Below are positions 1 to 64,000 of a DNA stretch of 64,000 bases, piece by piece. A program made the position numbers and the translations under genes. The stretch is taken from assembly GCA_025093985.1 (NCBI GenBank), contig JACAAK010000020.1, positions 1-64,000 on the forward strand. Direction: 5' to 3'. Position 1 is the stretch's first letter; each line of letters starts with the position of its first letter. Below the pieces are notes generated by a model. That model had not been told where the DNA came from and searched no databases. It saw nothing but the letters and a program-made list of their open reading frames with translations. Source of the stretch: Calvatia gigantea. Lineage: Eukaryota > Basidiomycota > Agaricomycetes > Agaricales > Lycoperdaceae.

Positions 1-759
1 GAACAGTTGTATCTCCTGATGATGACCGGACCAGTAGCGCCATGGTGCTCAAGCCTCAAATCATCACTACCGCTGTTAACCAGGTGAATCATTCTTTCTC
101 CTGTCGCCGCAGCACATCGTTCTCAGCTGTGGTTCATCTTGCTTTCTTCATTAATCTTGGTTAGCTATTGCTGAGACTCATTAATCTACGCTTGCAGGAG
201 ACAGCTGTGGCTGATACTCGCAGCTGAGATGGTGTGTATACCTTATGCCTTTGTGCCCAGCTTAGATATCAGCAGTAGCACTTATAAGCGAGCCATACAG
301 CTTACTACCAGTGCGAAACATGTTCATTTTTCACCTTCCACTCCAGAACAAGGTCAGCTTTTCAGAACCCCTTAGTGCGTCCTAGCTAATAACCCAATTC
401 CATAAGTTGTGGCTCTAGCAAAGGTCATTGAGCCATTGACTCTCAAGAATCGCGAGCTCTATGCTCACTATGTCACTCGTTGCAAGAGTGCCGTGCTTCA
501 GACTGGTCTCCTCGGTACCAGCTCCGAGTTAATCTCAGCAGCCCAGGCATTGGAAGCTGCTGCTCGCCACTATGAAGTCTTAGCTAAACAGCAGGAACAT
601 CTCTTTGTTCAGTTAGAGAAGTTATCTGGCCATTCTGCTTAGATTACCTCTAGCATTCTTCAATCACCCATTTTTACATTAGATAGTTTTTACCCTCAGT
701 TTGTACGCATTCACGCAAACAGAGTTTTCTATCTTATGATGAAATTCGGTGTGATCGCG
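1..759. other. Left edge: flank or 3' part of element B with plus-strand exon-like pieces
   Basis: No LTR or known domain is recognised. On the plus strand an open stretch ends in a good donor at about position 82 (CAG|GTGAAT) and could join an acceptor at about 197 (TTGCAG|GAG), giving a short tail ending in TGA. A further open stretch runs 409-642. The block shares with element B a marked excess of TTAGAT/TTAGCT words, so it may be the 3' internal part of B, whose 3' LTR would then lie outside the window. It could equally be an older sequence into which B inserted. Assignment is uncertain. Confidence 0.3.
409..642 (+). CDS. Unrecognised helical open reading frame, possible terminal exon
   Basis: The open frame has about 77 codons and ends with TAG. 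No ATG starts it: the first codon shown is GTG, and a possible 3' splice site (ATAAG) lies just upstream, so it is more likely a final exon than a complete gene. The peptide is rich in Ala, Leu, Glu and Gln, with a predicted helical, coiled-coil-like second half. It lies opposite to element B. I recognise no family. It may be chance coding potential in transposon DNA. Confidence 0.2.
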   Translation: MALAKVIEPLTLKNRELYAHYVTRCKSAVLQTGLLGTSSELISAAQALEAAARHYEVLAKQQEHLFVQLEKLSGHSA

Positions 760-2640
760 TCAGTTCTCAATGTCTGAGTCTGCTAGCTTTGCCTCTGACT
801 CATCTTCCATGATTAATCTATCCAAACCTTCCTTAGATAGATCAATTAAACGTTCGATTTTCTCGTCCAGCATTAGCTTAGACCGTGCTAAGTAAGGTAT
901 TACTCTAAACGCTACGACCTTATTTTGCCACACGGATCCGTCCAGTTCTGCTAAGATATACGCACCACCTTTGAGTTGCTGAATCACCACCATAGGTCCT
1001 AGATACCTTGGCTTCATTTTGCGATCCACTGACATTTGTATGGCTGAGTTCTTAACTAAGACTAACGATCCCGGCTTTAGGTCAAAGTCTTTTATCTTAT
1101 ATTTCATTTCTTCTTCTAGTTTTAATGCTCTATTTAACTTTTTGTTAGATAGATGTTTTCGCATTTCCTCTATGTGGTCTACGTGTTTAGCTAATGCAAG
1201 TGCTCATAGGCCAATAAGTTCTTCTGTAGATAGGAAGCGTTCTAGGTATTTAACTAACCAGGTTGCTTCTGTTATATCTAATGGTAACGTTGGGTGTGCT
1301 CCCAGTTGCCATGAAGTAAGGTGAACATCCCGTGCCCTTTCTTATTGTTATTCTATCAGCCCACATTACATGGTGGAGATACCAGTACTATTTTCTGACA
1401 TCGCCATTTGTGGCCTTATACAGCATTTGTCTAATATCCCAGTGGGGTCTTTCTATTGTTCCGTTAGCTTGTGAGTTGTAGGGAGAGATAGTGACTCCTT
1501 TAATCCCATACTTCTCAGCTAACCAGCCAACCGCTTTCTTAAATGGTGAGCCATTATCTGTGACAATCTTCACAAGACTTCCCCATCTGCAGACAATATC
1601 TTCGAAAAGCCATTGTCCAATAGACTTGGCATTCTCTTTTCTTAAGGCTCTGGCCTCCATCTAGGATAAAAGTCCACACCGTCCATGGACAATATAACTA
1701 CAACCGTTTGACAGTGGAGTCATATGCATTGTATCTGCATGTAAGATTTGGAAAAGCAATGGGGTATGCGTCACTACCTAGTGGCAATTCTAATGCCATC
1801 TTCTGTCTAATCTGACACAGGTGACATGTCTTCACATACCATCCTATGTCGCCCTCCATTTCTGGCCACCGGAACCTTTGAGCTATGAGCTTTGTGGTCG
1901 CGTATGCTCCTCTGTGCCCTAGCTTATCATGACAAGTTTTCATAATTCTCATCTGATGTTCTTTAGCTAAGACGAGCGCGGGGTTTCCACCACTCGCAGA
2001 CTTCCTGTATAAGTGACTGTCATCATCTAGCCAAAAGTGTGAGGCTGCCCTCACAAATTTAGCTTGATCAGTGTCCATTTTACTGATGTCAAATCCCTTT
2101 GGGTCGTTAGCTAACCATTCCCAGGATTCGACTGAGTCATTTATCTTGCATTTTAGCTGTCTCTGCCTCTGGTCTTCATTATAGAGTGCCAGTTCTTCGT
2201 TGTCAGGTTCTTTATCTAAGCTTTCTGACTCTAAGGTAGTGACCCTATCTAAGAAAGCGTGGAGCAACTCAGGATATTTTTCCTGGTTAGCTATCGTGTG
2301 TCTGGTCTTTATGTCTTGTTGGGTAGATTCCTTAACGTTATCTAAGTCATTTTGGAAATCTACCGACAGGCTCATTACTTGCTGCGTGTAGCCTGTTCGA
2401 TTATCTATTTCTTCGTAGAATTCCTCTAAATCTAATGGGTCTTCGTCTTCCAGGTTAGCCTTAGATAGAATAAAGTCATATCCGTTGTCCTCAGATCCAT
2501 CATCAAAGGCACGTTCTACTGGGTCCCCTGGGTACCAAGGTCTTCTCGAGAGTCTATCAGGCCCAAAGGCCTTACCCTTCTTGTGTATGAGTTCGAAATG
2601 AAAGTTTGTCTGTATATAATCTACCCAGCGATTTATCATC
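760..2640 (-). pseudogene. Element B integrase (with end of RNase H)
   Basis: The minus-strand frame at 1698-2639 begins with the end of RNase H (a DRLSRR-type motif), then an acidic linker, then the integrase zinc-binding domain with two His around 1900 and CHLC at about 1820. The catalytic core follows at 1388-1660 in another frame, with TDNGSPF carrying the second Asp and NGTIERP carrying the Glu of the D,D-E triad. The C-terminal part continues at 760-1164 and ends in an acidic tail without a chromodomain. At least two frameshifts separate these pieces. It would insert the cDNA into the genome if intact. Confidence 0.75.
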
Positions 2641-4289
2641 GCATTAGGCAGTCTTCCAGGGGTTGTTCAACATTCCAAACAAATACTTAGCATCTGTCTC
2701 AATGATTAGATTTCGACAACCAGTCAATAGATAAGTCTCTTCTTCTAAGACCATTCTTAGACTGCACAATTCTCGCTTAGGTTGTGAATATCTCTGTTGT
2801 CGTTCAGTCTATAAGCAAAGAGTTAAGCTTCACATAATGGATTATCTTAGGATCTTCTTCGTCTCTTTGATAGAGATAATATCCTACTGCTCTCCAGGAT
2901 AAGTCAACCGATAGGACTATGGGCTGAGTGCTTGGAAACTTCGGATTTCTAGTATGAAAGCAATTTTTAATTGCTTCCTTTAGATTATCTTGGGCTGTCT
3001 GCTGTTCAGGTCCCCATTCGAACTGCTATATGCATCTTGCACACATTATATAATGGTGCAGCGATTATCACAAAGTTTGGAATGTGATTCCTACATCTAA
3101 CAGCTGTCCCCAAGAAAGATCTGGTTTCTGAAGCGTCCTTACAAGAGCCCCATCGTAATATAACACCGATGGTGTCCACTGTCGGTTTTCTTCCTTTATA
3201 TGAGCAGTCAAATCCTACAATAGTTATATGATCTGCACATATCATTGTCTTTGGCCCGGAAAAGGTGCCTCCTGCATATTTCATTCGTTGGAATATGCGG
3301 TTCACTATGTTCATATGTTCCCATATGAATTGCCTAATTCCCGGGTTCCCTTGTATAACCTCATAATCACCTGTTAGATAACTCATAACGCGTAGGTGGT
3401 CCCCATATAGGCACGTCGTCAATATAGGGGACTGTATGTTCCAGAATTTCATCTGACAATATATATGTAATAGTCGTCATGAAAAATAGGTACTGAATTA
3501 GTCCATTCCATAGGCAACGTTACTAATCTAAGGGCTCCGAATGGCGTTTGGAAAGTCGTTAGATCTCTAGACGACTCAGCCAACTGCCTTTCATCATACC
3601 CTACATATAAATCTAATATGCCGCTACAAGCCCTTCCCGAGAAGTGCATAGCTAATTCTTCTGTTGTGGGTGGCAGACCCGAGTGCGCTGATTGTTACTC
3701 TGTTTAGAGGCTCTAAGCTATGTACTAGTCTGAGACTCTTTCCGTCTTTCTTAAGTACGCAAAACCATTTAGATCTATAAGACGAATTCGAGGGTTCATA
3801 TACCCCCGCATCTATTTTTCTTTTGATGATTCTACACACTTCGTCATATATTGCCGGGGGAATCCTGAAATGTCTTTCTACCCATGGTATATGGGCAATA
3901 GTGGGGATCTCTATCGGAGGGAAAAACTCCTCCTTAAATTTGCCCCTTTCAGTGTCATCCCAAGCGAACGCTTTATTGTGTTCTGCAATTAACCAATGCA
4001 TTAGCTTTCACTCCTCGTAAGTCAAGAAGCCCCCATTATGAGCCGCGTCCATCTTGTTTTTTCGTTCTTCGGTATACCTGCCTTTAGATTTGAAAGTTGG
4101 CGGGTTAACCAGTAGGATTGGCAGCTCAGCCAAGGGATCTCCAATTATTTCTCGTTTTATTCTGTATTTGTCTGGTAGTTCTCCCAGTACGGGTCTCACT
4201 TTCAATGCGACTGGTTTATATTTCTTAGCTAAACAAAGAATATGTTCCTCCTCTGCAGGTAGTCCATAGATTTTGTCTAATGCTGTCAC
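2641..4289 (-). pseudogene. Element B reverse transcriptase and RNase H
   Basis: RT begins near 4000 with the fungal gypsy start (FAWDDTERGKF), then GVYEPSNSSYRSKWF and LKKDGKSLRLVHSLEPLN around 3700-3800. The rest of RT lies at 3006-3649 in two further frames, with GYDE and the LVTLPMEWTNSVPIFHDD region that replaces the usual YMDD block of other gypsy elements. RNase H at about 2650-3000 has the LSVDLSWRAVGYYLYQ motif and a later TDAKY motif, with stops and a frameshift between. The arrangement is recognisable but inactive. Confidence 0.7.
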
Positions 4290-5614
4290 TTTTCGAATAA
4301 CTCCTGCTGGGACTTACAATCTGAGATAAGAACGTAGTAAGTAGTTCTTTATCACGAGACCGCTGCATCACTAAACTCTTCTGTAAGTATATTAGATTAA
4401 CTTCGTCGGTGGTCATAGATTTTACATCGACTGCCAACATTTCACTAATATATGGTTTATTATCGTTATCTAAGCTAATTATAAGAGCAACCTCTCCTTC
4501 GATGCCTTTTTCGAAGTCATCGAGGCTACTCAAAAATTTTGCTCTTTAATTCGCGGTAATTGGCCTTTAGCATAAGTAGGCAACATCGCTCTATTCTTTG
4601 TATTGGGATTGGTAATGACTATCATTTGCACTCCTTCAGCAGAGTTCACCACTCGACTTTCTGTTAGGACGTCGAAAGGTCTGCCTAATAATATTGAGTA
4701 TGGCGGACTGTCGACTACATGGACCTGTAGATAGACTGTCACGTCTCTGAAGCCTGAATGGCACATTCTTAGCTAGACCACAAGTCCGGCTTATCTGGCC
4801 ATTCGCACTCTGCATGTTGATAGTCGTGTCTGGATCCCATGTAATTCTACAGTCTATCACCATATTTCTGGACATGGATACAATTTGTGAACCACTATCC
4901 AACAAAGCCTCTTCTTCTCTAAGATCAGTTTACTAAGGTCGGAATGACTCTTAGTGAAGCCATATCTTTGGCCGTTATAGTCCCATTATTATCTAATGAG
5001 AATATATGTTTGCCTCTATCTTCCCAAGGTACCACTTCCAAGTACTGTAGGATAGGATCAGTAATTCTCCAAGTTAGATAGGGACGTCCTTCAGTGTCCA
5101 AAACTTTCTCTGCGATTTTCTCTGGTTTCGCTAGCATTGAGACCTGTACTAAATTAATGACAGGCTCCACATTTTCCAAATCAGATTCATCGTCTTCGAT
5201 ATGCAACGCATTGTTAGATTTAATTGCTACATGTCTTTTAGCAATTTGGTCTTTGTACTTCTCTCGGAGTTTGGGGGAAATAGCCAACAACTCTTTGTGA
5301 GATAGAGAGATGTCTCCTTTGAGAATTCTCTCCAATATTTTATCTAGTTCAACCCCATCCTCGATTTCTGTCTTGTGTTTATATAACGGTTGCTTTTGTT
5401 CGTGCAAGTACTTTGCAGGCACAGGCAGGACTTCTACAACTGGCCTAAGAGATCTAACGTTTTTATAAGGAAAATCATTGACCTGCTTAGATTTCGTTGG
5501 CTCTGTATTTTCCTTGTCTTTGGCACTTAGATTAGGATCATCTTCTCTATTGCTCTCTGATTCTGTCTGTTTCCTGGCAGGGATCTTCCATCCAGGGGAC
5601 GGTTTCTTCATCAA
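4225..5614 (-). pseudogene. Element B protease region and pre-protease linker
   Basis: The 5614-4925 frame is a charged linker ending just before the protease. A new frame at 4905 carries the aspartic protease active site (LDSGSQIVSMS) with a second conserved block near 4700 (LGRPFDVL, the gypsy ILGRPF motif). A third frame at 4533-4225 leads into RT. A retroviral-type protease would cleave the polyprotein. It is broken by frameshifts at about 4910 and 4640-4760. Confidence 0.7.
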
Positions 5615-5619
5615 ACCGC

Positions 5620-6572
5620 TTAAAAACCCAACTGATTCTTTTTAGAGCTGTTCTTCTTCTGAGCCAAAGCCAAAATCTTTGCAAGCTGACTGGCCAGGTC
5701 GTTAGAGTCGTCTTCTTCATCGGACGCTGGTTCAGGATCTTTAGCTTTGCGTGATTTCACAGGCTTAGTGCTAGATAGCAATGTTTCAATTGTATTAAGA
5801 CGGCCTTTTAGATTTTCTAGTTCTAAGCTACGTCTATCTAACACTTGCCTACTCTCTTCAATTATACTATCTCTAGTATCTTTGAGTTGGTTTGTGTAGA
5901 TGGAAATCTCAGGTGCACGACCATAAGATTGGTAGGGGCCTAGATCAGGTACTTCCTCTTCTTGAGGCAATTCAGGTTGCATGCCTAGGCATACCAATAG
6001 CATGTTTGGTAAGTACTTCGCTACGATAGCCTTAATAGACATCCCTTCGATTCTAGGTATGGGTGAGCCGTCCGCAAATCTAAGTTGATTTCCATCGACT
6101 TTAATTTTTCCATCTTTCATGTCCTGGTCTTTTTCTGGACACGCAAGCCAATGATGCTTTGGATCAAAACAATAGTAGCATCCTCTGCCTATCCCGGCCA
6201 TGGCCTCGTTATTCTGTCTCGGCTGTCCCTGACCATAGTTTACAGGGTTTGCAGGACAGCGTAAATTTTGTCTGCATTGTAGCTTTCATGGAGTCCATAA
6301 AGCTCTGCATATTTTTCTGATTAGCAGCCAGAGTATCTTTTAGATTAGCGATTTCTTCGCGTAAGTCCGACTGCTGCTCAGTGGGCTCACGTTTTACTTG
6401 CGGTGGTATAGCTTGAGACATAGTCTCCGGATTGTTATCATATTTTAGTGCTTTAGCTATAGGTCTTTCCACTGACCAGCTCCACTGCTTTAGCAATGAC
6501 TTCAGTCCAATCATATGGATCTTCGCCTCAGGGCCATGCCTCCTGCGCGAGCACGACCATTGATACTTAATC
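5620..6572 (-). pseudogene. Element B gag, C-terminal half with CCHC zinc knuckle
   Basis: This continues the gag broken at 12162. After a charged, probably coiled segment (6209-6514) comes a zinc knuckle CYYC..H..C near 6180, then a segment ending in a Ser/Lys/Asp-rich tail. Gag forms the cytoplasmic particle and the knuckle binds the RNA. A frameshift separates the two frames at about 6205. The right end, at 6568-6572, is one copy of the TAATC target duplication made by A1. Confidence 0.7.
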
Positions 6573-6879
6573 TGTTATGAGTTTCCACTGATCATAACAA
6601 GTTCCGTACCATTCTGCATTCCTATCTCCCCGCGTGCCTGTTTCAGCTATTCCAGTCCAGCGTTCCCCGAACTATGACTCATACCAACTACTACAACTTA
6701 ACTGGACGTTTCATGTAGTTACTCCATCTGTTCAACCAGATGACCTTAGCTGTATTTAAGCGTACTTACACCCTGCTGTATTCAGTACGCTTAACCACCT
6801 TCTGTTCTCTTTCCCTTACTCGCCCTCAAGACTTAGCCAGAGCTGCAACCTGAGGTCTAAACCGACTAAGGTCGTAACA
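6573..6879 (+). repeat. A1 5' LTR
   Basis: The repeat is 307 bp, bounded by TG and CA, and matches 11855-12161. It holds a TATA-like TATTTAAG at 6753-6760 and the predicted transcript start about 34 nt later. TAATC precedes it. Confidence 0.95.
6753..6797 (+). promoter_or_regulatory. A1 LTR core promoter and predicted self-primer
   Basis: TATTTAAG at 6753 is followed 34 nt later by ACGCTTAACCA (6787-6797). That 11-mer is complementary, with one C/T mismatch, to the sequence just inside the LTR (6882-6892). In A2 and the 14.4-kb fragment the same pair matches over all 11 nt. In Tf1-type elements the first 11 nt of the RNA prime reverse transcription, so this position fits both a start site and a primer. 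Inferred from sequence only. Confidence 0.6.
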
Positions 6880-6881
6880 TT

Positions 6882-6892
6882 TGGTTAAGCAT
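6882..6892 (+). other. A1 primer-binding site, self-primed type
   Basis: TGGTTAAGCAT begins two bases after the LTR end, where the primer-binding site of an LTR retrotransposon lies. No tRNA 3' end is evident as primer, but the LTR itself contains the complement at the expected RNA 5' end. Confidence 0.6.
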
Positions 6893-6960
6893 CACCCCCT
6901 CACCTTGCAAGAAATAGAGTTGGAAAAGACTCGAACCACGACAAACCCAGGAGCCATTAT

Positions 6961-8045
6961 ATGAGCTCGAACCCCGACGAATACAGAGAACCCCAGCTCG
7001 AAGTCACAGACAACGAGCTCGAAACAGACAGTGAAACCTGACTCATCGGACAAAGAAGCAGAGAACCCTGAAGTACCTGCACTAGAAACAGTTGTAATAG
7101 ACAACGAACCCGGAGACACCACACAAGGAGTAAACCCAACAGGAGTAGAAGCAATTATATCAGAACTCTTCAACGAACTCGACATAGCAGAAGAACAGTT
7201 AGGACAACCAGAGAACCAAGACACCAAGACAGAATCAGAATCAGGAGACTCAGAAATGTCAGACAACACTGCACCTACCACGACACCCAACACAAAGGGA
7301 CTTGTACCCGACCCAGGGTTCTTCGATGGAACCCGAACCAAATTCGACGACTGGTGGAGAGCCATGACACTCTTCATGAAATTCAACAAAGTCATCATGG
7401 CAGACAACAAAGCCATAGCAGTCTTAGCTAGATTAAGGGGAGGGACAGCAGGAGCATATGCAGCGATGAAAGCACCACAAATTCTGGAAGGAGAAGACTC
7501 CGTAGACTGGAAAGTCTTTGCCGAAGAATTCAAACAAACCTTTTCGGACGATGCCATGAACGCAAAGGCGGAATGGCAGATCGAAAAATTCAAACAGGGA
7601 AATAGGAACACAGCTGACTACCTCATCGAATTCGAAGTACTCAAAAACAAGGCGAAAACTGACAGCCGACACGCCATGTTCCTGCTGTGAAAAAACACCC
7701 AGCAAGATATTATCCACACCATCACAGGCTACCCTCCGGCCGCCCGACCTGACACGTACCCGGAATGGAAGGAGGCCATATTAGCAGTTGGACAAGGATA
7801 TGAGGCATCCGAATACCGAGGAGATAAGAAAACTAACTCGGGAACCACTTATAGAGGAATGGGAGAACCTATGGAAATAGGAAGCAGGCAACATGTGTTC
7901 AATGCAAAAGGGGAACCCAAATGCTATAACTGCGGAATATTCAGACACATGTCCAAGGACTGCAAAAAGCCCAAAGGATTAACATGCTACAACTGCGGCA
8001 AAATCGGACACATAGCCAAAGCATGCACCACACCAAAGAAAACCT
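6961..8045 (+). pseudogene. A1 gag with two CCHC zinc knuckles
   Basis: The start ATG matches the gag start of all A copies (MSSNPDEYRE). Order: acidic N-terminal third, gag core around 7310-7690 (GLVPDPGFFDGTRTKFDDWW, then LARLRGGTAGAYAA), and two CCHC knuckles at 7921-8030 (CYNC..H..C twice). One inserted T near 7039 shifts the frame, and TGA at about 7687 interrupts the core; the same TGA is present in A3. The frame after the second knuckle runs directly into the deletion that removed protease, with pol continuing in the -1 frame. Confidence 0.85.
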
Positions 8046-10841
8046 CGAGTCAGGACGAATACGACCGTCGAAGTCACCATATGCCGCACCCACCTTTTTC
8101 ATCCCAAAAAAGGATGGCTCAAAATGACTCATTCAAGACTACCGGCGGTTGAATAACATAGTCATTAAAGACAAAACACTGCTACCTCGAATCAGAGAAG
8201 TCATCGACAAATTAGGAAAAGCCAAATACTTCAACAAACTAGACATCATTTGGGGCTACAACAACGTCCGCATCAAAGAAGGGGACAAGTGGAAAGCAGC
8301 CTTTCTAACCAACAAAGGACTATTCGAACCCACAGTCATGTTCTTCGGTCTCAGCAATTCGCCAGGAACGTTCTCAAGAATGATGGCGAGCATCTTTCAA
8401 GACCTATTACGCAATGGAGATATAGTAAACTACATGGATGACTTCGCAATTCCAGGTGACACCAAGGAACAACTACGAGAACAAACAATCCGATTCCTAG
8501 AAAGAGCGGCCGAACACAACCTATGCTTTAAACGATCCAAATGCATTTTCGATGCCGAAGAAATCCCAATGCTAGGAGTAACAGTAGGACACGGACACAT
8601 CAAAATGGAGGCCGAGAAAGTAAAATCAGTACGGGAATGGCCCCAACTGCACAACAAAAAAGGGATAGAAAGATTCCTTGGTTTCGCCAACTACTACCGC
8701 TGATTTATAAAAAACTTCAGCAAGATAGTGGCCCCATTGAATAAACTAAAAGGATCAGAAGAATGGGAATGGGGAGAAGAACAACAATCGGCGTTCAACG
8801 AACTAAAACAACGAATCACAGAAGAACCCACCCTAACACTACCCCAAAGAGAAGGTCAATTCCGAGTAGAAGTCGATGCATCAAACTACGCATTAGGGTG
8901 GGTACTCTCACAGGAACAAAATTCGAAATGGCACCCAATTGCATTCACATCTCGCACACTATCACCGGCAGAACGAAATTACGAAATCTACGACAAAGAG
9001 CTGCTAGCAATCATGCACACATTAAAAGAATGGCGACACTACCTACTGGACGCAGAAGAGAAATTCGAAATCTGGACTGACCACGAGAACCTGAAATACT
9101 ATAGGGAACCCCAAAAACTAAACGGCCGACAAGCAAGATGGTACCTACGATTACAAGATTACAATTTCATATTGCGCCACATACCAGGAAAAACGAATAC
9201 AAAAGCGGACCTCCTCTCCAGAATCTACCAAGAACCAGACCAAGAAGAAGAAAAACTAGTCACCATGATCCGAGATGCCTGGTGGATGAGTAAAAATAAC
9301 AACGAACCATGGGAAGGGACCATCCTACTCCGTGCGGAGCTATTTATGGAACCAACCTTCAAAGAACGAATCAAGGCGAACAAAAGAAGAGAAATGGCCA
9401 TCACCAAAAAAATACGCAACCAAGACCCTGACATCACCGAACACGACGGAATAATCTACAAAAATACCAGCATGTATGTGCCACCCGAACCGGCACTCAG
9501 AGAGGAAATACTACACCAATACCACGATGCCCCCGACGCAGGGCACCCGGAACAACACCGAATGATCGAATTGGTAACCAGGGATTACTGGTGGCCAGCA
9601 ATCCAAACGGACAGCTCAAAAGTATATCAAGGGTTGCCAGAGTTGCCAACTGAAACAAGCCACGCAAGACACCTCTGAAGACACCTCTACACCCGCTTCC
9701 CATCCCCAACAGTCCATGGGAAGAAGTGAGTGTCGACCTCATTGGGCCACTGCCCGAATCAGAAGGAAAAGACGCCATCCTAGTCATTGTCGATCGATTC
9801 TCAAAAATGATACGACTCATAGTGACAAGAACAGATGTTTCCTCAAAAGAACTAGCATAGCACTACCGGGACGAAATATGGAAGCTACACGGAATGCTGA
9901 GGAAAGTCCTCAGTGACCGAGGACCACAATTTGCATCCGAATTCACCGGCGAAACTATTCAAAGGACTAGGGATAGAACGAAACCTGTCAACGGCCTACC
10001 ACCCACAAACCGACGGACAAACAGAAAGGATCAACAGAGAAGTCGAAACATACCTGAGGATATACTGCAACTACGACCAAAATGACTGGACAAAATGGCT
10101 ACCCATGGCTGAATTCCAATACAACGACAAGAAACACAGTGGAACACAGGCGACACCATTCTACCTAAACTACGGCAGACACCCCTGGAAAGGAAAGGAA
10201 AACGGAACGATGAACAACCCTAGCAGTACGGAGTTCCTAAAACAGCTCCAAAATGCAAGAAATAACGCCGCTTCCGCACTACGATCATATCAAGAAAAGA
10301 TGAAACAGACACATGATAACAGCAAAATGAACACGAGGACATACCAGATCAACGATGAAGTATGGTTAGAGAACACCAACATCCATACCAATCAGCCATC
10401 AAAGAAGCTAGGCCAAAAAAGGTATGGACCTTTCCAAATTAAGGAAAGAATAGGAGAAGCGGCATATCGGCTAGCGATACCAGAAGGATGGGCCATCCAC
10501 GATGTATTCAACGAACAGCTGTTAACCCCAGGCACAGAAAGCATCATTCCACATCCAGAAAGAAGCACCAGCGCCTGAACCAATGGTCATCAATAATGAA
10601 GAGGAGTATGAAGTAGAAGAAGTCCGAGGGAAATGACGAAAAGGAAGGGGATATCAATTCCTTATACACTGGAAAGGATACAGCAACGAAGAAGATACGT
10701 GGACAGTGGAGTCAAACTTGCAAAACACCTGAGATACAATAGTGGAGTACCACAAAAGGCATCCAGGAGAATACCTATAAAAAGGGGGGCAAGAAATCTA
10801 GAAAACCATCAGCCAAGTCAACCCCCAGACAGAAAAATTAG
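8046..10841 (+). pseudogene. A1 pol: truncated RT, RNase H, integrase, chromodomain
   Basis: Protease and about 60 N-terminal RT residues are deleted. RT keeps its core with YMDD near 8432 and ends about 8727. RNase H (8728-9230) keeps VEVDASNYALG and the YEIYDKELLAI motif. Integrase has the zinc domain (9480-9650), then VDLIG, LSDRGPQF and QTERINRE holding the D,D,E residues. A chromodomain (WKGYSNEEDTW) lies at about 10665-10770. Premature stops at about 8128 (TGA), 8701 (TGA) and 9858 (TAG) are all shared with A3. Indels in integrase and near 10767 break the frame. The stop TAG at 10839 is two codons before the next gene. Confidence 0.85.
10776..10785 (+). promoter_or_regulatory. Possible internal TATA box before ORF3 in A1
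   Basis: TATAAAAAGG lies 72 bp before the ORF3 ATG. The same TATAAAAAG is present in A2 and A3 at the same distance; A4 has CATAAAAAAG. It could drive a short transcript for ORF3, but it also encodes Tyr-Lys-Lys at the end of pol, so conservation may be for protein reasons. Confidence 0.3.
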
Positions 10842-10847
10842 CCAAAC

Positions 10848-11836
10848 ATGTCCTCCCAAGCCAACCACATCTCGATCAACTCCCTCATCCACCCCAACCC
10901 GACCACGATCTCCTCAGTCCCCCTCCCGAAGCCAGGCAATAGCCACGCACCCACACCCCAAGGTACCCATTATAACCTCGCAACCACCCCGTCCCCAGCA
11001 CAAGGACTCCTCGAGACACTCCTCAAAGATGTTAACAAAGCCACAAACGACGAAGTGGAAACAATCACGGCCCAAAACAAACAACTCGCAGTAAACCGCC
11101 ACATCACTCTCGCCACCGCCTGCATTACTTTCGCAGACATGTACGCTGGGTTTCGCCAACGCATCATCCTCCACAAGCCAGCATATCCCTGCCATCTTCC
11201 GCGCATTAGAATTATCCACCCTTACACCCAGTGAACGAAACAGGGTTCACAGTCTTCAGAGCTGTGTTGACCTCGCTCTAGAGGTATTCAACCACCTTGA
11301 TATCGCCGACATCTTCTTAGAACTCGGAGACGTTGCTATGAACTTACTAGGACGTGACAAAACCACAGAAGATCCAGACATTGATCAACTCGTTACATGC
11401 ATCGGAATCACTCTCACCGACCTACACACCACCATCCACTCCCCATCAACCAAACGAGCAGATACGCCCATAGACGAAGAAACCACTGTCTCAATGAAGG
11501 AGGAAGTCAATGCACTCTGACGGTTCATAAAGACCATCACCCCACCACAGATCGTATCGGTTTTTCTCCCACCAGCAAGATTCCGCAGTGTACTACCAGG
11601 CCAAGAAAAGGACCAACATTATTGGAAAATGATAGTCAAGAATTACTGGGACAACTCAACCACCACCTGAGTTCCTCTTCAATGGAGTCCCAGTCCCTAT
11701 CCATCAAGATGGCTGCAGCCACTTGCCCGTCTTCTTCGCATGCTCAAACGAAGGAAAGTACCTCATCGGAGCCACCAAGAAAGCCCTTGCCACGGCCGTA
11801 GTCAACGGAGAGTTTGACGAACTTCCTGAGGCATGA
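10848..11836 (+). pseudogene. A1 third gene (ORF3), function unknown
   Basis: ATG at 10848 lies in the same frame as pol, six bases after the pol TAG. The full-length product (see A3, A4) is about 330 residues: a Ser/Pro/Thr-rich head, a helical middle (QGLLETLLKDVNKATND..., ACITFADMYAGF), and a distinct C-terminal block (NYWDNSTTTEF, IGATKKAL) ending LPEA. There is no signal peptide or membrane segment, so it is not a typical env. In A1 an extra T near 11152 and another near 11670 shift the frame, and TGA lies at 11518. I recognise no domain family. Confidence 0.75.
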
Positions 11837-11854
11837 AGTCTAATCGGAGGGTAT

Positions 11855-12161
11855 TGTTATGAGTTTCCACCGATCATAACGAGTTCCGTACCATTCTGCA
11901 TTCCTATCTCCCCGCGTGCCTGTTTTAGCTATTCTAGTCCAGCATTCCCCAAACTATGACTCATACCAACTACTACAACTTAACTGGACGTTTCATGTAG
12001 TTACTCCATCTGTTCAACCAGATGACCTTAGCCATATTTAAGCATACTTACACCCTGCTGTATTCAGTATGCTTAACTACCTTCTGTTCTCTTTCCCTTA
12101 CTCGCCCTCAAGACTTAGCCAGAGCTGCAACCTGAGGTCTAAACCGACTAAGGTCGTAACA
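11855..12161 (+). repeat. A1 3' LTR
   Basis: A 307-bp repeat of 6573-6879, preceded by a purine run (CGGAGGG) that could be the polypurine tract and followed by the TAATC duplication. Confidence 0.95.
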
Positions 12162-12831
12162 TAATCTAGTATTCAGGTTTTCTTGGAAGTGTTTATCTAG
12201 ACTTCCAACAAACATTTCTACCAGTTCACGGTTCGTTATGAGTGGCGGATTTGTTAGACATTTTTCTGCTTGTAAAGAGAACTTCCTCTTAAAAGCTAAG
12301 AGGCGCTCTTTGTCAAACATACTAATGTGTTTGTATTCTTGTCCTAATGCTCGTAATCTAGCAACTGAACCTTGTTCTTCTGCTATGAGTTCTGGATACT
12401 CCTGCTTCAAACGATTTTTAAAACCATTCCAGTCTGGAGTTATATATTCCTGGGAAACTCGACCATTCATCTCATACGCTAGGCTCTACATAGCTAACGG
12501 CCCATTTTACTTTATCTTCCATGTCTGTGATACTAGAGACATCGAATAAGTGTTCTAGATGCCATAGGAAGTCTCGGAGTGTAGCTCCTCGACCATCCCA
12601 TACTGGGGCTCCCGTAGCCATGGGGTTTGGCATAGCAGGGCTAGGCATAGCGTTTAGCTGATTTGAGTTTGTTTGAGAGGTAGTTTGGGTCTGTGGTTGT
12701 GCCGGAATTGGCAGGTTTCGCACTAGATTAGGCGAAGGGTTCATGGAAGCAGCAGGATTTACTGTTCGTGAAGTGTGTTTGCGAGCTGAACTTTCAGCCA
12801 AGAGTGTCTGAGCATTGAGAACGGTGGGCAT
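12162..12831 (-). pseudogene. Element B gag, N-terminal half
   Basis: The first frame (12831-12472) carries a Pro/Asn/Gln-rich head and then the gag core start (WDGRGATLRDFLWHLEHLF). After a frameshift near 12475 the second frame continues through the helical gag core (ITPDWNGFKNRLKQEYPELIA) to the A1 insertion. The reading frame then resumes across A1 at 6567. The true start codon is uncertain: another frame opens at 13033 and may hold the first residues after one more frameshift. Confidence 0.7.
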
Positions 12832-13033
12832 TTCTAAGCAACTGCTCTAGATTATCTAGCTTCGGTAACAGCTCTGTTCTTCTAGAATTTTGAGTCTCTC
12901 GACCTTTGGGTTTTGTTTTGTTCTGTTCTGGTACAGGATGCAAAGTAGCAATCTGTTTTTTATATGCTCTGGGTGGAGGCCCGAAGCTTGTTTTGAGAAT
13001 GGTAAAAGGGTGTGGAAATAAAGTGGCTCTCAC

Positions 13034-13503
13034 ACTGAAACTCCCCTTGCGGTGGGCTCCAGATAAAGAGGCAGAAATAGAATAACTAAGTGTGATATGG
13101 ATGTATGGCTTAGATTAAGCTGACAGAATAGATTTTTAAAGATTTCTGCACAAGGCAAGTTCATGGGGAGGCAATCTGACAATATAAGGGACAATTCCAC
13201 AAAATAATGCGAAACAATGACGCGTAGAGAACACTAGAATAGCTAACTACCTTTGCTAAGAAGAGCAAAGCCAAGTTACACTGTAAAAAGCACAACTCGC
13301 GTCCCTTATCTAAGAAGTTAACAAGACACAGAACCTCAGGTACTCCCTAAGATTCACCCTTATCAAGTCAACGACCAGAAGCACACTGTCCTACACTTGT
13401 GATACTCCAAGTACCAGGGTGTAGCGATGCAATACACTCTTAATCTAGGCTCACTTCGCAAGTAAGCCGAGGTCTTCTTCTTAGATTACAAAGGTCTCAA
13501 CCT
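13034..13503. other. Possible 5' leader of element B, no gene seen
   Basis: No open frame or known repeat is seen. The block keeps the TTAGAT/TTAGCT word excess of element B, which suggests it belongs to the leader or LTR of B. No TG..CA boundary could be fixed. Confidence 0.3.
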
Positions 13504-14037
13504 TAGCTCAAGTCACTTAATCCAGTTAATCTCGAAAGAACTTATTACTTTGCTTCGCTCAGGCACAATAGATCGCTTTTCACTGTACTCTGAAGGCTGG
13601 GCAATGGCTAGTAGGTTCCTTGCCACATCTGACACCTCAGAGGGGGTTTATATATTATTTGGGTGCACTGTTATGATGAGACAATGATTACACAACTAGG
13701 AACATATTATCAAGCAAGGTACAAACCAGGTAGATTAGATCGTGCGCCAAGAGAGCCGCAGCCTGTTAGATTAGTGAAACATTGGAAATACAGAAGGATT
13801 CCAGGTATCCGTTTGTTCCAGGCTGTGTTTTAGTCTGTTTTCTGGGTCTGCATTCTTCTCTAAATATGTAGAACATCTAAGATTTCGGATGTCGTGTGAA
13901 CTGTTCTCCTACACGTCCCTAGGGATTGTATACGAACACATTCATATGCATCATTAGTGCTGAGCGATGTTCGTTAATCTAGCGACGGTGGCATTTCCTT
14001 TTGAACACTGCTGATCATCCTTTTAGATTAAGCGCGT
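13504..14037. repeat. Dispersed repeat, second copy at 54371-54898
   Basis: About 530 bp aligns end to end with 54371-54898; the other copy differs mostly by C-to-T and G-to-A changes. It may be the LTR or leader of element B. The first 150 bp are open on the plus strand in both copies (SSHLIQLISKELITLL and EGWAMASRFL are shared), so a coding origin is also possible. Confidence 0.7.
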
Positions 14038-14371
14038 CGGACTTATTTCCTGAGTCAAGGCTCATTGGAGGGGTCCCATAGCTCTGTATAGATGCATTGG
14101 AATGGTTTTACCACCTGGTCCAGCCAGAATCACGACTGGTCATATGGTACACTGTTAGAATTGCTTTTTGTTAAGCACAGTGGCCATCCCGTAGCCGCCG
14201 CTATCCGTCATCAATGGCCATAGTGTTCTACAGTAATCAAGTACTCTTTTATTATACTGTTGGGCTCTTAGATTAGGTCGTACTACTACAGGAAGGTTTG
14301 ATGCAATTGTTAGATTAGGCTTGTATGCCTTAGATTAGCGATTTTCATGCATGAAAATGGCTTTGCCGTTA
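14038..14371. other. Unassigned, B-like composition
   Basis: No gene or repeat is recognised. TTAGATTA words recur at about 14270, 14310 and 14330, as in element B, so it is probably the same element. It ends abruptly at the A-family fragment. Confidence 0.3.
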
Positions 14372-14812
14372 CATCGGTGACTTCAAGATTCAGTTCTCTG
14401 TAATCGTCTGGATTTGAGCTCATATACTAGCTCCTGGGTTGTCTTGTTTTGTTCAGGCCTGTTTCAGCCTACTCCTTGCAAGGTGAGGTGGGGATGCTTA
14501 ACCAAATGTTATGACCTTAGTCTGAGTTTACCTCAGGTTGCAACTTAGGCTAAGACTTGAGGGCAAGTAAGGGGAGAGGGACAAAGGTGGTTAAGCATAC
14601 CAAATACAGGGACATGTATGTATGCTTAACTACAAGAGACATTCAGTTGAACAGATGGAGTTAACTACATGAAATGTCCAATGATAATGGCATAGTAGTT
14701 CTACAAGTTACTACTTGGAGATCGCTAGGACATGAATAGCTGAAACAGGTACAGAAGATGATTGGAATGTAGACAAGTACAGAGCTAATACAGTCGGTGA
14801 AAGTTCCCAACA
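14372..14812 (-). mobile_element. A-family fragment: 5' LTR plus gag start
   Basis: The LTR (14507-14812, 306 bp) is followed inward by the same leader as A2, and the first gag codons run out at 14372. The LTR primer ATGCTTAACCA and its complement just inside the LTR match over 11 nt. The remainder of the element is absent and no target duplication is seen. Confidence 0.85.
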
Positions 14813-15299
14813 GCTTTTAGGCTTTTCTCAAGGTGGAGTGCAGATCAGTCCCTCTACTTCAACCATTGTGGATATGCATAGGGAGTAGGAGGTCTAGTGG
14901 GTGATTCAATATGCCACAAATAATGCTAAGTGCCTTTTGTTAACAAACTCTCCTCTGGAATCAGTGTAGAAACAATTAAGCCACATACTGAGGAGGTTTC
15001 TCAAATGTGCTTGGAGCCTCAAGACTTTTTTACAAAGAAGGACACCTGTACAATGTGAGATGAGAAGTTGTAGAGTAGCATCATGATAAATGACAAGTAT
15101 TTCCATCAAGTCTGAGTAATATACTCAAGGATGAGGATATTTGTATAAAAATTCCAGGAAGAGGTACTGGTGTGATTTCCCCTATAGTATATCCAGGATG
15201 GCAATAGAATCGAGGTGCTGTTTTCGACATGTCTAGAATAACTTGGAGAAGGCACAATTGAAGGAATGTTCTGTTTGATAATATCAAATAATATAGTCT
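14813..15299 (-). pseudogene. Probable Copia-type integrase scrap
   Basis: In shifting minus-strand frames there is a DSRGEFVNK-like motif (about 14940-14965), resembling the Copia integrase DNGGEFVNK core. It is followed at roughly the right spacing by a PYAYPQ-like motif near the usual PYSPQQNG. Many stops and shifts are present, and no LTR is found. The identification rests on these short motifs only. Confidence 0.35.
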
Positions 15300-16785
15300 A
15301 GTTAGGTGTAATGTTCAACACATCTGGAAACAGGCAGAGGTTGTTGTCAAGGTGGCACTTGCATTCTTTGGTAGTCAGCTTGCCGTCCTTGCCAAGTTTG
15401 TCAGATAAGTTGGGTTTAGTGGGGGAGGACGATTTGGTGGGTGTGGAGGAGGATGGGGTAGTGTTGGTGGGTTTGTTCGAGGTGTTGCCCTTGCTGCTGC
15501 TGTGGTTGGGCTTGTTGCTGTTGCTGTTGTTGTTGTTGCTGTTGCTGTTGTTGCTGTTGCTGTTGTTGCTGCTGGCCTTGTTCGAGAAAGGTCCAGGGTT
15601 GTTACCCGACTTCCTGTTGAGAGAAGCGGACACCGATTTGGCTGCTTCCTTCACACAGGTCTTCTTGCATTGACGTTCCCAATAGCAATTATCGAGAATG
15701 ATGGCTGCTTCACACATTTCATTGAATGAGGTGGGCTTGCCATTGGGGCGAGAAGATAGGGCATCTTGGAGACGATCAGGGAGGCCTTTGTAGTAGCAGT
15801 AGCAGAGGATGTCATTGCCCCATCAAAGTTGGGACGAGAGCCGCATGAATTTGACATTATAGGTGGTGATCTTCTCACTGTGCTTCATCTTCAGATTCTC
15901 CAGGAGTTTGGCTGATTCGCCCTTCAGGTCGGCTACACCGAAGTTGGTCTTGAGCTCAGTGGTGAACTCATCCCAGTTGGTGGACCAGGCATGGGATATG
16001 CCTTGAGTCTCTTCCTGGTCAATGCCAGTTTCAAACCAGTGAAGAGTGATGTTAGTGAGGAAGGTGAGGGCGAAGTTGACCTTGGTGGTATCAGATGTGA
16101 ATTGTGTAGGGTTGGCGCAGAAGTAGAGTCGACATTGGAAAAGGAAGCAAGGAAGGTCATTGGGGTTGGCACTGCTGAATGGTTTGGGTTCGCAGGCCTT
16201 AGTATGGGGAGGTTGAGGAGGCTGGGGTAGCTGAGAGTGGGCACAATCGTCTATGGCATTAGTGAGGGATCTAATAGTGCGGGCTAGAGGGTGATCAAGT
16301 CCCCAATGGCCACGCAGCTCACTAGTGTTTGTTTCATCATTACCATCATCATCATCATCTGATGGTTCCTTGGGTTTGTCATCGCCTCCAGGCCCATTGC
16401 CTCCACTATCATCAGAATTGGGGTAAGAGTAATCGGCATATTCTAGACCATTGTTCTGGTTGTTGCCATAGTTGTCTTCATCATTAATACCATAGTTACC
16501 ACCACCAGGGTAGCCAGGATCTCCAGGTGGGACTGTGCCACCTACACTGTTTCCACTACTTGGGCCCTGAGGTGGGCTGAAGCTATGTTCAGGAAGTTTC
16601 TCCCAGATCAGCTCTGCGAAGGGGTTAGGGGAGTTTTGCGGGAAGTTGCCTGGAATGGATAGGTGAGACTATTTCAATCTCTGAGTTCTGGGGGTGGATT
16701 GGGTTGATGAAGGGGTTCATTTGGGATTGTTGCGAAGGAACTGATGAACGGTTGTGCCAGTCTTAGTTCTGACAAATGTAGCCAT
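15300..16785 (-). pseudogene. Element E gag (Ty3/gypsy), truncated before its zinc knuckle
   Basis: ATG at 16785 (MATFVRTKTGTTVHQFL) fits 171 nt of leader after the LTR. Order: Pro-rich head, acidic Asp/Asn stretch, gag core (CFLFQCRLYFCANP, then LHWFETGI, WDEFTTELKTNFG, LLENLKMKHSEKITTYNVKF), then an Asn/Ser repeat tract (15500-15580) encoded by GTT/GCT triplets on the plus strand. It ends at DNNLCLF, exactly where CCHC would begin, replaced by unrelated DNA. Stops at about 16710 and 15820 and a frameshift are present. Confidence 0.7.
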
Positions 16786-16955
16786 AGTAAGTGAAGGAAT
16801 AGAAATCAACAGCAGGAGTGGGGAGTCTGAAATACTGTTAAGCATAGGTCATGCGGGTGAGATGACCAGAGTCTAGATGCCCAGGGATGATGTGTGGATG
16901 CAGATGAAGATGGACGAAGCGGGCAAACTCGGGAGGACCATGGCTTCAATGTATG

Positions 16956-17449
16956 TGTTGCACCCTCCTGCTGATGAGTGGTCCTAACTTCAGAATAAGG
17001 GATGAGGACAGAGCCAGAGGCGAAGACAGAGACAGAGACAGAAGTAGAATAGAAGTAGCATGTCGCTAAGTAGATTTCAGACTGAGGATTACAGGTGAAG
17101 TAGCTATGGTTTATATACGTGAGAAAGTGTAGTTCTACAAAAGGAAACTACTACAACTTCAGGTGTGGGCCAAGTATGGCTGCTAGATAAAAACACCAGG
17201 AATGCAACTAGCTAAAAGGAATAAGGTGAAACAGGAATGATATGAATGGTAAAAGGGATTGCAAGGGAAACAGGAGTAGGTATGACGACTGGAGAAATGT
17301 ACAAGGAGGATAATCAGAAATTAATGTCAGACATAATAGTAAGAATGGAGAGCAGGGGAGAGCAGGTGAGAGTGAATGGTAAATAAAATATAAAGTATAG
17401 TCTGGGTAAGAGTGGGTGAAGCAGGTGAGCACATGTGCGGGTTGTGACA
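16956..17449 (-). repeat. Element E putative 5' LTR
   Basis: On the minus strand the block begins TGTCACAACCC at 17449 and ends GGGTGCAACA at 16956, giving a 494-bp TG..CA unit placed 171 bp before the E gag start. It holds a TATATA-containing stretch near 17110. The second LTR is not in the window, so no target duplication can be tested. Confidence 0.55.
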
Positions 17450-19846
17450 CATATGCTGGAATATGTATGCAGCTCAGCTACTTGTCTTTTTTGATAGTTC
17501 CAGACTTTTGCCTCAAAGCTATATAATAGTGAGGTCTCAAAGAGTAATCCAGTGACAAAGTGTGAGAGCTCAACTATTTTATGTTGGAAGCTATTTCTGC
17601 TATTCTGAGATGTGTCATTTCTTTCTTCCTTTTAAATGAGGTGATTCACAAGATCACACTAGTGATATTTTTCTTAAGTGAAAAGAGTGATATGCTCCTG
17701 CTCTCATCTCCATATCATCCATAAAGAATGGCTCACTTGTTGTTTAGAAGCAGTGTTTAAAGCCAGCAGTGTAGAATATGTGGCATACCAGCATTCAATG
17801 CATTTTGCAAGGAGAATGAAGTCAGAAGTACTAACCCACATATCCTTCTGTCAAAACCAAGGTTCACATCATCTCAAATGAATGGCAATCACAAGGACTC
17901 CTCCAGCACCAAGCTCTGATAGGAGCAGCTATAGGATTTCTTAAAGAGTTTGTTGGCATGTTGTACCTTGGTGCTCAAACTAGAACCTCTTTCTCAATTG
18001 TAATTACTAAATGGTGCACTCAAGTCCTAATTGTAGACAGTGACTTCCATAAAGTCAAACTTCCTTAAAGCTTCCTTTGTTTTTCCCAGCCATTGGCAGA
18101 TAAAGTGGTATGTACCTCACTAATCCAAGCTCTTAGTGACATAGACCAATTAAGGTCAGCAGTGGGTCTCAAGCTTGGGCACAATGATGCACTATACTCA
18201 AGCAGAGTAACATTGGTGCTAGAAGTAGGGCACAATATATGATGACACAGCACCTCTACAAGAGAAATAGTATACTGTGGCAATCTTGTGCCAGCATAGT
18301 ATTTAACTATATCCAAAATGTTTCCTGAAAATGACATAATGGCAGAATATCCAGCTCATTATTCTTCTTCCCTTATTTCCCTGCTGCAAGGACACTTGAA
18401 GCATTCTTCTTCTTGCCATCTCCTTTAGATAATTTGCATATGCAGCTACTGCTGCTACTTAGATATAATATCCATGGTTTTATTGGTGCTGCTGACCTTA
18501 CAGCCACTGTCTACCATACCAATGTAAGTGCTGCAAGTGCTGCTGTCCATTGCCTTAGCATAGTGTAAAGCACTAATGTGCATGGGCTATCTGTAGGAGG
18601 AATAAGCAGTAGTCAAATTGACATGGAAGGGTAAAGCATAAAGGCCTGGTGAAGGAATGAACAGTGGACTCCTCAAAGATATTGCATATATCCCAGCTTT
18701 AAGAACTAAGCAGGACTCAGCAAGCTATAGCTGCTAACCAAGTGGATTGAAATAGCTCAGGTTCTTGCTTGTGGTGTGTTTGAGACTCAAGGAGAGATTA
18801 ACTCAATCGACTTGAAATACAAAAACACAAGTCTTATGGTTTTACCTGACACTGCAGTTCTTATTGTGGTCAACAAGATATATTATTCTGGACACAGCAA
18901 AATGACCAGTGAAGTGGAGCATAATGCTCAGCATAAATGATACAGCATATAAGCTAATTACTGAGGTGGATTGGAAGAGAACCCAGAAAGCCTGAAGTGG
19001 TTGTCATCAATCAGAGTGAAAACACTAGAATGGAGGCAGAGCAACCAGAGTGGAATAGTTCTGCTATGACCCAAAAGAGTGGGGAGTGGACCAAGAGTGG
19101 CCAAACCAAACCAGAGGTAATGGTTTGCCAAGACTAATCCAAGAATGGGTGAACAACATGTCAGCATCATGTCAGACTGCTGTATGTAGTGTGTGCATTC
19201 ACAATATGGGTCAGACAGGGTATCAAGTGGACCAAAGACACCACTGTCTCCCAGGTTGAACATAACTGTAGCCTCCTCAAACTCTACCAGCATCACTAAA
19301 TGCAGTCTGAGTGAGCAGCAGTTGGGGCCCATAACCTGTTGAGAGAATGAGATGACATCCCAATTATAACACTACTATGCTAGTGTGTGTGCGAGTGGTG
19401 GAGGGTAGTCATACTCACCCAGAGATGGTCCAAGAGGAATCCCAAAGGATCTAAGAGAGACTAAGAGGGAGCAAAGCATGCTTGAGAGGATAAGTTATTC
19501 AAAGAATGAAGATAGATGTCTATAGGATGATAGTCCACTAAAGTGTACACATACTACATAGAGGTACTTATGTATACTAAGTCCTAGGTGATGTGACCAT
19601 ACAACCTGAAACAGGGAGGTGACACTATCTACTAGTAGCATAAAGAGTGCATACTGTGCATACTGTGTACGATGCATGTACTAAAAGGTTCTATGTGGAG
19701 TCATCTAACCAGCTACAGTAGTGCAGTATATTACTCTTGTACATAGTCCATAGTATATCAGAGTCTGTTATTATTGACCCTCTGAAAGTGAAGTACTCGA
19801 GACCCATTACAGCTATAAATAGACTGAACCAATGTAGTGGTACAGA
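17450..19846. other. Unassigned CpG-poor region
   Basis: There is no recognised domain. Plus-strand open stretches near 17860-18065 and 18770-18950 and a minus-strand stretch at 18958-19332 look like decayed coding DNA, but I cannot name a family. From about 19338 (TGTTGAGAGAATG) a block with an inner TATA (TTTATAG complement near 19810) looks like a Copia-type LTR read on the minus strand, with GGTTATGGGCCCC just inside it as a possible primer site. This is weak. Confidence 0.25.
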
Positions 19847-20149
19847 TGTTACAACCTTAGTCTGAGTAAACCTCAGATTGCAACTTAGGCTAAGACTTGA
19901 GGGTGAGTAAGAGGGGAGAACTAGGTGATTAAGCATACCACATACAGTAGATGTATGTATGCTTAAATAGGGGAAGTCATCCAGTTGAATGGATGGAGTA
20001 GCTACATGAAACATCCAGTAAGAATGGCATAGTAGCTGGCATGAGTCAGGAACAGAGATCGCTCGACAGGAATAGCTGAAATGGATGTACTGATGAATAG
20101 AAATGCAGATGGCAATGGAATACGACTTGATCGGTGAAAAGCCATAACA
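19847..20149 (-). repeat. A2 3' LTR
   Basis: A 303-bp partner of 25902-26204. It is flanked on the left by ACAGA, which is not duplicated at the other end. Confidence 0.9.
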
Positions 20150-20167
20150 ATACCCCCTGATTAAGCT

Positions 20168-21158
20168 TCACATCTCAGAAAGCTTCATCAAAGTCACCAT
20201 TGGCTACTGTGAAAGCAAGGGCTTTCTTGGTGTCCCCAATGAGATATTTTCCATTGTTCGATTGCATGAAGAAGATGGGTAAGTAGCTTTGACTGTCTTG
20301 GTGGATAGGGACTGGGACACCATTGAATGGGAAGTCGGTTGTAGTAGAATTGTCCCAATAGCTCTTGACTATTGTCTTCCAATAGTGTTGGTCCTTTTCT
20401 TAGCCTGGTAACACAGTGTAGAACCTTACAGGTGGGAGAAAAACTGATACAAGTTGTGGTGGAGTGATGGTTTTTATAAAACAACAAAGGGAGTTGACTT
20501 CTTCTTTCATGGAGATGGTAGTCTCTTTGTTCATGGGTGTGTCGGCTCAGGTCAGTGGTGTGGGGTTGATTGTAGTGTGTAATTCTGAGAGGGTGCTGTG
20601 GATCCTGTTGACAAGGGCATCAATTTCTGGATCTTCAGTGGTTTTGTCATGCCTGAGGAGGTTCATGGCTATATTGGCAAGCTCTAGGAATATATCGGCG
20701 ATGTCGAGGTGTTTGAATACCTCAAGTCTGAGGTCAATGCGATAGTGAAGGCTGTGGACACAGTCTTGTTCACTGGGTGTGAGTGTAGACTGGTCTAGGG
20801 CTCAGAAGATGGCAGGGATGTGCTAATTGGTGGATGAAGACACATTGGTGAATCCAGCATACATGTCAGCAAAGGTGATGCATGCAGTGGCAAGGGTGAT
20901 GTGTTGGTTGACAACTAATCATTTGTTCTGGGCATTGATGGTTTCTATTTCACTGTTGGTGGCTTTGTTGACATCCTTTAACAGGGATTCAAGGAGTTCC
21001 TGTGCTGGGGATAGTGTGGTGGTGAGGTTATAGCGAGTGCCTTGGGGTACAGGTGCTTGGTTGCTGCCTGGTTCTGGGAGTGGGACAGAGGAGATTGTGG
21101 TTGGGTTGGGGTGGATGAGGGAGCAGATGGTGACACAGTTGGCAGAGGAGAAAGGCAT
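20168..21158 (-). pseudogene. A2 ORF3, function unknown
   Basis: ATG at 21158 is two codons (CCA GAC) after the pol TAA and in its frame. The Ser/Pro/Thr head, helical middle and YWDNSTTT / IGDTKKAL end are recognisable. The codon that is TGA in A1, A3 and A4 is TGT here, so the full protein was not always interrupted there. Several other stops (for example near 20918 and 20820) and an extra G near the end mark decay. Confidence 0.75.
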
Positions 21159-21164
21159 GTCTGG

Positions 21165-24100
21165 TTAATTTCTTTGGTTGGGTGATGTTTTTTTGGTTTT
21201 TCTGCCCCTCTTTTTATAGGTATCCTCTGGATGCCTCTTTTGGTAATCTGCTATTGCATCTTGAGCATTTGTTAGGTTTGACTCTACTGTCCATGTATCA
21301 TCCTCATTGTCATACCCCTTCCAGTGTACTAGGAATTGATAACCCCATTCTCATTTTCATCGTCCTTGGATCTCCTCTACTTCGTATTCCTCTTCATTGT
21401 TGATAATCACTGGTTCGGGTGCTGGTAGCTTCTGTTGTCTTGGGAATGCTGCTTTCTGTACTAGGGTTAACAGCTGCTCATTGAACACATCATGGATGGC
21501 CCATCCTTCTAGTAGTGCGAGCTGGTATGCTGCTTCTCCTATCTTTTCCTTGATTTGGAAAGGCCCATACCATTTCTGGCCTAGCTTCTTTGATGGCTGA
21601 TTGGTATGGATATTTGCATTCTCTAACCACACTTCATCTCTGATTTGGTATTGCATTATGTGCAGCTTGCTAGTTGTCGTGGGTCTGTTTCATCTTTTCC
21701 TGATAAGATCGTAGTGCTGCCGTGGAGTTCTCTCTTGCGTTCCATAGTTGTTTCAGGAATTCGGTACTACTGGGGTTGTTTGTTACTCTGTGGTCTTTCC
21801 CTTTTCAGGGGTGCTGTCCATAATTGAGATAGAACAGTGTTTCCTGTATTCCACTGTATTTCTTGTCATTGTACTGGAATTTGGCCATGGGTAGCCAATT
21901 TACCCAGTTGTCTTGCTTGTAGTTGCAGTATAGATGAAGGTACATTTTGACCTCTCAGTTGATTCATTCTGTTTGCCCATCTGTTTGTGGATGGTAGGCT
22001 ATTGATAGAGTTCATTCTATTCCCAATCCTTTGAACAGTTCTCTGGTGAATTCTGATGTGAACTGTGGTCCTTGGTCACTGAGGACTTTCTGTGGTACTC
22101 CATGTAGCTTCCATATTTCGTTCCTGTAGAGCTGTGTGATTCCTTTTGATGATACGTCTGTATTTGTTGGCATGAGTCATATTATTTTTGTGAAATGATC
22201 GACAACTACCAGGATCACATCCCTCCCTTCTGATTCTGGCAGTGGTCCAATGAGGTTGATGCTTATCTCTTCCCATGGCCCATTTGGTATTGGGAGTGGG
22301 TGTAGTGGTGTTTTCAATGGCGTGATGCAAGGTTTGTTCCTTTGACAATTCTGATATCCTTTGATGTATTTTCTGGTGTTGTTTCATATGGATGGCCACC
22401 AATAGTTCCTTGTGATCAGTTTGATCATTCTATGTTGTCCTGGGTGTCCTGCATCTGGTACATCATGGTATTGTGGTAGGATTTCTTCATGAAGTGTGGG
22501 GTCTGGTGGCACATATATGCTGCTTCCTCTATAGATAACTCCATTATGTTCCATAATGTCGGATTCTTTGTTTAGAAGCTTCATGGTGACAATCATGTCT
22601 TTTTGGTGATTTGCTTTTATCCAGTCCATGAATGTCAGTGTGATGAATAATTCTGTGCGGAGTAGGATGGTTTCTTTGGATTTCTCTCTGTCTTCTGGTT
22701 TGTTTTGTAGCCAACTTTCTCAGATCATGGTGATTACTCCATCATTTTCCTTGTCTGGTTCTTGGTGAATTCAGGACAGTAAATCTGCCTTTGTGTTTGT
22801 CTTGCCTGGCACATGTCATGGTGTGAAGTCATAGTCCTGTAGTCTTAGGTACCATCTTGCTTGTCGTCCATTAAGCTTCTGGGGCTCTCTATAGTACTTG
22901 AGATTCTTGTGGTCAGTCCAGATTTCGAACTTCTCTTCTGTGTCTAGTAGATAATGTCGCCATTCTTTCAAAGTGTGAATAATGGCCAGTAGTTCTTTGT
23001 CATAGATCTTGTAGTTTTGTTCTGCTGGGAAGAGTGTCTATAACATGAATGCAATTGGATGCCATTTCTTGTCTTGTTCTTGTGACAGGACTCCTCCTAG
23101 TGTGTAGTTCGAGGCATCAACTTCTACTCGAGATTGTCCCTTTCATTGTGGCAATGTGAGGGTGGGTTCTTCTGTGATTTTTTGTTTTAGTTTGTTGAAG
23201 GCTGACTGGTATTCTTCTTCCCATTTCCATTCAACAGCCCCTTTGAGCTGGTTGAGTGGGGTCGCAATTTTACTAAAGTTTTTGATGAACTGGCAGTAGT
23301 AGTTTGTGAAACCTAGGAAGCATTCCACTCCCTTTTTGTTTTTTGGTTCTGGCCAGTCTCATATGGCCTTGACTTTCTCTTCTTCCATTTCAATGTGTCC
23401 ATGTCCTATCTTTACTCCTAATATGGGAATTTCTTCAGTGTCGAATATGCACTTTGTCCGTTTAAAGCAGAGGTTGTACTTGGCTGCCCATAATAGGAAT
23501 CGTACTGTTCTTTCTTTTAGTTGTTCCTTTGTGTCTCCTGGGATTGCAAAATCATCCATATAGTTTACAATGTCTCCATTTTGCAGTAGGTCTTGAAAGA
23601 TGCTGGTCATCATCCTAGAGAATGTTCCGGGTGAGTTGCTTAGTCCAAAGTACATTATGGTGGGCTCGAACAGTCCTTCATTGGTCAAAAATGCTGCCTT
23701 CCATTTGTTCCCTTCCTTGATTCACACATTGTTGTACCCCCAAATGATGTTGAGCTTGTTGAAGTATTTTGCCTTTCCCAATTTGTCAATGACTTCTCCA
23801 ATCCTGGGCAGTGGTGTTTTGTCTTTTACCACTACATTGTTTAGTTGTCTATAATCCTGGATTAATTGCTTCGATCCATCCTTTTTTGGTATGAAGAAGG
23901 TGGAGGCTGCATATGGAGATTTTGACAGTTGTATACATCCTAATTCAAGGTTTTCTTTAATGAAGGCCTTGAGTTTGTCTTGTTCCTTGATTGTCATATT
24001 GTATGTTCCAGCACTTATTTCTTTGGGAGCATCTTCGGTCAGGATTATCTTGTGGTCCCATTCTGTTCATTGTGGCAGCTTATCAAAGGTGGTTTTGTTA

Positions 24101-24692
24101 AACAGGTGTGTGAACAGTTGGACGTAGTCTGGCAGGTCTGCTGGTTTGGTTGGGTCAGGTTTGTCCTCTTTCTCCCATATGTCTTCTGTGATAGCCATGC
24201 TTCAGATTTTTTGGGTGACCTGGATATTTTGGTGTGGAAAGTGGCAATCTGACGGACACTGGATGAATTTGATTTCTCTGTTTTTCCAATCTACTTCAGA
24301 GTTATGTTTGGTTAACCAATCATGTCCCAGGAATACTTCTGCTCAGTCCTGGAGCTGGACTACTAATGCTTCAATTGTCTCTTTGTGTCCCTTGATTTCT
24401 ATTTCGATGGTGGCCATTTCTGTGACCTTTCCTCCTTGGTTTGTTGTTCCATTGGCATTGAGGACTGTGATTTCCTGTTCTAGTTTTTTTGTGGGGATTT
24501 GTTCTTTGTTTACAAGCCTTTGGCTAATGCTACTGGTGGTGCATCCTGAATCAATGATGGTATTTACCGTGATTTCTTTGTTTGGAGTTTGAATGGTCTC
24601 TTTTAGGTTTAATTCACACTTTCATTTCTGAGGAATCATATAATATTTGTCTGATATCCTAGATACAGTTTGTTTGACTCATGAGGTAGCGC
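21165..24692 (-). pseudogene. A2 pol: protease, RT, RNase H, integrase, chromodomain
   Basis: Protease (about 24540-24600) shows IIDSGCTTSSIS. RT runs about 23997-23300 with YMDDFAIPG near 23545. RNase H, the zinc domain (22629-22384), the integrase core and a chromodomain (about 21240-21330) follow. The end is strongly basic (KKRGRKTKK), then TAA at 21165-21167. Many TGA/TAA codons lie where related copies have CGA or CAA, which fits C-to-T decay. Confidence 0.8.
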
Positions 24693-25821
24693 CTACTCAG
24701 AGTCTTCAGAAAAATCCTTCTGTTTATCCAGGATTGGTTTCCTCTACTGCTTGGATTTGTACTTTCTTGGGCATGGTGCAAACTTTGGCGATGTGGCCTG
24801 TTTTTCCACAGTTGTAACAGGTTAGCCCTTTGGGCCTCTTGCAGTCTTTGGCAATGTGGCCAAAAATGCCACAATTGTAGCATTTTGGTTCTCCTTTCGC
24901 ATTGAAGACATGGTGTCTACTCCCTATCTCCATTGGTTCTCCCATTCCCCCATAGGTAGTTCCAGTGTTGGTTTTCTTGTCTCCTCAGTATTCCAATGCT
25001 TCATACCTTTGTCCTATGGTAAGAATGGCTTCCGTCCATTCTGCATAGGTATCGGGTCTGGCACTGGGCAGATAGCCCATGATAGTATGGATAATGTCTT
25101 GTCTGGCATTCTTTTTGAGCAGGAACATTGCATGTTTGTTGTCTGTGTTTGCCTTGCTTTTTAGGACTTGGAATTTGATTAAGTAGTTGGCTGTGTTTTT
25201 GTTTCCTTGTTTGAACTTTTTGATCTGCCATTCTGCTTTACTGTTTGAGGCATCATCAGAAAAGGTTTTCCTAAAGTCCTCAGAAAAGGCCTTCCAGTCT
25301 ACTGAGTCTTCCCCATCTAAGATTTGTGGGGCTTTCATGGCTGCATAAGCTCCTGCCGTTCCTCCCCTTAACCTGGCTAAGACTGCTATAGCCTTGTCAT
25401 CTGCCAAGACAATCTTGTTAAATTTCATAAAGAGTATCATAGCTCTCCACCAATCATCAAATTTGGTGCAGGTGCTGTCGAAAAATCCTGGGTCTGGCAC
25501 TAAGCCTTTCCCACTGGGAGCTGTTGTGGGTACTACTGCATTGTTGGTCATATCAGAGTCAGTTTCTGATTCTGTTTCATCTGAGCTTGATTCATCTGAT
25601 TTCTCCTAATGGATTAGCTCTTCCTCTGCTAGGTCAAGTTCATTTAGAAGTTCAGATAGTGCTTCTTCTTCTGCTGGGTTTGCTCTGAGTTCATTGTGTG
25701 TTTCTCTGGTTGGTTCTTCAGGTACTTCAGCATTTCCTGTTTCTTCTTCATCCGATGTCTCAGATTCGTCATCGGTGACTTCAAGGTTCAGTTCTCTATA
25801 TTCGTCTGGGTTTGAGCTCAT
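24693..25821 (-). pseudogene. A2 gag with two CCHC knuckles
   Basis: ATG at 25821 is the conserved A-family start. An acidic head, gag core (25551-24985, open for 188 codons including LARLRGGTAGAYAA) and two CCHC knuckles (24780-24890) are clear. The stop TAG at 24693-24695 follows an acidic Glu/Asp tail; A4 has a TAG at the matching place. One in-frame stop lies at about 25605 and a shift near 24990. Protease follows in another frame, as in A4. Confidence 0.85.
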
Positions 25822-25901
25822 ATACTAGCTCCTGGGTTGTCTTTTGTTCAGGCCTGTTTCAGCCTACTCCTTACAAGGTGAGGTGGGGATGCTTAACCAA
25901 A

Positions 25902-26204
25902 TGTTATGACCTTAGTCTAAGTAAACCTCAGGTTGCAACTTAGGCTAAGACTTGAGGGCGAGTAAGGGGGGAGAACTAGGTGGTTAAGCATACCAAATAC
26001 AGTAGATGTATGTATGCTTAAATAGGGGAAGTCATCCAGTTGAATGGATGGAGTAGCTACATGAAACATCCAGTAAGAATGGCATAGTAGCTGGCATGAG
26101 TCAGAAACAGAGATCACTTGACAGGAATAGCTGAAATGGATGTACTGATGAATAGAAATGCAGATGGCAACAGAATACGACTTGATCAGTGAAAAGCCAT
26201 AACA
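25902..26204 (-). repeat. A2 5' LTR
   Basis: A 303-bp unit matching 19847-20149. On the minus strand its ATGCTTAACCA is perfectly complementary over 11 nt to the sequence two bases inside the LTR (about 25889-25899), supporting self-priming. Confidence 0.9.
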
Positions 26205-27327
26205 AGCAGCTCCTGTTAAAGGACATCCACACTGGAAACTGCACAGGTGAACAAGAGGAGGCAGTTGCCAAAGCCACATGGGAACTCAAGTAGTCATTGA
26301 CCAAGACTATGAGGGGTGCAGAATGGGCAGAGCAGGATAGTCTACTCCTGTTCTGAGGAAAGATCTACATCCCAACAGGCTCTGATCTTAGGTAGAGGAT
26401 AATGGCTCTCCACCATGACATGAAGATTGCAGGACATGCTGGGCAATGGAAAATGCTAGAACTCATCTCCCACAACTACTGGTGGCCCCAGATGGCTCAA
26501 TACATTGGTCAGTACATCTCTACCTATGACCTTTGCATATGCACCAAGCCCATCTGCTGGCTACCACAAGGAGAACTCCATCTGCTCCCTATCCCTGAAG
26601 CCTGCTGGGATATGCTCAGTGTAGATTTTGTGGTTGAACTTCCAGAATCCACAGGCTATGATGCTGTCATGACAGTAGTGGACTCTGTCTCTAAATGAGC
26701 CCACTTGATCCAACCCACACCACTATCTCAGCTGAAGGCACAGCATAGCTCTTCCTCCACAATGTCTGGAAACTCCATGGACTCCCCAACACTGTTGTTT
26801 TGGACTGTGGACCACAGTTCATTGCTATACCCATAAAAGAGCTTTACTAACTCTTAGAAATCAAGATGGCTGCCTCAACTGCCTGGCATTCACAGGCTGA
26901 TGGGCAGACAGAGTAGGTGAACCAGGAACTTGATCAGTACCTCTGCCTCTTCGTAAACAAGTGACAGAACAACTGGTACAACCTTTTCCCACTCATGGAA
27001 TTCCAACACAACAACTATGTCCACACTTCCACCCAACACTCCCCCTTCCTCTTAGACACTGGACATCACCTGTGGATGGGATTTGTTGAGCTGTGTCAGC
27101 CACCCTTGAGGATCAAATCAGTTAACAAGTTTACAAAGCAAATGGAGTTGATGCTGGAAGAAGTGAAATCTACACTGGTCAAGGTGAAAGATGACATGAC
27201 CTGCTACTATAACCAATGACATACACCTGCACTGGTATACAAGCCAGGTAACAAAGTTTACCTCAAAGCAGATGACATCCAGACCACCTGCCCATTGAGG
27301 AAGCTTTCTCACCAATGCTTAGGACCA
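26205..27327 (+). pseudogene. Element F integrase, first part
   Basis: The zinc-binding domain (HHDMKIAGHAG, then CICTKPIC) is at about 26410-26560. The core follows with VDFVVELPES, a degenerate DCGPQF and QTE region near 26910. The C-terminal part reaches the Helitron at 27327. Stops such as TGA at 26696 and TAG at 26908 are C-to-T type changes. It is closely similar to H integrase. Confidence 0.8.
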
Positions 27328-27808
27328 TCTATATAGAGGGGAATGATAGGGTGTCTGGGGGCTTCTGGGGGGCTATAAGAGGGGGACAATGGTGTAGGCT
27401 GACAAGTTTTAGTCAGCATTTGTCAGAATTGGTAATCCTGTGCTGCTGCTGACTAAGATTAGTCAGAACTGACTAAGCAAAAGTTGTTCCCTTCTTACAT
27501 TCTTCACATCAAAACATTCTTCACATCTCACTTTTCGCATCAAAAACACTGCCACCACATCAAATACTGCCACCTCGGTGCTTTGGGAGACCAATACCCA
27601 AAATTCAACACTCCACATGCTGTAAAAATTATAAAACATCTCCAGAATGACAGAGAATGACTCAGACTACAGTCTATATATAATTTCCTTAGTCAGACAA
27701 CAGTCCATACTGAAAAAATGAGTCAATGGCTGTTTCTATGACTTACTACTCTGATCACTAATTACTAAGGCAGTGAATCTGCCTTATTAATCTTCACTGC
27801 CTAAATGG

Positions 27809-27817
27809 TATATAAGG
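27809..27817 (+). promoter_or_regulatory. TATA box of the Helitron-1 gene
   Basis: TATATAAGG lies about 115 bp before the first codon; transcription would start near 27840, giving a leader of about 85 nt before the spliced start codon. Confidence 0.5.
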
Positions 27818-27923
27818 AGTGGACTCTGGTGGGTGTAGTTCAACAAAACTTTACTCACTACCACTACATCCTTGGCCCTTATACTGCTTTTATATCCATA
27901 TCCTATCTACAACTTGATTAAAA

Positions 27924-30900
27924 ATGTGAGTTATCTATGACTTGAAGTATTCTTTCTCTTATTAACTTATTACTTAGGGATCCACCACCACCACCACCAC
28001 CATCTCCACCCACTACCCCTAAAAGGACCTGTCAGGAAGTCAGAGCAGAAGAACGTCTGCAACATCTTCAAATGACTGATCCAGATGATTGTCGTGACAG
28101 AGCTATCTCAGCTGTCCCTGCACCAATACTTCATGATGCTAGATTAGCAGCTATGATTCCACAAACCATGATTCCTGAGGACTTGGATTGTCCCCGGATC
28201 AACAGACTACCTTTAGGTCTTCCACAAATCCCATAACCTGTAGTATCAGGAAGTACAGTACCACTACCACAAGTTCCTTTGGGTATTGTACAACCTACTG
28301 CAGGTCCATCTAATACAGCAAGGCCAATTACTGGATTTAACCCTCCACCAGTTCTAAACCCTCCATCAGTCCTAAACCCTCTACTAGTCTTAAACATACC
28401 CCAGACGATTATTCCAGCAGATTTGGATAGGCCTCTGCCAAATCCTATTGCTCATTTGAGGAACATGTTGCAAAATATTCCACCTGTCCCAATTACAGGG
28501 AGAGGTAGAGGCAGGGGTGCAGTATTGACTAATGCAGATGATATAATTCAAGAAGCTAGAATGGCAGAGCTAGAACAGAATCTTAGAGCTGACAGAGAGA
28601 GGTTGTTGGCTGAGCAAAGACAACAACAAGAGCAGGAAAGGAGGGAAATGGTTTTAAGGCTGGCACAAGAACAGAGAATAAGAGAAGAGGAAAGAGAGGC
28701 TAGGAATAGAGAGGAACAGTAAAGGAGAATTATAGAAGAAGAGGAAAGAGAGGCTAGGAATAGAGAGGAACAGCAAAGGAGAATTATAGAAGAAGAGGAG
28801 AGATTGGTTAGAGAAAGGGAGGATCAGGCTAGAAGAATTAGGGATGAAGAACACAGATTGGCCCAGCAGATAGAAATCAGAACCCAATGAGCTATACAGC
28901 TACAAATGGAACTAAGAGAGAATGAGGATAGAGCTTCTGGGGAAAATAGGGAACAAGAGTTGCAGAGGCTATTACAACAGTGGAGGGAAGAACATCAAGC
29001 TGAAATGGAAGAGGATGAAGATGACAATTTCTTTGACCAAGATGATGACCTTGATGAACTGGAGCTGGCAGCTTTAGCCATGCTTCAACAAGCTCAAGCC
29101 CAAGCCCCTGCTATACCACCACACCTAGGAAATGCTTTGGATATGGGTGATATTGGAAATATAGAGGACCATGATCCAAATAATAAACCACCACCACCAC
29201 CTCCTCCAAGAAGACAAAATATTCCAAAAGCATGTTGCCCTTATTCAGAGCCTCCAGAAATCCACAACTTGGGTCCAATGAATGTGGAATGTCCTAATTG
29301 TAGAGCTCTTCACTTTATGTCTGAAAAGCTCACAAATTCTTCAAGAATCAACCCCAAATTTGGAACATGTTGTCTTCAAGGCCAGATTGCTCTACCACCC
29401 TACCATTCCATGCCACATGAACTGGAAAATCTTTTATGTGGTGTTAGCCCTCACTCAGAAGCCTTCAAGTCAAATATCAGGTGCTATAATGCTGCTCTTG
29501 CATTTACATCACTGGGGGCCAAGATTGACCAATCTGTCACAAGATCATCAGGTCCATACTGCTTCAAAATCAGTGGAGAACTCTGTCACCTCTCAGGAGC
29601 CTTACTTCCTACTGAAGGCCAACCACCTGTCTATGCCCCAACTTGATCTCAGAATGCAAAACAACCAAGCTTTCTGTGCATATCAGCAGGCATTTCAAAT
29701 CATGAATGCCAAACCTCAGCATGAACACCATTCAGTTTATGCCAGGCTCAGGGTATTGGCAGGAAATGACCAAAGAGTATACAATGCTCCAACAGTTGAT
29801 GAAATATCTGTCATTGTTCCTGAAACTGGAGATGTAGATGTTTCAGAACACAGAGATATTATCCTGTGCCTTCAAACTGGTTGGTTACAAAGAATCAGCA
29901 ACTTATCCCACTCATATTCCCCACTCCATTATGTGTTGCTGTTTCCCTATGGTGACTCTGGTTGGCATACCAATCTACCAGCACAGCCAGGAGTTGGCAA
30001 CAATCCAAGGTCCAAAAAGGTTACCCAAAGATGTTATTATGCCTACCACTTTCACATCAGACCTGGACCTCAGCCACCACTATTTTGGGCTGGCAAATTG
30101 TTCTAGCAGTTTTTGGTTGATGCTTGGGCCTCTATTGAGCAGAGTAACCTCCACTGGTATAGGACTCATCAAAAGGAGATTAGAGCTGAAGTTTACCAGG
30201 GCCTTCAGGATGCAGCTGTTGGAGATAGAGATGAAAACCTCAACTTGGCAAATTATGGTCAAAGAGTTATCCTACCTTCCTCTCATGTTGGGAGTGAACA
30301 CTACATGAACCAACTTTTCCAGGATTCTATGGCTATCTGTAGGACATTTGGGAAACCAGACATCTTCTTGACAATGACTGCCAACCCCAATTGGCCTGAA
30401 GTACAGGAGGCATTATTGGTCAACAGGAATGATGGCAGGACCAAACAGGCATCTACAGATTGTGCTGAAATTGTGGCTAGAGTTTTCCAGGAGAAGAAGA
30501 AAGCACTACTCAAAGAAGTCAAGGATGGTCTGTTCAGTACAGCTGTGGCAATGGTACACACCATAGAGTTCCAGAAAAGAGGATTACCTCACATGCACCT
30601 CTTGATTTGGGTTGAAAACCTAGACAAAATCAGAGATAGCCTGCATGTTGACTCTATGGTGTCTGCAAAAATCCCAGATCAACCTTACCTGCATAGAGTG
30701 GTTACATCCATGATGCTCCATGGTCCATGTGGTCCTGATCATCCCAATGCCAAGTGTATGGTGAATGGAAAATGTAGCAAAGGATTTCCCAAAGAATTCA
30801 GGCCTACAACACTATATGGAGAAGATGGATATCCCAAATATGCCAGACCTGATGATGGATGCACTTTTGTCAAGAATGGCTTCACCTATGACAACAGGAG

Positions 30901-33368
30901 AGTTGTGGCTTACAATGCTTATCTCAGCTCAAAGTATGGATGTCACATCAATGTTGAAATTTGTGCATCTATTGAGTCTGTGAAGTATGTCCACAAATAC
31001 CTCTACAAGGGCCATGACAGGACAACCCTGGAAATATCTGCAGGTCCAGAGCAACAGAGAGATGAAATTAAAGAGCATGTTGACTCTCGCTATGTGTCTC
31101 CTGTTGAAGCTAGTATGGCATACTTTTGAATATTCTATGCATGAAGAGTCTCCAACAGTTTAGAGGCTGCCTATACACTTGGAGAACCAACACTTGGTAT
31201 ATTTCAATCCAGAGGATAATCATGCTCAGGTCTTGGGCAGACCCAACATTGACAGGACACCACTTACAGCCTGGTTTGAGGCCAATAGACAACATCCTGA
31301 AGCTCACCACATCCTATACCAGGACTTTCTTAAACCTTGGGTTTATGTGAAGAAGAACAAAGAGTGGAAGGTCAGGCAAAGAGGCTATGCAATTGGGAGG
31401 ATGTACTTTGTATCTCCAGCTGCAGGGGAAAGGTTCTACCTTAGGATGCTTTTAACTGTGGTCCCAGGTGCTACCTCATTTCAAGATATCAGGACATTTG
31501 AGGGCACTGTTTATGACACCTACAAGGCAGCCTGTCTTGCCAGAGAACTCTTGGAGGATGATAGGGAGTGGGCCCAATGTCTGAATGAAGCTGGAGATAT
31601 GCAAACAGGGAGTTCACTTTGCCAGTTGTTTGTAGTAATCCTTCAAAACTGCCATCCAGCTGCACCTGAAGTTCTCTGGAATGATTTTAGGGCCAAGATT
31701 TGTGATGACTTGAGGCATAGGCTAGGAAGGATCCCCCAGTACAGAAATAGGGAGTTCACAGAAGAGCAAATCTATGACTATGGTTTGCATCTGTTGAATA
31801 GAATTCTTGTGAATTCTGGCAAAACTCTCGGGGATTATCCACCAATGCCACTGTCTCAGGGACCAGGAGAAGAAGAGAATTGGGAGGATATTGCACAGAA
31901 CTTCATGCTGGCAGAAGAGCTTGCCTATGATCCAATAGCATTGGCAGATATGGTTGAGAGAAATACTCAATCATTCAATGTTGAACAAAGATCAGTGTAT
32001 AATGCTGCCCTTGATTCAGTCAACAACAACTTGGGCAAAATGATCTTTATTCACAGTGCAGGTGGAGGTGGTAAAACCTTTGTCTGTAACACTCTTGCTG
32101 CTGCTGTGAGGTCAAGAGGTGATGTAGCACTTTGTGTTGCCTCCTCAGGTATCGCTGCACTACTGCTTGAAGGTGGAAGAACTGCACATTCAAGATTCAA
32201 GATACCAATTCCTGCAGATGAAACATCAGTAGCATCTATCAAGTGCAATCCTCAGATGCATAGAGTCCTGGAGAAAACCAAAATGATTATCTGGGATGAA
32301 GTACCCATGCAACACAGACATAGCATCAAATCTGTGGACGGGAGTCTCAGGGACTTGCTTGAAAATGACAGATTCTTTGGTGGAATTACAGTTGTATTTG
32401 GAGGTGACTTTTGCCAAATACTTCCTGTGGTTCCAAGAGGGTCGAGACAGGAGATTATTGCAGCATCCCTGTGTAGGAGTGAGCTCTGGAGAGCCACAGA
32501 AGTGCACTACTTAGTGCAGAACATGAGGTTGGATAGGACACCAGAAAGTGATCACCATGCTGCATGGTTACTGGAAATTGGGGCAGGAACAAACTTGAAT
32601 GCTAAAGAAATGGTTGAAATCCCTCCAGAAATGTGCTGTGCAGATATGGATGGTCTTATTGGGTCAATTTATCCTGATATTGGACAAGGCAACAAAGAAG
32701 ATCAATATTTCTTGGACAGGACAATACTTTCTTCCAGAAATGATGAAGTGGATGACATCAATGAAAGTATTCTTGGGAAGTTTCCAGGGAACCCACATAT
32801 TCTTATGGGTGCTGACTCTATAGAGCTGGCAGACCAAGTGATGAATGGATATCAGCCTTATCTACCAGAGTACCTGAACTCTCTTAGGGCAAGTGGGTTG
32901 CCTCTGGCCAAGTTGGTGTTGAAGATTGGTTGTCCAGTAATGTTGCTGAGGAACTTGGACCCATCAAAGGGACTATGTAATGGAACAAGAATGGTGGTGA
33001 CAGATATCAAGAGGAGGGTACTGGAGTGTAGGATTATTTCTGGGGACAGGAGATATGCAGGAAGTACAGTGCTGATTCCAAGGATCATACTACAGCCATC
33101 AGCTGAAACACTGCCAATCCCATTGAAGCACAGACAATTCCCAGTTTGACTTGGATTTGCAATGACGATCAACAAGTCTCAAGGGCAGTCAGTGAAACAT
33201 GTTGGGATTAATTTGCAGACTTCAGTGTTTTCACATGGGCAGTTGTATGTGGGATTATCTCAGTGTACTTCAGGAGAAAGGATCAAGGTGGTGTTACCTG
33301 AGCAAAATGAACACACAAAGACTATGAATGTAGTATACAAAGAAGTACTTGGTGGACTTAGACTGTAA
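27924..33368 (+). pseudogene. Helitron Rep/helicase, broken by stops and frameshifts
   Basis: A GT-AG intron (27926-27977) appears to split the start codon: AT ends exon 1 and G begins exon 2, giving Met-Asp then seven Pro. Then come a Pro-rich head, a Glu/Arg/Gln-rich coiled coil (28550-29100), the Helitron zinc-finger-like block CCPYS/CPNC (29230-29380), the HUH motif LPHMHLL near 30590, and YVHKYLYKG near 30990 with the catalytic Tyr. The PIF1-type helicase has Walker A AGGGGKT (32058), WDEVPM, GGDFCQILP and TINKSQGQS (33165). Breaks: TAA 28234, TAA 28720, TGA 28888, a frameshift near 29643, TAG 30104, a frameshift near 31110, TAG near 31163, TGA 33147. Most stops fit CAA/CAG/CGA changes. 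Confidence 0.9.
27926..27977 (+). other. Probable 52-bp intron splitting the Helitron start codon
   Basis: GTGAGT donor and TTACTTAG acceptor, with CTTATTAAC-like branch sequence near the 3' end. Splicing joins AT to G and opens the long frame; without it no ATG leads into the first coding stretch. Confidence 0.5.
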
Positions 33369-33889
33369 AATTGTAGATAAAAAATGGACAGGTATATGTA
33401 ATGAAAATAAGGAAAATTGAACAGTGATAAATGTTGGATGAAAATAAGTAAGAAAGTTCAAATAAGGTAATGGTGAGAAAAATGAGAGTAGGAAAAATAA
33501 ATTAGAATATGAAAGTACTTGAAAGTTGGACAGTACCGCCCATGCTGAAGGCACGGAATCTGGCCTAGTCTATATAGAGGGGAATGATAGGGTGTCTAGG
33601 GGCTTCTGGAGGGCTATAAGAGGGGGACAATGGTGTAGGCTGACAAATTTTAGTCAGCATTTGTCAGAATTGGTAATCCTGTGCCATTTTTACACAGCAT
33701 TTGTCAGAACTGACTAAGCAAAAGTTGTTCCCTTCTTACATTCTTTGCATCAAAAACACTGCCACTGCATCAAACACTGCCACCTCGGTGCTTTGGCAGA
33801 CCAATACTCAGTCCATAACAAAATTCAACAACCCATATAGTGTAAAATCCTTACTCTCTAATGCCTGAGGGCTGGCCAGATTATCAGGT

Positions 33890-34610
33890 TGGCCAAACAT
33901 TGTTGATAAGATAATTATACATTAACATAGACTGATAATAAAACTGAGTAGATTGGTATAGACTGATGGTAGATAAGAATGGACTGATAGTAAGATAACA
34001 ACTGATAATGAGATTAACTTGGCTAACACTAGCTGATAAGGTGATTATACAAGTTAACATTGGCTGATAATGAAGTTGAGTAGATTGATATGGACTGATA
34101 ACAGATAAGAATGTACTAATAGTAAGATAACAACTGATAATGAGATTAACTTGGCTAATACTAGCTGATAAGGTAATTATAGAAGTTAACATTGACTGAT
34201 AATGAAGTTAATTAGATTGACATGGACTGATAGCAGATAAGAATGTACTGATAATAAGATTAACCTAACTAACACTGCCAATAAGGTAATTATGGTGGTT
34301 GATATTGACTGATAATAAATTTGAGTAGATTGGCATAGACTGATAGTAGATAAGAATGGACTGATAGTAAGATAAAAACTGATAATGAAACTAACTTGAC
34401 TAACACTAGCTGATAAGGTAATTATGAAAGTTAACATTGACTAATAATAAAGTTGAGCAGATTAGCATATACTGATAGTAGATAAAGATATACTGATAAT
34501 AACTGATAATAAAGTTGAGTAGATTGGTACAGACTGATAACAGATAAGAATGTACTAATGACAACTGATAATGAGATTAACTTGGCTAATACTAACTAAT
34601 AAGGTGAATT
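33890..34610 (+). repeat. Degenerate minisatellite, period near 130 bp
   Basis: AACTGATAATGAGATTAACTT recurs at about 34000 and 34132, with further diverged copies to 34610. Each unit contains several CTGATA / GATAAG words. The same array is found reversed at 60.1-61.2 and 63.4-64.0 kb. Confidence 0.8.
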
Positions 34611-35460
34611 TCAACATCAATACAGATTAATAGCAAATATATGAGATAAGATACATTAATAGCAAGATAATGACTGATAATAAGACTGGACATATTGGAA
34701 TAGACTGGTAACACAATTAAATAGACTAAACATAGACTGATAGCTGGGAAAATGACTAAGAAAGCTTAGATTAACTAATATATTATAATTGGTGATAATA
34801 GTTGATTAATTGGACTAGGTTAGTAATGAATGAATGACTGGTAGCTAAATAATTAGTGATGATATAACTATATAATGAAAATAAATGGCTGGTAGGTTAG
34901 GCTACTGGCATACTTATATTTTCTCAGACATAGTACCTGTAGGCTTGGACAATAATATACTGTTGGTATTATTAACATACAAGTATTGTAAAACATTATT
35001 CATATTTATTAGTATTGTAGCTGTCATGTACTTAAATACTGTAGGTAAGGGCCTTTGACCCTCACCTGATTATTAACTTGGTTTGTAGATACATTACTTT
35101 TCCTTACAGACTAACAATATTATTGTATTTAGACAATGAGTAAATAATGTAAAGAAACATAGACAATAAATAGATGATAGTTTAATAGAGAGGTAATAAT
35201 ATAGTGATAGTTTGATTAGCTAGAAAATGACTGACTAATAGGAAAGTGAGTATTGTAAAGAGAACATGAGTGTAGATAAGGATTATATAGATGTAGTTTA
35301 GTAGAAAAAATAAAAGTAGTGTTACTAAAAGAAAATAAGTGTATAAGGACTATAAATATAGTATAGAAAGAAGTGGTTTATAGACTGAGGCAGTGATTTT
35401 TTGTAAATAAGATATAAAGATTATAGAATCAAGATAAATAGTTAGTTAGAAGATGGAAAT
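34611..35460. other. A/T-rich interior of Helitron-2, no gene seen
   Basis: Only short frames, with TA- and AATA-rich words. Nothing recognised. Confidence 0.5.
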
Positions 35461-35654
35461 TGTAGTTTGTAGAATGATAATTGATTGTTGTTTTTGAATT
35501 ATTTATAAAAATAACTGGACTCTTACTCTGAATGTAGATTTAATACTAAGAGAAAAATTAATGAAGTTAAACTGTAAGTTGAATAACTGTAAGGATTAAA
35601 ATAACTAAAAGGACTAAAGTACTGCCCATGCCAAAGGCATGGAATCTGGCCTAG

Positions 35655-36060
35655 TATATCATAGACAAGCAAGTCAATGCTAATGCCTACCATCTTCACT
35701 TTCCCTGCTCCATACAACACCTTCATCCAGTTTTCAACATTGTTAAACTCACATCCACACCACCTGATTCAATTGAGAACTGCTACATGAACCCCCATCC
35801 AATTCCATTATTGTCAATAAAGAAAAGAAATGGGAGGTTGAAGAAGTCCTTAACAGCTGTGTCTACTGAAGACAACTTCAATATCTCATCAAGTAGAAAG
35901 GCTTTGGAACAGAACACAACTCATGGGAGCCAGCCGATGGAGTCTATACTCTAGAACTAGTCCAGGAGTTTTACTGCAAACAACCTGGCACCCCTCAGCT
36001 CATTCATACACTTACTTTCAGCTCACTTCCCTTCTAACCAATCCAATACCACACATCAAA
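35655..36060 (+). pseudogene. Element F integrase end and chromodomain
   Basis: This resumes exactly where 27327 stopped. Motifs include AYHLHFP, HPVFNIVKLT and a decayed chromodomain (EKKWEVEEVLN, then HNSWEPAD in shifted frame), as in Agaricomycete chromoviruses. A purine-rich tract (TTTTGGAGGGAGAATGG) lies just before the LTR and may be the polypurine tract. Confidence 0.7.
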
Positions 36061-36087
36061 ATGCTGCGATTTTGGAGGGAGAATGGA

Positions 36088-36426
36088 TATTAGGGCAACC
36101 CCTGATGGCCCCTCTGGACTATCCCACAACCCCATGCCCTCACCTGCTCTCAGCCACACAGATATGAACAACAACTGGAGATCCCAAAGGACAATGATGG
36201 ACTTACATATATAATGAAACAATAAGGACAATGGACAGTAAAGTAGTATATATTAACCTGTACATCTGCAGGGGACCCTTATCCAATTCTCTAAGGATTT
36301 CTCTGCAGGTATGTAATCTATACACATATTTGTAACATAACTAAGGATTCCCCCACAGTTACCTGCTTGCCCACCTCATGAGAGCCTCATGTCTCTGAGC
36401 TGCTCAGACTGTGGGTTGCCCTTACA
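36088..36426 (+). repeat. Element F 3' LTR
   Basis: A 339-bp unit similar to the H 5' LTR at 54899-55245. The start has decayed from TGTCAGGGC to TATTAGGGC. The end CTTACA matches. The next bases, CATTC, would be the target duplication if F inserted in J. Confidence 0.8.
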
Positions 36427-37754
36427 CATTCCAGACAAATTGCAGATTATTTGAGCCACTCATCATGTTCTTTGGCCTTACTAATAGTTCTGCCACCTTC
36501 CAAACCATGATGAATGATATCTTCTGTGAGCTCATCATGGAGGGCATTGTGGTAGTATACATGGATGACATCCTGATCTTTACTAAGACAATTGAAGAGC
36601 ACTGAGAGGTCACCCGCTGGGTCTTACAAATTCTTGAACAGTACCAGCTTTTCCTTAAACCTGAAAAGTGTAGTTTAAGAAGACCTGGGTCAAGTACCTC
36701 AGTCTCATCATATTGGAGAATAGTGTTGAGATAGACCCAGTCAAAGTTGCAGGAGTTCAAGACTGGCCTACTCTGGCTGATGTAGGGGAAGTCCAGGTAT
36801 TCCTTGGGTTTGTCAACTTCTACTACTGCTTCATCCATGACTTCTCCCACATAGCCTGCCCCCTCTTTGACCTCACTAAGGCAGATACCAAATGGAAATG
36901 GGGCCCTGCAGAGAAAGTGGCTTTCTAGGCACTTAAGGACACAGTCACCTCCTCCTCTATTCTCCTCTCATCCAATAACACTGCTCCCTTCCATGTCAAA
37001 GCAGACAGCTCAGACTTCACTATAGGTGCAGTTCTCTCTCAGAAAGTGGTGAACTTGGACCAATGGCACCTGGTGGCATTCTACTCAAAATCCCTCTCAG
37101 TGGTCAAATGGAATTACAAGATTCATGACAAGGAAATACTGGCAATTATCTATGTACAAGAGGAATGGAGATACTTCCTCAAAGGCACATATCACCAAAT
37201 TGAGATTTGGACAGACCACAAGAATCTAAAGTACTTCATGTCTACTAAGAAACTCAACTGTTGCCAAGCCTACTGGTCTCTTATACTCTCTCACTTCAAT
37301 TTCTACTTATACCACTGTTCCAGCCAAACTATGGGCAAACCTGACATACTGTCCTGTAGAGCTGACCATGGTACAGGAGCCTATGACAACAAGAATATTA
37401 CCCTACTTCCTGATGGCCTCTTTGCCATCTGTACACTCAAAGGAATTTTAATGGAAGAAGAGAAGCAGCTTCTGTTGAAGGACATCCACACTGGAAACCA
37501 CACAGGTGAACAAGAGGAGGCAGTCACTAAAGCCACACAGGAACTCAAGCAGTCATCAACCAAGACTGTGAGGAGTACAGAATGGGCAGAGCAGGATGGT
37601 TTACTCCTGTTCTGAGGAAAGATCTATATTCCAACAGGCTCTGATCTTAGGTGGAGGATAGTGGCTCTCCACCATAACACAAAGATTGCAGGACATGCTG
37701 GATGATGGAAAATGCTAGAACTCATCTCTCATAACTACTGGTGGCCCCAGATGC
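36427..37754 (+). pseudogene. Element J pol fragment: RT core, RNase H, start of integrase
   Basis: RT begins mid-domain at QTNCRLFEP and keeps YMDDILIF near 36560 and the FLGFVNFYYCFI block. RNase H (36900-37250) has the YKIHDKEILAI and WTDHKNLKYFM motifs. It reaches the integrase zinc domain and ends at 37754, where K begins. It is close in sequence to H. Frameshifts lie near 36680 and stops at 36604 and 36927. J is a separate copy from F because both carry the same integrase region (26205-26480 against 37480-37754). Confidence 0.75.
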
Positions 37755-38652
37755 CCTGAACCAAACCTGAAAAATCTCTACACTAGATATTAAAGCCATG
37801 ATCAGAGAACTTCCAACTAATGAACAAATGGAATTCAGGGAAGCCTACATTACTGACCCAATGCTCAAACCCTTTGGGGATTTTTGAAGGTGTCACCTGA
37901 TCTTGAAAAAGAATCACTGGGTGACCCACAAATTAACCTGATCAAACTCCCCATTTCAAACAACAAAGCATTGATCTTCCTTCTTATTGAATTGAACCAG
38001 AACCACCTATGAAATATCACAGTCACCACATTAATTGACTCAGGAGCCCAAGGAAACTTCATCTCCTCTACATTCACTAACACTCATGGACTACGAACCC
38101 ATACCATTAACCAACCTATCAAAGTATCCAATGCAGATGGAACCCCCAATGAAAATGGATCAATCTACAAAAGTATTGAGCTAAATACTTTAATCAATGG
38201 AAAACAATGTCATTTTGAAGCCTATATCTCAGGAATAGGATTGAAAGATCTAATCCTCAGATATCCCTGGCTACAACAGACAAATCTGGACATAAACTGG
38301 ACTACCCAAGAATTCAAATGGCAAAACAATGACCACATTGTGCCTCTCATTACAAAATCCACAAATGGACCCACTACTATCAATGAAATTGCCTTAGACA
38401 TCCATGGAATGAATGACACTGAACAATACACCTACCTAGACAAAGACTTTGACCTGTTAGCTGTAAAAGTCTTCGAAGCAATCATTTACTCTGATGAACC
38501 AGAACTCTCAATCAATGAACTGAAGCTCTACTTGGAAAACATTGATTTTGACAAATTTCATTTGGAACATGAACTCTATGGAATCACCCAAACCCTACAT
38601 GAACTCAAAATCAATACAAAGATTACTCAAGCTACAAGTTTAGTGCAGAAAT
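37755..38652 (+). pseudogene. Element K protease and linker to RT
   Basis: The protease active site LIDSGAQGNFIS is near 38035, followed by VSNADGTPNENG and then GLKDLILRYPWLQQTNLDINW (flap to C-terminal region). From 38241 it is open for 141 codons up to A3. Earlier stops near 37887 and 38010 interrupt the region before protease. Confidence 0.8.
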
Positions 38653-38959
38653 TGTTACGACCTTAGTCGGTTTAGACCTCAGGTTGCAGCTCTGGCTAAG
38701 TCTTGAGGGCGAGTAAGGGAAAGAGAACAGAAGGTGGTTAAGCGTACTGAATACAGCAGGGTGTAAGTACGCTTAAATACGGCTAAGGTCATCTGGTTGA
38801 ACAGATGGAGTAACTACATGAAACGTCCAGTTAAGTCATAGTAGTTGGTATGAGTCATAGTTCGGGGAATGCTGGACTGGAATAGCTGAAACAGGCACGC
38901 GGGGAGATAGGAATGCAGAATGGTACGGAACTCGTTATGATCGGTGGAAACTCATAACA
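38653..38959 (-). repeat. A3 3' LTR
   Basis: A 307-bp partner of 43931-44237, next to GAAAT at 38648. Confidence 0.95.
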
Positions 38960-38977
38960 ATACCCTCCGATTAGACT

Positions 38978-39964
38978 TCATGCCTCAGGAAGTTCATCAA
39001 ACTCTCCGTTGACTACGGCCGCGGCAAGGGCTTTCTTGGTGGCTCCGATGAGGTACTTTCCTTCGTTTGAGTGTGCGAAGAAGATGGGCAAGTGGCTGTG
39101 GCCATCTTGACGGATAGGGACTGGGACTCCGTTGAAGAGGAACTCGGTGGTGGTTGAGTTGTCCCAGTAATTCTTGACTATCATTTTCCAATAATGTTGG
39201 TCCTTTTCTTGGCCTGGTAGTACACTGCGGAATCTTGCTGGTGGGAGAAAAACCGATATGATCTGTGGTAGGGTGATGGTCTTTATGAACCGTCAGAGTG
39301 CATTGACTTCCTCCTTCATTGAGACAGTGGTTTCTTCGTCTATGGGCATATCTGCTCGTTTGGTTGGTGGGGAGTGGATGGTGGTGTGTAGGTCGGTGAG
39401 AGTGATTCCGATGCATGTAACGAGTTGATCAATGTCTGGATCTTCTGTGGTTTTGTCACGTCCTAGTAAGTTCATAGCAACGTCTCCGAGTTCTAAGAAG
39501 ATGTCGGCGATATCAAGGTGGTTGAATACCTCTAGAGCGAGGTCAACACAGCTCTGAAGACTGTGAACCCTGTTTCGTTCACTGGGTGTAAGGGTGGATA
39601 ATTCTAATGCGCGGAAGATGGCAGGGATATGCTGGCTTGTGGAGGATGATGCGTTGGCGAACCCAGCGTACATGTCTGCGAAAGTAATGCAGGCGGTGGC
39701 GAGAGTGATGTGGCGGTTTACTGCGAGTTGTTTGTTTTGGGCCGTGATTGTTTCCACTTCGTCGTTTGTGGCTTTGTTAACATCTTTGAGGAGTGTCTCG
39801 AGGAGTCCTTGTGCTGGGGACGGGGTGGTTGCGAGGTTATAATGGGTACCTTGGGGTGTGGGTGCGTGGCTATTGCCTGGCTTCGGGAGGGGGACTGAGG
39901 AGATCGTGGTCGGGTTGGGGTGGATGAGGGAGTTGATCGAGATGTGGTTGGCTTGGGAGGACAT
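38978..39964 (-). CDS. A3 ORF3, best-preserved copy of the third gene
   Basis: ATG at 39964 follows TAG CCA AAC in the pol frame. The frame holds 328 codons before TGA at 38978-38980, with one internal TGA after residue 223 (39293). Domains in order: Ser/Pro/Thr head (1-50), helical region rich in Leu/Asn/Thr (55-225), then a 100-residue C-terminal block with KNYWDNSTTTEF and IGATKKALAAAV. No signal peptide, membrane segment or known motif. Whether the internal TGA is a real end or decay is unclear; A2 has TGT there. Confidence 0.7.
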
Positions 39965-39970
39965 GTTTGG

Positions 39971-42769
39971 CTAATTTTTCTGTCTGGGGGTTGACTTGGC
40001 TGATGGTTTTCTAGATTTCTTGCCCCCCTTTTTATAGGTATTCTCTGGATGCCTTTTGTGGTACTCCACTATTGTATCTCAGGTGTTTTGCAAGTTTGAC
40101 TCCACTGTCCACGTATCTTCTTCGTTGCTGTATCCTTTCCAGTGTATAAGGAATTGATATCCCCTTCCTTTTCGTCATTTCCCTCGGACTTCTTCTACTT
40201 CATACTCCTCTTCATTATTGATGACCATTGGTTCAGGCGCTGGTGCTTCTTTCTGGATGTGGAATGATGCTTTCTGTGCTGGGGTTAACAGCTGTTCGTT
40301 GAATACATCGTGGATGGCCCATCCTTCTGGTATCGCTAGCCGATATGCCGCTTCTCCTATTCTTTCCTTAATTTGGAAAGGTCCATACCTTTTTTGGCCT
40401 AGCTTCTTTGATGGCTGATTGGTATGGATGTTGGTGTTCTCTAACCATACTTCATCGTTGATCTGGTATGTCCTCGTGTTCATTTTGCTGTTATCATGTG
40501 TCTGTTTCATCTTTTCTTGATATGATCATAGTGCGGAAGCGGCGTTATTTCTTGCATTTTGGAGCTGTTTTAGGAACTCCGTACTGCTAGGGTTGTTCGT
40601 CGTTCCGTTTTCCTTTCCTTTCCAGGGGTGTCTGCCGTAGTTTAGGTAGAATGGTGTCGCCTGTGTTCCACTGTGTTTCTTGTCGTTGTATTGGAATTCA
40701 GCCATGGGTAGCCATTTTGTCCAGTCATTTTGGTCGTAGTTGCAGTATATCCTCAGGTATGTTTCGACTTCTCTGTTGATCCTTTCTGTTTGTCCGTCGG
40801 TTTGTGGGTGGTAGGCCGTTGACAGGTTTCGTTCTATCCCTAGTCCTTTGAATAGTTTGCCGGTGAATTCGGATGCAAATTGTGGTCCTCGGTCACTGAG
40901 GACTTTCCTCAGCATTCCGTGTAGCTTCCATATTTCGTCCCGGTAGTGCTATGCTAGTTCTTTTGAGGAAACATCTGTTCTTGTCACTATGAGTCGTATC
41001 ATTTTTGAGAATCGATCGACAATGACTAGGATGGCGTCTTTTCCTTCTGATTCGGGCAGTGGCCCAATGAGGTCGACACTCACTTCTTCCCATGGACTGT
41101 TGGGGATGGGAAGCGGGTGTAGAGGTGTCTTCAGAGGTGTCTTGCGTGGCTTGTTTCATTGGCAACTCTGGCAACCCTTGATATACTTTTGAGTGTCCGT
41201 TTGGATTGCTGGCCACCAGTAATCCCTGGTTACCAATTCGATCATTCGGTGTTGTTCCAGGGTGCCCTGCGTCGGGGGCATCGTGGTATTGGTGTAGTAT
41301 TTCCTCTCTGAGTGCCGGTTCGGGTGGCACATACATGCTGGTATTTTTGTAGATTATTCCGTCGTGTTCAGTGATGTCAGGGTCTTGGTTGCGTATTTTT
41401 TTGGTGATGGCCATTTCTCTTCTTTTGTTCGCCTTGATTCGTTCTTTGAAGGTTGGTTCCATAAATAGCTCCGCGCGGAGTAGGATGGTCCCTTCCCATG
41501 GTTTGTTGTTATTTTTACTCATCCACCAGGCATCTCGGATCATGGTGACTAGTTTTTCTTCTTCTTGGTCTGGTTCTTGGTAGATTCTGGAGAGGAGGTC
41601 CGCTTTTGTATTCGTTTTTCCTGGTATGTGGCGCAATATGAAATTGTAATCTTGTAATCGTAGGTACCATCTTGCTTGTCGGCCGTTTAGTTTTTGGGGT
41701 TCCCTATAGTATTTCAGGTTCTCGTGGTCAGTCCAGATTTCGAATTTCTCTTCTGCGTCCAGTAGGTAGTGTCGCCATTCTTTTAATGTGTGCATGATTG
41801 CTAGCAGCTCTTTGTCGTAGATTTCGTAATTTCATTCTGCCGGTGATAGTGTGCGAGATGTGAATGCAATTGGGTGCCATTTCGAATTTTGTTCCTGTGA
41901 GAGTACCCACCCTAATGCGTAGTTTGATGCATCGACTTCTACTCGGAATTGACCTTCTCTTTGGGGTAGTGTTAGGGTGGGTTCTTCTGTGATTCGTTGT
42001 TTTAGTTCGTTGAACGCCGATTGTTGTTCTTCTCCCCATTCCCATTCTTCTGATCCTTTTAGTTTATTCAATGGGGCCACTATCTTGCTGAAGTTTTTTA
42101 TAAATCAGCGGTAGTAGTTGGCGAAACCAAGGAATCTTTCTATCCCTTTTTTGTTGTGCAGTTGGGGCCATTCCCGTACTGATTTTACTTTCTCGGCCTC
42201 CATTTTGATGTGTCCGTGTCCTACTGTTACTCCTAGCATTGGGATTTCTTCGGCATCGAAAATGCATTTGGATCGTTTAAAGCATAGGTTGTGTTCGGCC
42301 GCTCTTTCTAGGAATTCGGATTGTTTGTTCTCGTAGTTGTTCCTTGGTGTCGCCTGGAATTGTGAAGTCATCCATGTAGTTTACTATATCTCCATTGCTG
42401 TAATAGGTCTTGAAAGATGCTCGCCATCATTCTTGAGAACGTTCCTGGCGAATTGCTGAGACCGAAGAACATGACTGTGGGTTCGAATAGTCCTTTGTTG
42501 GTTAGAAAGGCTGCTTTCCACTTGTCCCCTTCTTTGATGCGGACGTTGTTGTAGCCCCAAATGATGTCTAGTTTGTTGAAGTATTTGGCTTTTCCTAATT
42601 TGTCGATGACTTCTCCGATTCGAGGTAGCGGTGTTTTGTCTTTAATGACTACGTTATTCAACCGCCGGTAGTCTTGAATGAGTCATTTTGAGCCATCCTT
42701 TTTTGGGATGAAAAAGGTGGGTGCGGCATATGGTGACTTCGACGGTCGTATTCGTCCTGACTCGAGGTT
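39971..42769 (-). pseudogene. A3 pol: truncated RT, RNase H, integrase, chromodomain
   Basis: The domain set is the same as A1. YMDDF is near 42375. RNase H and integrase are open for 300 codons (41795-40893) and the rest of the integrase core for 129 codons. Shared stops with A1 at the matching TGA near 42690, TGA near 42105 and TAG near 40953. The basic C-terminal tail is in frame and stops with TAG at 39971-39973. Confidence 0.85.
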
Positions 42770-43849
42770 TTCTTTGGTGTGGTGCATGCTTTGGCTATGT
42801 GTCCGATTTTGCCGCAGTTGTAGCATGTTAATCCTTTGGGCTTTTTGCAGTCCTTGGACATGTGTCCGAATATTCTGCAGTTATAGCATTTGGGTTCCCC
42901 TTTTGCATTGAACACATGTTGCCTGCTTCCTATTTCCATAGGTTCTCCCATTCCTCCATAAGTGGTTCCCGAGTTAGTTTTCTTATCTCCTCGGTATTCG
43001 GATGCCTCATATCCTTGTCCAACTGCTAATATGGCCTCCTTCCATTCTGGGTACGTGTCAGGTCGGGCGGCCGGAGGGTAGCCTGTGATGGTGTGGATAA
43101 TATCTTGCCGGGTGTTTTTTCACAGCAGGAACATGGCGTGTCGGCTGTCAGTTTTCGCCTTGTTTTTGAGTACTTCGAATTCGATGAGGTAGTCAGCTGT
43201 GTTCCTATTTCCCTGTTTGAATTTTTCGATCTGCCATTCCTGCCTTTGCGTTCATGGCATCGTCCGAAAAGGTTTGTTTGAATTCTTCGGCAAAGACTTT
43301 CCAGTCTACGGAGTCTTCTCCTTCCAGAATTTGTGGTGCTTTCATCGCTGCATATGCTCCTGCTGTCCCTCCCCTTAATCTAGCTAAGACTGCTATGGCT
43401 TTGTTGTCTGCCATGATGACTTTGTTGAATTTCATGAAGAGTGTCATGGCTCTCCACCAGTCGTCGAATTTGGTTCGGGTTCCATCGAAGAACCCTGGGT
43501 CGGGTACAAGTCCCTTTGTGTTGGGTGTCGTGGTAGGTGCAGTGTTGTCTGACATTTCTGAGTCTCCTGATTCTGATTCTGTCTTGGTGTCTTGGTTCTC
43601 TGGTTGTCCTAACTGTTCTTCTGCTATGTCAAGTTCGTTGAAGAGTTCTGATATAATTGCTTCTACTCCTGTTGGGTTTACTCCTTGTGTGGTGTCTCCG
43701 GGTTCGTTGTCTATTACAACCGTTTCTAGTGCAGGTACTTCAGGGTTCTCTGCTTCTTTGTCCGATGAGTCGGTTTCACTGTCTGTTTCGAGCTCGTTGT
43801 CTGTGACTTCGAGCTGGGGTTCTCTGTATTCGTCGGGGTTCGAGCTCAT
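42770..43849 (-). pseudogene. A3 gag with two CCHC knuckles
   Basis: Start at 43849 by alignment with A1, A2 and A4; an upstream in-frame Met at 43879 exists but lies in the leader. The frame is open for over 200 codons, longer than in A1. The gag core and both knuckles (CYNC..H..C, one reading CYNCR) are present. A frameshift lies near 43235, and the TGA near 43124 is shared with A1. The protein ends in the deletion junction. Confidence 0.85.
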
Positions 43850-43930
43850 ATAATGGCTCCTGGGTTTGTCGTGGTTCAAGTCTTTTCCAACTCTATTTCT
43901 TGCAAGGTGAGGGGGTGATGCTTAACCAAA

Positions 43931-44237
43931 TGTTACGACCTTAGTCGGTTTAGACCTCAGGTTGCAGCTCTGGCTAAGTCTTGAGGGTGAGTAAGGGAAA
44001 GAGAACAGAAGGTGGTTAAGCGTACTGAATACAGCAGGGTGTAAGTACGCTTAAATACGGCTAAGGTCATCTGGTTGAACAGATGGAGTAACTACATGAA
44101 ACGTCCAGTTAAGTTGTAGTAGTTGGTATGAGTCATAGTTCGGGGAACGCTGGACTGAAATAGCTGAAACAGGCACGCGGGGAGATAGGAATGCAGAATG
44201 GTACGGAACTCGTTATGATCAGTGGAAACTCATAACA
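43931..44237 (-). repeat. A3 5' LTR
   Basis: A 307-bp unit, TG..CA, matching 38653-38959 and bounded by GAAAT. Confidence 0.95.
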
Positions 44238-45347
44238 GAAATCCACCCTGAAAACCCAAGTCAAACTACCTAGGAAATACAGAAAATTTGCAGCATTATT
44301 TGACAGCAAGAAATCTGAACAATTCCCACTGACATATCCCTATGATCACAAAATTGAACTCCTGGATACGTTCAAACTGGAACTAGGAAAAACATACCCC
44401 CTATCCCCTCTAGAAACTGAAGAACTCAACAAGTTCATACATGAAAACCTCCAAAAAGGATACATTTGAGAATCCAAATCTCTGATGGCCTCTTCATTCT
44501 TTTTCATAGGAAAAAAGAATGGAAAACTACACCCTTGCCAAGACTACTGGTACCTGAACAAACACACAAAGAAGAATGCTTACCCTATTCCTATGATTAC
44601 AACTATCATGGATAAACTCCAAGGAGTGAAACTCTTCACCAAAATGGACATCCAACTCAGATATACAGTAATAACATCAGAATTCAAGAAGGTGATCAAT
44701 GGAAAGCTGCCTTCAAAACTCCTATTGGACTTTACAAACTGAATGTCATGTTCTTTGGAATGTGTGACTCCCCCGCTACATTCCAGAAAATGATGGATAC
44801 AATATTTGCCAAAATGCTTGACAAAGAAGAAATCATAATCTATATGGACAATATTCTAATCTATGCCAAAACTCAGGAAGAAATGGATTGCCTTATCATG
44901 GAAGCCCTCCAGATACTAAAGGATAACAATCTATACCTGAAATTAGAAAAATGCAAATTTGACAAAATCCATCTTGAGTATCTTGGCATGATAATCTCCC
45001 CCAACAAAATCAAAATGGACAATACCAAACTCTACAGAATAGAAGAATGGCCCTTATCCCACACTATCCATGATGTCAGAAAATTTATGGGATTCTGCAA
45101 CTTCTACTGAAAATTCATATATTGTTATGCTGACATCTCTCAACCACTCAATGCTCTACTATCCAAAACGAAGAAATTTGAATGGAAAACCAAAGCAAAT
45201 GAAGCATTCAAATGACTAAAGGCAGAATTTCTCAAGAAACCAGTCTTATTCATGCCAGACCAAACAAAACCCTTCTTTATTGAAACTGATGCCTCGAAAT
45301 ATGCCCTAGGAGCCATCCTATCTCAGCAGAACACAAACAGAAACTAC
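44238..45347 (+). pseudogene. Element K reverse transcriptase and start of RNase H
   Basis: The RT entry is typical of fungal chromoviruses (YPLSPLETEELNKFI, then FFFIGKKNGKLHPCQDY). The catalytic block reads YMDN (about 44844) instead of YMDD. LEYLGMIISPN and FMGFCNFY mark the end of RT. RNase H starts with ETDASKYALG near 45290 and is cut by A4. A frameshift lies near 44735 and TGA at 44468. Confidence 0.8.
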
Positions 45348-45665
45348 TGTTGTGGATTCTATCATTCCTATCACATCATCATGCCACTTTCCATCTCTAT
45401 CTCCACCATGTACCTGTTTCAGCTATTCTAGTATCAGTGATCTCTGAGCACTGACTTATACTGACTCACATACTACCATGCTATAGTAATCAGACATTTC
45501 ATGTAGTATCTCCATCTATTCAACTGGATGATCCTCCTCATATTTAAGCATACATACACCTCCTGTATTCAGTACATTTAACCATCTACAGTTCTCTTCC
45601 CTTACTCACCCTCAAGTCTTAGCCTGAGTTGCAACCTGAGGTTCAGTTAGACTAAGGTCATAATA
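45348..45665 (+). repeat. A4 5' LTR
   Basis: A 318-bp unit starting TGTTGTGG; its end has decayed to ATAATA. A TATTTAAG box and a decayed primer sequence are present. Confidence 0.9.
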
Positions 45666-45743
45666 TTTGGTTAAGTATCCCACCTCACCTTGCAAGGAGT
45701 AGGCTGAAACAGGCCTGAACAAGAACAACCTAGGAGCCAGTAT

Positions 45744-46901
45744 ATGAGCTCAAACATAGACGAATACAGAGAACCAAACCTCAAAGTCACAGACAACAAA
45801 TTAGAAACATCAGACAAAGAAGAAACAGGGAACCCTGAAGTATCTGCAGAACTAGTAGAACACAACAAACCCAGAGTAAACCCTACAGGAGAAGAAGAAG
45901 TACTATCAGAACTTCTGAACAAACTTGACTTAGCAGAAAAAGAATTAACACACCTGGAGAACCCAGCACAAGAACAGGAGGAATCAGACTCAGACAAATC
46001 AAGCTCAGGAGAAACAGAAATGAACTCAAGCACTGACTCAGACATGACTGACAATGCTGTAGTACCTACAGCCACACCAAGTGGGAAAGGTTTAGTACTA
46101 GATCCAGGATTTTTTGATAGAACTCACACTAAGTTCAATGATTGGTGGAAGGCCATGACACTCTTCATGAAATTCAACAAAATCAGCATGGCAGATGACA
46201 AGGCCATAGTGGTCCTAGCCAGGCTGTGAAGAGGAACAGCAGGGGCTTATGCAGCTATAAAGGTGCTGCAAATCTTAGATGGAGAAGACTCAGTAGACTG
46301 GAAGGTGTTCTCTGAAGATTTTAGGAAAACCTTCTCTGATGATGCCTCCAACAGCAAGGCAGAATAACAGATTGAAAAATTCAAACAGGAGAACAAAAAC
46401 ACAGCTGACTACTTAATTGAGTTTGAAGTCCTAAAGAGCAAGGCAAAAACAGACAGCAAACATGCAATGTTCCTGCTCAAGAAGAATGCCAGACAGGACA
46501 TTATCTACACCATTATGGGCTACCCACCCAGTGCCAGACCAGACACTTATGCAGAATGGACAGAAGCCATTCTCACCATTGGACAAGGATATGAAGCATC
46601 TGAATATTGAAGAGACAGAAAAACCAGTACCAGGATGACATACAGAGGAATAGGTGAACCCATGGAGATAGGAAGCAGATGCCACATTTTCAATGCCAAA
46701 GGAGAGCCCAAATACTACAATTGCAGCATCTTTGGACACATGGCCAAAGATTGCAAGAAACCCAAGGGGTTAACTTGCTATAATTGCAGAAAGACCAGCC
46801 ATATAGCAAAGGCATGCACCATACCCAAGAAAGTGCAAATCTGTGGAGTAGAAGAAGCTGAAGCTGAAGAGAAAAAGGATTTTTCCAAGGACTCTGAGTA
46901 G
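45744..46901 (+). pseudogene. A4 gag with two CCHC knuckles
   Basis: ATG at 45744 starts the acidic head; the gag core and two knuckles (46710-46815) follow, then a Glu/Lys tail ending in TAG at 46899. Stops at 46226 (TGA), 46365 and 46607 interrupt. Protease begins in the -1 frame across the gag stop, consistent with frameshift expression of pol, though I see no convincing slippery heptamer. Knuckle cysteines are partly changed (CSIF for CGIF, CRKT for CGKT, both Cys kept). Confidence 0.85.
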
Positions 46902-49900
46902 GCACTGCCTTGAGAGTCAAGAAACTTGTATCTAGGATATCAGACAAATTCTACATGATTCCTCAGAAATAAAAGCATGAATTAAACCTAGAAAGCAACA
47001 TCCACACAAAGGGAAAAAGGGCTACAGTAAACACAATTGTGGACTTGGGGTGCACTACCAGCAGCATTAGCAAGAGACTAGTTGATGAAGAAAAAATCCT
47101 GACATGGAAACTAAGGCAACAAATCCTGGTACTAAATGTGGATGGGACCCCAAACCAAGGAGGAAAAGTAATGGAAATGGCAACTATCAAAATGGATATC
47201 TAAGGACACCAGGAAAAAATCAAGACATTAGTTGTACAGCTACAAGACAGGGCAAAAATATTTCTGGATCATGATTGGCTAGTCAAACATAACTCAGAGG
47301 TAGATTGGAACACTGGAGAAATCAAGTTCACCTGATGCCTGTCAGACTGCCAATTTCCCCATCAGAACATTCATATTACAGACAAAATGCAGAGTATGGC
47401 CACCATGGAAGACCTATGGGAAGAAGAGGAAAAACCAGACCCAACCAAACCAGAAGACCTACCAGATTATGTATGGTCATTCACCCATCTATTCAACAAG
47501 ACAACCTTTGACAAACTCCCAGAGTGGACAGAATGGGACCACAAGATAATCCTAACTGAGAATGCCCCCAAAGAAATAAATGCAGGAACATACAACATGA
47601 TGATCAAGGAACAAGACAAACTATGAACCTTCATCAAGGAAAACCTAGATTCCAGATGAATAAGACCATCAAAATCCCCATATGCAGCACCCACCTTCTT
47701 CATCCCAAAGAAGGATGGATCTAAACAACTAATACAGGACTATCAGCAGTTGAACAGTGTGGTGGTTAAAGACAAAACCCCACTACTGAGGATCGGAGAA
47801 GTCATTGACAAACTGGGGAAAGCAAAATATTTCAACAAACTAAACATCATTTGGGGCTACAACAATGTCAGAATCAAGGAGGAAGATGAATGGAAAGCAG
47901 CATTTCTCATGAATGAAGGGCTCTTTGAGCCAATGGTCATGTATTTTGGACTAAGCAACTTGCCTGAAACCTTCTCTCACATGATGACAAGCATTTTCCA
48001 TGACCTGCTACAAAATGGAGATATCATAAACTACATAGATGACTTCACAATTCCTGGCAACACAAAGGAGCAACTACAAGAATGAACTATATGATTCCTA
48101 GAATGAGCAAACCAGTATAGCCTATGTTTCAAACAATCTAAATGCATATTCGATGCAGAAGAAATTCCAATGCTAGGGGTCAAAGTAGGACATGGGAAAA
48201 TCAAAAAGGAGGAAGGAAAAGTCAAATCAGTGCAAGACTGGCCTGAACCCAAAAACACAAAGGGAGTAGAATGATTCCTAGGCTTTGCCAATTACTATCA
48301 GTGCTTCATTAAGAACTTCAGCAAGATTGCAGGACCACTGAACAAGCTCAAAGGAGCAACCACATGGGAATGGAACACAGAACACCAAGTAGCATTTGAT
48401 GAACTAAAAAGATGCATCACCAAAGAACCCACCTTGACACTACCACAAAGACAAGGACAATTCTGGATGGAGGTAGATGCATCAGACTATGCATTAGAAG
48501 GAGTACTATCCCAGTTATAGGAAAACAAGTGGCACCCAATCATATTCACATTATGGACACTCTTGCCAGCCAAATACAATTATGAAATCTATGATAAGGA
48601 GCTATTGGCTATCATATATGTCCTGAAAGAATGGAGACACTACCTGTTAGATGCTAAAGAGAAGTTTGAGATCTGGACAGACCATGAAAACTTAAAGTAC
48701 TACAGAGAGCCACAGAAACTGAATGGACAACAGGCCTAGTAGTATCTATGATTACAGGACTATGACTTCACCCTACAATATGTGCCCAGAAAAACCAATA
48801 TGAAAGCCAACCTATTATTTTGCATACACCAAGCACTAGAAGTGACAGAAGACAAGCTAGTTACCATGATCAAAGAAAGCTGGTTACAATCAGAAAGTAC
48901 TGATGACACAGTACTATTGCAGGGCAAATTGTTCCTGGAACTGATGTTTCTAGAAAAGATACAAAGGAAACCCCAAAGGAAAACAACAGCTGTCACCAAA
49001 CTATGAAAGGATAAGTCAAACTTTACCAAAGACAGCAGAGTGGTGTACAAGGGGAATAGTGCATATGTACCTCCAGATCCAAAGCTGTGAGAAGAAATCC
49101 TCCAACAATACTATGACATCCCCAATATGGGACACCCAGGACAACATAGAATGATAGAACTGATTACCCATGATTATTGGTGGCCAACTATATGAAGGGA
49201 CATGAAAAGATACACCCAGGGCTGCCAGATGTGTTAAAAGAACAAGCCAAGAACAACACCACTCAAGTCACTACTATACCCCTCCCAGTACCAAATGGCC
49301 CATGGAAAGAAATCAGTATTGACATGATCAGGCCCCTACCAATATCAGGGGGAAAAGATGTGATACTAGTCATTGTTGACTGTTTCACAAAAATGATATG
49401 ACTCATAGCAATGACAACAGATGTTACATCTAAAGATGTCACTTAGATCTATCGAGATGAAATATGGAAGTTACATGGACTGCCGAGGAAAGTACTCAGT
49501 AACTGTGGACCCCAGTTTACATCAGAATTCACAAAGGAGCTGTTCAAGGGGCTTGGTATAAAGTGCAGCCTGTCAATGGCATATCACCCACAAACCAATG
49601 GACAAACTGAACACATTAACAGAGAAGTGGAAATCTATATCTGTCTGTACTGCAAGTACAACCAGAATGACTGGGCTGACTGGCTGCCAATAGCAGAATT
49701 CCACTATAATGACAAACAGCATAGGGGTACAGGAAAAACACTATTTTTCCTCAACTATGGAAGGCACCCATGGAAAGGGAAGAGTGGTGAGATGATAAAC
49801 AATCCTATAGCCACAGAATTCCTGAAACACCTACAGAATGCCTGAGCTAATACCTCATCAGCATTACAACTATATCAAGAAAAGATGAAGCAACAGCATG

Positions 49901-50412
49901 ACAACAGCAAGCTCTACACTAGGACATACCAAGTCGGTGATCAAGTATGGCTAGAAAACACAAACATCCATACCAATCAGACATCAAAGAAGCTAGGCCA
50001 AAAACAGTATGGACCTTTCCTTATCAAGGAAAAGATAGGGGACACCACATATTGGCTTGGTCTACTGGATGGATAGGCCATCCACAATGTTTTTAATAAG
50101 CAACTCCTGACACCAGCATACGAAGCAGAGTTCCCAAGCCAAAAGGAGGCACTGGCACTGGAACCAGTCATCATCAACAATGAGAAGGAATACAAAGTAG
50201 ACAAGATCTGAGGATGGCAAAAGTGTGGATGGGGCTATCAATTCCTGGTATACTGGAAAGGCTATAGCAATGAGGAAAATACATGGACTGTGGAATCCAA
50301 TCTAGGAAATGCAAAAGAAGCCATACAGGACTACCTAAACAGGCATTCAGAGGATACCCATAAAAAAGGGGGCAGAAAACCCAGAAAACCATATAGCAAC
50401 TTAACTAGCTAA
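46902..50412 (+). pseudogene. A4 pol: protease, RT, RNase H, integrase, chromodomain
   Basis: Protease shows IVDLGCTTSSIS (Ser of DSG changed to Leu) near 47040. RT runs about 47690-48300 with YIDDF instead of YMDDF. RNase H lies at 48320-48800, the zinc domain near 49110, the integrase core at 49310-49640 (IDMIRPLP, NCGPQF, QTEHINRE) and the chromodomain near 50250-50330. Stops, mostly TGA, appear about every 100-200 bp in places. It ends with a basic tail and TAA at 50410-50412. Confidence 0.85.
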
Positions 50413-50418
50413 ACAAAC

Positions 50419-51414
50419 ATGCCCACCTCTCAATCTAGCTACATTACTATCACCTCCCTTATTCACCCCAACCCCACTAGAATCTCATCTGTACCCCTTC
50501 CCACCCTAGGAAATAATAAAGCTCCCACTCCAAGTAGCACCCATTTCAATATGGCCACAACCCCATCCCCAGTCCAGGGGCTCCTCGAAGACCTGCTCAA
50601 GAACATCAATAATGCCACCAATGATGAGCTAGCCACCATTACCATTCAGAATCAGAGGCTGAACACCAACTGCCTCATCACACTCACTACTGCCTGCATT
50701 ACCTTCACAGACATGTATGCTGGATTTGAAAACACCTCAGCATCAACCAGTCAACATATCCCTGCCATCTTCTATGCACTCAACCAATCCTCACTCAGCC
50801 CAACTGAACAAACCCACATCAATAGTCTACATAGCAGAATTGACTTCACTATTGAAGTATTCAAAGGTATTGACATTGTGGAAATCTTCCTAGAACTAGG
50901 AGATATTGCCTCCAACCTGCTCAGAAGAAACACTACCCTGGATGACTCCAGTACTGAGGAACTCATCAGCAGGATTCATAGCATCCTCAAAGAACTGTGT
51001 GACACTGTCAGGCCCCCACCCACCCCTAATGTCCAAGCTGGTACCCCCATGGATGAGAAAGCCATGGTCTCAATGAAAGAGAAAGTCAACGCCCTATGAC
51101 ATTTCATCAAAATGATCACTCCACCCCAGATCATTTTGGTTTTTCAGCCATCTGCCTGCTACCATACTGTACTGCCCAGCCAAGAACACGACCCACACTA
51201 CTGGAACTTAATAGTCAAAAACTATTGGGAGAACTCCACAGTCACTGAGTTCCCATATAAAGGAGTTCTAGTCCCTATCTGCCAAGATGGCCAAAGCCAC
51301 TTGCCTGTCTTCTTTGTGCAGTCCAACAGTGGAAAACACCTCATTGGTGCCACTAAGAAAGCACTCACTGCAGCAGTGGTCCACAGAGACTTCAACAAGC
51401 TTTTTGAGGCATAA
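50419..51414 (+). CDS. A4 ORF3, one internal stop only
   Basis: ATG at 50419 follows TAA ACA AAC and is in the pol frame. The frame spans 332 codons with a single TGA at 51097-51099. This is striking because gag and pol of the same copy carry many stops. The product aligns along its whole length with A3 ORF3 (GLLEDLLKNINNATND, ACITFTDMYAGF, KNYWENSTVTEF, LIGATKKALTAAV). Function unknown; not env-like. Confidence 0.75.
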
Positions 51415-51432
51415 AGCTTAATCAGGGGGTAA

Positions 51433-51751
51433 TGTTGTGGATTCTATCATTCCCATCACATCATCATGCCACTTTCCATCTCCATCTCCACCATGTACCT
51501 GTTTTAGCTATTCTAGTATTAGCAATCTCTAAGCACTGACTCATACTGACTTACATACTACCATGCTATAGTAATCAGATGTTTCATGTAGTATCTCCAT
51601 CCATTCAACTGGATAATCCTCCTTGTATTTAAGTGTACATACACCTTCTGTATTCAGTACACTTAACCATCTACAGTTTCTCTTCCCTTACTCACCCTCA
51701 AGTCTTAGTCCAAGTTGCAACCTGAGGTTCAGTCAGACTAAGGTTGTAACA
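51433..51751 (+). repeat. A4 3' LTR
   Basis: A 319-bp partner of 45348-45665, preceded by a CAGGGGGT purine run. It keeps ACTTAACCA, the complement of the A4 inner site TGGTTAAGT. Confidence 0.9.
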
Positions 51752-53640
51752 ACTACCACCTGGTAGTATTTCTATCCAAAGCATTTAATTTTACCCAGCA
51801 TAACTATGAAATACACAATTGAGAACTCCTTGCCATAATCACCACTTTAGAAGAATGGCAACACTACCTAGAAGGAGCACAACATTGCATAACCATATGA
51901 ACTGATCATAAGAACCTCACCTTTTGGAGGAAGCCCCAAAATATCTCCAGAAGACAAGCCTGATGGCTCAGATTCCTCATACACTTCGACTTCATAATTG
52001 AACATGTTCCTGGAACAAAAATACCAGCAGCAGATGCACTCTCATGAAGACCAGATCACACTCCTGATGACAACAACAACAATGAAAATGTTGTTGTCCT
52101 TCCAGAAGAAGTATTCCTTAATGCAATAGTTGTATTACCTGATGAACTATTCATCTCCCTGGTCAACCAAGAATTACAAGATGATATCATAAAATCATCA
52201 AAATATGACGAGATTACCATGGAAGCTATGAAATAACTTCTATCAGAATCACTGGAAGCAAGCAACTCAAAATATGGAATCATTCCCATGTCATCCAGAC
52301 ACCTTATGATATTTGAAGGAACAATCATTATCCAAGAAGATATGAAACTCTACCAACATGTTATCCAATGATACCATGATCACCCTTCTGCTGGACACCC
52401 TGGAGAACAAGAAACTTACCAGATGGCCAAATCCAAAGTATATTGGCCAGAGATGAGTACCTTTATACAGAACTACATTCAAGGATACAGCGCTTGCCAG
52501 CAATTCAAAATCAATCAGAACCCTGCTCATCTATCATTGCAACCAATTCCACCACCCACCTCTACTAGACCATTTACACACATTGCAATGGATCTATTAA
52601 CTGACCTTCCTAAATCCCACAGATTTGACTTAATTCTGTCCATAGTAGACCATGGACTTAAGGGAGTAATTCTCACTCCTTGTACAAAAGAAATCACCAC
52701 CAAAGGAATTGCTGACATAATTATAGACAAGGTCTATACTAGATTTGGACTACTGGACAAGATAATCTCTGACTGCAACCCCAGATTCTGAGCAAACTCC
52801 AGCCAAGCTCTCATGAAATGCTTAGGAATCACTCAATCATTCTCATCAGCCTATCACCCTCAGTCTAATGGAACTACCAAATGATTCAACCAGGAAATCT
52901 CTGCCTACCTGTCTATCTACTGCACAGGAAACCCCTCTACCTGGTCTGAAACACTCCCCATTCTTGAATTCTCCCATAATTTATAAATGCATTCTGATCA
53001 TAAACAAACACCTTTCAAACTCATGTATGGAACAAAACCCCACAGGATACCAATGATCCTTGAAGAATCAAACTTTACCACCACTGAAGAAAGAATAGAA
53101 TCCCTGGATCACACATGAAGAGAAGCCATTGTTGCCCACAAGATAGCCATGGAATGCATGGAACAACAAATCAAATCTAAATTTAAACTCTTTACCCTAG
53201 GACAATGAGTATGGCTAGAACAGAGAAACCTGAAACTTCCATTCAAATCAAACAAGATTGCACTGAAACACCTTGGACTATTCAAAATCAAAGAAGTCCT
53301 ATTGCCACTCTCCTACCAACTTGATCTATCTGAAACATGGAAGATTCACAATATATTCCATGCCACTCTTCTCTTGGAATACACTGAAAACAATGTCCAT
53401 GGACCTAATCCCAAACCACCCCTTCCTGATATAATAGAAGGAGAAGAAGAATATGAAATTGAAGGTATTCTAAACCACTAAACTAAAAACAGACAAAGGG
53501 AATATTATATCAAATGGAAAGGTTATGACTACAAAGAAAACTCTTGGGAAATTGAAGCACAACTGTTGCCACATGCCCAAAAATTGTTATGAAAATACCA
53601 ACAGGAACACCAATTAACTGCTACCCCACCTAAATGACAA
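51752..53640 (+). pseudogene. Element K RNase H end, integrase and chromodomain
   Basis: It resumes after A4 with HNYEIHNRELLAI. The integrase zinc domain (HDHPSAGHPG, CQQF) is at 52378-52510, then MDLLTDLP, IISDCNPRF and HPQSNGTTK carrying the core. The chromodomain is at 53440-53600 (YYIKWKGYDYKENSWE). Stops are mostly TGA or TAA. The CQQF shows the second zinc Cys replaced. Confidence 0.8.
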
Positions 53641-53728
53641 AAAGGACATAAATAGCCAGGACAAGGATGGAGTCACTTATCCTTCTAACTTACTCTGACA
53701 CCTCCACAAACATTTCCAAATTGAATCA

Positions 53729-54370
53729 ATGGCACCTACCCAAAAAAACTATAAGAAGGGCAAGAAGGCCACTATTATCACCCCATCTCCCTCACCTACA
53801 TTGGTATCTACCCACTCTAGTCACTACAACACCCCCGCCAGACAAATCCAATCTCTCCCTGTCTCCCCTCATATTCCTCTACCCAAGTTGCCCACTGTCT
53901 CACCTGTGGTCAACAAAGCCTCGACTTCTACCCTCCCTATAATTACTTACCCAGAACAGGAGCAACCTATCCTGACACTGCCTAATAGTGTCTTCTTCCA
54001 ACACAAACTCCAATAAATCATGGACCAGAACAAACACTTCTGGGTTGATGTCTTTATGGGCATCCAGTGTGTCAATATCCCATCCACAAATGAATCCACC
54101 AACTATTCCCCTGGGCTAACCTCTCCTACCCAAACCAATGAAGGGAACAACCTATTCTCACTGAATTACAGCCCATTCAAGCCAACATGGAACAAGCTGC
54201 CTCTCACTCTAAACCCAGAGATCCCCCAGTCCCCTTCTCTGCTATTGTCACCAGAACTACTCCCCATACCACCTTCTATGATACACAGGGAAACACCCAG
54301 TGAATCCAGTGGTCCCCAACCCCTGCTATATATACCCCATCCCAAACCAATACCCCACCCTGGTACTTTC
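53729..54370 (+). pseudogene. Element K third gene, Pro/Ser/Thr-rich, truncated
   Basis: ATG at 53729 opens a frame of 95 codons to TAA at 54014-54016, and the same frame stays open from 54020 to the junction at 54370, so it was one protein of at least 210 residues. It starts with a Lys-rich patch, then a Pro/Ser/Thr-rich region. No domain is recognised and I see no alignment to the A-family ORF3. CATAAATAG lies 80 bp before the ATG (53647). Like A, K thus has a gene after the chromodomain. Confidence 0.6.
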
Positions 54371-54898
54371 CTCAAGTCACTTAGTCCAGTTAATCTCAAA
54401 AGAACTTATTACTTTGCTTTGCTCAGGCACAATAGATCATTTTTCACTGCACTTTGAAGGCTGGGCAATGGCTAGTAGGTTCCTTACCACACCTGACACC
54501 TCAGAGGGGGTTTATATATTATTTCAGTGCTTGATATGACAAGATAGTGATTACATGACTAGGAATGTATTATCAAGCAAGGTACAAACCAGTAGATTAG
54601 ATCATGTGCCAAGAGAGCTGCAACCTATTAGATTAGTGGAACATTGGAAATACATGAAGATTTTGGGTATCTGTTTGTTCCAGGCTGTGCTCTAGCCCAT
54701 TCTCTGGTTCTGCATTCTTCTCTAAATATGTAGAGCATCTGAGATTTCAGCTATTGCATGAATTGTCCTCCTATGTGTCCCCATGGATTGTATGTGAATG
54801 CATCTATATTTGTCATTAGTGCTGAGTGATGTCCATTAATCTAACAATGGTGGCAATCCCTACAAACATACTGATCATTCTTTTAGATTAAGCACATC
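54371..54898. repeat. Second copy of the 13504-14037 repeat
   Basis: It aligns along the whole length with 13504-14037, with most CpG changed to TpG or CpA. Its left edge truncates K and its right edge is the start of the H LTR, so H inserted into it or it was cut there. Confidence 0.7.
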
Positions 54899-55245
54899 TG
54901 TCAGGGCAACTCCCAATGGCCCCCCTGGACTGTCCCACAACCCTTAGCCCTTACCTGCACTCAGCCATGTGGATATGGACAACAACTGGAGATCATGATG
55001 GACAATGATGGACTTACATACACAATGAAACAATAGGACAATGGACAGTAAAACTAGTATATAGCAACCTGTACACCTGTAGAGAACCCTTATCTGATTC
55101 TCTAAGGATTTCCCCACAGGTAAGTAGTCTGTACACATGTTTGTAATATAACTAAGAATTTCTCCACAGTTATCTGCTCATCCACTCCACTTGACTCACA
55201 GAAGCCTCACACCCCAAGCCACTTGGACTGCAGGTCACCCTTACA
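54899..55245 (+). repeat. Element H 5' LTR
   Basis: A 347-bp unit starting TGTCAGGGC and ending CCTTACA, matching the F 3' LTR. It holds TATATAG at 55058. Confidence 0.85.
55058..55101 (+). promoter_or_regulatory. H LTR core promoter and predicted self-primer
   Basis: TATATAG at 55058 is followed 34 nt later by ATCTGATTCT (55092-55101). This is the exact reverse complement of AGAATCAGAT at 55248-55257, just inside the LTR. Spacing is the same as in A1. Confidence 0.6.
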
Positions 55246-55247
55246 GA

Positions 55248-55257
55248 AGAATCAGAT
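55248..55257 (+). other. H primer-binding site, self-primed type
   Basis: AGAATCAGAT starts two bases after the LTR end and pairs over 10 nt with the predicted RNA 5' end at 55092. No tRNA primer is evident. Confidence 0.6.
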
Positions 55258-55496
55258 CTCACAAGAGATCTGGTCACCTACTAGGAGCAACTACAAGAGG
55301 AGCTCCCCCTCAAATACCCCCCTATTAGCTGACCCTGTCTCTACCTGCCTGATCCATCCCTATGTTGGACCAGCCCCAGCTGTAACTACAGCAGATACAA
55401 CTGCAGCCAGAGCAAAGTATGTCCCCTCTAGAACAAATACTCACACAGCTGCAGAATAGCCTATAGGAGGTGATAAACTGTCAGGTGGCATCTGAA

Positions 55497-56540
55497 ATGA
55501 GAGTGTATGAAATCCTCTTATCACTCCAAGACCAAATCAGTACAGTAGCTACCACAAACACCCCAAACTCCTGTACTTCATAACCTCCCACTAATCTAAC
55601 ACCCACTCCTACATCCTGGCCACACTCCACATCCACCCAGGCCAAGGTTGCCACCCCATCCAACTTCAATGGAGACTGCTCCCAAGAGCACATGTTCTTT
55701 AACTTCTGTTACATTTACTTCCAGTTGTACAAGGATCAATTCAAGGATGAGGATGCCCAAATCCTGTAGGCATTGTTGTACATGAAAAGTGGCCATGCAG
55801 CTAAATAGGCCAAGAGCATAATGTGCTGGGAAGAGCAGCACCTAGGTCAGACCTAATTCCTTGGCTAGGAAGACTTCTCTACTAAGTTCTGTCAGCACTT
55901 CTTCCTGGTGGATGTGGAAGCCACTGCAGTCAACATCCTAGAAGGCACAGGGTACTACCAGGGCAACCAAAATGTCAATAATTACCTCAATAACTTCCAC
56001 AACCTCATCTCAGATTCAGGGTACACTAATCCAAAAGTAGTAGTTGTCAAATTCCATCATGGACTTTGGCCAACAATCTAGAATATAGTAGCCACCATAG
56101 TCTCAGGGCATCCCTGAGACAATGACATTGAGAGTTGGTATGCAGTGGCTCAACACATCAACTAAGCAAAAGCTGCCAATAAAGCCTTCCAAGCCACCAC
56201 CTATTCAGACCTGTTACCCTTGAAGCCAAAACCCCTCCACTCCTTTCCAGTTCTGTCTGTTACTGTCCCACTTCCACCTATTTGACTTACACCATCCCTT
56301 GGCACTCCTGCACCAATGGAAATAAATGGCTTGTGTAGACCTGTACCTCTGCCACCCATCTACTACTACTGCAAGAAGGTTGGCCATGTCAAATCTGAAT
56401 GCCCTCTCAGACACAATGTCCATCATCTAATAGTGGACAAAGAAGACCTCCTTATGAATCTCTTAGCAAAGAAGGATGCAAGAGAGGCAGTAGATTTGGC
56501 TCAAGCAGCAGAAGAGGCTGAAAACCAGGATTTTCTGTAG
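55497..56540 (+). pseudogene. Element H gag
   Basis: ATG at 55497 opens the region, with the gag core at about 55640-56100 (FNGDCSQEHMFFNF, then FCQHFFLVDVEATAVNIL and YYQGNQNVNNYLNNF). The zinc knuckle near 56360 reads YYYCKKVGHVKSECP: its first Cys has become Tyr. At least six stops are present. The Ala/Glu-rich tail ends in TAG at 56538. Confidence 0.75.
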
Positions 56541-59500
56541 GGCAATGAGTGGAATGTGCACCCTTATTGCAAAATGTAAATAAGTTTAGTGTGCTACCAA
56601 TAGACCCAATACATGACCCTCCACTCTCACCTGCACCTAAACTGAAAGCCACATTATAGAAAACCCCCTCAATACCTTGCTATCCTAGATAGGAAAAGTG
56701 CCTCCCATCCAAACCTGTTATAGCCATACTGGACCAGTGTAGAACTTTACTCATGCTTCAGGTGAAACTGGAGACCACAGACACAGTGGAATGCCACAAA
56801 GTATGCGCTCTTGTGGATAGTGGTGCAACAGGTTCTTTCATTGACTGAGACTATATACAGACCAACAAACTCAACATCTGCATGCTCTTCTGTCTGCTCA
56901 CAGTCTACAATGTCAATGGCTCAGGAAATAAGGCTGGTCAGATAATGGAGGTTATAGACATCATCCTTCACTACTACAACCACTTGGAATACTCCCTACT
57001 CACAGTTACCAGACTTGGCCACCAAGACTTGCTGCTCAGATACACTTGGCTCAAACAACATAACCCTAACATCAACTGGCAGATAGGTAAAGTCAAAATG
57101 TTCTGCTGTCCATCCAAGTGTGAAGAGTACAAAGTTGAAGCCAAAGCTGAGGCCCGTGCCTGCTGTCTCCAGACCCAATGCATCTACATATGCACCCTAG
57201 GCTTGTTCCTGGCCTTGGTAGAAGAAATGGAAGAGGAAGACAATTCACCCACACTGCCACCCACTCCTGCAGATCTTTATAAGAATGATGACTGTATTTT
57301 CACTATCAACCACTTTTCCTGTCCAGAAGAGATCTACACAATGGACACAACCTCCCAGTGGCTAGCTGAAGCTTTCTACTGCAACTCTCAGTTACCCAAC
57401 TCACCCATTAGGTTTAGAGAAATTGTCCCCTCCTACCTCCATGACTTTGAAGCTGTGTTCATCAAGGAGTCCTTCAACACACTGCCTGAGTATTGACTAT
57501 GGAATCACACAATTGAGCTCATCCCAGGTGCTGACCTGAAAGGCTGCAAGGTTTACCTGCTCTCACCCATGGAACAGTTGCAGCTGGATGAATTTATCCA
57601 GGAGAACCTCTCATCTAGCCATATCTGCTGCTCCAAGTCCCCTATGGCCTTGCCCATCTTCTTCATCAAGAAGAAGGATGAATCCCTTCACCTTGTCCAA
57701 GACTACCACATCCTCAATGCCATTATGGTGAAGAACAAGTATCCTCTCCTGCTCATATCTGAACTCATTACACAACTTTGTAGAGCCAAGTACTTCACCA
57801 AGCTAGACATTTGCTAGGGATTCACCAATGTGTGGATTAAGCCAGGTGATGAGTGGAAGGCTGTGTTTCGGACAAACTGTGGATTATTTGAGTCATTAGT
57901 CATATTCTTTGGCCTCACCAACAGCCCTGCCACATTCCAGACAATGATGAACAACATCTTCCATGAACTCATTATGGAGGGCATCATGGTGGTATATATG
58001 GACAATATCCTGATCTTCACCAAGATGATTGAAGAGCACCAGGAGGTTACCCACTGGGTCTTACAGATTCTTAAGCAGCACAAGCTTTTTCTTAAACCCA
58101 AAAAGTGCAAGTTTGAAAAAACCCACACTGAGTACCTTGGCCTCATCATATTGGAGAATAATGTAGAGATGGACCTGGTCAAGGTTGCAGGAGTACAAGA
58201 CTGGTCCACTCTAGCTGATGTGGGGGAAATGCAGGTATTCCTTGGGTTCATTAACTTCTATTACTGCTTTATCTGTGACTTCTCCCATGTAGCCCACCCA
58301 CTCTTTGACCTTATTAAAGTGAATGTCAAGTGGAAATGGGGCCCTGCAGAGGAAGCAGCCTTCTAGGCACTCAAGGATACAGTCACCTCCTCCTCCATAC
58401 TCCTCTCACCTGATGACTTTACTCCCTTCTGCATTGAGGCAGACAGCTCAGACTTTGTAATGGGCATGGTTCTTTCCCAGAAAGTGGCAGACTCGGATCA
58501 GTGGCACCCAGTGGTGTTTTACTCAAAGTCCCTTTCAGTGGTCAAATGAAACTATGAGATCCATGACAAAGAGATGTTGGCAATTATCCATGTATTAGAG
58601 GAGTGGAGACACTTCCTCAAAGGCATGCACCACCAAGTGGAAATCTGGACAGACCACAAGAACCTCAAGTACTTCATGTCCGCAAAGAAACTCAACCACC
58701 ACCAAGCCCATTGGTCCCTTGTACTCTTCCACTTTGACTTCTGCCTCCATCATTGCCCTAGCCATACCATGGGGAAACCCAATGTATGTTCCTGAAGAGC
58801 AGACCATGGTACAGGAGCCTATGACAATGAGGACATCACCCTCCTTCCCACTGGACTCTTTGCCATTTGTGCACTTGAGGGAATTTCAATGGAAAGAGAG
58901 AAGCAGCTCCTGTTGAAGGATATCTGCTATGGAAACTGGGCAGGTGAACAAGAGGAGGCAGTTGCTAAAGCTGTATGGGAACTCAAGCAGTTGTCAACCA
59001 AGACAGTAAGGAGTGCAGAATGGGCAGAGCAAAATGGTCTACTCCTGTTCTAAAGGAAGATCTATGTTCCAATAGGTTCTGACCTCAGATGGCGGATAGT
59101 GGCTCTCCATCACAACATGAAGATTGTAGGTCATGCTGGACAGTGGAAAACACTAGAACTCATCTCCTATAATTACTAGTGGCCCAAAATGGCTCAATAC
59201 ATCAGTCAGTACATCTTTACTTGCAATCTCTGCATGTGCACCAAGCCTATCTGTCAGCTACCACAAGGAGAACTTCACCTGCTCCCCATCCCTGAGGCTC
59301 ACTGGGATATGCTCAGTGTAGACTTTGTAGTCAAACTTCCAGAATCTGCAGGTTATGACACTATCATGGCAGTAGTGGACTCTATCTCCAAACAAGCTCA
59401 CTTCATCCTGACCCACACCATTATCTCAGCTGAGGGAACCACACAGCTCTTCCTCCACAATGTCTGGAAGCTCCATGGACTCCCCAACACTGTTGTTTCA

Positions 59501-59698
59501 GATTGTGGACCACAGTTTGTTACCACATTTACAAAGGAGCTCTGCCAGCTCTTGGGAATCAAGATAGCTACCTCAACTGCCTGGCATCTGCAGACCAATG
59601 GGCAGACAGAACAGGTGAACCAGGAACTTAATTAGTACCTCCACCTCTTCATAAATAAGCAACAGAACAACTGGCATGACCTCCTCCCACTCACTGAA
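56541..59698 (+). pseudogene. Element H pol: protease, RT, RNase H, first part of integrase
   Basis: Protease: LVDSGATGSFID near 56812, then LGHQDLLLRYTWLKQHNPNINW. RT: 57569-58360 with YMDN for YMDD near 58000 and LGFINFYYCFI. RNase H: 58440-58700 (EADSSDFVMG, YEIHDKEMLAI, WTDHKNLKYFM). The integrase zinc domain is at 59110-59250 and the core at 59320-59620 with VDFVVKLPES, SDCGPQF, QTEQVNQE. It is close to F and J. Stops at 57495, 57817, 58363, 58548, 58793, 59051, 59176 and 59633. Confidence 0.85.
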
Positions 59699-60079
59699 CT
59701 AGGTTAGATTCTGTGCCTTCGGTACAGGCCATACTTTAGTTCTTTTAGTTATTTTAATCTTTACAGTTATTCAACTCACAGTTTAACTTCATTAGTTTTT
59801 CTCTTAGGATTACATCCATTTTTAGAGTACATATTCTACATAAAATATGACAAGTTAATTACATACAGAATTGGTTACAACATCCAAATTATACTTTGTC
59901 ATTGTAATTTTTATTATTATTTTTCTTTATCTTTGTATTTTACTCTAAACATCCATGTAATACTAACACAAAATTTAATGCACTTACACTATAACTTCAA
60001 TAACTTTAAAAATAAGAGTAACTGAGAACACAAAACTACTGTCCATACTGAAGTACCACCTGTGCCAATATAATTACCT

Positions 60080-60440
60080 TATCAGCCTTGTTATCAGTTA
60101 GTTATCAGCCTATGTCAATCTACTTTGTTTTTCAATCAGCCTATATTGATGTATAGAGTTACCTTATCAGCTAGTGTTAGCCAACTTGATTTCATTATCA
60201 GTTTATCATCAGTTGCTATCTTACTGTCAGTAAATCCTTATCTACTATCAGTCTCAGTCTACTCAGTTTTATAATCAGCCTATGTTATATTATCCTTATT
60301 TGCTATCAATCCATGTCAGTCTACTTAGTTTTATAATCAGCCTATATTATATTATCCTTATCTGCTATTAGCCAGTGTTAGTCTACTCAATTTTATAATT
60401 AGCCCATGTTATTAGATTCATATCTTAGTGTTATCAATTC
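60080..60440 (-). repeat. Minisatellite block of Helitron-L, left part
   Basis: Diverged units of TTATCAG / TATCAGTCTA type, the reverse complement of the 34-kb array. A sub-period near 69 bp is visible around 60255-60400. Confidence 0.7.
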
Positions 60441-60483
60441 CCCCAACTGTAACCTGACCAGTGTATATATGAATGTATCTCTC

Positions 60484-60791
60484 TGTTGTAGATTTCACAG
60501 TCCCCATCACACCACTATACTTATCTCTGTTTCATATCCACCATGCACCTGTTTCACCTATCTTAGTCCCAGCAATCTCTGAGCCTTGACTCATATGCTA
60601 TCACACCATTGTCACCAGACATTTCACATAGTAACTCTATCCATTCAACTGGATAACCTTCTTGTATTTAAGTATACATACATCCTCCTGTATTCAGTAT
60701 ACTTAACCACCTTTAGTTCCTCTTTCCTTACTTGCCCTCAAGTCTTAGCCTAAGTTGCAATCTGAGATTCCACCCGACTAAGGTTGTAACA
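60484..60791 (+). repeat. A-family solo LTR
   Basis: A 308-bp unit, TGTTGTAG..GTAACA, with TATTTAAG and TATACTTAACCACC inside. CTCTC precedes and CTTTC follows, a target duplication with one C-to-T change. It lies inside the Helitron-L minisatellite. The rest of the element was probably lost by LTR-LTR recombination. Confidence 0.9.
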
Positions 60792-60849
60792 CTTTCTCCT
60801 AATACTGTGTCCCTAAGAATACTTCCCAAGTGGTTGTTCTAGAAGTGTT

Positions 60850-61214
60850 GGAATCATCAGTATTAGCCAAGTTAATCTTATTATCAGTTGTTATCAGTAC
60901 ATCTTTATCTACTATCAGTCTATACCAACCTACTCAACTTTATTATCAGTCAATGTTAACTTTCATAGTCACCTTATCAGCAATGTTAGCTGAGTTAGTC
61001 TTGTTATCAGTTTTTATCAGTACATCCTTATCTGCTATCAGTCCATGCCAATCTAGTTAACTTCATTATCAGTCAATGTTAACTTCTATAATCACCTTAT
61101 CAGCTAGTGTTAGCCAAGTTAATCTCATTATCAGTTGTTATCTTACTATCAGTCCATTCTTATCTACTATACCAATTTACTCAGTTTTATTATCAGTCTA
61201 TGTTAATGTATAAT
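60850..61214 (-). repeat. Minisatellite block of Helitron-L, right part
   Basis: It continues the array with units of about 130 bp (TTATCAG-TTGTTATC and GTTAACTT words), up to the Tc1 target TA at 61215-61216. Confidence 0.7.
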
Positions 61215-61216
61215 TA

Positions 61217-61428
61217 CAGTAAGGGACAAAACCGTTCCAATGTTTTGAACTTCTCAGAAGATCAGCTCATATCTCAAGGACTACTGTGGCTGTGCACTTC
61301 CTAATTTAATTGTAGATAGTCCAGTATCTTATCTAATCATATGCAAAGTATGATTATGTAATCCTTTGTTTTAGGGGAGTTATTAATTAATTAATATTTT
61401 AAGTGCATTGGAACAGTTTTGTCCCTCT
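61217..61428 (+). repeat. Tc1 terminal inverted repeat, left
   Basis: The outer end has GGGACAAAACCGTTCCAATG and the inner end has CATTGGAACAGTTTTGTCCC, so each terminal repeat is itself bounded by a 20-bp inverted pair. The partner is 62610-62821. Confidence 0.9.
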
Positions 61429-61493
61429 TGAAATTTATATACAAAATGGGTATTCTAGTACCTGGTATAAGCTCCCTTGGCCTGTAAAACTGC

Positions 61494-62528
61494 CTAGACC
61501 CTCCTAGGCATACTCTCTATCAGATTCTGACACACTTCTGGTTCTATGTCATCCCACTCCTTTTGTATCCTCTCCCATAGGGTATTCATGCTATCAGGAG
61601 GAGTATCATACTCTCCCAGCTTATTCTTGAGGTGAGTCCAGAGATGTTCAATGGGATTAAGGTCTGGAGACTGTGGGGGCCATACCATAACCTCCAATTC
61701 AGACTCATCTAGCCAGTTTGTAGCCTTTTTGCTCTTGTGTTTGGGGTCATTGTCCTGTTGGAAGACCATATCCTCCTCATTCTTCCCATACCACCTGATG
61801 CTCCTCTTTAGTTCATCCCCCAAAATTTGAACATAAAGGTCAGCATCCATCTTCCCTTCAATTTTAGTGGCAAACCCCACTCCATCCCACAGCATACAAC
61901 CCCAGATCATCACATTTCCTCCACCAAACTTGACTGTTCCCTCAACCAATCTATCATTCAGCCCCTCTCCTGCCTTTTTCCATACCCAAACCCTTCCATC
62001 TGATCCAAACCGATTGATTTTGGACTCATCTGTCCAAATAACCCTCTTCCAGTCCTCCAGGGTCCAGTTAACATGTGCTTCTGCCCACTCCAACCTTTTC
62101 CTCCTATGGACAGCAGTAAGTTTAGGTCGTTTCCGCTTGACTACAGCCTTCATTCCAGCTCCTCTGAGTGCCCTGCGCACTGTTTTGGTGGATACAGGCT
62201 GGGCAATAACATTTTGAAGTGATTTGGTGACTTGGGAGGCATTGTCAGCCTTGCGAGAGGTGATGAGGCGAACAGAATAGTGGATATCAGAGGGAGAAAG
62301 TTTAGATGGGCGGCCACCAACAGATTTGGAAAGTGTTGATCTATGTTTGGAGCGAATCCTAGAAATAGTACTGACTCCCAGACCAGTAATAGAAGCAATA
62401 TGATGAGCAGATTTCCCTTGGTCCAGGTAAGAGAGGACTCTATTGGTCTGAGTAGAGGAAAGAGAGCGCATATAGTTGTAAAGGTATAGTGGGGGAGTTA
62501 ATTTGCACCTGAGAATAAGCACATCCAT
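61494..62528 (-). CDS. Tc1-like DD34E transposase, missing its last residues
   Basis: The frame has 344 codons. An N-terminal paired-like helix-turn-helix region (residues 20-130, with GRPSKLS as the GRPR-like hook) precedes the DDE core: WTDESK, then FQQDNDPKHKS, then SPDLNPIEHLW. There are 34 residues between the second Asp and the Glu. TAG at 61494 replaces what looks like CAG, since the frame continues through QAKGAYTRY to a TAG at 61455, the usual Tc1 end; 13 residues are lost. The start may be Met20 (62471), where similarity to the family begins. It cuts and pastes the element at TA sites. Confidence 0.9.
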   Translation of the reverse strand: MDVLILRCKLTPPLYLYNYMRSLSSTQTNRVLSYLDQGKSAHHIASITGLGVSTISRIRSKHRSTLSKSVGGRPSKLSPSDIHYSVRLITSRKADNASQVTKSLQNVIAQPVSTKTVRRALRGAGMKAVVKRKRPKLTAVHRRKRLEWAEAHVNWTLEDWKRVIWTDESKINRFGSDGRVWVWKKAGEGLNDRLVEGTVKFGGGNVMIWGCMLWDGVGFATKIEGKMDADLYVQILGDELKRSIRWYGKNEEDMVFQQDNDPKHKSKKATNWLDESELEVMVWPPQSPDLNPIEHLWTHLKNKLGEYDTPPDSMNTLWERIQKEWDDIEPEVCQNLIESMPRRV

Positions 62529-62609
62529 TTATACATCACCCTACATGGTCACATGATTTTATTTGTATTTATTTGATTGCAATAAACGAAGTCATGTGCT
62601 CAGAATTTG

Positions 62610-62821
62610 AGAGGGACAAAACTGTTCCAATGTACTTAAAATATTAATTAATTAATAACTCCCCCAAAACAAAGGATTACATAATCATACTTTGCATATG
62701 ATTAGATAAGATACTGGACTATCTACAATTAAATTAGGAAGTGCACAGCCACAGTAGTCCTTGAGTTATGAGCTGATCTTCTGAAAAGTTCAAAACATTG
62801 GAACGGTTTTGTCCCTTACTG
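62610..62821 (-). repeat. Tc1 terminal inverted repeat, right
   Basis: Reverse complement of 61217-61428 with only a few differences, including the same inner and outer 20-bp sites. Confidence 0.9.
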
Positions 62822-62823
62822 TA

Positions 62824-63113
62824 TCTTATCAACAATGTTTGGCCAAACTGATAATCTGGCCAGCCTTCAGACATTAGAGAGTAGAAGAATGGACAGTGGG
62901 AAGTTTTTTGCTTTGTAAGTTCTGACAAATGCTGTGCTATTTGGGCAGCTCAGGATAAGAGAGTGAGAGGAAGGCTTATAAATGCTTAGTCAGAGCTGAC
63001 AAATCTTAGTCAGCAGTAGCACAGGATTACCAATTCTGACAAATACTGACTAAAATTTGTCAGCACACCCCCCAAATACCTCCCAGACACCCTATTATCC
63101 CACTCTATATAGA
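62824..63113 (-). other. 5' end region of Helitron-L
   Basis: Reverse complement of the first part of Helitron-2 (33569-33900), with the CTGACAAATTTTAGTCAG and TTTGTCAGAATTGG subterminal words. No gene. Confidence 0.8.
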
Positions 63114-64000
63114 CTAGGCCAGATTCCATGCCTTCAGCATGGGTAGTACTTTAGTCTTTTTAGTTATTTTAATTCTTACAGTTATTCAGGTTGCAGTTTA
63201 AGTTCATTAATTTTTCTCTTAGTATTAAATTACATCCAGAGTAAGAGTCCAGTCATTTTTATAAACAATTCAAAAACAATCAATTATCATTCTACAAACT
63301 ACAATTCCCATATCCTAACTAACCAGCTATATTAATCTTCAGAGTCAGCTTTATCATTTAGTATTAGTTAACTTAATCTCATTATCACTTTATTATCACT
63401 TGTTATCTCACTATCAGTACATTCTTATCTGCTATCAGCCTGTACTAATCTACTTAACCAAATTATTAGCCTGTATTAATCTATGTAATTATTTTATCAG
63501 CTAATGTCAGCCAAGGTAATTTCATTATTACTTGTTATCTTACTATCAGTAAATCAGTAAATCCTTCTCTACTATCAGCCTATGTCAATCTACTCAATTA
63601 GCCAGTATTTGCCAAGTTAATCTCATTATCACTTGTTATCTTACTATCAGTACATCCTTATCTGCTATCAGTCTATGTCAATCTACTCAACCAAATTATT
63701 AGCCTGTATTAATCTATGTAATTACTTTATTAGCCAGTGTCAGCCAAGTTAATTTCATTATCATTTATCTTGATCTCTCCAGTTAGGTTATCAGTTTACC
63801 CAGTTATATTATCAGTTATCTTACTATCAGTAAATCCTTATTTATTATCAGCCTGTCTCAATCTACTCAATTTTATGATCAGTCTATGTTATTTTCCATA
63901 ATTACCTTATCACTCTTGTTATCAGTTATTATCTTACTATCAGTGTCTTTATCTTATATACCTTGTTATCAGTCTGTGTTGATGTATAGTATTATCTTAT
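63114..64000 (-). mobile_element. Helitron-R 3' end, runs off the window
   Basis: The CTAG end is at 63114-63117, eight bases from a hairpin (63126-63142, CCATGC/GCATGG). Its sequence matches the last 200 bp of Helitron-2 (reversed). The minisatellite follows from 63350. The 5' end is not seen. It abuts the start of Helitron-L without a spacer. Confidence 0.85.
63350..64000 (-). repeat. Minisatellite of Helitron-R
   Basis: TTATCACTTGTTATCTTACTATCAG-type units repeat at intervals of roughly 100-130 bp, the reverse of the 34-kb array, to the window end. Confidence 0.75.

Follow-up and report, generated by a model that had tools for sequence, protein, structure and literature searches.

Fungal chromoviruses have mostly been described with gag and pol only, at least in the portion consulted of a 2010 survey of fungal Gypsy elements (PMC2864245). 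The elements of that survey are mostly chromoviruses, and the legend to its Figure 3 includes further ORFs to which no function is assigned, so the mere presence of a third ORF is not new (PMC2864245). The extra ORF listed there is a possible counterpart of the gene described here, ORF3, and the parts of the survey consulted contain no analysis of selection or of the junction with pol, unlike the present work (PMC2864245). Among plant elements, some members of Athila4/Calypso and Sirevirus carry a third ORF after pol, as is the case here, along with one or more extra polypurine tracts between pol and the 3' LTR (PMC2829016, consulted in part). The plant ORF is env-like, whereas ORF3 has no membrane segment, and the tract found here lies inside the end of pol. 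For SIRE1, the third ORF (env) reportedly follows the pol stop directly and is made by stop suppression; in the elements described here, the frame of the third ORF differs among lineages. LTR elements of bdelloid rotifers also carry a non-env third ORF downstream of pol, as here, but their enzymatic ORF3s are GDSL esterases and DEDDy exonucleases (PMC5408684, consulted in part), whereas the present ORF3 matches no known domain.

Termination-coupled restart of translation is described for victoriviruses and hypoviruses of fungi, for caliciviruses, and for SART1; victoriviruses likewise do without UGGGA, and, in the portion consulted, the review in question names non-LTR, not LTR, retrotransposons (PMC5972666). 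In these systems, the stop codon and the restart AUG are close together, as they are here, although the present junctions have neither UGGGA nor a supported structure. To our knowledge, coupling of pol to a third gene by a stop-start arrangement is known for no LTR element, and a frame-free form of such coupling was not met in a limited literature search that covered its sources in part. It is possible, though less likely than not, that ORF3 is an undescribed fungal retrotransposon gene with strong selection over a deep radiation, frame-independent stop-start coupling to the pol stop, and an adjoining internal polypurine tract.

Element anatomy and the copies in the window

The window is the whole stretch of 64,000 nucleotides analyzed (contig 13 of the 46-Mb, 77-contig assembly that was searched for further copies). 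The assembly has 34 matches to hydrophobins, a family with hits in 0 of 14 control genomes, which identifies the host as a fungus. By domain content and order, the ORF3-bearing elements are chromodomain Ty3/gypsy (chromovirus) LTR retrotransposons. In genomic copy L070, gag has a Retrotrans_gag domain and two CCHC knuckles (zf-CCHC) and overlaps pol, which is in a different frame and has gag-asp_proteas/RVP_2, RVT_1, RT_RNaseH, Integrase_H2C2, and rve domains (all Pfam) plus an SH3 (Tf2-1-like) domain. The chromodomain (Pfam Chromo) is C-terminal to the integrase, in a piece that comes after one stop codon. Downstream of the chromodomain, pol ends in a basic tail and its stop, which are followed by a short spacer, the 328-codon ORF3, ~18 bases ending in the tract GGGGGGTAT or a decayed form of it, and an LTR that starts with TGTT. 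ORF3 occupies the whole interval from pol to the 3' LTR, and a purine-rich tract is present at the 3' LTR, as expected of a chromovirus.

Four copies of this family (the A family, copies A1 to A4) lie in the window. As the sequence-only reading had it, each has a pol stop, six bases, and an in-frame ATG opening an ORF3 of ~330 codons, all read directly from the sequence. Their features are as follows, in window coordinates.

6573-6872, plus strand: A1 5' LTR, 300-nt repeat core, 96% to the 3' copy
10643-10828, plus strand: A1 chromodomain and basic pol tail, found by tblastn with the L070 segment, which matches Pfam Chromo
10756-10791, plus strand: A1 conserved tract, ending ATACCTATAAAAAGGGGGGCA, with G runs; position read from the sequence, conservation taken from other copies
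10839-10847, plus strand: A1 junction, pol stop TAG (10839-10841), spacer CCAAAC, ORF3 ATG at 10848 in the pol frame
10848-11836, plus strand: A1 ORF3, broken; two stops counted over three tblastn pieces, with two frame breaks between the pieces
11855-12154, plus strand: A1 3' LTR (repeat core), starting TGTTATG directly after the terminal tract
20175-21158, minus strand: A2 ORF3, five stops; end approximate
21159-21167, minus strand: A2 junction, pol stop TAA (21167-21165), spacer CCAGAC, ORF3 ATG at 21158 in the pol frame
38978-39964, minus strand: A3 ORF3, one TGA at codon 224
39965-39973, minus strand: A3 junction, pol stop TAG (39973-39971), spacer CCAAAC, ORF3 ATG at 39964 in the pol frame
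50341-50375, plus strand: A4 conserved tract, ending GGATACCCATAAAAAAGGGGGCAG; position read from the sequence
50410-50418, plus strand: A4 junction, pol stop TAA (50410-50412), spacer ACAAAC, ORF3 ATG at 50419 in the pol frame
50419-51415, plus strand: A4 ORF3, one TGA at codon 227
51430-51678, plus strand: A4 3' LTR (repeat core); 5' partner at 45345-45593, 92%

ORF3 is broken in all four window copies. These had been taken as mutually diverged, but A1 and A3 are near-identical and have the same internal gag-pol deletion, so the four are not independent. In A1 (window 7040-8330) and A3 (42314-43245), the end of gag, the protease, and the start of the reverse transcriptase are missing and pol picks up again at about residue 260, as though the two copies went back to a deletion derivative that was duplicated or copied in trans. 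The claim that nearly all CpG had been lost is borne out by A2 and A4 (observed/expected ratios of 0.17 and 0.06) but not by A1 and A3 (both 0.80). Likewise, the single stop reported for the A4 ORF3 against many in gag and pol is correct as a count (1 in 329 ORF3 codons versus 26 in ~1,579 gag and pol codons). A2 has no such deficit (5 in 322 versus 24 in ~1,578), and the low A4 count is partly due to composition, since CGA codons, which decay to TGA, are fewer in intact ORF3 than in pol (1.5 versus 3.1 per 100).

The window also holds remains of other Ty3/gypsy families, with ~30-45% identity to A-family pol (26270-27384, 36426-38345, 44266-45359, 51748-53418, and 56801-59821), Helitron remains at 30107-33149 (a Helitron_like_N domain followed by a PIF1 helicase), and an open Tc1/mariner-like transposase frame at 61494-62528 on the minus strand (HTH_Tnp_Tc3_2 and DDE_3).

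Junctions and selection across the genome

Two ORF3 N-terminal queries were searched against the same genome, and scoring of 150 of 770 and 150 of 755 candidates gave a copy number of at least 150. An uninterrupted 328-codon ORF3 was found in 20 of 29 copies (L010-L038). For a census of 136 junctions, we excluded L051, L062, and L063 (whose start is absent or ambiguous), L009 and L039 (the same as A3 and A4, respectively), L071 (at the place of L060), and L069 and L070 (at the places of L011 and L012); the apparent local duplications L044/L045 and L024/L025 were each counted twice.

The pol-ORF3 spacing is 6 nt in 107 of the 136 junctions, 2 nt in 12, and 7 nt in 7. Four of the remaining 10 are without a recognized pol tail, and the other six comprise spacings of 10 nt (two copies), 26 nt (one), and 5 nt (one), a double stop, and one junction without a stop; the 10-nt and 26-nt spacings look like frame breaks in pol. 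Six-base spacing "in every copy" accordingly describes the window copies and not the genome. Spacing and frame, whose free variation had been named as grounds for refutation, do vary among other copies, but mostly within 2-7 nt: a stop lies within that distance of the ORF3 AUG in 127/136 junctions, and the 2-nt and 7-nt spacings put ORF3 out of the pol frame. A further stop, 15 nt upstream of the AUG, is present in 5/107 six-nt copies, at two sites (L033 and L131; L101, L114, and L120), possibly through common descent.

The pol stop may be TAG, TAA, or TGA, the hexamer after it varies, and the length of the pol tail differs among copies by whole codons. The tail is poorly conserved (amino acid identity, ~0.3-0.4), and this fast-changing segment, were it free, would be expected to gather ~0.9 nonsense changes in each pair of subfamilies; no whole subfamily has lost the tail. 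ORF3 starts with ATG in 129 of 134 placed copies and with ATA in 5 (two copies were unplaced), and all placed starts have a purine at -3 (90 A, 44 G). When 42 ORF3s were placed on a tree, those 2-nt copies for which sequence sufficed (7/12) formed one clade with a support of 0.95, and two 7-nt copies group with a 6-nt copy (support, 0.88), so the 7-nt spacing arose, or reverted, more than once.

Selection was gauged first from polymorphisms in 22 A-type copies, scored against chance for the same kinds of change with CpG separated. Left out of this set were L011, L020, L022, L023, L024, L031, and L037 (ORF3 cut, or a pol part that was truncated, replaced, or otherwise odd) and L009 (a window copy). 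For ORF3, nonsynonymous and synonymous counts were 61 and 66 for singletons (omega, 0.46), 38 and 46 for changes in two to three copies (0.45), and 15 and 59 for changes in four or more copies (0.14). The corresponding values for the last 497 codons of pol were 98 and 86 (0.56), 55 and 83 (0.34), and 40 and 94 (0.20). At greater depth, codons 1-220 of ORF3 have dN/dS values of 0.10-0.18 between subfamilies, with dS above 1, like pol, and of 0.10-0.19 within five groups of copies, and the C-terminal 108 codons are looser (0.13-0.37); related pairs were pooled in these averages and dS loses precision at saturation, but all group pairs point the same way. Seven deeply diverged 2-nt copies (21 pairs; mean pS, 0.54; mean pN, 0.14) give a mean ORF3 omega of 0.17, and the 7-nt pair L078/L081 gives 0.20. 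The check for a dN/dS near 1 in ORF3, which had been named as grounds for abandoning the gene, thus returned purifying selection instead, and its likeness to that on pol marks ORF3 as a working gene.

The ORF3 protein and the tract upstream of its gene

In an intact copy, the ORF3 protein is 36 kDa with a pI of 6.1 and has no transmembrane segment (highest 19-residue hydropathy, 1.28). The view that it is not a plain env holds, there being neither a membrane segment nor a match to an envelope family in Pfam, PHROGs, or NCBIfam. A single ORF3 sequence had no match at an E value of 0.01 among 5.8 billion proteins, and a 17-row ORF3 alignment retrieved one entry from the same set, the 122-residue ENA fragment P0003, which belongs to the same family and has an internal deletion. 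The best E values were 0.039 against Pfam (in 2 of 17 members, to unrelated families), 0.16 against PHROGs, and 0.12 for the ORF3 profile against PDB sequences; NCBIfam and IMG/VR gave no match. WAVE1, retrieved from PDB sequences by a single ORF3 (E value, 0.009), was set aside because it was absent from the profile search, and the idea of a second gag was dropped for want of similarity to gag. No match was accepted in any library searched, profile search included, in keeping with the proposal of ORF3 as a candidate for something not yet described; a limited literature search recognized no paper on the gene. In P0003, the first ~86 ORF3 residues are joined to ~residue 190 onwards, and by eye the break falls between two ATCACTCTC repeats, which points to a deletion rather than an intron.

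A structure model of ORF3, with low to moderate confidence overall (pLDDT, 59), has a low-confidence stretch at residues 1-48, helices at 50-230, and a small mixed C-terminal part, and structure comparison returned only non-specific helical matches. Going by the model, the N terminus of ORF3 is probably disordered, with helices through the middle of the protein and a small part at the C-terminal end. We infer that its product is a soluble, possibly oligomerizing, non-envelope accessory protein of the transposition cycle.

Synonymous divergence was scanned in 12-codon windows over ~800 codons (mean, 0.70; standard deviation, 0.21). The lowest values, 0.16-0.24, fall roughly -108 to -60 nt from the ORF3 AUG, with further lows across the pol-ORF3 junction and near -468 (KKLGQ..GPF). 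The last of these, ~468-447 nt before the ORF3 ATG in the integrase GPY/F region, is very low, and A-rich codon bias may explain it. Codon use in the tract nearest ORF3 departs from that elsewhere in pol: GAG encodes Glu in 40/41 cases (versus 267/1,232), GGA encodes Gly in 0/73 (versus 466/789), and CAT encodes His in 66/70 (versus 207/548). With at most one mismatch allowed, the tract core GGATACCYATAAAARRGGGGGCA has 457 genomic matches, versus 0 for the reversed pattern. Between the tract and ORF3, 88 of 101 leaders have no AUG; nine of the 13 that do have it at one spot, where it likely stems from CG decay (CACG to CATG). A candidate upstream hairpin in the tract (GGCAUCC/GGAUACC) was not supported, its covariation being no higher than that of shuffles. 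In L031 and L037 (ORF3 start at 1501 after orienting), likeness to L070 begins only 26 nt and ~87 nt, respectively, before an intact ORF3, near the conserved tract.

The internal ATAAAARRGGGGG[CT]A and the terminal GGGGGGTAT, which is followed directly by TGTT, have a G run plus YA in common; other purine runs exist, and the internal run of A2 is interrupted. As a first guess, the conserved tract inside the end of pol is a candidate internal polypurine tract, because it resembles the terminal tract and because an extra polypurine tract is reported for Athila4 and Calypso. As a second guess, it may be a TATA-like promoter element.

Translation of ORF3

Our preferred reading, held with about as much confidence as doubt, is that a long-lived chromodomain Ty3/gypsy family carries ORF3 as a functional third gene and that translation of ORF3 begins at the AUG of this gene, with termination-coupled restart as the most likely route. 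Ribosomes ending on pol a few nucleotides upstream would restart at the ORF3 AUG, and ORF3 would then act as a non-envelope accessory factor of transposition. Restart needs closeness, not frame, and so could operate across the observed spacings; in its favor, the identity of the pol stop changes, yet its position beside the AUG is mostly kept. The UGGGA motif (TURBS, caliciviral type) occurs within 80 nt upstream in only 1/131 copies. Compared with mononucleotide shuffles, junctions of 89 nt fold somewhat better (mean z, -1.7 for 26 chosen junctions), with weak consensus pairing. Against restart, closeness is not absolute, given the five extra-stop copies; a spacer this short would be expected to gather few indels anyway; and the pol tail may have been retained through selection acting on that tail. 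Moreover, pol, being out of frame with gag, is presumably made at a low level, so restart after pol would yield very little ORF3 protein. For this reason, restart is favored only narrowly over a separate ORF3 mRNA.

Such an mRNA, transcribed from an internal promoter, is a possible but rather unlikely source of ORF3. The CCYATAAAARRGGGGG tract is TATA-like and lies ~65-75 nt upstream of a start preceded by a short A/C-rich leader with few AUGs, and the depressed synonymous divergence of the tract, its abnormal Glu and Gly codon use, its one-sided genomic matches, and the mostly AUG-free leaders all count toward a promoter. As precedents, the accessory gene of the plant element Grande is said to have a promoter of its own. 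Promoter activity has also been described in the gag-pol junction of Candida Tca2 (PMC2194720, consulted in part). The conserved tract fits a promoter as well as it fits restart, but it fits a polypurine tract too, and a promoter does not account for the distance of 2-7 nt that mostly separates the pol stop and the AUG. Translation of ORF3 from a spliced subgenomic RNA is improbable: splicing is typical for ORF3s of LTR retrotransposons (PMC5408684, consulted in part), but by eye the alignments have no acceptor AG whose position immediately upstream of ORF3 is constant.

In-frame readthrough of the pol stop, which the sequence-only reading had put forward beside termination-coupled restart, is not the general route to ORF3. 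A SIRE1-like Pol-ORF3 fusion would suit the 6-nt copies, in which ORF3 is in the pol frame, but ORF3 lies in another frame in the 2-nt and 7-nt copies, and selection on it persists in the 2-nt clade, which removes readthrough as a general mechanism. All three stop codons are used, the hexamer after the stop is variable, and the AUG with its purine at -3 is kept, which a fusion would not need; we consider this explanation very improbable. That ORF3 is a neutral passenger or a chance open frame deserves almost no credence, since it is refuted by purifying selection, comparable to that on pol, in all groups tested, even though no homologue outside the family was found in the libraries searched.

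With termination-coupled restart as the preferred reading, the 2-, 6-, and 7-nt junctions of the genome serve as a natural experiment on the route by which eukaryotic ribosomes arrive at a third cistron, and the ideas of an internal polypurine tract and of a promoter can be tested directly on the conserved tract. Selection on the third gene like that on pol means that the known enzymes are not all that the element needs, and that the additional requirement is not an envelope.
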